From Sipunculus nudus (Eukaryota; Annelida; Sipuncula; Golfingiida; Sipunculidae): a stretch of DNA of 64,000 nucleotides. The notes beneath the pieces are model-generated. The model saw only the letters and a program-made list of their open reading frames with translations, made no database searches and was not told where the DNA came from. Shown here one piece after another: positions 1-64,000 of this stretch. The translations under genes were made by a program, and so were the position numbers. Location of the stretch: positions 39,067,473 to 39,131,472 of the forward strand of contig CM049319.1 in assembly GCA_026874595.1 (NCBI GenBank), in the 5' to 3' direction. The stretch's first letter is position 1. Each line of letters opens with the position of its first letter.

Positions 1-79
1 GCCCTGTTAACGGACGGACAGCAGATAGACAGACGGACAAAGAGTGATCATTATAACTTTCAGTCAGCTCAGCTAAAAA
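1..79 (-). mobile_element. Family A 5' end, reverse orientation, cut by window edge
   Basis: Read on the - strand, this starts T-T-T-T-T-A-G-C-T then G-A-G-C-T-G-A-C-T-G-A-A-A-G-T and runs into the CCGT-rich stretch and GTTAACAGGGC seen just after the 5' hairpin in the + strand A copies. It is the only A 5' end on this strand in the window. Confidence 0.7.
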
Positions 80-219
80 CGATGAGACCTCGCTGAGGCA
101 ACAAGCAGTTTATTCAGTCGAAACTACAAGAATCTGCAAGATGGCGCTGAGCATGCGCAGTTGTGTGTCTGTGTGGTTTCGTAAGCATAGTTTCATTGTA
201 AAAGTCTTATTCTACAACA
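80..219. other. Short non-repeat stretch with YY1/NRF1-like sites
   Basis: About 140 bases between repeats. It contains C-A-A-G-A-T-G-G-C-G-C-T at 137-148 (YY1-like) directly followed by G-A-G-C-A-T-G-C-G-C-A at 149-159 (NRF1-like, one base off the core palindrome). The ATG at 141 opens 13 codons up to a GTAAGC donor-like site at 181. This pairing is common at housekeeping promoters. No gene can be followed from it in this window. Confidence 0.3.
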
Positions 220-2397
220 ACTCCTATATAAGCCCAATGCGAACATATATAATAGGTAAAATGCATCAATGCAAGTACTAAACATTTTGACTAAGAACCA
301 ATTACCCAAACATCACTACTGAAGTACTGGCATGGGTGCAAACAACCAAAAAATGATTGTACGTGCCACCACCAGTTTTGTATATGACAAAGCGATCCGA
401 GATGTATACATATGCCCAATATCAGGCTGATACATCAAAAACCTCCTGAGAAATAAGTAGGGACATACACTGTGCAAAAATGATTGTAGGTGACGCCACC
501 AGTCTTGTTTACGATGAAGCTATCCAATGTATATAAATATACATAATTTCAAGCTGATACAGGCCACTACAGGAGAAACTGTCTGAAAAATAAACAGGGA
601 CATGTACTGTGCAAAAATTATTGAACGTAGCGCCATCAGTCTTGTATACGACGAAGCTATCCGAGATGTATAAATATGCCCAATTTCAGGCTGAAATATC
701 AAATCCCGCCTGAGAAACAAGCAGGCACATACACTGTCCAAAAGTCATTGTAGATGGCGACACCAGTCTTGTGAGCGAGAAAGCCATCAAAGATGTATGG
801 ACAGGTCAAAATATCAGGCTAATAAAATATTTATACATCAAACTTCTCTTGAGTCAGGTGCACTGGGCTAACCAGGCTTAGGTGAGAAAGGCAGTTGCCC
901 CGAGGGAATGGCTTGCTCCAGGTACTGCACTGAGTAAACTGTTGACCTGCACCCTGCTGCACGGAGTAAACTCTTGACCTGTTCCTGGCTGCACTGAATG
1001 AACATTTGACCTGTTGCTATAAACAGATCCAGACTGACCTATTTATATATACAGACTCAATCTTGGCCTGTAGATAAATCTGTTTAGACTTTAGACATAC
1101 TGAAAGACTTAGGCTACAGTGCTTTTATTCAACCTGACATATCCATAAAATTTTTGGTATCAAAATTTATAGACTAATAAATGATGTAGCCCTTTCACTG
1201 TTAAAGGGCTAAAGGTCCAATAATTCTGCAAAAATCGTTTAAGTAAACTTGAACAAAGGCCTCCTAAGAATTATTTTGGGCAATGTTACAGAAGTTGAAA
1301 CAACAGTTTTGCACAAGATGACTATATTGCAGTCCTCAGTTTGAAATAGGCTAACTATTGGTGGCAAGACCAAATTCAGCTTTCTATGACTTTACGAACA
1401 AATAGCAAACCCATCTTTTCTTATACAATTGACAGAACCCCACCCCAGGATAATACTTGTGACAAATTAAACGATTAAGCTTAACAGTTTCATCATAAAA
1501 CAATTTAATACTGAAAGAGGCTAAAATTATGAGGTTTTTGTCCTTAAAAATACACGTCGATGTAGGTGGCACCACAAAAATTGCAATTTCAAATACGAGT
1601 CATGTGACTAACTTTTGCACAAACTTGGTAATTCTAGCTCCTGTCGTTTCTGTGATTGTTATGTCAGTGTGCTTACTTAGCCCAATGACAAAAGTTCAGA
1701 TTCCTGTAACTTGGCCAAAATTCATCAAACCTGAACCATTTGACCAAACTTGAGAAAACTTGGGCTTATATCTGTAAAATATTGAACAATTTGGCTGACT
1801 GAGTTCTGATAAGAAAATTTGCTCAGTTTTATTAGCTTTTCCCCCCGTTAAATATAGGTAAATGCAGGTTGCGCCACAAAACGCCCAATCTCAGGACATT
1901 TGATATATGACAGTTTTTGCATAGCATTTGGGGATCTTTGTTCCTGCTGTTCCTGAGAAATGTGGGCTAATGTACTGATGACTAATAACCCTTGTACAAA
2001 AAAGGTTGATGCAGATGGCGGCACCAATACCTCAAAATCATATATGAGTCATGTGACCAACATTTGCATAAAATTTGGTGACGATAGCTCCAGCCGTTGA
2101 TGATATTGTAATTTTAGTATCCTTTTTTTTGCCAATTGACTTAGTTCAGCTCCCCAATATTCACCGAACTGGAACCATTCGAACAAACTTGAGAGAGATA
2201 TTTCAGAGATTATTTCTGTGAAATATTGTACAATTTTGCTGGACATTTCTGAGAAGAAGATTTAAAAGTATTTATCGCTGTTTCCCTTTAAAATCTAAGT
2301 AAATAAAGACAGCAGAATATAAGCAAAAAACGATAGCGTGTTTTAGATGATTGATTTTTAGCATTAAATTTGGAGATTCTAGCTCCAACGTTTTTTT
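220..2397 (-). mobile_element. Family B element, reverse orientation, main part
   Basis: Reverse complement segments match the full-length B copy at 31316-33993 in order: the 3' block (CCCAATGCGAAC at 232-243 is the reverse of its 3' subTIR side), tandem units of about 155 bp with GGTGGCGCCACC-like cores (about 340-830), the CAAGAGTTTACTCAGTGCAG-like block (840-1080), and the GACAGGAGCTAG-like 5' part (1530-2390). It breaks at 2397 in a T run, where an A element begins. Its own 5' end reappears at 5991-6076. So this is one B element of about 2.3 kb split by an insertion. Confidence 0.75.
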
Positions 2398-5300
2398 AGC
2401 TCAGCTCACTGAAAGTCATCTGAGCTATAGCGATCACCCTTTGTCAGGCGTCCGTCCGCCATCAGGTATCGTAACCACTAGATCTAGAATCTTCTGACTT
2501 TAAATCCTTGGAGGTCAATAAAAAATCTCCTTGGAAACCTGAAATTAGGTCTCTGTTAGCCATATTCTTTGAGCTATGGAGCTCCGAAGTACCCCCAGAA
2601 TTATGGAAATTTTGATTCAATAGGTCAAGTATCTGAACAACTAATGCATTGATCACCATGATTTTTTGCATGGATATTGATCATGGAGTGTTTTATCGGT
2701 TTCTGCAGACTTGTGGCGCCACCTGTATTTTTTCGATTTTTACGAATTTATCTGTATTTTTGAGACCATAAAAGTTGTGGTTGCCTGTTAACAGGGCACA
2801 AATCGTAACTCCTGGACCTAGAATCTTCTCTCTTCACATGCAGGGAGGCCCATGAAAAGTCTCCTTGGAAACCTGAAATTAAGTCTCTGTTAACCATAAA
2901 CCCTGAGCTATGAGGCTCAAAATTACCCCCCCCCCCAGAATAATGAAAAATTTGATACAAAAGCTCAAGTAACTGAACATCTATTGCATTGATCACCATG
3001 ATTTTTGCATGGATATTGATCATGGAAAGTTTCATCAGTTTCTCCAGTCTGGTGGCGCTACCTGTATTTTTTTCCGATTTTTACGATATTTTTCTCTATT
3101 TTGAGACCTTCAAAGATGCAGTCATCTGTTAACAGGGCACAAATTGTAACGACTAGACCTAGAATCTTCTCTTTTGACATGCCGGGAGGGGAAACCCATG
3201 AAATGACTTTTTGGAAACCTGAAATTAGGTCTCCGCTACCAATAACCTTTGAGCTATGGGGCTCCGAAGTACCCCCCTGAATAATGGAAAAATTGATACA
3301 AAAGCTCAGGTATCAGAACATCTATTGCATAGATCACTATGATTCTTTGCATGGATATTGATCATGGAATATTTCATCAGTTTCTTTAGTCTGGTGGCGC
3401 AATCTGTATTTTTTCGATTTTTTTTACAATTTTTTTTCCTCTATTTTTGAGATCTCTAAAGATGTGGTCATCTGTTAACAGGGCACAAATCGTAACGACT
3501 GGAACTAGAATCTTCTTTCTTGACATGCAGGGAGCTGGGCCCATGAAAAGTCTCTTTTGAAACCAGAAATAACGTCTCTGTTATCCATAAACTCTGAGCT
3601 ATGAGGATCAGAAGTAACCCCCCCCCCACCCACCCCAGAATAATTAAAAGTTTTTTTCCAAGAAGCTCAAGTATCTGAACAACTATTGCATTGATCATGA
3701 TGATTTTTGCATGCATATTCATAAAGGACTGTTTCGCCATTTCCTGCAGACTGGTAGTGCAACCTTGATTTTTTATAATTTTTATGCATTTTTTCCTTTT
3801 TGAGACCTTCAAAGATGCAGTCATCTGTTAGCAGGGTACAAATCGTAACCAATCAACCTAGATTCTCCTAATTTAAAATGCAGAGAAGTCCATGAAAAAT
3901 CTCCTTGGAAATCTTAAATTAGGTCTCTTTTATCCATATCTTTTGATCTTAAGGGCTTGTAAATACCCGTCAGGATAATAAAACATTTTATATTTAAAAC
4001 CTCAAGTTTCTTAACAGCTAATGAATTCATCACCATGATTCTTTGCATGCACATTCATCATGAAGTGTTTTATCAGTTCCTGCAGACTGGTGGCACGACC
4101 TTAATTTATTCATTTTTTTTATGCATTTTCTTGAGGCCTTCAAAGATGTGGTTGTATCTTAACAGGGCACAAATGTAACCATTGCACCTAGAATCTTCTA
4201 ACTTTACATCAAGGGAGGCCAATGAAAAATCTCCTTGGAAACCTGAAATTGGGTCTCTGTTACCCATATCCTCTGAGCTATGCTTAAGTTGAATCGGATA
4301 CCACCTACAAAATTTGGCATTGATAAAATTCCTTTTGTGAAGGTTTTCCAAGTTTTAGACCTGCAATGAATCTGTCAACTGTTAACATGGCACAATTCCT
4401 AACCGTTGAATCTGGAATATTCTAACTTGAAATCAAAGGAGGTTCAGGAATATGTCTCTGTGGAAACCTGGAATTAGGTCTCTTTTACCCATATTCTCCG
4501 AGCTGTGGGGCTCAGATGTACCCCTAGGATTAATTAAAAATTTGATACAAAAGCTCTAGTATGTGAATAACTAATGCATTGATCAGCATGATTCTTTGCA
4601 TGCATGTTGATCATGGATTCTTTCTTCAATTTCCGCAGAAATGGTGGCACTACCTGTATTTTTTCTAATTTTTACGAATTTTCTTCTCTATTTTGAGACC
4701 TTCAAAGATGTGGTCGTCTCTTAACCAGACAAATCATAACGGTTGGACTGAGAAATTTTTGAGACTGACAAAATTAGTTTCTTAATTAGCTATGGTGTCA
4801 TCTAGTTTATTTTTCTTAAATGCTGCAATCTTGGATTTGGCAAAGCATATTGATTAGTCCCATGTAGGCTCCAAATGATCCTGCTTTTCCTACTTGTTTA
4901 GCTCAGCTGACTGAAAGTCACCTGAGCTATAGCTATCACTTTTTGTCTGTTGTCCATTTGGTTGTCAATAACGGGGCACAAATAGTAACCTCTAGACATA
5001 TAAACTTTTAACTCAATACCCATCGAGGTCCATAAAAAATCACCTTGAAAACCAGAAATTAGGTTACTGTGACCTATTTCCTCCAAGCTAATGGGATCAA
5101 AACTATCTCCTTGCCAGAATAATTAAAAATTTGACACAAAAGCTCCAGTGTCTGAATAACTAATGCATTGATTCCCATATTTCTTTTCTTATGCATATTG
5201 ATCATGGTGGGTTCGTTCATTTCTTGCAGATTGGTGGTGCCACCTGTATTTTTTTCACTTTTTTTCTCTATTTTTTAGACCTTCATATGAAGCAGTCAAT

Positions 5301-5990
5301 CCTTTAACGGGACACAAACCGTTAGCATTAGACCTAGAAACTTCAAAATGTACATCTGAGGAGGGGCAAATCTCCTTGGAAACCTGAAATTAGGTCATGG
5401 TGACCTATGTTTTGCAAACTAAAGGCCGCGAACAGGACCTTGAGCACCCATTGAGTCAAACAGGCACATGTTATATCTGCTAGCCCTAGAATCTTCCAAC
5501 ATTACATTCAGGAAGGTCAAGGTAAAATCCTTGTGGAAACCTGAAATTAGGTCATGGATACCTATATTTGCAAGATATGTAAAAGAACATGATTTGAGGA
5601 CCCTATAGGACAGATTTGCATTATTGCCTAAAGTTGGACTTAGAAACTTCTAATTTTATTAAGATCCAGGGAGGTACCTGTAAAGATTTGTTTGAAACCT
5701 GAAATAATGTTACTGTGACCTGTATTCTGTGAGCTATTTGAAAGAATATGACTTTACCACTTTATTAGTCAGATGGGCACAAATATTGTAGCAGTTGATT
5801 AAGAAACTTCTAACTTAGCATCCAGGGAGTTCTTGGTAAAGTCTTCTTGGAAACCCTTAATAAGGTCACTGTAACCTATTTCTACGGACATTTGGCAAAT
5901 GTATGATTTTGAGCACCCAAGGAGTAATTTTACCAATGGTTCAAAGATCCTTGAATTCAGCTGAGCGTCATGGCCCATGGCCCACTTGTT
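2398..5990 (+). mobile_element. Composite family A element (two 5' ends, one 3' end)
   Basis: The 5' end at 2398 is AGCTCAG...CTGAGCT (hairpin), followed by tandem units. A second A 5' hairpin begins at 4900 and its body runs to the 3' terminus: TCAGCTGAGC at 5957-5966, then a palindrome-like G-G-C-C-C-A-T-G-G-C-C, ending CACTTGTT at 5990. The whole block splits the reverse B element and lies between a T run and AAGG. Only one 3' end exists for two 5' ends. It may be one insertion made of fused copies, or a later insertion followed by loss. Confidence 0.75.
2794..4720 (+). repeat. Tandem array of ~345-bp family A units
   Basis: The landmark G-G-G-C-A-C-A-A-A-T recurs at about 2794, 3134, 3482, 3834, 4164 and 4388 (variants included), giving steps of 340, 348, 352, 330 and 224. 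Each unit contains AAACCTGAAATTAGGT, TGCATTGATCACCATGATT and a GGTGGCGCCACCTGTATTTTT-like end. The later units are shortened. No open frame is conserved across the units. Confidence 0.85.
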
Positions 5991-6076
5991 AAGGTAGCAT
6001 GGATTAACGTACGGACGACGGCGGACGGGGGACGGACGCTGCTTCGCCATCGCATAAGCTCGCAGGTTCGCAAAAA
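5991..6076 (-). mobile_element. Family B 5' end, partner of the copy at 220-2397
   Basis: On the - strand it reads T-T-G-C-G-A-A-C-C-T-G-C-G-A-G-C-T-T-A-T-G-C-G-A-T, the B 5' terminus, then a GTCCGTACGTTAA stretch. It stops at the B position where 2397 resumes, on the other side of the A composite. Confidence 0.75.
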
Positions 6077-6201
6077 TAGCTATGCCTATATAACAAACAT
6101 TAAATGAATAATTAACGCAATATTGCCACACTCCTTTAAACAGGCAGAATAGCTCCCTAATAAGTACAAATTCTCAGTCCATGTGTGTCCGGCCAAGAGG
6201 A

Positions 6202-6204
<3 letters not shown>

Positions 6205-6268
<64 letters not shown>
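6205..6268. repeat. (TC)n/(TA)n compound microsatellite
   Basis: A run of about 15 TC pairs (6205-6234) passes straight into a TA run (6235-6268, one T interruption). It lies about 700 bases upstream of the ARHGAP39 start codon. Confidence 0.95.
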
Positions 6269-6325
6269 CCCTGTACGATAGAGCACTTTCACTGTGATAT
6301 ATTGAACCTTAATGTATTATATTGA

Positions 6326-6375
6326 TTATATATATATAAATATATATATATATATTATATATATATATATATATT
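6326..6375. repeat. (TA)n microsatellite
   Basis: A near-continuous TA run with small interruptions, just upstream of the promoter region. Confidence 0.9.
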
Positions 6376-6384
6376 GGCCCTATA

Positions 6385-6934
6385 CTACACATGACATGTG
6401 ACCATATAATTAACAGTTTCGAGAAAAAAATCATTCACTGGTTTTTGAGGAGATCCTCTTAAACCAACGCGGTGGCGGGACCCGGCTGAAAACATATTTT
6501 CAGCGACATTTCGACTTATACAGTTAATCAGACCTGTACGTCTGCCATAGATGTGTTGGGTTGAAATCTGTATCTTTTCCATGATCCGACATCTGACCCC
6601 CGGGTTTTAGTCTCTACGACTAACATAAAGCCTGAATGGATAGTATATTTGCTTAAATATGTAAAACAGCCATTACAAATTACATTAAGTGAAACAGGTT
6701 GTTACACTTGTGTGTCACTATTCCTGTTCTGTGGATTTTAACAAACAAATATCAATTAGAGTCTCTCGCTTCACTGGTTGGGACCAACCACTTCGGGATC
6801 GGTATAGTTCGGTAATCTTCGTGGATACGCCTAAATGAAAACAAAATGGCGGTGACAGATGGATCTTACGGCTGGCAAATGTAGTGACATTTTCCGGGTT
6901 TTTAACATTAATAGGAGCTAAAATCTCTATTACA
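6385..6934 (+). promoter_or_regulatory. ARHGAP39 promoter and 5' leader region
   Basis: The 550 bases before the start codon are richer in CpG than the surrounding AT-rich DNA and are free of the repeat families seen elsewhere. No TATA box is placed convincingly. A block A-A-A-A-T-G-G-C-G-G at 6843-6852 matches the YY1 core, which usually lies at or just after a transcription start. The same ATG opens a 12-codon upstream reading frame ending with TAG at 6882-6884. If transcription starts upstream of 6843, this short frame would precede the real start by 50 bases and could reduce translation. The transcription start itself cannot be seen from sequence. Confidence 0.5.
6846..6884 (+). other. 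Possible upstream open reading frame in the ARHGAP39 leader
   Basis: ATG at 6846, 12 codons, stop TAG at 6882-6884. It ends 50 bases before the ARHGAP39 start and is in a different frame. Whether it is in the mRNA depends on the unknown transcription start. Confidence 0.3.
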
Positions 6935-6945
6935 ATGGCCGAACG
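6935..6945 (+). CDS. ARHGAP39: ARHGAP39 coding exon 1 (start codon, 11 coding bases)
   Basis: This is the first coding exon of a Rho GTPase-activating protein of the ARHGAP39/Vilse family. It encodes M-A-E plus two bases of an Arg codon, then a strong donor (GTAAGT) at 6946. The start has a good context (A at -3, G at +4). The same frame is open back to a TGA at 6836 with no other ATG, so 6935 is the only start available in this exon. The two leftover bases (CG) pair with the G that opens exon 2 to make CGG, giving M-A-E-R-W-E-W-V-E, which matches how invertebrate Vilse proteins begin as I recall them. The exon is too short to call alone; the call rests on phase, donor and the exon 2 match. 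Its 5' limit (transcription start) is not determined. Confidence 0.8.
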
Positions 6946-6999
6946 GTAAGTGTGCAACTTTTATCACCGTTTATGTTAATCTGTAATTCATGCAAGAAT

Positions 7000-8864
7000 C
7001 CCGATAATCTTAAATTGTAGAGAGACTATAGTGCACATCCAGATCTGATGTCTGTGGTTTCCGTGCGGCTGACCAGACCGCAGCAATCTGACGTTTCCGT
7101 TGCTGTGACAATTGTGCCGTGCAAAAGCCACCTGTGCTCTGTATTATGGACCCACCATCAGCACGAAAGATCAGTTACATACATACTGAACATTACAGAA
7201 GTAACATTTACATCACTGCAGTGAGTCCACCTCCCTGTTCCAGATAAAATGACAGCTGTGTTTACAAATGACAACTGGCAGCCAGTAACGCAGGGCAGTG
7301 AATATTACCGGTACATTCTTTGAATCAACTCAGGTGCAAATTCTGGAACATAAAGTGTTGTATTTAACTGACTAAAGAAATGCAGCAAAAGTATAAGGTT
7401 GCACAACCTCAACTGGTTCTTCCATCATGCTTCAGATCCAATGTCAATGACACACCCACTTAAACCTCAAATTAGATGCCAGAAACTAACAGTAACAATA
7501 GTCAATAATTAAAATATTGATCACATCATATTTAAAGAATATAATGTGTAGAATTATGTATTTTTGTAAAGGTAATTGATAAAGAGTCGTTTAAAGTAGC
7601 TGTGCTGATAACAACTACCATCACATGAAACAACAGGGACTGTGGCTGGGTTTCATTTTATTTGAGTCCATTTCACTACCCCTGTCTACCTGTTTTTTTC
7701 TATGAAAATTTTTATTAGTAACATTTCATGGGAAACAATTATAGTGCAGTGTAGAGGATTAAAGGACCTATTTTCAACAAGATAAATAAATACCTATATT
7801 ACACCTTATTTTAGAAACAGAATTATTTGAAAATATGAGAAATCAGTCTAGATTTTACAACATATCAGACACACTTATGGCAGTCAAGGTCTTATGTCAC
7901 ATGCATAAACAGCCTCAATTGACAGCTGCTGATTGGATGATTTCATGTAAACTCTCTAACAAATACTACTAGCTAAAGCAAAGATAGCTACTCATGCAGA
8001 TTAAAGGTTTGTTTATTTTAACATGCAATCACAAGACCGTTTGTGTGGGCCAACCTGCCAAGGTATGTGTTTATTCAAATCAACAGTGTCACATGGTTTA
8101 AATGCCCACATCGGCCGGTGACAGTGTGAATGACGAGAAAACTTTCATCAAATACGACAGGGAAGAGCTTCCGCTTTATTTGTAGTCAAATCAGTACCTT
8201 TTCTTATTGCTCAGTGTTTTTGCAGGCCGTTTTGCCCGCTGTTTTGTCACTTTTGAGCCTGCCCACGGCCGAAATGGTATGTCGTGGACAATGTAATACC
8301 ATAAAACACAGGGGACCAATGTCAAACTATTGACAATCATGGCATCTGCATATTTTGTGAAACTGACCTGCTGTGGGATAATGGAATACCGTAATGGCAT
8401 GATCAAGTTGGTCTGTTTGTATGTAAAAGCCTTTTTCAAACAGGCATATATCAGGTATATAGTTTCACAAAACAATTGGCGCGCCTCCAGGGGGCGTCGA
8501 GGCAGGCTTTAGTGCGCCTTTTCCTCCAGAATAGCCCCAAGGCGCGCGGGCGTGGCCATAAACAGAACACTGATACACGCCTGAAATAAAACTTTAGTCA
8601 CTGTCCCTGCCATGTGAACTGCCTATTTTATAAAGTTTTACAAACTGAAGACCAGTCCAATACATTGCAGATGTTGAAGTGATTTGAAAAAAGATATATA
8701 TTTTTGTCAGACAACTAAATATTGACTACAAGCATCATAGACTGCTGTGATACTCCCCTGTCACTTAGTTCGAAGCCAGAATGGATTTCTGCAGATGTAC
8801 ATATATATATGTAGTTAAGGTAGCATTAAACTAAAAAAAATGGAGGTGGTTACCTCTACCCAAA
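7000..8864. other. Unique intron DNA, no gene seen
   Basis: The first 1.9 kb of intron 1 shows none of the repeat families. Open frames here (for example 8130-8512 on either strand) are short, overlap antisense and show no known domain. The only notable site is the CTCF-like motif at 8484. Confidence 0.6.
8484..8496 (+). promoter_or_regulatory. CTCF-like site in intron 1
   Basis: CCTCCAGGGGGCG differs at one position from the vertebrate CTCF core CCACCAGGGGGCG, within a GC-rich island (8477-8555) in otherwise AT-rich DNA, about 1.5 kb after exon 1. CTCF exists in most bilaterians, but binding here is inference. Confidence 0.35.
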
Positions 8865-8989
8865 AAATTGAATAGATTTGGTTTGTTGGTTTTGGTAGGG
8901 TCATAGAAAGCTGAAGTTGGTCCTGGGGCTATTAGTTAGCCTATTTCATACTGAGGGCGGCAATAATCTTATTCTGGAAAACTTTTATT

Positions 8990-9926
8990 AGCTCAGCTGA
9001 CTGCAGGTCAACTGAGGTATAGGAATGGCGCTTTTTCCGTCATCCATCCGGTCATCCGGCTGTCCGTTGGCAGGGCCCAAATCGTAACTGCTGGTCATAG
9101 AAACTTCCAAGTGAAAATCTAGGGAGGTCAATAAAAAAATTTCTTTGGAAACTTGAAATCAGGTCACTGCAACCTATATTCTCTAAGCTATTGGGCTTGT
9201 AAAAAAACCCCAGAATAATAAAAAATTGACACAAAACTTCCAATATCTTGATAACTATTGCATGGATTGTCTTGAATCTTGCCTTGAATATTGAGCATGA
9301 CTAGTTTTGTCAGTTCCTGAAAAGCCACCTGTATTTTTTGTTATTTTAATGAATATTTTTCTATTTTTTTTACTATAAAATAATAACAATTATGTCAGTT
9401 TCTCAGCTGTGATTACATCTAGTGTCCCAAAACCTGGTGTGTTTATCGATCACAAGTGGATGCCCTATAGTAATCATCCTGTCTGTCTGTTTTTCTAGCT
9501 GGCTGTCTGTCCATCCGTCCATCCACTTAAATTTGTTTCCAGATGATAACTCCAGGTTGGATTCACACATGGATTTCAAACTTGACGTACATATGGCCCA
9601 CCACTAAAGCAAGAATCTATATGATTTTTGGGTCAAAAGGTCAAGGTCACAGGACTCACTTATTTAAAAAGATTATGGCTGCAGTTTAAGCCAAGCTTTT
9701 CATCCCAAACTTTCCATCTTGCACATTTAGCTGACATGCCAGTATGGAGACGGCATAAATGAATTTTGGTTCACAAGATCAGAGGTCAAGGTCACAGGGG
9801 CCATCTGTTCACAAATTGGTTTCCAGATGATAACTCCAGTTTAGTTTGACATATTTGTTTCAAACTTAACTTATATATGATATATGATAATATATAACTG
9901 AGCATCGAGACCCATGGAACCCTAGT
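8990..9926 (+). mobile_element. Family A element with GGTCA units, inside B
   Basis: It starts A-GCTCAGCTGA at 8990 after a TTTTATT run and ends with CTGAGC, GAGACCCATGG and CCTAGT at about 9926. It has a short A-type body, then GATCACAAGTGGATGCCC and units with AGGTCAAGGTCACAGG. B sequence continues directly on both sides, so the insertion site is well defined. No coding capacity is seen. Confidence 0.75.
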
Positions 9927-10247
9927 CAACTTCTGTAACATTGCACAAAAATTATTCTTAGGAGGCCTTTGTTCAAGTTTACTTGAACTGGTTGTTTCAA
10001 GTTTACTTGATTTTTGGCAGAATTATTGGAACTTTAGCAATGAAAGGACTGCAGCTTTTGTTATTCTAAAAATTTTGATAAAAAATCTTTGGAGATAGTC
10101 AGCTTGAAAAAAGCACTGTAGCCTAAGTCTTTCAGTATGTGTAAACAGATAAACCAACAGGCCAAGATTGAGTCTGTATCTATAATGACTGCCAACTGTT
10201 TCAGATTTTGCAACAGGCCAAAGGTCAGTCTTCTTCTATATATATAT

Positions 10248-13200
10248 GGGCACTTTTACACAAAAGGTTGAGTGATTAGTCTCACTGGGGAGTAAAAACT
10301 GAATACCTAACAGAGCAAAATTAAGTTTACCCCTGAAAAGGTATATATCTTAGCTAAAGGAAACTGTTTAGTATACCATTTTACCTGTGAACTAATAAAA
10401 GTTACCTTGAATTCAGTAATTCAAACATCCCATATTTTTACAATAATCTTTTTCTCTTTACAGCTCTACATAATTTAAATTTTTGCTCATTGGTCTGTTC
10501 TTATGTCTTTATCTGATGTATTTGATCATGCCCTAAGTGCATGGTAAAAAAACCTGCAATCACATGTTTTTTTATGAAATTTTCTTATTTTTTATAAAAA
10601 AATTAACAATGTATTTTAATTATGATTAAAGGAAGTATTCTCTCAGTCTTTATTCTGACTCTGCTCTGCTCAATCAGTAACAGAAATGGTGAGAGAAGTT
10701 GTTCAGCTGTACAGAGTTCAAGAAATCAGGAAATATGTTGATGCCTTAGTCTGTGGTCACTTGATTTATATGATAACGGTTTATACAGACATTTGTACTG
10801 GAGAGGACATTATTTTAACATGCGCTGTGGAAGAATTCATAGGAATGTTTTCGTTCCCTCTCTCTCATGTATTGTTCATGGACCTCTTAAACATAAAATG
10901 AATCAGTGTCCACCTCATTTTCCAGAGGCAAGTTCATCTGCAACTATTTGGACCTTGTGGTTAAAAGAGCACAAAACAGACATACCGAGTATCAGTTATT
11001 AAGTATAATGTAAGTCAATTATGACTCCATGATATTAAATGACACTTAAAGCGAGATAATAAATATTGGATGGCTTGTACCTTTTGTTTTGTTGAAAAAA
11101 ATTATACTCCAGACAACAAATTTAACAATTATTTGGAGAAACGGTCATCTTGAAAAATGAAATATTTCACAGAATTTTATTCAGAAGCAGTTTTGTTCAC
11201 AATCCATAATGCAAATATAATTTGTTTTTTGCACTCATGTTTTATTTCCAACACATTTACTTTAAATGATAACATCTCTCAACTTATTTTACAGCATACA
11301 TTAAAATAATTGGTTCATAGACAACATAGCTCACCTGAATGTAATATAAACAAAATGTTTATTGTAGACCTGGGGAAAATACCCATATATATATAAACAT
11401 TAACTTATTCAAAATTTGGGACATACATTTTTGTATTGTGTGATAACTACAGATAAGGGTCCTGCTAGTTGTACTTTACATTGTGACACAACAGTTGTGG
11501 AAATGGACATTTCAGTTGCTTTTGGCTTTTTACTTGTGAGGATATTACCGTTGAATTTGAATTTAAAACAACTTTTCTGAGACTTAGATTATTTGGAACC
11601 AGAAGTTTAAGCTTTTACAAGTAGACAACGTTGATATCATTGTTTTCACAGACTTTGCGATGAGACTTGGTAAAATGGATGGAAAAAGAAAAGCACGTTG
11701 TCAAAGACCAAGTTCATATGAAGCCTCCACCCTCACCACCCCCAGCCCCAACACTGATAACTGTGTCATTTAAAATTTGTACCAGCAAATTGGGAGACCA
11801 TAGTTTCAAAAGCTGTTTTACCAAACTCTGGTTTAAGAAGTTCTTGACTTTTTCTTGAGGCAAAAGTATTGGCAAATTTGATTGTAGTTTCTCTCATGAA
11901 GTAATGTATTCATGGCTGGTGAGATGGCAATGGAATAGAAAGCACTGGTATTTTAATAAGAATTATCTTTGGCTAAAACAATTTGGGTTGATTTGTCAGC
12001 AATCTTCAGTATAGCACAGTTACATAAAATATGTGACATGAAAAGAGTGAATGATCCAGATAATGAAATGTTAGATTTTGGGGAAAATGAAAATTAGGGC
12101 TGTTTGACTATTTCTACCAGTCTCATTTGGTAAAGAATCTTAACATGTATGTGGTTCTTGTTTAAAACAGATATTATGACATTATGACAAATTATGACAA
12201 ATTACACATTTTTTATAATACCCAAAGTAATAGATGAAGGGGTCTATGTAGTTACCTACATGATATTTATTAAAATTAAAAGTAAGCAGGTTAGGTATCC
12301 ACAGTGATTGAAAGCTTAAAAATCTGTTGTGCAAATCTGAAAGACTGTAGGGTTGTACAATTGACACTTTTATCCCGTGTTAAAAAAATGTCCTCTCCAG
12401 TACATTTAAGTAACACAAGATTAAAGTCTGCTACTGTCACAATTTACATGCAGTTATTGCAGGTATGCTTTCTGTCTGCTTCTCACTTCTGTACAAAGAA
12501 GGAACATGTACAAGAAAGGCTTTATCATGAATTCATCAATAAAGATTCATCACTCTAAACATGAGCACTGACAATGAATGCAGTTACATGCTAATTTATA
12601 TATATAATGAGCCAAACTATTTCCTAAACTAGTCAGTCTATTTATATTTATCACTAGGACAAACTGTAAGTAAATATTAAGCTTACTTGGAGAAGTATTC
12701 CTCTACCCTGCCTCATGTTAAAAATAATTGTACTGGAGAGGACATTTTAACAGATACACTCATTGCTAAACTGGCCACAAAATATAAGATGGGTTGCAAT
12801 GCAAACACCAGAGAATTTATCTTCGTAGCTACCTGTTACATATAAACTTAAATAGGCTTTTAATTTCTACATTAAAGTGAATTTTATCTGTACGTACTGG
12901 AGAGGACAATTTTTTTAACAGGCATATACCAGGTAAACAAGTGCTAAAACATCCGGGTCAGAACACACATACCCAGCCCATAGTTACCAAAACACGATTA
13001 GATATAATACTGGCTGTTTAAAGCAGGATTTTGTTTTGCGACATGAGAATTACATTTCTTGTGAGGATGCAATGTACTGGAGAGGACAGGTCCCAGCAAA
13101 ATTTTTTAACCAATTATTATACTGAAGAATATTGATTGGATAATTTAAACCACCACTATGAAAGTCATGAAACTTGGAGCACTTGTAGTTTACATGTTAC

Positions 13201-13489
13201 AGCATGTGCTGTGATTAGAATATTTCTGTTCTGGTAAACAAATTTCAGTCATATTTACATTAAATTTTTCCATTTTTGTGAGTGAGACTCCAAAATTTGG
13301 TGAAAATCACACTTAAATGGCCAGAACTTCTTAAAAAATAAGCCTAGAGTTATAAAATTTTCTGTGTTTATAGAGGCTTGTGTGGCCTTTACAAATATGA
13401 TAAAATGTATCATATTTTCAGCCACAAAACTTAACTGTGAACTATTGTTTAACAATTTTTCATATCCAACCTTTAGTGTGAAAGTGCCC
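10248..13489. mobile_element. Putative DNA transposon with 22-bp terminal inverted repeats, inside B
   Basis: The left end GGGCACTTTTACAC... (10248-10269) and right end (13468-13489, reverse complement GGGCACTTTCACAC...) match at 20 of 22 positions. The flanks are TA-rich (TATATATAT left, ATATATATA right), compatible with an 8-bp or a TA target duplication, and B sequence resumes on both sides. The 3.24-kb inside is AT-rich with only short open frames (such as 10686-10901, 13255-13536 reverse) that show no transposase motif I recognise, so it is probably non-autonomous. Five copies of a 16-base motif lie inside. The superfamily is not assigned. Confidence 0.7.
10794..13088. repeat. Five dispersed copies of the 16-mer TGTACTGGAGAGGACA
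   Basis: The copies are at 10794-10809 (+), 12389-12404 (-), 12729-12744 (+), 12893-12908 (+, first base C) and 13073-13088 (+). Four are followed within a few bases by a T run and AACA. All lie inside the putative DNA transposon. Confidence 0.9.
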
Positions 13490-14492
13490 ATATATATATA
13501 GCTTTGGCAGAGTGCCAATTGTATCAGATTATGCAACAGGTCAAAAGTTCGCTCAGTGCAGCCAGGTACAGGTCAAGAGTTTACTCAGTGAAGTAGCTGC
13601 AGCTAGCTATTTTTTCCTGTTCACTCATGGCAACTACATTCCTCACCTAAGCTTGATCATCCCAGTGCACCTGATTCAATCTTAAGGGATTAGATATATC
13701 AGCCTGAAATTGTGTATATTTATACATATCGGATAGCTTTGTCGTATACAAGACTGGTAGGGCAACCTACAATCATTTTTGCACAGTGTATGCTTATTTC
13801 TCAGGAGGGATTTGATATATCAGCCTGAAATTGTGCATATTTATATATATTGGATAGCTTCATCATATACAAGACTGGTGGAACCACTTACAATCATTTT
13901 TGCAGAGGTTAATGTCCCTGCTTAATTTTTAGGAGGGAATTGATATATCATCCTTAAAATTTGGCATATGTATACATACTGGAGGTGCCACCTACAATAA
14001 TTTTTGCAGTGTATGCTCCTGCTTATTCCTCAGGAGTGATTTGACATATCATCCTGAAATTTTACATGCCAATACATTGCGGATAGTTTTGTTGTGTACA
14101 AGACTTGTGGCGCAACCTACAATTGTTAAATGCATCTGTGCACATAGCCCAAGAGTGGTTTATATCTGCATGAAATTTTGTAAGTCTATACATCTTTGAT
14201 GGCTTTCTTCATACACAAGACTGGTGGAGCCAATGTTGTGTGCACCAATGCCAGTATTTCAGCAGTGACGTTTGTGAACCTGGTGCATGAACTCAGGTCA
14301 AAATGTTTAGTACTTGCATTGTACATATACATGTATGTTTCACATGTACTTGAAAAGTAACAGTCCAGCATTGAAGCATTAAACCTGATGTATATCCCAT
14401 TGCACAGACTGCATTAGGCATGTAGGCCTTGTTAGAAAATATGCATAATTAACTTTATGCATTTCAATGAAAATGACACTGTAAGCTTATTT

Positions 14493-15794
14493 AGCTCAGC
14501 TGACTGTAAGTCATCTGTGGTTTAGGTATGGCGCTTTGTTCGTCTGGCTGTCTGGTCATCCGTTAGCAGGGTACAAATCGTAACTGCTGAACTTAGAAGC
14601 CTGTAACTGAAAACCTATGAAGGTCCATAAAAATCTCCTTGGATATCTGAAATCGAGTCACTGTGACCTATATCCTCTGAGCTATGGGGCTTGTAAGTAC
14701 CATCCAGAATAATAAAAAAATTTATACAAACCCTCCAATAACTTGATAATTAATGCATGGATTGTCATGAAACTTGCCTTGAATATTGACCATGACTAGT
14801 TGTGTCAGTTCCCGAAAAGTGGTGGCGCCTGTATTTTTTCTTATTCTTACAAATATTTTTCTATCAAATGACAACAATCATGTCAGTTTCTCAGCTGTTA
14901 TTCCATCTTGTGTCCCAAAACTTGGTGTGTTTATTGATCACAAGTGGATGCCCTATAGTAATCACCCTGTCTGTCTGTCTGTGTTTGTCTGTCTGTCTGT
15001 CCATCCGTTTATCGACAGAAATTTGTTTCCAGGTGATAACTCCAGGATTGATTGACATATGGATTTCAAACACGACTTACAAATGGTCCACCACTAAAGA
15101 AAGAACCTGTATGAATTTTGGGTCATGAGATCAAAGGTCAGGTTCACAAGACTCACTTATTTAAAAGATTATGGCTGCATTTTCAGCCAAGCTTTTCATC
15201 CCAAACATTCCATTCTGCGCATTTAGCTGACTTGCCAGTATGGGGAGAGCATAAATGAATTTGGGGTCACAAGATCAAAGGTCAAGGTCACAGGGGCCAT
15301 CTGTTCCCTAGTAAGTTTCCAGATGATAACTCCAGTTTAGTTCGACATATTGGTTTCAAACTTTTGTTATACATGGCTCACAACTAAAGAAGGAACCCTG
15401 TCGATTTTGGAGTCCAAAGGTCAAGGTCGCAGGACTCATTTCTGAAAAAGGAATGTGCATGCATTTCATGCCAAACTTTTCATCACTAACCTTCCATCTT
15501 CAAGATATTACTCACCTGCTGATAGGGGAAGATTCTTATAGATTTGGAGTCAAAGGGTCAAAGTCATAGGGCCCATCCAATCACAAATTAGTTTATGGAT
15601 GATAATTCTGCATTGGCTAGACAGATTAGCTTCAAACTTGATCTATTAATAACCCACCGTTTAGAAGAAACATTTTGATTTTCAGGGTCCAGAGGTCAAA
15701 GGTGTAGGTCACAAGACCGTCATTCTGAAAAATTTCTTCAAAATATCCTCATAGACAAATACAGCTGAGCGTTGAGACCCCTGGTTCCCTAGTT
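14493..15794 (+). mobile_element. Family A element, full length, GGTCA subtype
   Basis: The 5' end AGCTCAGC at 14493 has the hairpin partner; the 3' subTIR ACAGCTGAGC is at 15761-15770, followed by GAGACCCCTGGTTCCCTAGTT. The inside has one A-type unit, then three or more units of about 150 bp carrying AAAGGTCAAGGTCACAGG. The open frames at 14786-15128 are shadows of the CTGTCTGT-rich unit. Confidence 0.8.
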
Positions 15795-16283
15795 ATCTGG
15801 TATTTTTGACTGCTTTGCAATCATGTTCCAATAATAATATTAAATTAATATAAATATTAATGCCTCACATTTCTTCTCATTTTGCAAAAGCTGAAAGAAA
15901 TTGGCCCTCACAGCTTATTAGAATTTCTAAAGACAGACATATCATGTGTATTTTTCTTTCCTTAGATTTATAAATTTTTTAACCAGGTGACCTAGCTTTG
16001 AATATATGGGTTTTCCTAACATATGGAAAGGTTTTGATCTTTGATACACATACCAAATAATTCATATATAAACCTGTGTATTTTGTTCAGGTCTTCAAGC
16101 CTGATACACAGACATCTTCGAATACATGGTGAAATTAAAGTACAACGCATTACCCTCAAATGGATCTGTAATATTTTCATATCACCTTGCAAAAGTTTAT
16201 GAAAATGTGCACAGTAAATTCCTCAGTATTGATGCAGATATATTGTGATAAACAACTGAATTGTTGAGCCTTTTCTAATTTTT
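15795..16283. other. Unique AT-rich intron, nothing recognised
   Basis: Between two A elements. There is no repeat family, RNA gene or coding potential that I can see. Confidence 0.6.
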
Positions 16284-18123
16284 GGCTCAGCTGACTATAA
16301 ATCATCTGAGCTAAAGTTGTGGTTCATTGTCCATCAGTCCGTCCTTCTGTTAGACTGGCCTGTTTTGAAACCATTAGACCTAGGAATCCAAAATTTGGCA
16401 TACTGTTAGATGTCTCTAAGATATCATACCAATCAGAAAACTGGGTCACTGCAACTTTGTTCCTTTGAAAAAATTAAGGAAAAACCTCATTTTCCATTAA
16501 AAACCTATTCTGTCACTTCAGGACTGCCTAATATAAAAACCACTCATATGTTTTTCTTCATATTTAACATTAATATTTCCATATATATTTTTTTATATAC
16601 ATGTCAGAAATTAAGTCAGTATTACTTAATTTATAAAAGTTAAAGGCCCAAATAAAATGCACTTTATAAAAAATCAGAAAAGATATTTACTCACTTACCT
16701 TGATAGTGTTGAAGCAAAAGACTTTTTTTCAGGAATATAAATTTACTTTACCAAGATTCAATTGTATACCCAAAATTAGATCTGAATTTTTAAAACTTAA
16801 AATTATTAGCATTAATATAATATCAGTACCTTAAATTTTGTCAAACTTTAACCATGGCTTGTTTTTTTTCCTGTAAGAACATTTGATTGAATTTTCACAG
16901 CAAGTACATATAAGTATTTAATCTGTTAAATCCTGATTTTTTAAAAATAAAAGCTTAAAAAAGGCTAGTTATTGAAGTTTCTTTCAGAGGCTGTATTGTA
17001 TTTTTTTTTTATCTCCAGGCTGCCCACCTCTAGTCACTACAGGCCTGCCTGGGTAACATTATTAGTGATGCAACACTGGTCAAGCACCTCTGCTGTCACA
17101 GGTGTACAGTTATTCTAATGTCATCAACACCCCCTCCCCCCCCCCCCTTAGTTTACTGCAATAATTGTTATTGTTCAAACTGTATTTCTTTAAATGTAAA
17201 GCTGTTTCCATTCCAATGGACAAACCAATTCTTGAGTAATCAAGAAGATGCCATGTTGTGGTAATGTAGCTTTTTTAAAGCGAATTAATTTACATTCAAA
17301 GCATTTAATTAAAATATAATTAAATGCATCAGTAGGAATAATTTGATATTATATGAGCCAAATCATGGATAAATAAAGGTACAATTTAGAATTGTGAATT
17401 CTGGATCATGTTGTTTTCAGATGTGTATTGTTTTGCAAATTCAAAAAATATATTTTATAAAAAATTAATACATCTGTGTTCATAATGTGATGTCACCTGA
17501 CAAAATTAGCCATAGGTTCTGATGCAATTTAGAATTGTGAATCAACTTAAATATTCAGATATACTGGTATATATTAACCAGTAAATGTATAATCAAATTT
17601 AAAAACTTGAAATTGATGTAATAAAAATTATGAATATTTTTTTCCTGAAGCACCGTTGAATTAAATTTAAGATCTTGTATGTATTTGCAAAGGTGGTGTG
17701 ACTCCCACCATCGCCCACACCCCTCATTGAGTCCTTCCACCTGAGCACTGGGGACAGTAGTTTTATTGCAACTGTTAATATAAAATTGAAGAAAAATTGG
17801 TTTAATAAAAAATCGGATCGAACTGAACAAATGTGTTGTCTACAGTTGCTGAGTTCTCTACAACTTATAAAAAAGCCAACCAATGAGCATGGTAATAGTA
17901 CAGATCTTGTATTCACAAACTGCTGACATACTTCAGCTTCAACATTAGGAAACATATATGGTCAGATCACAAAATATAATTTGCAAAAATATCTTCAGTC
18001 ATATCAACCATCCATGGCCTATATTACCTTTTCCTCTTGGTCTTTATCTCCACTTGATATTATCTTAGATTTTTAACTTCAAGGTCAACTTCAGCTGAGC
18101 ACAGTGACGGATGGGTTCCTTGT
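16284..18123 (+). mobile_element. Family A element, long subtype with endonuclease remnant
   Basis: The 5' end GGCTCAGCTGACTATAAAT is at 16284; the 3' subTIR TCAGCTGAGC is at 18091-18100, followed by a degraded palindrome and CCTTGT. This subtype has few tandem units: a GAAAACTGGGTCACTGCAACT block, a C tract (about 17138-17150) and an EEP-domain remnant near the 3' end. Confidence 0.8.
17815..17985 (+). pseudogene. Endonuclease (EEP) fragment in family A
   Basis: It matches the better-kept fragment at 29395-29760: the GCCAACCAATGAGCATGGTAAT block, then GATCTTGTATTCACAAACTG (D-L-V-F-T-N in one frame). The triplets at 17962-17970 read S-D-H, the usual catalytic pair of this domain. Stops and frame breaks make it non-functional. 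Confidence 0.5.
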
Positions 18124-19788
18124 ATTTTAACACTGAGGTTAGCACCAAGTGACTATTGTTATCTGAATTTTAGGACTGAGCAAAGTTTCCTTTACCTTAA
18201 CAAATGTGTGTATACATGTATTGTAAGGTAATGAAATGTAATATCCCCTTGGATCACAAGCTTTACTATGAGAGTGGCCTTGAATAAATTCCATGTTTGC
18301 AAAAAAAAACAAAATATCAGATTTCTGAAGAATGGGTACCAGTAGATGAATTGTTCTGAATATCAGAATGACCAAAGATCTTGGACAACTGTCTCCTACA
18401 GAATACTAGTGGTGTCCTCTGCACTTATTTTCCATTTTTTCTGTAATTTCTCTACCCATCACTGCCGCTTAACATACATGAGTAAAATGATTCACAAACT
18501 AATGAAAGTTTAAGAATATCTTTATAATTTGACCTTTGAAAAGATGTTGTCATTTGCTTTCTGACACTACTGAAATTGTGATACCTGACATTTCTGGTTT
18601 TACAGAGTGACAGGTTCCAAGTTAATATGTAACATTTAAATTGTGTAACTGAACTTTAAACTACTTGAAATTACCCCCAAAATGAAGTATCTATTACTGA
18701 GATGTTTGAAATGTATGTTTTGCTATTATTATTTAATTGGATATATGTATTTTTAATACCACTATGTACCTGCATTAGTTAAGAGACCTGTACCAGTTAA
18801 GAAACATTCATAATTGCTTCTTTGGAGTTCTGTATGTACACTTATTCCACATTCTTAGGGATGTTTCTGGATCAGTTTCTTTAAATGTTATCATACCATA
18901 AAAGGTTACACAAGATGTCTAACTGCTAAACGGATGGTCAGTAAAATGAGAAACTGAATAGAATCTGTATGTCCAGCTTTTCATAGTTATGTCCTGTTCC
19001 CTAGAATAAAGAGTGTAATGAACTGCTATTTTTGCTTGAATATGGTTGGCACTTGCTTCATGTGAATGTTGACTATTATAGAGCCAGGGTGTCTGAGAGA
19101 GGTGACAGCATCTTATTGAGCTTTGTGTGCAGTCAGCTGGGTAATCTAATCAAGGCTGCCGCTTAGTTGTCACATAGCCAAGATTGTTTATGTGAAATTC
19201 TGGATAAAGCCATGGAAGTTTGAGGTCCAGGTGGGCTGGGTCCTGTGTGCTGCAGCTGCATCATTTTCATTGGCAGGAGGCAGGGGCTTTGTGTAAGGGG
19301 CTACAGTCAATGATTTATGGACCTGTGAAGGAACAATGGCTGATAGAGGTCTTTCTGCAGTTTATTCCACCAGTGAGCATGTGCCTCCCGCTTGGGATCT
19401 GCTATCAGGGGTACATTGTGATTGAGCTGTATGACAAATTGTTTGAAGCTGAGCCATTGATCCTCAGTGGGAGATCAGATTGTTAACTTGTTTATTCTAA
19501 CACTACCCATAAAGGTCCAGGTCACATTTAATGTAACCATATGAACTGGGGGATCATAAGGTATATAATATCAGAGCTGTTTATACTATCATTAATCAGA
19601 TTGTAAAATGTGTTCTTGATATATGGTCCCTCAGAAGACATCTTGGGTCATGGAAAAGCTGACTTTTTATTGGCTTTTGAGTGGGCCTACCAGGCTACCT
19701 AGAAAATCAAGTAGAGTGTCAGCAACACAAGCATGGCAGTGAACCTTAGGGCTATCATTTTAACTAGTTAATCAGTCCCCCCTTTTTT
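18124..19788. other. Unique intron, no gene seen
   Basis: 1.7 kb of AT-rich DNA. The open frame at 19220-19486 has no domain, and its start context and codon pattern do not stand out. One stretch (18240-18440) resembles the inside of family D (GACCAAAGATCTTGGACA). Confidence 0.55.
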
Positions 19789-20765
19789 AGTTCAGCTGAC
19801 TTTCAGTAATGCTGAGTTAAAGCATCAGGTCATTGTCCATCATTCTTCCATTAGCAGGGCACATAATGTAACTGTAAGGGCTAGGATCATGAACCCTGTG
19901 CAATCTTAGAGGTCCAAGAAAAACCTTGGAAACCTGAAATTAGGTCTCTGGTACCTATATCCTTTGTGCTGTGGGGCTCAGAAATACCCCTCAGAATAAT
20001 TAAAAATTTTATTCAAAAGCTCCAGTATCTGAACAACTAATGCATTGATTACCATGATTCTTTGCATGCATATTCATCAGTTCCTGCAGACTGGTGGCAC
20101 AATCTGGAATATTTTTGAATGTGTACACATTTTTTTCTCTCAATTTTTGAGACATTCAAAGATTTGGTTGTCCATTAACAGGGAACAAATTGTAACCATT
20201 GGACTAGGAATCTTCTTACTTAACATCCAGGGAGGTCAATATAAAATCTCCTGGGAAACCTAAAATTAGGTCTCTGTTACCCATATCCTTAAGCTATTGG
20301 GCTCAGGAGCTATAGGGCTTGTAAGTACCCCCAGGAATAATTAAAAATTTGTTACAAAAGCTCCAGTATCTGAACAACTAATACATTCATCACCATGATT
20401 CTTTGCATGCACAATCATGGAGTGTTTCCTCAGTTCCTGCAGACTGGTGGCGCCACCTGGATTTTTTTTTCAGATTTTTACACATTTTCTTTAAATTTTT
20501 ATTTTTGAGATCTTCAGAGATGTGGTCATCAGTTAACACAGCACAAATTGTTACCATTACACTTAGAATCTTCTAACTTGACATCCAGGGAGGTCCATGA
20601 AAATCTCCTTGGATCCTGAAATTAGATCTCTGTTATCCATTTCCTCTGAGCAATGCTTCAGTTAAATTGGAATACCACCTATAAAATTTGGCATTCAGAT
20701 GATAAAATTCCTTTTGTTAATGTCTTCCTAGTCTGCTGAGCGTCATGACCCCTGAGTCACTTGTT
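19789..20765 (+). mobile_element. Family A element, two tandem units
   Basis: 5' end AGTTCAGCTGAC at 19789 and 3' end TCTGCTGAGCG...CACTTGTT at 20765. It contains two full A units, the second ending in a perfect GGTGGCGCCACC at 20446-20457. Confidence 0.8.
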
Positions 20766-21520
20766 ATTGTTAGTGTTTGTCTTCTGAATTTGTTTTTTTT
20801 TTTCTAATTTGTTAAAAATATGAATAAATGTGAATTGTGGTAGAAAGATGTTTGAAACTGATTTAGTCTGGTACACATTGGCATTGAGACAGGAAGAAAA
20901 GTTCAGGTTGTCTCCCAGCAGCTTTTATAGTACACATGTATGTGAGTCTGCCATACAGTTCAGGAACAAGAGTTCAAACCTTGGGTCCTACCTACAGAAC
21001 TTGCTCTGATGACACAGATACCTTGTATTCCTGATCTGTCAGTGTAAGGGAAACCTCAAATTCCTTGCCTGTGAATGTAGAGGACTGTCATATTTAGATG
21101 CCTGTACAGCTGTCAGTCTGTCTCAGATGTCACACTGTGAGCCAGTCATGTCATCCTCCCTGTCAGCTGACTCAGCAGTAACTCTGATAGACTCTGATAG
21201 ATGGCAGCACAGACTGTAGTAGCCACCTGGCTTGTCCTTACTTTGATCAGTGATCTTGGACAGTCTTGATTTATATTAGATACATGTATAAATTATTGTT
21301 CTACATTGTAAGGTCTCACCTTGAGCATATGCAGGCATATTGTGAATAATGTTGGCAGATAATTTTAAGCAATAGATGGGCAAATTTGCATTTTTAAGAA
21401 AATCAGGTGACCAATTCTTAAGAACTGCTGCAGATACCATGCACACTTTTAGACTTAAACATTCATACACCAAATTAAGTACTCATGAAAACTTGAACAG
21501 ATTGTCCTTTATTTGTTTTT
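20766..21520. other. Unique intron, no gene seen
   Basis: No repeat family or coding signal was recognised in these 755 bases. Confidence 0.5.
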
Positions 21521-22620
21521 AGCTCAGCTGACTTTCAGTCATGCTGGGCTATAGCGATGGGTCTTTGTCCGTCGTCCTTCCGTCTATCCGGTTGGTTGGC
21601 CGGCCGGCTGTTAACAGGCACAAATCGTAACCATAGGGCTAGGGCCATGAACCCTATGCAGTCTTAGAGGTTCTAAAAAGATCTCCTTGCAAACCTGAAA
21701 TTAGGTCACTGCGACCTATATTCTCGAAATTATGGGGTGTGTTTGCACCCCCCAGAAATAATTCTTTTAGCCAAAATTTTCATCCCAAACCTTCGATCTT
21801 TCACATACAGCTCACCTACCAACAGGGGAAGAATCATTATTATTTTGAGGTCACAAGGTCAAAGGTCAAGGTCACAGAACCAACTTCTTTGAAAAGCCTG
21901 TGGATGCATTTTAAGCCAAACCTTTCATCCCAATTCTTTGATCTTTCACATATAGCTCACCTACTAAGTGGGAGAAGAATCCTATAGATGTTGAGGTCAA
22001 AGGTCAGGGTCACAGGATCCACTTCTTTGAAAAGTTTGTGGCCACATTTCAAGCTAGACCTTTCATTCCAAACCTTTCAGCACTGATATCGCTTCTCTGC
22101 CAACAGGGGAAAAGACCTGTTGATTTTGAGGTCAAAGGTCAAGTTCACAGCACCCTCTTCTTGCGTGGAGTAATTTTCAGGCAAACTTTTCAATCTATAC
22201 TTTCCATCTGTCATATATGGCTTACCTACCAATAGGGGAAGAAGCCTATTGAAGTTGAGTTCAAAAGGTCAAAGGTCAAGGTCACAGTATTGTTCTGAAT
22301 GCTTGTGAACATATTTTAAGTGAAACTGTTCAACCCAAACCTTCAGTCTTTCACATATGCCACATCTATGCATCACTCAATGTGATTCAAACTTCATATT
22401 TATGGGTCTTTTTGCATGAAGAAATAACTAATTGATTTTGAGGTCAGCTGGTCAGGAGGTTAAAGGTTGCAGGTCTAAGTTATTTACTCATTGGTTGCCA
22501 AGTAATTACACCTGGCCAGATGTAATTGGTTAGTAGTTATCCATCATTTAGAAAGAATACAGTTGATATGTGGGCAAAAGGGAAAGGTCATAGGTCAGGT
22601 CAACTTATTTTGTAGACCAT
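21521..22620 (+). mobile_element. Family A element, 3'-truncated, GGTCA array
   Basis: It starts AGCTCAGCTG at 21521. After a short A body there are four or five units of about 140 bp (21780-22330), each with CCAAACCTT, TTTCACATA, CTACC and AGGTCAAAGGTCAAGGTCACAG or a close variant, then decayed sequence. No TCAGCTGAGC end is found, so the right limit is approximate. Confidence 0.7.
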
Positions 22621-24800
22621 CTCTATTTCTCTTGTATATATAAGCTTGCACTCCAGCTGGTACATCTCACTGTGTGGCTGTAATTGTGAGTGACACTGGT
22701 GACATATGATTCCCTTTTGTATCAGGCTATTAAGTGATAAGGCTGAGTGATAAGTACCTGTTACTGCATAACAAAACACTGTTGTTGGAATACTTCAGCC
22801 AGGAATTAACACTATGAGAGTATAGTATTAAGGTTTAGCTACTGATTTATAAGATGATGGGAACATTTTGCAGTTTATTTTATGGAATCATAGCAATAAA
22901 CTTAGTTTCCTAGATATCTGAATATTTCAATATAAATCACCACATATAAAAGCAAGTGTTTGTTCTCATAATATGTGGATATGTACTTGATTTAGGATGG
23001 CTTTATTTTATTACAAGACTCTTTAGTCATGCTTTCTGCATTTCTTTTCTTTCAGGTTTTGCAGTTTACCAACCCTGCTGACCCCATTGAAAAGCAGAGT
23101 GATAATAAAAAATAATGGACCTACACTTTTACATTTGCATATCTGTAAATCTGATATGAGCGCCTGAACATGCCTTTTGAATTGTTTTGGACATTCATAA
23201 CTGTAACATCATTTGGAGAAAGTTTGGTCTCTTATTGGAGGATGTGTGATATCAAATGTCAGACTTGTCAGAAATCCATTATGTCTGCCAGTTAGCCACC
23301 TTAGAAATCCTTTTTTCAGTGCAGTTTCAGTAATTTTCCTTCAATTTTTGGTCCGATTTAGAGAATGGTTGTTGTCTGATTTCAGACCTGTCAGAAGTCC
23401 AAAATGGCCACCAGGCAACCATCTTTAAATTCCTTTTGATCATATTATCTCAAGAACTGTTAAAGTGAAGGCAGTCGGACTTATATTAATGTAATCTTGC
23501 AAAGGATTGGGTCAAATATTTCTTAATAAATCTTATCATCATATATGAAAGTGCAGTACAGTTGGCTTGTATTGAATAAAAATTCATACAGAAGCACCTG
23601 TTTCTCAATAATTCTTGCATGGATTTCCTTGATTTTTTGCTATATATTTTGATCTTATATTTGCCCTTTGTGGTGTTCCTTTTGAGACTGACAGGTATCA
23701 AGTAAGCTATAGTTCACACTTGATTGATTTTTTGATTTTTTATTAATTTTATTTTGTAAAATGTTTACATTTCATGTGACACTACTTCTCAGAAAGTTTT
23801 ACTGGGATCTACTGTGATAACTTACAAGGAATTAGATGGATTATGATCAAACTCAGCAGAAATATTAATCAATGTAATATCTTGCTTAATTTTGATTTCC
23901 AGCAAAATCCATGCATATTTAATAAGGTCAGAGGTCAAACTTTGGTGGCACCATGGTGACTTACCAAAAATCTTATGGATTTTCCTGAATCTCAGTATAC
24001 AATAGTTTCTCACCTGAATTACATTCTCATAAAAATTTTAGCGTATTATGCATGTTTGCGGTGCTCTTGTTATGAATAGATTTATACAAAATTTTTACCT
24101 TTCACATGCTACACATCTCATATCATTTCTCACATTTCTGTTTGGCAGGGGATACAGTCCTCTGGACAATTTTTCTTATGAATTGACTGGCACAGTTCTT
24201 CTTTTTTCCTAAAATCCCAAATAATTTAAATGTTTTAGGAACATGGTTAAGTTTTGGTTGGAATGTGTATTCAGTAACTAAATGACAAATAATCTTGTTA
24301 TACTTTTGTGTAATATCATTAGATTGTGTTTTCATATGTAATGAAGAGCTGCATGTTATGTGCTAGATTTACAGATGCCTGTAACAGTACTGAGGCACTT
24401 GGCACATATCAGGCCCTGTAGTGAGAGTGTGTATTTGCTTGGTTCTCACGTCCCTGTTATTTATGCTTACTGAGATAAGCCTGGTTGGTTTGTACTTTCT
24501 GGCTGTGTGTTAGCTGGCTGCCTCCTCAGGGAGAGTGTACCCCATGGTCCAGCATACACCAGGCCTATTATGCTCTCAACAGGCTGGGTTATATACAAAA
24601 ACACATCAAGATGATCACAAACAGCAGCAACAAAATCAATGAGCAAAAAACCAAGAATATCAGCTGATATCTTCTCAACCTTATTACCAGTCTCTTTAGT
24701 TTGATCACTGTTCCCTGCTTTGGCCCTATTATACTATCATACATGTTGATAGAATCTTGTAAAATTTTTTATATAGTGATGTAGTTAACTTAATATTTAA
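22621..24800. other. Mostly unique intron; a short duplication at 23225-23430
   Basis: Two diverged copies of a GTCAGACTTGTCAGAAATCC-like unit lie side by side (CAGACCTGTCAGAAGTCCAAA in the second). There is a possible exon at 23056 (listed separately). Otherwise AT-rich with no gene. Confidence 0.5.
23056..23115 (+). other. Possible terminal or cryptic exon
   Basis: A good acceptor (TTTCTTTTCTTTCAG, ending at 23056) is followed by an open frame in one phase that ends at TAA: Q-F-T-N-P-A-D-P-I-E-K-Q then a short tail. I do not recognise the peptide. In the phase carried by ARHGAP39 exon 1 it would instead add about 32 residues before a stop. It may be only a chance acceptor. Confidence 0.2.
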
Positions 24801-26182
24801 TTGTATCGCCAGACAAAGTCGGGATACTACGGTTTAGGATGGTCGCACCGCCGCAGCCGCAGGCGCAGGGATTCTGTTTGGAAGCGATAACTCAAAAAAA
24901 ATATTTTCAGATCTTTACCAAACTTGACATGTGCACAGATATAGGTGAGAGGACAAAGCCTATTTAAAATGGGTCATGGCCTTTACTAGGAGAGTGACCT
25001 TTGCCTTGAATAGGTCCATTTTGGGGGAAAATCACATACATTCTTAAATATCTTAAGAAATCTTGCATGGATTGATCCAAAAATCAAGTTGACCAAAGAT
25101 CTTGGATAGTGTTGTCATGTACCAGAAACTGGTGGCACCACCTGTTGTCCTTTTCTGGTTTTTGTGCTGTTTAATACCCCCATCATTGCCACTTAACAGT
25201 ACTGTGAGCATTATAAGTAAAAAGATAATGGACAGATTTCTTTCATATTATGCATATACATAGACATGGGTTATGGGATGATGTATATTTAAATTGGGGT
25301 CATGACCTTTCCAGTGAGAGTGGCCCTGACCTTGAATAATACCTTATTTGGTGAAAATCACACAAAATCATAAATATCTCAATAAGGGATGCATGGATTG
25401 GTAAAAAAATCAAATTGACTGAAGATCTTGGATAGGTTCGTCTTCTGCGGAAGGCACCAACTTCTGTCCTTTTCTTATCTTTGCGCCTGTTAATACATCA
25501 TTGCCACCTGACAGTACTGTTAGCATTATAAGTCTAAAACTAAAGAACAGTTTTTGCTGAAATTGTGCATGTCCATTGATCTTTGATACCTCCATCATGT
25601 ATTCAAGACTGGTGGTGCTGTCTGCAATCGTGATTGTGAGGCGTCAATTCGTATGTTTGCTTTCAGTTAAAATTGCTCATATCTCAGGAGTGGTTCAAGG
25701 TATTGGTCTGAAATTTGGCATGTCCATCCATCTTGGAAAGTTTTTTTGTAAACCAGACAAGTGGCAATACCTATCTTCCTGTTTCCATAAAATAAATTAA
25801 TGCTCTTTTCTCAGGAATGATTTGCTCTATTGGCTTAAAATTGTGCATAAAAATCCATAGATCTTGGATTCCTCAATCTTGTACTCTTGTACTCTGTCCA
25901 TCTTGGAAAATTTTCTCGTTAACCAGACAGGTGGTGCCACCTACCTTCCAGTTTGTGTGAAATAAATTAATGCTCTTTTCTCAAGAGTGATTAACCCAGT
26001 TGGCCTCTATATTTGGTGAAAAATATTGTTTCTCAAATTGATAGATGTAAGAAACCATAGTCGCTTGCCAAGTGTCAGTATATGCTGCTAAAGATTGGGG
26101 GCCTATCCTTAAAGGGGGGGGGGGGGGGGGTGATTAATTGTCTAATGATACTATGGCACCTGCGGTGCCAAGAAATATCTAG
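24801..26182 (+). mobile_element. Family D element, full length
   Basis: The 5' end is TTGTATCGCCAGAC (24801) folding with GGGATAC. The 3' side has the subTIR GTCTAATGATAC (26140-26151; 9 of 12 complementary to GTATCGCCAGAC at 24803-24814), then the hairpin GGCACC-TGC-GGTGCC (26155-26169), then AAGAAATATCTAG ending at 26182. The inside has repeated GACCAAAGATCTTGGATA and CTGGTGGCACCACCTG units. A poly-G tract of about 18 lies at 26114-26130. No coding capacity. Confidence 0.8.
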
Positions 26183-26444
26183 TTAGAATGTGAACCCACA
26201 CATATTTTGGATGCCAGTCATTGAGTCTGTCAGTATCATTATAACACATACTGTCCTGATATTTGTTTGGATGGATATGGTGTCTTGACAAATTAATACA
26301 TATCATAATAACAAATGGAAATATATACTGCTTAAAAGTTTAAAGTAAGAAAAATGAATTCGAGCACATCTTCAAGACAATTTTTGACAAATATCGATTA
26401 ATAAGCTTGATGTTAATAAAAAATTGTGAATCTCAGTTATCATT
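26183..26444. other. Short unique spacer
   Basis: Between the D and A elements; nothing recognised. Confidence 0.5.
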
Positions 26445-29400
26445 AGCTCAGCTGACTATAAGTCACCTGAGCTATAGTGGTGGTCCTTTGTCCGTCGTCC
26501 GTCCGTTATCAGGGCACGTTTTAAAAAACGTTGGACCTACGAATCAAAAATTTTACATACCATTAGATGTTCCCAAAATCTCCTACCATGCCGAAAATTG
26601 GGTCATTAGGACTTCATTCCTTCAAGATATTAAGGAAAAACCTCTGTTTTCCATAAAAAAGCCATTGTTACACTTCAAGGCTGCCTAATATCAAAACCAC
26701 TGATCTGTTCTTGGTCGTATTTAGTATTCATATTCTTCCATACATTTTCTATGAACATACCAAAAATTAGGTCAGTATTGGGTATTATTTTGAAGTTCTG
26801 GGCCCAAATATAATGCAATTTTTAAAAAATCAGGAAATATATTTACTCACCTAACATGAGAATTGCTGAAGCTGGAGACTTTTTTTTCAGGAATATAACT
26901 TTATATAATCAAGATTCAATTATTTACCCAAAATTAGATCTGAATTTTGCAAATTTTTCAAGTTATTAGCATAAATAAAAAATTAATACCTTAAATTTTG
27001 TCCAACTTTGGGAATGGCACAATTTTTCTCTGTAAGCACTGTTGATTTAATTTTCACAGCATATATACATAAGGATTTAATCTTTTAAAATCTGAAATTT
27101 CAAAGTAATTGATTGAAAAGAGTAGCTTTTATTCAAGTTTTCATACACCATGTCAAGTGTTGTCTACATTTGGCCCACCTAGTAGAACAGCCATCACTTG
27201 CATTATGTAACCCACCCCAGGCAGCTTGCCTCAGGCTCAGCTTGGCCACTACTAGCAGGCTTCCCCTCTGCCCTGCACCCCCCCCCCAGATGGTGCATTA
27301 ACTAGATGAATGTTATAATTTTCTGTATTTTATTTTATTCATGGCTATGCTACATTTTAGATTTTGTATTGTACCACCAGGGTTACAATGATTAAAGTGC
27401 ACATTTAATAGTGTCCACAAAGTGGTGTATTGCTATGAAAGTGTGGATGTTCATCAGGTAAGTAATTCCTTACTTCAGAAGAGTAAAAACTTCACCAGGT
27501 GTGAAATTGACTATTAATTCCGGTAATAAATTATAGCTGAGATTGTAATTAGCATAATGATATTGTTTGTCCCTCATTCAACCAAAAGTTTGTATACTTT
27601 ATTTAAAAAAATGTTTTTATTTTATCAAATTTACTGAATCTTTTATTTTATTTCGGTGAATAAAATTAAGCATGTACTGAAAACTCCAATGTGCAAAACT
27701 TTTTAATAGTGATTCAAGGAATAATCTTGTAGATTCCATGTTGTTGCATTATTTTCTTTTAAATTCAGTTTAAACATTTGTGATTTAAAAATAATAAAAT
27801 ATATGTGTATGCATAATATGACCCAATATGAGCTACACTCTGGTTATATAATGATTGCAACTTAGAATTCTAATTTTTTAACTTATATTTTCAGTTGTTT
27901 TATTACAAATTTATAAGACTTGTAAATAAAAAAAATGAATCAGATTTAAAACTATTGATGGAAAAAGTGGATATGCTAAAAAAATAGGCTTATATATAAA
28001 CTTAAATGCATTATTCCCTTGAAAGTGAAATAAATGTATTAGTCCATTCTGTCCACTTGCCTGTCCATCTGTAAATTTTTCATATGCATCACAGTATCTC
28101 AAAACTTTTACTGTTTCCTCTATATAGTTCATATGTATGTGCCAGTAATTTAGTCAGTATTATATAATTTAAAAAAGATATAATTTAAAAATATATTTTT
28201 AGAAAAAATTAAATACATCTGTGTTTCTATTAAATATCTATTTGCATACTTCAGGACTGCCAAATATCAAAACCACTCATCTGGTTTTCTTCATATTTAC
28301 CATAAATATTCCTCTATATAACTTAAATTTTGCCCAAATTTGACCATGGCGTGTTTCTTTCTTGTAAGAAAATTTGATTTACTTTTCACAGTCGATATAT
28401 ATAGATTTAATCTTTAAAAATTCTAAAATTTCAAACTTTAAAAATTCTGAAATTTCAAAGTAAAAGCTTAAAAATTGTTCTAATTATTGAAGTTTTTCTG
28501 AGGCTCCAATGTATTTTCATTTTGAACCTCCAAACCAGCCATATCTGGTCCCTACAGCCTTGCCTGGGTAAACTTATTAGTTATGCAACACTGCTGTCAC
28601 AAATGTAGAATCACATGGCAACCCTGACCTCCCCCCCCCCCCCCCCCCCCCCCCCCAATACAGAAATGTTGCATTAGTTACATACTTTAATTGCATTGCT
28701 GTTTCCGATCTAATGTATACAACTTTTCCTGAATCAAGTGTTATTTTCAGATATTTATTTTATTATTTTGCAAATTTAAAAAAATATATTTTAAGAAAAA
28801 ATAAATACATCTGAGTATATAATGTGATGTTGACTGAGCAGATTAACTGTAAATGTTGATGCAATTTAGAATTGTTAATTAACTTAAATTTTCAAATTTA
28901 ATTGATATATATTGTAAATGTATAGTAAAATTTATAAATTTTGTCCAAAATTTCCCTTAACAAAAAATTGTTGTAATAAAAAAATGAGGACCTAATGCAA
29001 ACATTCGTTCAGTATTTTTCTGCCTCAGTAGAATGGGAATTAAAGTGATTTGCTTTTTTTTCCAGCTCTCTGTCAGTTTTTGAATATTTAATAATTATGA
29101 ATAAAACTTCTTTTACCTGTAAGATTAAATTTTATATCCTGTATGCTAATGCAAAGGTGTTGCAACTTTCCTCACTCCCTGCCACTGAGTATTTGTTTAG
29201 GACAATATTCTTCTGGCAACTGCGTAAAATTTATAACTGGTAAATAAAGAAATAAATATACAGAGTTACAAAGGTGTTTTTAAACTCTCATCCTCTTCCC
29301 CCCCCCCCCCCCCCCATCAGGTCAAACAGCCGAGTCCCCATGTAACCGTTCACCACCACACAACACCAGATTTTGAGTCATCTCTTCTCTATATTCACAC

Positions 29401-30159
29401 TTAGACTCAGTCACTATATTGTTTTCCTCTATAGGTCACCCGCATGTCCCATCAGTAACTTCTTCTCTGAACTCCCAAGTTTTAGTCTCTTGACTGGACC
29501 TCAACCTGCCTATAGTGATCATGGGCGATTTCAATATTGACATTTCTAATATAATATATAACACCAAATTGACACAATTATGTCAACTCTTTAAATGTCA
29601 ACAACTAGTCAGAGAACCAACCAATGACCATGGAAATACCATAGATCTTGTCTTTACTAACTGTTTAAATGCTTCAGTTTCAACATTAGAAAACACATGG
29701 TCAAATCACAAGATATCCTTAGCAACAATCCTCCATTCTTCAATACAGATCAAACATGGCAACTTCTCACAGCTTAATCTACAATTTCTTCTCTATAGAT
29801 ACTTTTTGAGACATTCTATTTCCTTTCTAATTCAGCAACAACTGCTTCCCAAAACATATGTTTTCTACTTTTCCATAAATATTTTGATTTATTAAATGTG
29901 TATTTTTATACTTGCAAATCTCCACTTCCTTCCTCTGCAATTTACAACATCTGGTCATTCCCATCGCAATATTTTAGTCACACATTCTTGTTCATATTTA
30001 AATTACTGATACTTCTATATAACTATTCCGCTCAACTACATAATTAATACAAAAAATTACATCTGTCAAAATGAAATCTTACAGACCTACATACAACAAT
30101 AGTGACACTATTATATCTGTCTCATTCAGCTGAGCGCCGTGACCCATGGATCCCTTGTT
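26445..30159 (+). mobile_element. Family A element, long composite copy with endonuclease remnant
   Basis: 5' end AGCTCAGCTGACTATAAGT at 26445; 3' subTIR TCAGCTGAGC at 30126-30135, then GTGACCCATGGATCCCTTGTT. Internal blocks occur twice (CTGCCTAATATCAAAACCACT at about 26683 and a variant at 28256), showing an internal duplication or fusion of two copies. C tracts lie at 27287, 28629-28656 and 29298-29315. The 3' third holds the best-preserved EEP fragment of the window. Confidence 0.75.
29395..29760 (+). pseudogene. Endonuclease/exonuclease/phosphatase (EEP) domain fragment
   Basis: An open frame from 29515 to 29895 starts with the EEP core strand and motif L-P-I-V-I-M-G-D-F-N-I-D (G-D-F-N-I-D at 29524-29541), then P-T-N-D-H-G-N-T-I-D-L-V-F-T-N ending at 29661, then W-S-N-H-K at 29698-29712. 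An R-S-P block (about 29431) lies upstream in another frame, so a frameshift separates them. The canonical S-D-H catalytic triplet reads S-N-H, so the active site is lost. After about 29760 the frame is no longer recognisable. The family is the apurinic-type endonuclease of CR1-like retrotransposons, also carried by Helentrons at their C-terminus. Lying 0.4 kb from the 3' end of a Helentron-like element favours the second source; a nested retrotransposon fragment is the alternative. Confidence 0.7.
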
Positions 30160-30480
30160 TTTATCTTTGTCCACTGTCTGTCCGGCAGTCAACAAGGCAC
30201 AAATCGTAACTGCTGGACCTAGAAACTTCTAACTGATCACCCATATATAGGATGTATATCAGATCTATTAAAGATCTCCTTGAAAATGTGAAATTAGGTC
30301 ACTATGACCTACATACTCCTGGCTATGGGGCTCCAAAGTACCCCCAGAATAATTAAAAATTTGATACAAAGCTCCAGTATCTGAATAACTAATGCATTGA
30401 TTGCCATGATACTTTCCAATGCCTATTGATCATGGAGTGTTCATCATTTCCTCAAGACTGGTGTAGCCACCTGTATTTTT

Positions 30481-31309
30481 ATGCCCCCGCCACAAAGTGG
30501 CCGGGGCATATAGTTTTACCCATGTCTGTCCTTCCGTCATTCCGTCATTAAACAGTTGTACAGACTTTTTTTCGCAATGCCTGCAGATATTGGCCTGATT
30601 TTTGGTGTGTGGGCAGATAATGACCAGTTGCAGATCGAGTTTGCGTTTTGTCCCGGTTGACCTACTTTTGACCATTTTACGGCTCCTTAACTTAGAAAAT
30701 TTCATGAAAAATAGAAATTTTCATGACAAATACACATGTAGGGACTTTTTTTCGCAATGCCTTCAGATATTGGCCTGATTTTTGGTGTGTGGGCAGATAT
30801 TGACCAGTTACAGATCAAGTTCGCGTTTCGTCCAAGTTGACCTACTTTTGACCATTTTACGGCTCCTGAACATAGAAAATTTCATGAAAAATAGAAATTT
30901 TCATGAAAAATACACATGTAGGGACTTTTTTCGCAATGCCTGCAGATATTGGCCTGATTTTTGGTGCGTGGGCAGATAATGACCAGTTACAGATTGAGTT
31001 CATGTTTTGTCCCAGTTGACCTACTTTTGACTGTTTGATGGTGCCCTAACATAGAAAATTTCATAGAAAATATAAATTTTCATGACAAGTGCACATGTAC
31101 GGACTTTTTTTCACAATGACTGCAGATTTGGGCCTGATTTTTGGTTTGTGGGCAGATAATGACCAGTTACAGATCATATTTGCGTTTCGTCCCTGTTGAC
31201 CTACTTTTGACCATACGACACCTCTTGAACTGAAATTTTTTTACAAAATTTCACAAATGTTTCTAATTTGCCCCAGGCGGTGGCATTCGTGTCGTTCTGA
31301 CACATCTAG
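30481..31309 (+). mobile_element. Family C element, full length (829 bp)
   Basis: The 5' end is a strong hairpin, ATGCCCC-C-GCCAC-AAA-GTGGC-C-GGGGCAT (30481-30509). SubTIRs TGCCCCCGCC (30482-30491) and GGCGGTGGCA (31276-31285) are 9/10 complementary. The 3' hairpin GTGTC-GTTCT-GACAC (31289-31303) is followed by ATCTAG ending at 31309 and a T run. The inside is four tandem units of 180 bp. Confidence 0.85.
30562..31268 (+). repeat. Four tandem 180-bp units in family C
   Basis: GACTTTTTTTCGCAATGCC or a variant recurs at 30562, 30742, 30922 and 31101. Each unit has ATTGGCCTGATTTTTGGTGT, GACCAGTTACAGATC and AGAAAATTTCATG blocks. Confidence 0.95.
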
Positions 31310-31315
31310 TTTTTT

Positions 31316-33993
31316 AGCGAACCTGTGAGCTTATGCGATGGTGCGGCGTCGTCTGTCGTGCGTTGTGCGTCGTGCGTCGTCTGTACGTTAACCATAGCTA
31401 TCTCAAAAACGGCAGGAGCTAGCATCACCAAATTTTTTGCAAATAATCAGTTATTCAAAAAACTATATCGGATTTTGTTTATTTTTTTTCTAACTGCATT
31501 TTCTTAGATTTTATAGGGAAAAAGCTAAAAAAGCTTTAAAAATCTTCTTCTCCGAAACTGCTCAGCCAAATTGTCTAATATTTTACAGAAATGATCCCTG
31601 GAACAATCTTTCTCAAGTTTGTTCGAATGGTTCCAGTTCGGAGATTTTTGGCCGAGTTACAGGAAGTTGAACTTTGTTAACTGTGCAAAAAAGCATATTA
31701 AAATTTATATCTCAAAAACTGCTGTAGCTATCATCACCAAATTTTATGCCAATGTTGGTCACATAGGTCATATCTGAAATTGAGGTTTTGGTGGCGCCAC
31801 CTGCATCGGCCTTTTTTGTACGGGGTCATCAGTGCCTGTATCACACTGAGGGCTACAAAAAACTTCCTCTCTGAAACCAAATGGCTAAAATGTTTAATAT
31901 TGCACAGAAATGATCCTAGGGTAGTGCTTTTTGAAGTTTGTTCAAATGGTCTCTTTTCAGTGACTTATGGTTAAGTTATGGGAAGCTGAATTTAGTCATA
32001 TGCCATAACAGCCCATTTTAGCTCAGTGGATACAAAGATCTTCTTCTCAAAAACCACTGGGCCAAATTCTTAAATCTCACACATTAATTATCCTCAGATG
32101 TTGATAATTCAAGTTTGTTCAAATGGTTTTGGTTCAGTGCTTTTTGGCTCATTTATGGGAAGCTGAACGTAGCCAATTTGCTGTATCTTCCTATACGAGT
32201 TATAAACCTGCGAAACGTTTTTCAACTGATGCCACTGAAGCCAGTTTGTTAAATATTTTACAAGAATAATCCCTACAGTAATTCTGATAATAATTGTCAT
32301 AAATGGTTCCACATGAATGATTTTTGGCTGAATTATGGAGATTGAATTGAGTCATTTTACCATACATGTTAGCTGTGTGATGCTGTTACATCAAGCCTAG
32401 CACCAGTTTATCAGCATCTATTACATCAAGCCACTAGACATTTAGATTTCAGGTAATCTTTGGTTAATATTGACAAGAAAGTTTTTTTAAGAGCTTTTAA
32501 AAAATTTAGATTTATGATTTAAGTTATTTATCATACCAGACAATGTTACAATCATGGATAAAAATTTTTGGTATCCCTACTCAACTTAATTCAAGAATTT
32601 GCCATCAATTAGATAAATCTGTATTTCAATTTTGCTTTCAGTATGCATCCGTAATAATTTTACATATATTCCTGATTTCTTTTTATATAAAAAGTCAGCT
32701 GAAAAGCATTTTGTATTGGGAAAATAAATTTCAAAATTATTTCAAGTAGGGACCACTTAAATGTGCAGATGGCAGCACTTGGTTTACCATTGGCAGGTTG
32801 CCAGTGCATTGATGTTGACCATTAGCCAAGATGATGTCAGCGCTATAAATAGTTTTGGCACAGTGCCAGGATTGGAAGAAGTGCAGCAAGGTATAGGTCA
32901 AGAGTTCAATCAGTGCAGTAGCTGCATTCTATTTATAGCTTTGGCAGACTGCTCACTGCATCATATTTGGCACCAAAGTTCAGCCTGAATCTATTTATAG
33001 CTTTGGCAGACTGCCAGCTGTGTCAGATTTTGCAACAGGTCAAGAGTTCACTCAGTGCAGCCAGGTACAGGTCAAAAGTTCACTCAGTTTAGCCAGGTGC
33101 AGGTCAAGAGTTCACTCAGTGCAGTAGCTTGAGGCAGCAATTTGTCACAGGTCACTCGGGGGCAACTGCCTTACTCACCTGAGCCTTGTCAGCCCAGTGC
33201 ATCAAACTCTGGGGAAGTTTGATGTATTGGACTGATATTTTGACCTGCCTATGCATCTTTGATGGTATTCTCATTTACAAGACAGGTGTTGCCACCTTCA
33301 TTGACTTTTGCAGTGTGTGCACCTGCTTATTTCTACAGAGGAATTTGATACATCAGCCTAAAATTGGGCATGTTTATACATTAACTGGGTAGCCCTCATT
33401 TTTGGTTGACCTCTGACCTTTCTTCTCTGCCCAGCGTCCATTTGTGCGTCTGTTTCCACGCATAAACCCACATATCTCGGCAACCGTTTGACCGATAAGG
33501 CTAAAGATTTTGCACAAATGTAGCCCTTGGAAAGCTTTATAACATACACTAAAAATGGTGGCGCCACCTGCAACCATTTTTGCACAGCATCATCTGTTCA
33601 TCTGCCTTGGGATAAAATCACTCATATCTCAGCAATGGTTTGACTTATTCACCTGAAATTTCGCCACCTGCATTCACGTTTACGCTGCAGACATCCATGC
33701 TAATATTCAACACACCTCACTCTATTCCCCTTGCCACTTAATCCATGCCTCACTTCACCCGTGCCACTCTGATTTCTGCGGATACACATAGTCGCTTGTC
33801 GACTACCCATATTCTAGTTTTAAAATGTCCAAGTCTGAAACTTGCAGGTCCATAACGTCCATTTTGCTGAAATCATAATAACTAAGGTAGATATGCAGAA
33901 CTTAAGAGGATCAATATTAAATTTTAAAAATTAAAACCTCCATTCATACCCCTAAACTTTGCACAGGTTCGCATTGGGCCTGTAGGCCTTGTT
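31316..33993 (+). mobile_element. Family B element, full length (2.68 kb)
   Basis: 5' subTIR GCGAACCTGTG (31317-31327) and 3' subTIR CACAGGTTCGC (33962-33972) are perfectly complementary over 11 bases. The 3' end has the hairpin GGCCT-GT-AGGCC (33977-33988) and ends CTTGTT at 33993. The inside has a GGAGCTAGCATCACCAAATT unit repeated with changes (31400-32340), a CAGGTCAAGAGTTCACTCAG array (32850-33190) and about 155-bp units ending GGTGGCGCCACC. It starts seven bases after the C element ends, and part of it (about 33400-33823) resembles the 3' part of family F. Confidence 0.85.
33400..33823 (+). mobile_element. Family F 3' fragment inside B
   Basis: It runs from GACCTCTGACCTTTCTTCTC to the F 3' end: GCGGATACACATAGTC, GCTTGTC, GACTA, then CCCATATTCTAG at 33823 and TTTT. 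It matches 42467-43750 in order but with fewer units. Confidence 0.65.
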
Positions 33994-35120
33994 CTAATTT
34001 TACACATTTTGTTCTCTATTTTTAAGACCTTAAAATGAAGCAGTCCGGCAGTTAATAGGGCACAAACCATAACTGTTAGACCTAGAAACTTCCAACTGTA
34101 AATCCAGGGATGTTCTAGGCCAATCTCCTTGCAAACCTGAAATTGGGTTAAAGTGACCTATATTTTGCAAACTAGTGGCCGAAAAACATAACTTTGAGCA
34201 CACATTGAATCAGACAGGGCACAAATGGTATCTGCTAGCCCAAGAATTTTCTAATGTAACATCCAGGAAAGTCTTTGGCAAACCTCACTCGGAACTTGAA
34301 ATCAGGACATGGTGACCTATATTTTGTGATTACACGCCAAAAACATGATTTGTACCACCCAGTGATTCAGACAGGGGATAAATTGTATCTGCCTAACCTA
34401 GAATCTTCTAATCTGACAACCAGGGAAGTCTTGGGCAATTCTCCATTAGAACCTGAAATTAGGTCATGCTGACCCATATTCAACAAGCTACTGGCCAAAA
34501 CAGTAGACCTAGAACCTTTTAACTACATCTAGGGAGGGCACTGGCAGATCTCCATGGAAACCTAAAATTAGGTCATGGTGACCTATATTTTGCAAAGTTT
34601 GGGCTGAAAACATGATTTTGAGCACCCAATGAGTTGACGGGCACTAGCTGTATCTATTTGGCCTGGAACCTGGGTAAATCTTTGTGAAAACCTGAAATTA
34701 GGTCATGGTGACCTATATTCTGCAAAATATGTGAAAGAACATGATCTGAGTACCCTACAAGACAGATTTGCTTGATTTGTTACAGTTAGACCTAGAAACC
34801 TCTCATTTGATTAAGAGCCAGGGAGGTTCCTGAAACAATTTCTTGGAAACCTGAAATAAGGTCACTGTGACCTATATTCTGTGAGCTGTGTGAAAGAACA
34901 TGATTTTAGCATTTTATAATTTAGTCAGATGTGCACAAATTGAATCTGTTGGACAAAGGGAACTTCCAACTTAGCATCTGGGGAAGTTCCTGGTAGAATC
35001 TCCTCAGAAAGCCTAAATAAGGTCACTGTAAACCATTACTAGGGACTAGTCGCAAAAAGTGTGATTTTGAGCACTCTTGGAGTCATTTATCCATTGTTCA
35101 AGTTTCCTTTAATTCAGCTG

Positions 35121-36366
35121 TTTATAATTTACATGCATATCACAGTCACTTAGTTTCGATATCAATACTTCCACAAATATGTAATTATGAGGGGCTACTG
35201 CATATTTCATGTAGCCCATAAAAGTACACAGGCAAACTCCAAATATGAGTATTGTGAAAATTTCTCAAGTAATGATATACAAAAATAATTAATTGTTGCT
35301 GCATTTTAATGTTGTCACCAAGTAAAACTGGTGACATAATTTTAGTTTTCATTGGATTTGGTTCTAATTTGGTGAAAAGCATCAATATAGGACTCTTTTG
35401 GTTGACCTTGATGCATATTTACCTAATTTATTGACACTTCTGTGGTTTGACGATTCACTTAATTTGACGGACATGCAACTGAAATGCACAACTTTAAAAA
35501 ATATCTAATTTGCTGCCTGGGGGGGGGGGGGGATTGGGGCATTCTGACACATCTAGAGTAGTTCCTGTTTTAATGGTAACATCTACGTGTACTTGATAAT
35601 ATGATGCTTTAATGTCACCAGACTGTCTTGGGTACCCTATATAGGTTGTATGATACACTGACTTTGGTGCAGCAATGTTATGTTAATGGCCCATGTGATA
35701 TCTAGGTCGTCTCAAAAGTGTGTTTTATCATAAAAATCATCAAGATTACCATATTTTATAGGAAATTATACAGATAATTTGTGAAAATTTCAGTTCTGCT
35801 AAGATTTAGTTTTCACCTAGGAGGGAAAGTATTTTACTACATTTAAAAAAAATTATGGGTAGGTATTTTTTATGTGTATACACGGTTAGTTCTGTGAACT
35901 TTAACACTGCTGGCCCCATCTTGTGTCCAGACAATCTATTTTTAGCTGTACTAGACAGGCTGCTGTAACATTGCTGGCCAGTGGGTGTGTGCCATTCACC
36001 TGGTGAGCTGCAGCCACAGTAAATGATATGATAACTAGAAGTGCATAGTTCCAGCAGGACCAGTACTGGCCCAGTGACTCACCAGGTCACAAGAAGCATG
36101 CACCCTGGGAGCTCTAGCATCATCATACCATCACTCTCCCTTCTGGAGTGTTACCTGGCTTTGGGTCACTGTCATTCAGATAGTGTCAGGTACGTGAGCA
36201 CCCTGAGCTGGATATTAAATATTGTTGAAGCAGCTGCTCTCATTTCTTGCGGGGACTGCACTTTACACAGTCCTTGTTCATGTTCCTGCTTGAAACTCTC
36301 ATCAGTTGCTTGGTTTATTTAGCATTTTTGAAGGCTTGCCTATGTGGCACTTATCATGGTATTTTT
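35121..36366. other. Unique intron with a family C 3' remnant
   Basis: A poly-G run (35519-35533) and GGGGCATTCTGACACATCTAG (35536-35556) are a decayed C 3' end. The rest, including the open frame at 36041-36322, shows no known domain. Confidence 0.5.
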
Positions 36367-37136
36367 AGCTCAGCTGACTATAAGTCATCTGAGCTATAGT
36401 CATGGTCCTTTGTCTGTTGTCCTACCGTCCATTAACAGGGCACGTTTTGAAACCGTTGGACCTACAAATCCAAGATATTGCATTGAGTTTGATGTCCCCA
36501 AAATCTCCTACCATGCGGAAAATTTGGTCCATTAGGACTTCTTTCCTTTCAGATTTTAAGGAAAAACCTCAATTTTCCATTAAAACAGCATTGTTATGCT
36601 TCAAGACTACCTAATATCAAAACCACTCATCTGACTCTGATAAAATTTTATATGTATATTCCTCTATATATTTCCTATATGTACATACCAGAAATTAGGT
36701 CAGTATTGTGTGATTTCTTGAAGTTATAGGACCAAACATAATGCACTTTATAAGAAAATAAGGAAATATATTTTCTCACTTAACATGAGAAATGCTGAAA
36801 GCGTGAAGCTTTAAACTTTTCCAGGGATATAACTTTATTTAATCAAGATTCAATTGTATACCCAAAATTAGATCTGAATTTGCCAATTTTTTAAGTTATT
36901 AGCATAAAAATAAAATCAGTACCTTAAATTTGTTCAAATGTGATCATTGCACGTTTTTTTCCTGTAACTGCTGTGGACAGACAGGGTACAAATTGTATCT
37001 GTTTTCCTTGGAACCTTCTATTGTAAAATCCAGGGAGGCCCTTGTCAAGTTTCCTATGAATCCTAAAATTAGGACACTTAATTCTTATAATACATATCAA
37101 ATTCAGCTGAGCATCATTGCCAATGGGCCACTTGTT
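36367..37136 (+). mobile_element. Family A element, short copy (770 bp)
   Basis: 5' AGCTCAGCTGACTATAAGT at 36367, 3' TCAGCTGAGC at 37103-37112, end CACTTGTT at 37136. It joins the 5' part of the long subtype to the tail of the tandem-unit subtype (AAATTGTATCTGTTTTCC...), so it looks recombinant or internally deleted. Confidence 0.8.
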
Positions 37137-38303
37137 AAGTCATATTCTTCTGAGTGTTCAAGGCTGTCAAACAAAATTTACCATTGGTCCTCTAAATTAA
37201 AATAATATACCTTGTTTACACTTATGTACCTGTCAGCATGATATATTTGAACATTTTTTGCCCAATCTCATTAAAAATTAATGTCACTTTAAGATTTGAT
37301 AATATTAATTATGATCAGTCCATTTCAAAATAATAAAAAAAATTAAAGCTCAGACTACTTCATTGATTGCCATTGCATTGAAATTTACTGTGCTTACTCA
37401 TATGTTTTAAAATGGTGGGGCTTCCTCATCAAGGGTATAATTTCACAATATTTTTTCAGAATCACTGATGATTCTCCCAAAATAGATATATGAGAATCAC
37501 AGAATCAAAATACATTTTTCGATTATGAAAAAAGACATATTTTCTCATAGGTTTTACTGAAAATTACAACTTTATTTGTTTCAGTGTTATAAATCATATA
37601 AAATATACTGGGGTTTCATCTTTTTTTTTTAAATATTCATATATCATTCTTGCACTGCAATATTAAAGTAATAAGACTAATACTGTGACTAACATTTTAA
37701 AGAAATATGTCATTTATTTTGAATAAACATCTTAATAAATGTGTATTTATTTAATATGTCAAGCTGAATCAATATCATACTGAAACCTATTCTTAATGAC
37801 ATAAATAATATCATTTATATTGAATTTATCTTGAATGAGCCACATCAAGCTTAGCAGACTACCGAACGCCATCACCGGAGCCATGGAGAGTGGCTCGATT
37901 AGTTATTATAACTATTTGTACAATCCATGTAAAATAAATAAGTTTATATATTTTATGTTTGTGAACAATAAGTATTGTCAATAAAACACTAGTAAAGCAG
38001 TCAATGCCTCTATTATCTCTCCCTTGACAATCAAGAAAACACATGAAATCTTTCCATTTGAAGCTTGACAACTGAACCATTTATAGGTTTATATAAATAT
38101 TTGTCATCTCTATCTGTCTTACACTGAATGTCAAGGATTGCAATATGAAATGCCTACTTTTGCCCCTAGATTATTAGTATGTACTGTGTTATAGTGAAAT
38201 GAGTATGTACTGTGTTATTGTGAGAAATATTATTTTCAGACATTTAAGGCTTATCACCTTGTCACAACCATCAGAAACCTCAAGGTGATGCGTGACAATT
38301 TTT
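37137..38303. other. Unique AT-rich intron, nothing recognised
   Basis: 1.2 kb with no repeat family and no coding signal. The reverse open frame at 37859-38080 has no recognisable domain. Confidence 0.55.
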
Positions 38304-40928
38304 AGCTCAGCTGACTATAAGTCATCTGAGCTATAGTCGTGGTCCATTGTCCGTCGTCCGTCCGTTTGTCCGTCCGTCCGTCCGTCCGTAGATGTGGCAC
38401 GTTTTGAAACCGTAAGATCTAGGAATCCAAAATTCGGCATAATGTTAGATGTCCCCAAGATCTCCTACCAAGCCGAAAACTGGGTCTTTGCAACTTCGTT
38501 CCTTTGAAGTTTGAGAAATTAAGGAAAAACCTCAATTTTTTATTTAAAACCTATTTTCACACTTCAGGACTGCCTTATATCAAAACCACTCATCTGTTTT
38601 TCCTCATATTCACCATAAATATTCCTCTATATAGTTCCTATGTACATGCCACAAATTATGTCTGTATTATTTAATTTAAAAAGGTTATGGGCCAAAACAT
38701 AATGCATTTTGTAAAAAATCAGGAAAGATATTTGATCACTTAACACAAAAAATGTTAAAGCTATGGACCTTTTTTCCAGTAATATAACTTTAATTAATCA
38801 AAATTAAATTGTATACCCAAAATTAGATGAAAATCTTTTATTTTTTTAAAATATTAATAAAAATAAAAAATTGGTACCTTAAATTTTGCCCAACTTTGAC
38901 CATGACACGTTTTTTTCCTGTAAGTACTGTGGATTTAATTTTCACAGCATGTTTTTGTTAGCATTTCAACTGTTAACACCAAAAATTTGAAACCACTTGA
39001 TCAAAAACTGTAGATTTTAATCAAGTTTTCAAGCACCATGTAACATATTGTTTACATCAAGCTAGTGTTATGCAGTTTGCAAGAGCTCAGCTCCCCAGCT
39101 TCAGCTCTATGTTCCTTAAATTCAGCATACAGTTATATGTCTCCAAAATCCCCTACCATGCCAAGAATTTGGTCACTAGGACTTAATACCTTCGAGATAT
39201 TAATGAAAAACTTCATTTTTCCATTAAAAACCCATTGTAACACTTCAAGACTGCCTAATATCAAAACCGCTGATCTGACTTTAATCATAAATAATATACA
39301 TATTTTTCATTCTCTATGCACATGCCAGAATGATGTCAGTATTGCGTAATTGTTTTAAGTTATGGGCCCAAACATAATGCACTTTGTAAAAAATCAAGAA
39401 ATATATTTACTCCCTTAACAAGGGCATTGCTGAAGCTAGAGATTTTTTTGTCAGGGATGTAACATTATTTAATCAAGATTCAATTGAATACCCAAAATTA
39501 GTTCTGAATTTTTCAAATTTTATAAGTTATTAGTATAAATATAAAATTAGTACCTTAAATTTTGCCCAACTGTGACCATGGCATGTTTGTTTCCCGTGAG
39601 CACTGTTGATATAATTTTCATATCATGCACACATAAGGATTTCAGCTTTTTAGTTTAGAAAGCTGAAAGAAATTGGCCAAAAATTGTAGCTTTTATTAAT
39701 GTTTTTTATGAGACCCTGTCAGACTTTGGCTCTCTCCAGCCCCTCTTGAGTCACCTGTATGTTGACCTTGTTGACCTTTCATCAAATTATGCACGCTTGA
39801 GGCGAGAATCCAGGCAGCTTATGGCCAGCCACAGTTGATCCAGGTGTCCAAACCAACTCATCTAGTAGTTTTAACCAACAACATAACAATAAACAATAAA
39901 TTAATAAATTTTTATTGGTTTTTAATAACAAATTAAAGAAAAATAGAAAAGGAATTCGTTAGTTTTTAATAACAGGAAATTAACTTGCAGTTACTGATGA
40001 TATAAGAATCTTGTATTGATGGGTAGAATGTCACATATTCCAAATAACACCATGCAGTCACCTATGGCATTTTTCAGTTCAATTTTAATGATAAAGAAGT
40101 AAATCATATTATTCATTACTAATCATTAGGGATCATATGAAGGATATTAATGATAGACAAAGATGCAGTTGATAATATTAATCTAGATTCCTACTGTGTC
40201 TAGTGTGTACATTGATGTGAAATTAGTCCAAAATGAATTTTTTACAGTTATTTTTTAATATAAATAAAAGCCATAAAACCAGGTACTTATGATCATTATT
40301 TAAATGTGTGAATTTTGTATATTCTGGACTCTCAACATCATTGTTTGGTGAAAACTGAATAAATACCAGACATGGTGCGAATACTTTGTAATTGTTTTTA
40401 AATACGAATATGATTATGTACTCCATTATAAAATTTCTTGCATAAAGAATGGGAATTCAGGTAAAAATGAAAGTATATGAATACTCGTGCAAATACTTTC
40501 AAAATGTATTCATGAATGCATTCATGAATATATTCTTTAATATTATTTTGATAATCATATCATTTATATTTCATTTTAAAAAATCATATGATTCTCTTAT
40601 TATTTTTAATAAAAATTATATTTGGGACAATATTTGTAATTATTTTAAATAAATAGTTAAACTCTTATATTATATGTTCTGCTTATAAGTTATATGGCCA
40701 AGTCAAAATCTGTGTGACAATAGTACTCCATTTGTTAATAAAATAAATGAAATCAATCCTCTTCCCTGTCTCCAAAGGTACTATCAAAATCATACATAAG
40801 CTAAACAACAACAACTCATAATACAGCTTATATTTATTACCACACAAAACCAGCATGTGCCTCATTTCTAAATAATATTTTTTTATCATGTATAACAGCT
40901 GAGCGTGGTGACCCATAGGTCCCTTGTT
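38304..40928 (+). mobile_element. Family A element, long subtype, full length (2.63 kb)
   Basis: 5' AGCTCAGCTGACTATAAGT at 38304 after a T run, then a CCGT tetranucleotide array (about 38354-38390). 3' ACAGCTGAGC at 40895-40904, GTGACCCATAGGTCCCTTGTT at 40928. It contains two internal ~800-bp blocks, each starting with TTAGATGTC and ending with TTTTCACAGCATG-like sequence. It is nearly identical along its length to 47291-49912, but the flanks differ. Confidence 0.85.
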
Positions 40929-42282
40929 CTTAAAAATTCTCTATTTTTAGTTAAGAATTAGCATTTATATCCATCCTGTAATGGTGGTTTAACAGATGCC
41001 TGCTTGTGCCATACACCATTCTTTTCAGAAATTTGTATAAAACAGAATGACACCAAATACAGAACAGTTTTAAAAACAGATAATTAGTATCCTTCTGTTT
41101 TCTAACCTTTACCCCAGAAATTTTGATTTTGTGAAACAATTACCTGACGTTGCCAAAAAACTTTATATTTATTCAGTTATCAAGGTGGGGTCTTGAAATA
41201 TCCAATGGTAAAGGCTTCAACAAGTTTATAATGGTTTAGCAAAAGCAGTATCAAGAAAAATTTTTTTTTTTTTTTTTTGCAACCAATATTTTATAAATCT
41301 GTGCAAACATTGTGTGATCTTTCAACCAGTTAATATCCTTAGAATAAGAGTTTAATTCATATATGTATATACTCTTTAACTAAATATTATAAAATCTAAA
41401 ATAACCTTTTACTTAAAATCAGTAACTCAATAGAACTTTTCCAAAAGGAAATCCTCAACAGGTGGAGAGACGACCTCCCTACCTATATTCCAGATTAACT
41501 GAGAAAGAAAAGATGGCACATTATTCAGTGTTGCATATGTATATGTCGAGGCCCAGATTAGAATCTGGCCAAATTTAAAACTGGGCCAGCCCAGATCAAA
41601 ATTTTGATTTGGACTGGCCCAGATCAAAATTCTAATCTGGGCCAGACCAGTTTTAAATTGGGCCAGCCCAGATCAAATTTTGATCTGGGCCGGTCCAGAT
41701 TAAAATCCTGTGGTGAAGACTTCCGGATTTAAATCTGGTCTGGACTGATTTTAAACTGGGCTTGCTTAAGTTAACAATCCTGTGGTGGACTGATTTTAAA
41801 CTGGGCCGGCCCAGATTAAAATTTTAATCTGGGCTGATCAAGATTACAATCCTGTGGTAGACTGATTTTAAACTGGACCAGCCCAGATCAGAATCCTAAT
41901 CTACTCCTAGGCTAGCTTGATTTTTATCATCTTAAATCAGATAATACAGTAAACATCTATTCCAGATACACCATTTTGAAGGGCACAAAACACATAATGA
42001 ACAAAATCATTTAAAATATTTAAGTGAGGAAAAAGCTAACAAACAAATGTAATGTGCTTTTTTGGTTTCATCTATTCTTCAAGCATGTAAGTTCACATTT
42101 GAACTTCACCTAAACCAACTACCATAATTAATCACAGTTTAGAATATGTGTCAATTCTGATACATCTACTTGACATGTAATCATGTTTAGGACTACCAAC
42201 AAATTTGGAGGTTATCTGTTTGAAAGCAAAACATAATGGCATACAGTACAAATAAACTCACTGTAAATGTCCAGTATGTTAA
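40929..42282. other. Unique intron with poly-T and a palindromic minisatellite
   Basis: A T run at about 41262-41278 and the GGCC/GATC array at 41546-41912 (listed separately). No gene. Confidence 0.55.
41546..41912. repeat. Palindrome-rich GGGCC/GATC minisatellite
   Basis: Variants of CTGGGCCAGCCCAGATC, AAAATTTTGATC, TTTTAAACTGGG and AATCCTGTGGTGGACTG recur 8-10 times, with near-perfect local palindromes such as GATCAAAATTTTGATT. The spacing is irregular (30-70 bases). Single relatives occur at 45745-45800 and 52615-52685. Confidence 0.85.
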
Positions 42283-43750
42283 TTGTATCCACAAAAACAA
42301 AGTTTTTTGCGGATACTATGTTTTTGACCTGGTTCCGCCGCCTCCACAACCACCGCTGCCGCCCAATTCATTTCTGGAGAACTCCTCTGAGACTACTGGA
42401 CTGATTTTTCCAAAACTTACACCAATTATCGGGTCACATGTGAACTGGTGCCTAATCAATTAGCGTTGACCTCTGACCCTTCCTCTCTGCCCAGCGTCCA
42501 TTTGTGCATCTGTTTCCACACATAAACCCATGTATCTTGGGAACCGTTTGATTGATCAGGAAAAAAAAAAGTACAAATGTAGCCCTTGGATAGCTTTATA
42601 ACATACACAAAAAATGATGGCGCCACCTGCAACCATGTTTGCACAGTGTCGATCAGTTTGTCTGCCTTGGGTTAAAATCACTCATATCTCTGCAGTGGTT
42701 TGACTAATTCACCTGAAATTCGGCATTCGTATACATCCTGGATAGCTATCTTGATTTTATGACAGGTGGTGCCACCTACATTCACTTTCACGCTGCAGAC
42801 ATCCATGCTTATATCTCCGGATTGGTTTGATGTTATCTTCCTGAAAATTTGCATGTATATAGATCTCACATAGCTCTTTATTATACACAAAAATGGTGGT
42901 GCCACCTTCAACCATTTTTGCACAGCGACCGTCTGTTTGTCTTCTGTGGGATGAAATCACTCATATCTCGGCAATGGCTTGACATATCTGCCTAAAATTT
43001 TGCAGGTTTATACATCCTGGACAGCTTTCTTGATTTAATGACAGATGGCGCCACTTACATTCTTGTTTACGCTGCAGACATCCAAGCTCATATCTCGGGA
43101 ACCATTTAACTGATTGGGCCAAATTTCTGCATGTGTATAGATCTCACGTAGCTTTTTATCATACACAAAACTTGAGGGACCACCTGCAACCATTTTTGCA
43201 CAGCATCCGTCTGTTTGTCTGCCGTGGGCTAAAATCACTCATATCTCAGTAGTGGTTTGGCTTATCCGCCTAAAATTTTGCATGTTTATACATCTTGGAT
43301 AGCTTTCTTGATTTTTTTGGCAGGTGGCGCCACCTACATTTATATTAAAGCTGCAGACATTCAGGCTTATATCTCAGGACTGATTGGACATATCCCCCTG
43401 AAATTTTGCATGTGTAAAGATCTCACATAGCTCTTAATCATACACAAAATTGGTGGCGCCACCTGCCACCATTTTTGCACAAGTTTTTCTGTTTGTCTGC
43501 TGTGGGATAAAATCACTCATATACATGCCTAAAATTTTGCATACGGTATGTATACAACTTGGACAGCTTTCTGGATTTTGTGTTAGGTGGCGCAACCTAC
43601 ATACACATTTCGGCTGCAGACATCCATACTAATAATATGCAACACACCTCACTCTATTTCCCCTTGCCACTCAATCCATGCCTCACTTCACCTGTTCCAC
43701 TCTGATTTTGGCGGATACATGTAGTCGCTTGTTGACTACCCATATTCTAG
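42283..43750 (+). mobile_element. Family F element, full length (1.47 kb)
   Basis: 5' end TTGTATCCACAAAAA (42283) folds with GCGGATAC at 42309-42316. SubTIRs GTATCCACAAAAA (42285-42297) and TTTTGGCGGATAC (43706-43718) are 11/13 complementary. The 3' hairpin GTAGTC-GCTTGTT-GACTAC (43721-43739) is followed by CCATATTCTAG ending at 43750 and TTTT. The layout parallels family D, including GTTCCGCCGCC soon after the 5' hairpin. Confidence 0.8.
42792..43620 (+). repeat. Tandem 279-bp units in family F
   Basis: GCTGCAGACAT recurs at 42792, 43071, 43350 and 43613 (steps 279, 279, 263). Each unit is two half units of about 140 bases, each with a GGTGGCGCCACC-like palindrome (perfect at 43323-43334 and 43452-43463). 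Confidence 0.9.
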
Positions 43751-44152
43751 TTTTATCTAGATGATAATGTAATCCACAAAAAAGTGATCATTTGTATTTA
43801 TAACTGAGATAAGAAGCATGATTTTCATCAGGTAGAAGCTGTTGATAGGAGAATATTCAAAATCTTACATGACGAATGTCCTGGCCTTATAGAGAACTGG
43901 CAGAGACAGAGGGATGCATGTGCTCCTCTAGTTCAAATCTAGAAAAGTTTAAAATGGCAAACTCAACAGTTTGCCATTGAGCAGTGTTCAAATCCATTTG
44001 AACACTTTTGCCTATTGGGGGCAAACACATTTCAGGCAGCACTGGTTCAGTAATCAGGTGTGAATTCCAGAGAGGAATTACTGAACACAATGAAGGTATA
44101 CTAAATCCATTTGATATTGTTTCTATCATTTGTAGTGAAGGTTTACCTTTTT
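43751..44152. other. Unique spacer
   Basis: 402 bases between an F and an A element. Nothing recognised; reverse open frame 43887-44129 has no domain. Confidence 0.5.
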
Positions 44153-44315
44153 AGCTCAGCTGACTGTAAGTCAACTGAGGTATAGGAATGGCGCTTTGTC
44201 CATTGTCCGTCTGGCCGTCCGTTAAAAGGGCACAAATCATAACTGCTGGACCTAGAAATTTCTAAGTGAAAATCCAGGGAGGTCAATAAAAAATCTCCTT
44301 GGAAACCTGAAAGGG
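44153..44315 (+). mobile_element. Family A 5' fragment
   Basis: AGCTCAGCTGACTGTAAGTCAAC at 44153, then A body to GGAAACCTGAAA, where similarity stops. A decayed GGTCA unit (AGAAGGTCAAAGGTCAAGATCAC, 44813-44835) may be the far part of the same copy. Confidence 0.7.
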
Positions 44316-45955
44316 TAAAATTATTGCAGAAAAGCTTTCTTGAACATTTTGCTTCCCTAAGTGTTGATATGCCTGAGTAGGAGGTTCCACCAGTTATTTG
44401 AGTTGAAAAAGACAAAGAAGTTAGTGGTCTGTCCAAAGAGCCTGATCACATCAAATTACGGTAACATCGTTTTTCTGCGCCAGTGCAACGTTAGTTGTAC
44501 ACAGGTGACAGGACCTAATTTTTGCAGGCCAAGCTTGCTTGCTATGCTCTTTGACAAGGTAAAAAGGTTGACCTTGATCAGCAAGATGAAATTAGCAGGA
44601 TTATAGATCATCATCTTTAGGATTTCTTGTGAATATGATAACTTATATATTGATAGATAAAATGTTTTAACCAAGTTCAGAGGAGTTTGAAAACTGATGA
44701 CCTCGATCTTTTTCTTCTCATGTACAACCTGTATAGATCAGTCTTGAATGGATTCAGTCTTCACATGTGTGACCCATCACTTAGGGAAGAACCCTGCTGA
44801 CTTAAGTGTCAGAAGGTCAAAGGTCAAGATCACATCTGAAGTTAATCTCCTTTTGATTTTCAGATGAAAATAGTCCTGATGTGAATGTTAGCCTATAATG
44901 TCATGCTAGGCAACAAAGCATCATGAACATGATTAACAGGAAGGTCAAGATGGATTTTGTAACTGACAACAGACATTCACCTGACATTTTTAATGTTTAA
45001 CTGCTTACTAGTTTATCTTATGTCTGTCTATCAGACCTATTTCCCTGTCACCATGGAGAGCTGGAACAAATTTGGCCAAGCAGTTCTTTAAAATATGAAA
45101 ACTGTATTTATGTAAAGAGGGTACCCAGTGGTCCTACTTCTCCTACTTTTTCCACATTTGTCTTACATGGCCTATTTTTGGTCATTTAATGACCAAAATC
45201 ATACTTAGTCTTCTAAGTATTTGTAAAAATTGTATTAAACTTTTAAGATACAGTATTTATTAATATCTTTCTCAAATCAAAGGGAAGTTAAATCTAGAAT
45301 TAATTTACCACAAAACAGCAGTGATATCACCAGGTAGCAACAGCCCAACCCAATCCAACAAGACCCCACTCACTTTGTATAATTACTTAGACTGGCACTA
45401 CAGATTGTTTCATGAAACCACCAAAAATGACGAAGAAGGTCAGGTGGGAAAGCAAAACTGGCCATTTCATATAACACAAGTGTTACTATCTCAAAGTTCT
45501 GAGGTTTTAATGAGGTTGTGGAAGTACCTCTTCATTTAATATAAGAGAGGAAAAAGACATTCACAGCTAGATAAGTGTAATGTCTAATAACTGCTAATTA
45601 AAAACATATTTTGTCTCTGTCTGTTACTTTCTTATTATGATGAATTACAGAGGTATCAGTAGCCTGAACCCATATATTAGACTTTGCTTAAGAATGTACC
45701 ATTCAGTATTTTGTTTAGTAACAGTCAAGATGTGGACTTGGCAAGATCCTGATGTAGGTTTGGACTGGTCAGAATCCTGATCAGGATTTTGTCTGGACTA
45801 ATTTGGAATTGGCAGACAAATCTCAAATGATATGAATATATTTGAGAAAAAGCAATGGGGTCAAAGTGAGTTATTACAGTGTTCAGCGTTTAGAGTTTTA
45901 TCAAGTTCTGAGACATGTCTTTTTACTAGGGGTTTAATTGTTTCCTTGGGCTTTT
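44316..45955. other. Unique intron, no gene seen
   Basis: Apart from the GGTCA unit near 44745-44845 and a single GATCAGGATT-type minisatellite relative near 45770, nothing is recognised. Confidence 0.5.
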
Positions 45956-46354
45956 AGACCAGCTGACTGAAAGTCATCTGAGCTAAAGCAATCACTCTTT
46001 GTCCGTCGTCTGTCTGTCTTGCCATCTGTCCATCTGCCCATCTGTCTGTACGTCGGTAAACAGGGCACAAATCTTAACCGCTGGACCTAGAAACTTCTAA
46101 CTGAAAACCCATGGAGGTCCATAAAAAATCTCCTTGGAAACATGAAATAAGGTCACTGTGACCTATATCCTCTAAACTATGGGGCTCGTAAGTACCCTAA
46201 GAATAAATAAAAATTTGATACAAACGCTCCAATATCTGAATAACTAATGGATTTATTGCCATGATTCTTTCCATGTATATTGATCATGGAGTGTTTCATA
46301 ATATCCTGAAGACTGGTGGCGCCACGTGTAATTTTTCTAATTTTTATGCTTTTT

Positions 46355-46958
46355 AGCCCTCAGCCCTTAGGCTGATGGGCTATTGTCATCACCCAATTTG
46401 TCTGTATGTCCGGCGTCCGTTAACTTTTACCTTATGAGCAGGATATTTCTAAAAGGATTCACCGTAGGAATTTTATTTCTTTGATGAAGATGTATATTGA
46501 CAAAATCTTGGTCAAGTTCGAAAATGGGCAACCTTGACCTATTTTTTCTACGTTTTAGAGCTTATTATAGAAAAACACTTAGAAGCTAATTTCTCAGAAA
46601 CCATTGAGTCGATTTTCACAATACTTACTATGATTACTGGGACTGATGGTTTGTACCTGCTGCACAAGTTTGGGGGCACCACCTACAATTTCTGATTTTT
46701 AATGGATTTTTATCAGATTTTTAAACTTTGGCCTTGTGAGCGGGATATCTCTAAAAGGATTCACGTTAGGATTTGAAGATGTATATTGATAAAATCTTGG
46801 TCAAGTTCGAAGATTGGCAACCTTGACCTATTTTTTCTACGTTTTAGAGCTTATTATAGAAAAACACTTGGAAGCTAATTTCTCAAGAACCATTGGGCAG
46901 ATTTTCACAATACTTACTATGATTACTGGGACTGGTGGTTTGTACAATTTCTGATTTT
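46355..46958 (+). mobile_element. Family E element, 5' part
   Basis: It begins with a hairpin AGCCC-T-CAGCC-CTTA-GGCTG-AT-GGGCT (46355-46381) after TTTT. Two units of about 290 bp follow, each with GGATAT-TCTAAAAGGATTCAC, ATCTTGGTCAAGTTCGAA and CCTTGACCTATTTTTTCTACG. The first carries GGGGGCACCACCTACAATTTC. The second stops where the A element at 46959 begins. No E 3' end is seen anywhere. Confidence 0.75.
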
Positions 46959-49900
46959 AGCGCAGCTGACTATAAGTCATCTGAGCTATAGTCGTGGTCC
47001 ATTGTCCGTCGTCCTTCCGTCTGTCCGTCCGGCTGTCCGTAGATGTGGCACGTTTTGAAACCATAAGACCTAGGAATCCAAAATTTGGCATAATGTTAGA
47101 TGTCCCCAAGATCTCCTACCAAGCCCAAAAAACTGGGTCTTTGGGACTTTGTTCCTTTGAGAAATTAAGGAAAAACCTCAATTTTTAATTAAAAACCTAT
47201 TTTCACACTTCAGGACTTTCAGCAAGGTAACTTTAATTAATCAAAATTATGTCGTATACCCAAAATTTGATCAAAATCTTTTAAATTTTTAGCTCAGCTG
47301 ACTATAAGTCATCTGAGCTATAGTCGTGGTCCATTGTCCGTCGTCCGTCCGTCTGTCCGTCCGTCCGTCCGTCCGTCCGTCCGTAGATGTGGCACGTTTT
47401 GAAACCGTAAGACCTAGGAATCCAAAATTCGGCATAATGTTAGATGTCCCCAAGATCTCCTACCAAGCCGAAAACTGGGTCTTTGCAACTTCGGTCCTTT
47501 GAGAAATTAAGGAAAAACCTAAATTTTTTATTAAAAACCTATTTTCACACTTCAGGACTGCCTAATATCAAAACGACTCATCTGTTTTTCCTCATATTTA
47601 CCATAAATATTCCTCTATATAGTTCCTATGTACATGACAGAAATTATGTCTGTATTATATAATTTAAAAAAGTTATGGGCCCAAACATAATGCATTTTGT
47701 AAAAAATCAGGAAAGATATTTGATCACTTAACACAAAACATGTTAAAGCTATGGACTTTTTTTCCAGTAATATAACTTTAATTAATCAAAATTAAATTGT
47801 ATACCCAAAATTAGATCAAAATCTTTTAAATTTTTTAAAATATTTACAAAAATAAAAAATTGGTACCTTAAATTTAGCCCAACTTTGACCATGGCACGTT
47901 TTTTTCCTGTAAGTACTGTGGATTTAATTTTCACAGCATGTTTTTGTTAGCATTTTTTCTGTTAACACCAAAAATTTGAAACCAGTTGATCAAAAACTGT
48001 AGATTTTATTCAAGTTTTCAAACACCATGTAACATATATTGTTTACATCAAGCTAGTGTTATGCAGTTTGCAAGAGCTCAGCTCCCCAGCTTCAGCTCTC
48101 AGTTCCTAAAATTTGGCATACAATTAGATGTCTCCAAAATCCCCTACCATGCCAAGTATTTGGTCACTAGCACTTAATACCTTCGAGATATTAATGAAAA
48201 ACTTCATTTTTCCATTAAAAACCCGTTGTTACACTTCAAGACTGCCTAATATCAAAACAACTGATCTGACTTTAATCATATATAATATACATATTTTTCT
48301 ATACATTCTCTATGCACATGCCAGATATGATGTCAGTATTGCGTAACTGTTTTAAGTTATGGGCGCAAACATAATGCACTTTGTAAAAAATCAAGAAATA
48401 ATTTACTCCCTTAACAAGGAGATTGCTGAAGCTAGAGATTTTTTTGTCAGGGATGTAACATTATTTAATCAAGATTCAATGAATACCCAAAATTAGTTCT
48501 GAATTTTTCAAATTTTATAAGTTATTAGTATAAATATAAAATTAGTACCTTATATTTTGCTCAACTTTGACCATGGCATGTTTGTTTCCTGTGAGCACTG
48601 TTGATATAATTTTCATGTCAGGCACACATAAGGATTTCAGCTTTTTAGTTTATAAAGCTGAAAGAAATTGGCCAAAAATTGTAGCTTTTGTTAATGTTTC
48701 TATGAGACCATGTCAGACTTTGGCCCTCTCCAGCCCCTCTTGAGTCACCTGTATGTTGACCTTGTTGAACTTTCAGCAAATTATGCATGCTTGAGGCGAG
48801 GCATTAACTGGGGCTCCAGCCACAGTTGATCCAGGTGTCCAACCCAACTCATCTAGTAGTTTTAACCAACAACATAACAATAAACAATAAATTAATACAT
48901 TTGTGTTTGTTTTTAATAACAAATTAAAGAAAAATAGAAAAGGAATTTGTTAGTTTATAAAAACAGGAAATTAACTTGCAGTTACTGATGATATAAGAAT
49001 CTTGTATCGATGGATTAGAATGTCATGTATTCCAAATAAAACATGCAGTCACCTATGGTATTTTTCAGTTCAATTTTAATGATAAAAAAGTAAATCATAT
49101 TATTCATTACTAATGATTGGGGATCATATGAAGGAAATTAATGATAGACAAAGATGCAGTTGATAATATTAATCTAGATTCCTACTGTGTCTAGTGTGTA
49201 GATTGATGTGAAATTAGTCCAAAATGAATATATTACATTTATTTTTTTAAATATAAATAAAAGCCATAAAACCAGGTACTTATGATCATTATTTAAATGT
49301 GTTAATTTTGTATATTCTGGATTCTCAACATCATTGTTTGGTGAAAAAAACCCGACATGGTGCGAATAATTTGTAATTGTATTTAAATACGAATATGAAT
49401 ATGTACTCCATTATAAAATTTCTTGCATAAAGAACGGGAATTCAGGTAAAAATGAAAGTATATGAATACCAGTGCAAATACTTTCAAAATGTATTCATGA
49501 ATGCATTCATGAATATATTCTTTAATATTATTTTAATAATCATTTCAGTTGTATTTCATTTTAAAAAATCATAAGATTCTCTTATTATTTTTAATAAAAT
49601 TTATATTTGGGACAATATTTCTAATTTTTTTAATTAATAGTTAAACTCTTATATTATATGTTCTTCTTATAAGTTATATGGCCAAGTCAAAATCTGTGTG
49701 ACAGTAGTACTCCATTTGTTAATAAAATAAATGAAATCAATCCTCTTCCCTGTCTCCAAAGATACCATCAAAATCATACATGAGCTAAACAACAACAACT
49801 CATAATACAGCTTATATTTATTACCACACAAAACCAGCACGTGAATCATATCTAAATCATATTTTTTATCATATATAACAGCTGAGCGCCGTGACCCATA

Positions 49901-51152
49901 GGTCCCTTGTTTAAAATATTAGCAAAAATATAAAATCGGTACCTTAAATGTTGCCCAAATTTGACCATGGCACGTTTTTTTCTTGTAAGTATATTTAATT
50001 TATTTTTCACAGCCAGGATACATGTTGATTTAATCTGTTAAATTCTGAAATTTGAAAGTAAAAGCTTAAAAATTATTCTAATTAATGAAGTTTTTCAGAT
50101 GCTCTAATGTATTTGCATTTTGTATATCCAAGACCCCACTCTTGCTCACAGCCTTGCCTAGGTAACCTGATTAGTGATGCAGTGCTAGCAGATCACACCT
50201 GCTGTAATAAACATACACTTATTCTCATGGGCCCTACCCTAACACCCCCAAACACCCCCCATCCCCCCCTCCCCCACCACCACCACCATCATCAATTATA
50301 TTGCAATACATGGTTTGTTATTGTCAACTGTATTTCTTTAAATGTAAAGCTGTTTTTGATCCAATGTGCACAACTTTTCTTGAAATATTAATTCATGAAG
50401 TAATCCAAGAGATGCCACATTGTCTGATGTAGCATTTTTAAGAAAATATTTCCTTTTAAATAATTAAACAAAATATAATTTAACCTATCAGTAGGTATAA
50501 TTTGATAATATATGAAACAAATCATGGAAAAATAAAGGTGCAATTTAAAATTGTTAATTCCGGAGTGTTATTTTCATATATTTACTTCTTTGCAAATTTA
50601 AAAGATATATTTGATAAAAAAAAAGAAATATATCTGTGTGCATAATGTGATGTTACCTGACTAAATTAAGTGTAAATGTTAATGCAGTTTAGATTTGTGA
50701 ATCAATTTAAATATTCAGATATGTATGATATACTGTTTATATAAAGGAAAATTTAAAAACTTAAAAAAAATGACTTAACAAAAGAAAAAATGCAAATATT
50801 TGTTCATTATTCTCCTATCTCAGTAGAATTGAAATTAAAGTTATTTGCTTTGTTTTCCATCTCTCTCCCTGTTTTTAAATATTTAAAAATAATTTAATTT
50901 AAATTAAATTTTATCCTTTAAGTATATGCAGAGGTGCTGTAACTCCCACCAGTCCCTGTAAGCACCATTAAATTTAATTCTGTATTCTGTATTTATATTC
51001 AAAAGTGTTGTAACTCTCCCCACCCCCCAGTCATTGAGCCCTAGTTCCTGAGCACTGAGGATAGTATTTTTATTGCAACTTCAAAAAATCTAAGGTGACG
51101 CAATTAAAACTGTCACAATCAGCTGAGCCCGGTGACCCATGGGTCCCTTGTT
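46959..51152 (+). mobile_element. Family A element, middle layer of the nest
   Basis: 5' AGCGCAGCTGACTATAAGT at 46959; left part to 47290, resumes at 49913 (TAAAATATTAGCAAAAATA); 3' TCAGCTGAGC at 51119-51128, then CGGTGACCCATGGGTCCCTTGTT at 51152. About 1.57 kb without the inner copy. It includes a C-rich tract (about 50250-50280). Confidence 0.85.
47291..49912 (+). mobile_element. Family A element, innermost copy, 2.6 kb
   Basis: It starts AGCTCAGCTGACTATAAGT at 47291, has a long CCGT array (about 47341-47382), and ends ACAGCTGAGCGCCGTGACCC...CCCTTGTT at 49912. The empty site is known from the paralogous copy at 47821-47870, which reads CTTTTAAATTTTTTAAAATATT without interruption. The insertion is therefore within a T run, with no other duplication. 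Confidence 0.9.
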
Positions 51153-51983
51153 CTCTGTTTTTGAGACCTTCAGATAAAACAGTTTGTCCCTTAACAGGGA
51201 CCAAATCGTAACTGTTAAACCTAGACTTCTTATTGTACATCCAGGAAGGTCCTAGGCCTATCTCCTTGGAAACCTGAAATTAGGTCATTGTGATGTACAA
51301 GTTTTAAACATTATTTTGAGCACCCAGTCAGTCAGATGTGGCACAAATTGTATCTAATAGGCCAAGAATCTTCTAACATGACATTCAAGCAGGTCCTGGG
51401 TAAATCTGCATGGAAACCTGAAATTAGGTCATGGTGACCTATAATCTGTGAACTATGAGCCAAGAGCATGAGTTTTAGAAACCTGAAAATCTTCTAGCTC
51501 TAGAATGTTCAAATGTAATATTCAGGGAAGTCTTGGGCAATCTCCATGGAAACCTGAAATTAGGTCATGGTGACCTATATTTTGCGTGCTACCAACCAGA
51601 ACATGGACGGTCTCCATGGACACCTGAAATAGGTCATGGTGACCTATATTACTGGCCAAAAACATTATAAGGACCCAGAAAGTCAGACAGGGTACAAAAC
51701 TTTACTGTTGGACCTAGAATCTTCTGTCTTGACATCCAGGGATGTCCTGTATAAATGTGCATGATCGTTTTTTGACTGCATACAAAATTAAAAGGCTAGA
51801 TTTCATGGAAATGGCTGGACATATTGTCAAGAAACTTTTCCTTCTTGTTCATTTTGAAGAACTTTAATTGCTACAGTTGAATGGGGATACCACCTACCTA
51901 CCACCTTGGCATTCAGATGATAAAACTCCTTTTGTGAATGCCTTCCAAGTCAGCTGAGCATCATGGCCCATGGGTCATATGTT

Positions 51984-54281
<2,298 letters not shown>

Positions 54282-54835
54282 CAGGGTTCTCTCCAGCGCT
54301 TTTCAGCGTGGCGGCCCGCTATGCTTTTTTTCAAGACGCTGCTCTCATATTATGCTACTACACTGATTTTTCCTGAATGTAGCGGGGAAAACGTGTCAGT
54401 TTGTATGAGATAAATTGACAAAGTTTGACAGTTTGAAGGTTTACACAAGCCTAAAACACTGCCAGATCCTTGAAGTTATCTTTGTTTTGACAAGTGCAGT
54501 CCTTGCTAATTGTTCTCTCTTTTGTCCCATCTCAGTTTATGTCAGCATAATCAATCAGGTCACAATATTTTTGACTGACTGACTAAAGATGTTTTTCGCT
54601 TTGTCGAGCAGCTACAGGTTGCTGTGGTCAAGACCCCGTGTGCTGACAGATCACAATATTTGACCGATTGCATTAGTAGTGGTATTGAAAAATATGGCTT
54701 TAACTACCCAATTAAATAGCTCTCTGTTTTAATTTTGGGATCCTTTATGGCTTTCTGCAGAGCCCCCCTGACCCCTCATACGCTTTCTTTATTAATTGCA
54801 AGTTACAATGTGAAAAAATCCTGGCGAGAACCCTG
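54282..54835. mobile_element. hAT-like MITE (554 bp)
   Basis: Ends CAGGGTTCTCTCCAGC (54282-54297) and, reverse complemented, CAGGGTTCTCGCCAGG (54820-54835) match at 14 of 16 positions. CAGGG ends are typical of hAT elements, which make 8-bp duplications. The flanks ATAATAAT and ATAATTGT agree at 6 of 8, consistent with an old duplication. No transposase frame inside. Confidence 0.75.
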
Positions 54836-55565
54836 ATAATTGTATTAATGATAATAACAATAATAATTATTTCTTTTATAAGGCAGAAAATCCACCAGGA
54901 ATATTGTCCTTCAATACTGGATATAACTGGATAAGGGAACAAATGGAATAATATTAGTTAAATTACCAATAAAAAAAAAAAAATTAAGTTTGAAACAATA
55001 AAGATTGGATTTTCAATAGAATCCATAACACTGAAGTTCATAGACCACAGTATCTGTAAAACTGTCTAAACAAATGAGTTTTCAGATGAATTTTAAAAGA
55101 AGTCAGTCTTCATTGTAATCGCAGCTACTGCAGTATTTCATTCCATGACCAGTTTGGGACCATGCAGCTACACCAAAGGCTCCCATGCAAATGGTTGAGG
55201 ACTTTGTAAATGGAACAACTGATAGATCCTGATTTGGAAGAGTGAAGCTCACTATGTTGTTCATATGGTTGTACATATATATCTAAATATACCTCTGCAG
55301 CTGTCTAAACTAAATTCTACACACTCATTGATCATGGTCAATATGCAGACCTATATAAGCTTTTGGTTGTTCTTTTTTACTCATACATAAAGAAATATCA
55401 ACACTTCAGCTTTTACTCCTAGTCCAGGCCATGTTCAGTACTCTTGCTGACTAAGCTTGAACCTCATCCGTATCTCATACTTTCTTTAATTAATATTGTC
55501 ATACTCCTGTGGCTGTTATTTCTTATGCCTGCTCATGTCTGATTTCTGTTAGTAGGGGACAAATC
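54836..55565. other. Unique intron, nothing recognised
   Basis: Includes a simple A run near 54970. No gene seen. Confidence 0.5.
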
Positions 55566-55893
55566 ATAACTGTTAGACCTTTACAGTTCCATCTTGATAT
55601 CCAGGTATAACTGTTAGACCTTTACAGTTCCATCTTGATATCCAAGTATAACTGTTAGACCTTTACAGCTCCATCTTGATATCCAGGCATAACTGTTAGA
55701 CCTTTACAGCTCCATCTTGATATCCAGGCATAACTGTTAGACCTTTACAGTTCAATCTTGATATCCAGGTATAACTGTTAGACCTTTACATTTCGAACTT
55801 GATATCCAGGCATAACTGTTAGACCTTTACAGCTCAATCTTGATATCCAGGCATAACTGTTATACCTTTACAGTTCCATTTTGATACCCAGGC
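55566..55893 (+). repeat. 41-bp minisatellite, 8 units
   Basis: Units start ATAACTGTTAGACCTTTACA at 55566, 55607, 55648, 55689, 55730, 55771, 55812 and 55853. The unit is a local amplification of family A sequence (AAATCGTAACTGTTAGACCTAGAAACTTC...ATCCAGG), and A-like sequence flanks it on both sides. Confidence 0.95.
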
Positions 55894-56743
55894 ATGCCCA
55901 GGTAAGGTTTCCTTTGAAATCCCAAATTAGGAGCCCTGTTAGCTACTGGATGAACATACTTTGAGCAGATTGACAGTTTGACTCTTTTCAGTGTTCAAAA
56001 ATGAACAAATATTTTATTAGGATTATATAATTCAAATAATGTGGCTGTACAAACACATTGTTATTGTACAGTTCTCTCTGTTATATAAGACTAGTGGTGC
56101 AATTCCATCATGTTTACCTGAGTTATATGATAATTTTTGACTGCAGGAAAGCATCCTGAAATGGGTAAAAAATCCAAACATTATTGATCTCACTTATTAA
56201 GCGGGGTTCTCAATGGCTGCATGATTAAGATGAGAAAATGAAAAGAAGTAAAGTTACATGAAATAGTTACATATATTGCTCTGTATTTGTGTGGGGATAA
56301 CCCTTTAGTATTCGAGTCACTGTGTGTTTAAGATGAGACATAGCCTAGTGCAGACTACCAGCCCTGACCTGGTTGGGTTGGCAGCAGCAGCAAGTTTAGA
56401 GTATGGGCAGTGCTGGCCAGATGTAGGCCCAGGTGATGTAGTGTAACAGTGTATATTCCTGGGTCTTTTATTGGACAAGTGTGGTTCGTTTGTTCTTATA
56501 ACACAGCTGTGTGTTATGCTGTGGATTGATCTGTGGGTGGAAGCTGTTGCTGTGACATCAAACATTCCAGCTGACACTTCAGTCATTATTGCCATACCAT
56601 TTATGTGAAGCCCTCATCTTATCTGTCAGAGCAGAAATAAAAATCACAAACTGCACAAAACCATTTTTGTCAAGTTTGGAAAAAGATTATCAGAAGTTAT
56701 ATTTCAAGTGCTGTTTATGCTCCAATTAGTTACATCAATTTTT
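55894..56743. other. Family A tail remnant, then unique intron
   Basis: The first about 80 bases (CTTTGAAATCCCAAATTAGG) continue the decayed A sequence. The rest has no recognised feature; the reverse frame 56317-56595 shows no domain. Confidence 0.45.
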
Positions 56744-57165
56744 AGCTCAGCTGATTGAAAGTCATCTGAACTATAGTGATGGGTCTTTGTATCTTGTCCT
56801 TCTGTCTTGCCATCTGTCCGTCCGTTAGCAGGGAAAAGATGGTAACCGTTTGACCTAGAAACTTTTTTCTGGGCATCAATAGAGGTCCATGAAAATATCA
56901 TTAGAACCCAAAAATTAGGTCACTGTGACCTATATTCTCCAAGTTACGTCACTTGTTTACACCCCCAAGAAATAATTCATTTCAGTTTGCAGTAAATTCT
57001 GATACAAAAGCTCCAATATTTCAATAATTAATGCATGGATTGCCTTGAAACCTTGCATGAATATTGATCATGACCAGTTTAATCAGTTCATGAAGACTGG
57101 TGTTACCACCTAAATTATTACTATTTTTCCTGCATTTTTAAAATACTGTTTTTTGTGCAATTTTT
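56744..57165 (+). mobile_element. Family A 5' part, followed by another A copy
   Basis: AGCTCAGCTGATTGAAAGTCATC at 56744, one unit to CTGCATTTTTAAAATACTG, then the next A element begins in a T run at 57166. It does not resume after 59057. Confidence 0.75.
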
Positions 57166-59057
57166 AGCTCAGCTGACTATAAGTCATCTGAGCTATAGTC
57201 GTGGTCCATTGTCCGTCATCCGTCCATCTGTCCGTCCGTAGATGTGGCACGTTTTGAAACCGTAAGACCTAGGAATCCAAAATTCAGCATAATGTTAGAT
57301 GTCCCCAAGATCTCCTACCAAGCCGAAAACTGGGTCTTTGCGACTTCGTTCCTTTGAGAAATTAAGGAAAAACCTCAATTTTTTATTAAAATCCTATTTT
57401 CACACTTTCGGCAGTATTTTCACACTTCAGGACTGCCTAATATCAAAACCACTCATCTGTTTTTCCTCATATTCACCATAAATATTCCTCTATATAGTTC
57501 CTATGTACATGCCAGAAATTAAGTCTGTAAAGTATAAATTCTTTAAGTTATGGGCCCAAACATAATGGACTTTGTTAAAAATCAGGAAAAATAATAACTC
57601 ACTTAACATGAAAAATTTTGAAACTAGAGTCTATTTTCTCAAGTATATAACTAAGTATAATTAAGATTCAATTGTTTTCCAAAATTAGATCTGAATTTTG
57701 TAAATTTTTTAAGTTATTAGCATGAAAAAAAATCAGTACCTTAAATTTTGCCCAACTTTGACCATGGCACGTTTTTTTCCTGTAAGCACCATTGATTTAA
57801 TTTTCACAGCATGTAAACATAAATATTTAGTTTGTCTAAATCTGAAATTTGAAAATAAAAGCTTGAAAATTAAGCTAGTTATTGATTTTTTTTCTGTAGT
57901 CACTTGCATTGATTACAGATGCAGGGTCCCACTCCAGGTCACTGGAAGTCAGCTATGCCAGGGTTTCTGATTTGTTACAGTCACTGGGGGAGATCCCCTG
58001 CTGTGACAGGTGTACAGTTATTCTCATATCATCACCCCCCCCCCCCCCCCCCACAAACCCAACCCACCAAGTGTTATGCAGTAATTGTTATTGTTTTCAC
58101 TGTATCTCGTTAATTGTAATGCTGTTTCCACTCCGATATGCAAAAACTTTCCTTGAGAAAAAAATTCAAGGTGTAATCCAGGAGATGCAATGTTGTGTAA
58201 TGTAGCATTTTTAAAGAAATCAATTTTCTTTTAAATGATTTTAACAAATATAATTGAACACATCAGTATGCTTAAATTATTATAAAATATGAAGCACATT
58301 ATGGATAAATAAAGACACAATTAAAAATTGTGAAATCTAAATCAAGTATTATTTTTAGATATTTATTGTTTTGCAGATGTAAAAGATATATTTTTGTGGT
58401 AAAAAATAAATAAACATTTGAATGCATGATGTGGTGTTATCTGACAAGAATGAGATTTATGATGATGCAATTGAGAATTATGAATCAGCTTTTATATTCA
58501 GATATATATGTTAAATTGGAAATGTATAGAAATATAAACTTAAATTAGAAAATAATTGATGTGATAAAAAAATGAGGATTTAATATAAACATTTGTTCAT
58601 TATTTTCCTGCCTCAGCAGAATTTGAGATCAGGCTTTGTTTGCCCTGTTTTATGTTGTTAATTAGCTATATTTCAACTGTATACATTTCATAAAATAAAT
58701 ACATATATATTTAATAATATATATTATACAAAAAAAAAAGATTCAATTGAACAAATGTGTAAACTACTGAAATGTCAACAGTTAATCCAAAAATCAACTA
58801 CTGATCACGGTAATAGTACAGATCATTTGTTCACAAACTGCTCACATGCTTTAGTTTCAACATAAGGAAACGCATGGTCAGGTCACAAAATATTTTTTGC
58901 AACAATTTCTTACACATCAATACAAACCAATCATGTCAACCAGCCATGGCCTATATTACCTTTTCCTCATAGACTTTATCTCCATTTGATATTATTTTAG
59001 ATTTTTACCTTCAAGGTCAACTTCAGCTGAGCACAGTGACCCATGGGTCCCTTGGTT
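57166..59057 (+). mobile_element. Family A element, long subtype, full length (1.89 kb)
   Basis: 5' AGCTCAGCTGACTATAAGT at 57166; 3' TCAGCTGAGC at 59023-59032, then ACAGTGACCCATGGGTCCCTTGGTT. It has a C tract (58026-58051) and the EEP remnant near the 3' end, in the same order as 16284-18123. Confidence 0.85.
58741..58920 (+). pseudogene. Endonuclease (EEP) fragment in family A
   Basis: It aligns with 29560-29720: TCAACAGTTAATCC, CTACTGATCACGGTAATAGT, TCACAAACTGCTCACATGC, CATGGTCAGGTCAC. Decayed, with stops and an S-G-H in place of S-D-H. Confidence 0.5.
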
Positions 59058-59255
59058 TTTAGAGTACAAAGAGTGATTCACTATATTTGCCCCCATATTT
59101 GGTGAAAAATATTGTTTCTCAAGTTGATAGATGGGAGAAACCATAGTAGCTTGCAAAGTGTCAGTATATGCTGCTGGAGATGGGGGGCCTATTCTTAAGG
59201 GGGGGGTTAATTGTCTTTGGATACTATGGCACATGCCGTGCAAAGAAATATCTAG
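59058..59255 (+). mobile_element. Family D 3' fragment
   Basis: It matches 25985-26182 (TTTGGTGAAAAATATTGTTTC, GTGTCAGTATATGCTGCT, poly-G) and ends with subTIR GTCTTTGGATAC (59213-59224), hairpin GCAC-ATGCC-GTGC and AAATATCTAG. It directly abuts the 3' end of the A copy. Confidence 0.8.
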
Positions 59256-60960
59256 TTATGATATATATTACTGATATTTAAGGCTTTCTATAAATTATAA
59301 ACCTCGGGTAATAAAAAGCTGTTGTGCAGAACTAGGTTCTCCGCTGACAAACCCTGCCTGTTCATTATACTTTAATAATTAATAGACTAAGTTTTGGATA
59401 ACAAACACAGATTTCTAGTCAAGGCTTGAGGTATCTGTGGTCCCCAACAGATAGATATGCCTGTTTTGTTCAGGTCCACATACTGTATATAAATTAGTGA
59501 CCAGTGGCTGGACCAGACACATACATATACATAGAGATTCAGATAGAGATAGACTCAGCCATGCAGATCAGTAGTCAGCAGCCAGTCAGCCAAGCTAGAA
59601 AGATGATCAACACCGCATGGCAATAAAGATCTTTACATCAATTTGCATCTTCATGCTTTTATACCAAAGAGACAGAGAGGGCTACAAATAAGGGCCCCTA
59701 CTACACGATTCTAAAAATGACTACGTCTATGATGCAGTTGGTCAAATTTTCTCATTTGCCAACCTCAGTGTATCTTCGCTTGACATGTGCCACTGGAGTG
59801 CCACTATGGGTACCGAAGTTCTCCTTCGGACTACTGTGAAGTCCAGGCTTATAAGTCCAAAGGTCTGGTCTTAAATGAGGTAGACCTTTAATATGTTGAC
59901 AAACAGGCTATACATACCAATACTACTATCAGAGTTTAATGACAAAACTTGCGCGGATCAATTGTGAGGGGGGATCATTTCATTTGGCGAAGGTTAAGCA
60001 AAATGCTTCTTGCGTGAACAATTTTTTAGTTTCCCACAAAAATCACCTGTTTTCAGGATACACGTCTGCAAAATGGGCCGTGTCCAAATGGTAATTTTAA
60101 TATTGGGTAATATTTATATGGTAATATTTTTAGTCAATTTTTAAACGTTTAGGCTCGCTATTACAATATGACCAGGTAAAAAAAATCCTGTTTCCTATCT
60201 CCCTCTCCATTCCAACTTTTAAGGTAAAATTAATCAGACATTTTCTGACATTGCAAAGGAAAATGGCAAGTTACCTGAATGCAACTCAGTCATCTTTGCA
60301 TAAAATTTGTGGTGAGCAAAGTTGAAGATCAGGCCACAACACTTCAGGACCTGTCAGACTTTGATATAGAATGTCTGAAGTTTGAATACATGGCTAAATA
60401 TCTATAAAAGATACATGTGTGTCTGTGTGTGTAATTACAAAATTAAGGTGTTTTGTGTGTAAATTGACAGCATAAAGGGACCCCGTCACATTGAAGTTGT
60501 GTTATAAAACTGGCTGTAAAAAAAAAAAAAATAAAGAAATTTTACATACCTACTTACCCAAGATTTTTCTGCTGTGTTACCAGAAACAAAGGTATTTTTT
60601 TTTGCCTAATATAATTTGGGGTGTTCTATATTGGTGGATTTTCCATTAACAACTTAGCAATATAATTAGTAAAGGATTAACTGCATTATTATAGCAATAA
60701 AATAAGCTGAAATTCTTGGAAGTGTATCTAAGTGTCTTTTAATTAACCGGACTTGCCAGCTGATTTGATGTTTATAGACTTAATATTTAACATTACATCC
60801 ATTCCTGTCTGCAAATGCCCCTTAACTGATGAATGCTCATTACAATACATACAAATAAAGGTTTCTTTTTATCTTTATCTTTTAAAAATTATCTAAAATG
60901 GTTTACGCAAAACCAGGCAGTTTAGATTTTGTGTAATCTCTTCATGGGTTTAAAAAAATT
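59256..60960. other. Unique intron; possible solo LTR-like segment
   Basis: 59320-59686 starts TGTTGTGC and ends CTACA, with TATATAAA at 59486-59493 and AATAAA at 59622-59627, in the order of a retroelement LTR. No matching flanking duplication was found, so this is weak. The rest is unremarkable. Confidence 0.3.
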
Positions 60961-61035
60961 TCATAATTTCTGCATGCCGGATTGAAGCATTATACTTGCT
61001 GTAAATCCCATTGCACAGGTTTGCATTAGGGCTGT
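60961..61035 (+). mobile_element. Solo family B 3' end
   Basis: GCACAGGTTTGCATTAGGG then CTGTAGGCCTTGTT ending at 61035, the B 3' terminus with one change in the subTIR. The upstream 50 bases also match the B end at 14360-14433. Confidence 0.7.
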
Positions 61036-62080
<1,045 letters not shown>

Positions 62081-62094
62081 TAAGAACACTTGAC

Positions 62095-63451
62095 AACCTT
62101 TGAAAATCTTCTTCTCTGAAATCTGAAATATTTCACAGAAATGATCCTAGAGACAAGCTCTCTCAAGTTTGTTCAATTGTTTTAAGTTTGATGAATTTTT
62201 GTGGAGTTGCAGGAATTTGAACTTACTCATTTAGGCAAGAAAGCATACAAAAATAATCTCAGAAATGACAGGAGCTAGGTTCACCAAGTTCTGTGCATGG
62301 TCACATGACTCATATTTGAAATTGCAGTTTTTGTGGTGCAACCTGCATCTATCTGTTTCATACGGGCAAAAACCTCATAATTTTAACCTCTTTCAGTTTA
62401 AAAATGTTTTATGATGAAGCTGTCCAGCTGAATGGTTTAATTTTTCACAAGAATTATCCTAGTGTAGTGTCCTTTCAATTGTATAAGAATAGTTTTGGAT
62501 TCATTGATTTTTGGTAAAGTCATAGAAAGCTGAAGTTGGTTTTGTGGCCATTAGTGAGCCTATTTCAAGCTGAGGGCTGCAATAGTCTTCTTCTATTGTT
62601 TCAGCTTCTGTAATATTGCACAAAAACAATTCTTATATGGCCTTTGTTCAAGGTGGTCTTTTTTCAACAGGCCAAGCTTGTGTCTGTATCTATAAATAGC
62701 TTGGCAGACTGCCAACTATTTCAGATTTGGCAACAGGCCAAAGGTCAGTCTTGATCTATTTATATAGCTTTGGCAGACTGCCAACTGTATCAGATCAGGC
62801 AACAGTTCAAGAGTTCACTCAGTGCAGCTGGCTGCAGTTCAAGAGTTCACTCAGTCACGCCAGGTGTAGGTAAAGAGTTCACTCAGTGCAGTGGCTGCAG
62901 CTAGCAATTTGTGCCGGTTCACTCAGGGCAACTGCCTCTCTCTACTGAGACTGGTCAGTCCAGTGCACCTGACTCAAGAGATGTTTGATGTATTGGCCTG
63001 ATATTTTGATGGCTTTCTCGTACACAAGACTGGTTTCAACACCTACAATGACTTTTGCACTGTGTTTGTACCTGCTTATTTCTCAGGATGGATTTAATAT
63101 ATCAGCCTGAAATTGTGCATATTTATACAAATTGAATAATTTCATTGTACACAAGACTGGTGGCGCCACCTTCAGTAATTTTTGCACAGTGTATGTCCCT
63201 GCTTATTCCTCAGGAGTGATTTGACAAATCAGCCTAAAATTATACATGTCGATACATCTCAGATAGTTTGTTGTATACAAGACTTGTGGCGCCACCTACA
63301 ATTGTTTCATTCATCTGTGCACATAGCAGAAGAGTAGTTTGAAGTATCTGTCTGAATATTGCATGTCCATACATCTTTGAGGGCTTCTCCTACACAAGAC
63401 TGGTGATGCCACCTTCAATCATTTTTGTGTTGTAATTAGTGCATGTACTAA
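62095..63451 (+). mobile_element. Family B element, both ends missing
   Basis: It follows the order of 31316-33993 from the CTTCTTCTCTGAAA block through GGCAGACTGCCAACT, the GTTCACTCAGTGCAG array and 155-bp units with GGTGGCGCCACC (perfect at 63159-63170). It lies 33 bases after exon 3 and is cut at 63451 by a D element. Confidence 0.75.
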
Positions 63452-64000
63452 TTGTATCCCCAGACAAAGTGGGGATACTATGGTTTCACGACGGTCCCGC
63501 CGCCGCAGAAAAACCTTGTGAGCGGGATAACTCAAAAAATATTCCACTGATCTTTTTCAAACTTTACATTTGTATAGATATAGGTAAGGGGACGAAGCCT
63601 ATTTAAAATGGGGTCATGACCTATGCTAGGAGAGTGACCTTGACCTTGAATAGGTCCATTTTTGCTGAAAATAACACAAATTCTTAAATATCTCAAGTAA
63701 GCTTGCATGGACTTGACTTGTATATGACCCATTGGAAAAGCAAGACCCAGATTGATTTTGGGGTCATGAGGTCAAAGGTCAAGGTCACAGGACACATCTT
63801 TAAAAAGATTGTGGATGCATTTTCAGCCAAATAATTCATTTCAGATCATTCATCTTGCACATATAGTTCACCTGCCAAGAGTGGAAGACCCCTATCAATT
63901 TTGGGGTCACAAGAACAAAGGTCAGGGCCTTAATGGATCTAATAAGGTTTTTACAACAAACCAGGAGAGAAAAACTTTTAATCAGTTGCTGTGCAAATAC
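63452..64000 (+). mobile_element. Family D element, runs off the right edge
   Basis: 5' hairpin GTATCCCC-AGACAAAGT-GGGGATAC (63454-63478), GGTCCCGCCGCCGCAG, then D body; from about 63740 units with GAGGTCAAAGGTCAAGGTC. Confidence 0.8.

Follow-up and report, generated by a model that had tools for sequence, protein, structure and literature searches.

The interval 30481-33993 of the window (the whole stretch of 64,000 nucleotides that was analyzed; all features described here lie on its + strand) consists of two elements placed end to end, C and then B, with six T between them. Element C (30481-31309, 829 bp) contains three to four internal 180-bp tandem repeats. It opens with a 5′ hairpin, ATGCCCCCGCCACAAAGTGGCCGGGGCAT (30481-30509), within which lies the 5′ subterminal inverted repeat (subTIR, 30482-30491), and its 3′ end (31276-31309) is made up of the subTIR GGCGGTGGCA, a hairpin GTGTC-GTTCT-GACAC (31289-31303) and the terminus CTAG. 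The same start base was found in independent copies of C, one located within another B copy and one within a Rep gene. The TTTTTT that separates the two elements (31310-31315) is the target flank of B. Element B (31316-33991, 2676 bp) has the 5′ subTIR GCGAACCTGTG at 31317-31327 and, at its 3′ end (33962-33991), the subTIR CACAGGTTCGC, a palindrome GGGCCT-GT-AGGCCT and the terminus CTTG. Its boundaries are given by at least 15 copies that have the same two end points and different flanks. Captured within B is an internally deleted piece of a third family, F (33405-33817), which stops exactly at the F 3′ CTAG and was also found in the other B loci examined.

Related elements occur elsewhere in the window. 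A copy of F (42285-43750, 1466 bp) contains 279-bp tandem repeats, begins with a hairpin at 42285-42316 and has its 3′ subTIR at 43706-43718, followed by a hairpin and CTAG. Family D is represented by one element with both ends (24803-26182, 1380 bp), which carries GTATCGCCAGAC on the 5′ side and, on the 3′ side, GTCTAATGATAC, a hairpin GGCACC-TGC-GGTGCC and CTAG; by a second 3′ end (59207-59255) with subTIR, hairpin and CTAG|TT; and by a further 5′ end, GTATCCCCAGACAAAGTGGGGATAC (63454-63478), whose body extends beyond the window. Family A includes A1 (38304-40926), A2 (47291-49909), which is nested in another A element and for which paralogous empty sites are known, A4 (26445-30157), which bears the longest of three endonuclease relics, A5 (57166-59054, with its 3′ end at 59023-59054), and an element at 16284-18122 that bears the third relic. 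Another A element, at 4900-5988, has a different body type, and the body of the one at 14493-15792 resembles it.

The first-pass annotation had described these families as having unrelated bodies. This holds for A, for the front of B and for C and D; B, however, contains the piece of F, and an 81-bp repeat is common to D and F. Family A itself comprises several body types that have little in common past the first 25-33 bp, and GTCC microsatellites follow its 5′ hairpin. We found no coding capacity for transposition proteins in the elements, the longest stop-free stretch (133 codons) being an endonuclease relic, and comparison of Rep proteins with the window revealed no Rep relics.

Ends, hairpins and target sites

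What the families had been proposed to share is the layout of their ends: a subTIR, a 3′ hairpin after it and a terminus of CTTG or CTAG followed by TT. The subTIR pairs quoted at that time are all present in the sequence, with matches of 10/10 in A (GCTCAGCTGA/TCAGCTGAGC), 11/11 in B, 9/10 in C, 9-10/12 in D and 11/13 in F, and the termini are CTTG|TT in A and B and CTAG|TT in C, D and F. When compared with random positions of the window, the subTIRs of A and B were rare (0.1-0.9%) and that of C was marginal (3%), while those of D (27%) and F (10%) did not exceed chance, and most 3′ stems taken alone were unremarkable. The window alone therefore supports a shared end layout only in part, since the D and F subTIRs and most stems are compatible with chance.

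We considered whether the shared features could be accidental altogether, as short inverted repeats and CTTG or CTAG are frequent in AT-rich DNA and the D and F subTIRs, along with several stems, did not stand out within the window. The genome-wide counts and controls leave this explanation with a probability close to nil, and we rejected it. The host assembly (1.43 Gb) was searched for 3′-end patterns in which the subTIR, a length-limited gap and the terminus were fixed, as were the hairpin arms in the case of B, and the reversed patterns served as controls. Exact matches numbered 20,071 for A, 4,238 for B, 1,975 for D and 7,611 for F, with 0 matches to each reversed control. Family C is rare, with 22 matches to a pattern built from the window copy's own 9/10 version and 2 to its control. 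The 5′ ends of D and of one form of F were matched 3,189 and 1,195 times, respectively.

In the genome-wide copies, the subTIRs that are imperfect in the window copies of D and F proved to be perfect in consensus. The D consensus has GTATCCCCAGAC on the 5′ side and mostly GTCTGGGGATAC on the 3′ side, which are exact complements (12/12), and the F consensus has GTATCCGCCAAAA and TTTTGGCGGATAC, likewise exact complements (13/13). Consensus matches are thus 10/10 in A, 11/11 in B, 12/12 in D and 13/13 in F; the 9/10 of C is that of the window copy. Loss of the subTIRs from the consensus ends would have spoken against the proposal, and they were instead kept or improved, so that the common end layout of A, B, C, D and F is confirmed more strongly by the genome than by the window. 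When every 5′ consensus was scored against every 3′ consensus, the families' own pairs scored 10 (A), 11 (B), 8 (C), 12 (D) and 13 (F), as compared with 3-6 for cross-family pairs, and the true 5′/3′ pairing was the best of all 120 possible pairings. As to the idea that subTIR pairing specifies which ends belong together, matching within families is clear, but strict pairing is doubtful. A 3′ variant of D, GTCTGGCGATAC (GGC), was present in approximately 17 of 100 listed 3′ ends, and its GCC counterpart, GTATCGCC, in 0 of 100 listed 5′ ends, indicating that one mismatch is tolerated in this family; covariation of the D subTIRs between the listed ends was looked for and not found.

Ends were folded as single-stranded DNA, and stability was expressed as z relative to shuffled sequences. 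The 5′ hairpins were strong in A (z -4.5), C (-5.0), D (-2.8) and F (-4.7), and no 5′ hairpin was obtained on folding of B, as the first-pass annotation had implied. A complementary inverted repeat close to the 5′ subTIR is strong in the same four families and likewise lacking in B. The loop of the 5′ hairpin contains ACAAAG in C, D and F. On the 3′ side, a palindrome lies between subTIR and terminus in all five families, being stable in C, D and F, moderate in B and weak in A. A 3′ hairpin in every family, as originally claimed, is convincing for D (z -3.3), F (-2.5) and C (-2.1) and weaker for B (-1.5), but that of A (+0.7) folds no better than shuffled sequences, its palindrome TGACCCATGGGTCA being conserved yet weak. 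The expectation of compensatory changes in the 3′ hairpins was not borne out, as no significant excess was detected across copies of D and F, and the signal in A was weak.

The target sites are T-rich in all families. TT followed CTAG in 98-99 of 100 listed F copies, although the search pattern left these two positions free, and the sequence was random from the third base onward; TT likewise follows CTTG in A and B. On the left, TTTTT precedes B and most A copies, while D and F are preceded by T-H-A-T-T, where G hardly occurs at position two; in outline, the left flanks have T-H-W-T-T in common. The elements begin with AGC, ATGCC or GTATCC, each after a T-rich flank. Empty sites define two of the insertions. 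The site of the C+B composite, CCACCTGTATTTTT|TTCTAATTTT, could be compared with an empty copy of the invaded repeat in the same host, CTGTATTTTTTTTTAATTTT, and several empty counterparts of the A2 insertion (47291-49909) are present in the host. Both comparisons indicate insertion into a T run, and apart from some T, the number of which is uncertain, nothing was duplicated. In addition, the 5′ junction of the C copy that interrupts a Rep gene (locus L036) was confirmed by an uninterrupted copy (locus L038). Target duplications of fixed length, which would have contradicted the proposal, were thus sought at the C+B and A2 empty sites and are not there; empty sites were found for neither D nor F.

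These observations also bear on a possible identity of the families as MITEs that move by cut-and-paste and whose inverted repeats are imperfect. The families are indeed short, non-coding and present in many copies, with inverted repeats near their ends. However, the repeats are subterminal and asymmetric, with the hairpin and CTWG on the 3′ side only, and the lack of duplication at the empty sites contradicts such an origin for A and for B+C. We rejected cut-and-paste MITEs on the basis of these empty sites (C+B and A2), and consider this reading highly improbable.

Affinity to Helentrons and the endonuclease relics of family A

The combination of subTIRs, a 5′ inverted repeat (except in B), 3′ palindromes and T-rich targets without duplication, together with a link between A and an endonuclease, agrees with the Helentron-type identity suggested earlier. 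HINEs, the non-autonomous Helentrons, have subTIRs of approximately 11-15 bp and commonly, though not universally, a complementary inverted repeat near the 5′ one. A, B, C, D and F are very probably separate non-autonomous rolling-circle families of Helentron type (Helitron2/HINE), for which several machineries sorted by subTIR are to be expected. Their shared end layout is real, but it has already been published for HINEs, unrelated bodies included, being known from mites and flies (PMC4067079) and from eleven Cg_HINE elements of oyster (PMC7492417). What is new here is the link of A to endonuclease relics and the presence in the genome of intact Helentron-type Rep open reading frames.

In the Pacific oyster, the Cg_HINE elements (PMC7492417) resemble these families in having subTIRs of 11-12 bp, a complementary inverted repeat beside the 5′ subTIR, a GTCC-type microsatellite, central satellite-like repeats, a 3′ subTIR with a palindrome, an oligo-T target and no duplication, as well as in combining different bodies with one layout and in the common occurrence of one subTIR mismatch. 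They differ in the sequences of the subTIRs and in that B lacks the 5′ inverted repeat. HINE/DINE-1 elements (PMC4067079) likewise share subTIRs, a 3′ stem-loop, a TT target with a variable number of T and the absence of duplication, and have been described as deletion derivatives of elements with Rep, helicase and endonuclease, which we count as a probable common feature. The 3′ subTIR lies 30-45 bp from the element end in our families and 38-60 bp in the mite HINE. The CTAG terminus of C, D and F is a further difference from HINE/DINE-1. FoHeli, a Helitron2 of Fusarium (PMC5148889), resembles our families in its inverted repeats, which are asymmetric and bear hairpins. The TNAT that precedes FoHeli1/2 insertions is similar to the T-H-A-T-T left flank of D and F, and Helitron2 in general inserts after TTTT, as do A, B and C; however, the FoHeli 3′ end is ATTTT rather than CTAG, and Helitron2 has no endonuclease. 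Canonical Helitrons (Helitron1) also carry a hairpin that lies a few bases from the 3′ end, and their CTRR terminus fits the CTAG of C, D and F but not the CTTG of A and B. In contrast to canonical Helitrons, our families lack a 5′ TC, have a T-rich rather than an A|T target and possess subTIRs.

Three A elements contain a coding relic near the 3′ end. In A4, the relic (29406-29772) corresponds to the C-terminal half of an exo/endo/phosphatase endonuclease; it is frameshifted, retains YRSP, GDFN and SNH motifs, and falls short of the curated Pfam cut-offs, with E values of 0.0015 and 0.0042. Homologous relics are found in A5 (58698-58940; 53% amino acid identity, E 2e-20) and in the element beginning at 16284 (17867-17959; 58% amino acid identity, E 4e-8). 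All three are in the same orientation and lie 114-385 bp before A 3′ ends (385 bp in A4, 114 bp in A5 and 163 bp in the 16284 element), and A5 and the 16284 element align as one block across relic and terminus. Between the relics of A4 and A5, dN was 0.25 and dS 1.0, and bootstrapping gave dN/dS of 0.26 (0.09-0.54), none of the replicates exceeding 1. This low ratio indicates descent from a working protein.

One could suppose that a non-LTR retrotransposon fragment was captured once by an ancestor of A, in which case A need not stem from a Helentron. Such captures happen, and the Pfam match, low in score, is named for retrotransposon endonucleases. A fragment of a non-LTR retrotransposon would be expected to retain the reverse transcriptase side, and no reverse transcriptase follows the relic. 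The sense orientation of the relic just before the 3′ end in three elements, the single aligned block of relic and terminus in two of them and the purifying selection between elements also argue against capture, which we regard as distinctly unlikely. A C-terminal endonuclease shortly before the 3′ end is, moreover, a hallmark of Helentrons (PMC4067079). We read the relic-bearing elements (A4, A5 and the one at 16284) as probable deletion derivatives of a Helentron whose ends were of the A type, and the relics suggest that A belongs to the Helentrons proper, with Rep, helicase and endonuclease.

Rep genes and the number of machineries

At least 143 matches to Helitron_like_N (PF14214) were detected in the host genome, several of them in uninterrupted frames of 1,100-2,426 amino acids. 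The commonest lineage combines DUF6570, OTU and Rep domains. Rep motif 2 reads RGSPHxH, with the serine diagnostic of Helentrons, in 26 of 28 readable loci, and RGLPHVH, the Helitron type, in one; this serine separates Helentrons from Helitrons (PMC4067079). We scanned 30 Rep loci, each covered over approximately 3.6 kb ending short of the C-terminus, for the end motifs of the families, and the sole end encountered was the C copy in L036, which was rejected as the end of a partner element because it points away from Rep and is an insertion, as L038 shows. A break 5′ of Rep in locus L014 gave no lead to a partner element, and by-eye comparison found no C or D ends within 15 kb of Rep among the matches listed, at most 100 per list, which makes this a weak negative.

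The first-pass annotation had inferred that one rolling-circle machinery moves all five families. Its rolling-circle part is upheld, as the elements are of Helentron type, but their subTIRs, termini and target flanks differ and the genome holds several Rep lineages. A single Rep/helicase could in principle serve all five if it read end structure whatever the subTIR sequence. The layout common to all families, the TT that follows CTWG in A, B and F, the T-H-W-T-T outline of the left flanks and the prevalence of one Rep lineage among the loci examined would all be compatible with this. However, the subTIRs match within families only, termini and target flanks differ by family, and at least six Rep lineages can be told apart at the DNA level. 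In addition, different subTIRs have been taken to denote different families, each with its own partner, and Helentron families are defined by identity over at least 11 bp of the subTIR (PMC4067079), a rule that makes five families of A, B, C, D and F. We therefore consider a single machinery rather unlikely. Several related machineries are more likely than one, and sorting by subTIR is expected since the two ends of an element are most likely marked for the same Rep by their matching subTIRs.

Following the published Helentron model, a Rep/helicase supplied in trans would recognize the subTIR and nick at the 5′ T junction; the helicase would peel off one strand until it was stopped by the 3′ palindrome and CTWG, and the freed strand would be joined into a TT site. 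Any body, be it satellite-like repeats or the captured piece of F, could be carried along, since such a process would read nothing but the ends. In the simplest view, the subTIR would be the site that Rep recognizes, found at the two ends in opposite orientations; the ends may also pair directly with each other, but the data do not require this.

In some animals, a large share of the genome consists of passive Helentron derivatives. No self-moving partner could be related to the oyster elements (PMC7492417), whereas here the relics provide a sequence link between A, a family with more than 20,000 exact 3′ ends, and an element bearing an endonuclease. This one genome combines several Rep lineages with five families that differ in subTIR and between them show two termini and two target flanks, and such diversity makes possible a direct test of what Rep reads, whether end sequence, structure or both.

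A tentative possibility, which we do not favor, is that the families represent two sub-types of one layout: A and B, ending in CTTG, targeting T runs and linked to an endonuclease, and those ending in CTAG like canonical Helitrons and sharing the ACAAAG loop, of which D and F have a TNAT|T target like that of fungal Helitron2, with C, which combines a CTAG end with a T-run target, bridging the two. If this were true, intermediates between Helitron, Helitron2 and Helentron would be found side by side in one genome, and the choice of subTIR, terminus and target could be assigned to separate parts of the protein.

An F end nested in B elements and an array of D elements

The 3′ end of an F element is enclosed in a B element at 33405-33817, and the other B copies that we compared likewise contain this F terminus (CTAG|TTTT) in their interior. 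The B subfamily enclosing this F end has itself undergone amplification. Among the D 5′ ends listed genome-wide, five lie on one sequence of the host assembly at G000:C1:1407714-1418671 (+), spaced by ~2.6-2.8 kb and all having the identical left flank CATATAATT. These D elements form a tandem array, which perhaps arose by tandem duplication or as a rolling-circle concatemer.

C-type ends and Rep genes in the host genome

In a Rep gene of the Helentron type (L036:1-467), we found a C element inserted into an A-run in reverse orientation; another locus, L038, is a copy of this gene that is uninterrupted by the C insertion. The C subTIR GGCGGTGGCA also occurs in 3′ ends at G000:C10:30925755 and C11:34562098, where the hairpin ahead of CTAGTT differs from that of C, and these ends possibly represent a sister family that has its subTIR in common with C. 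Alongside its Helentron-type Reps, the host genome contains a Rep with the canonical Helitron motif RGLPHVH, in degenerate form, at G000:C11:5901141-5904578 (L010).

Other repeats in the window

B/F-type repeat bodies are found as long inverted copies, one at each window end (349-1608 and 62300-63269), with arms of 60-209 nt and complementarity of 76-88%. An array of palindromic units of 28 and 72 bp (CTGGGCC...GGCCCAG type) at 41571-41902 has an A element on one side and an F element on the other, and a tandem array with a 41-bp unit is located at 55483-55933.
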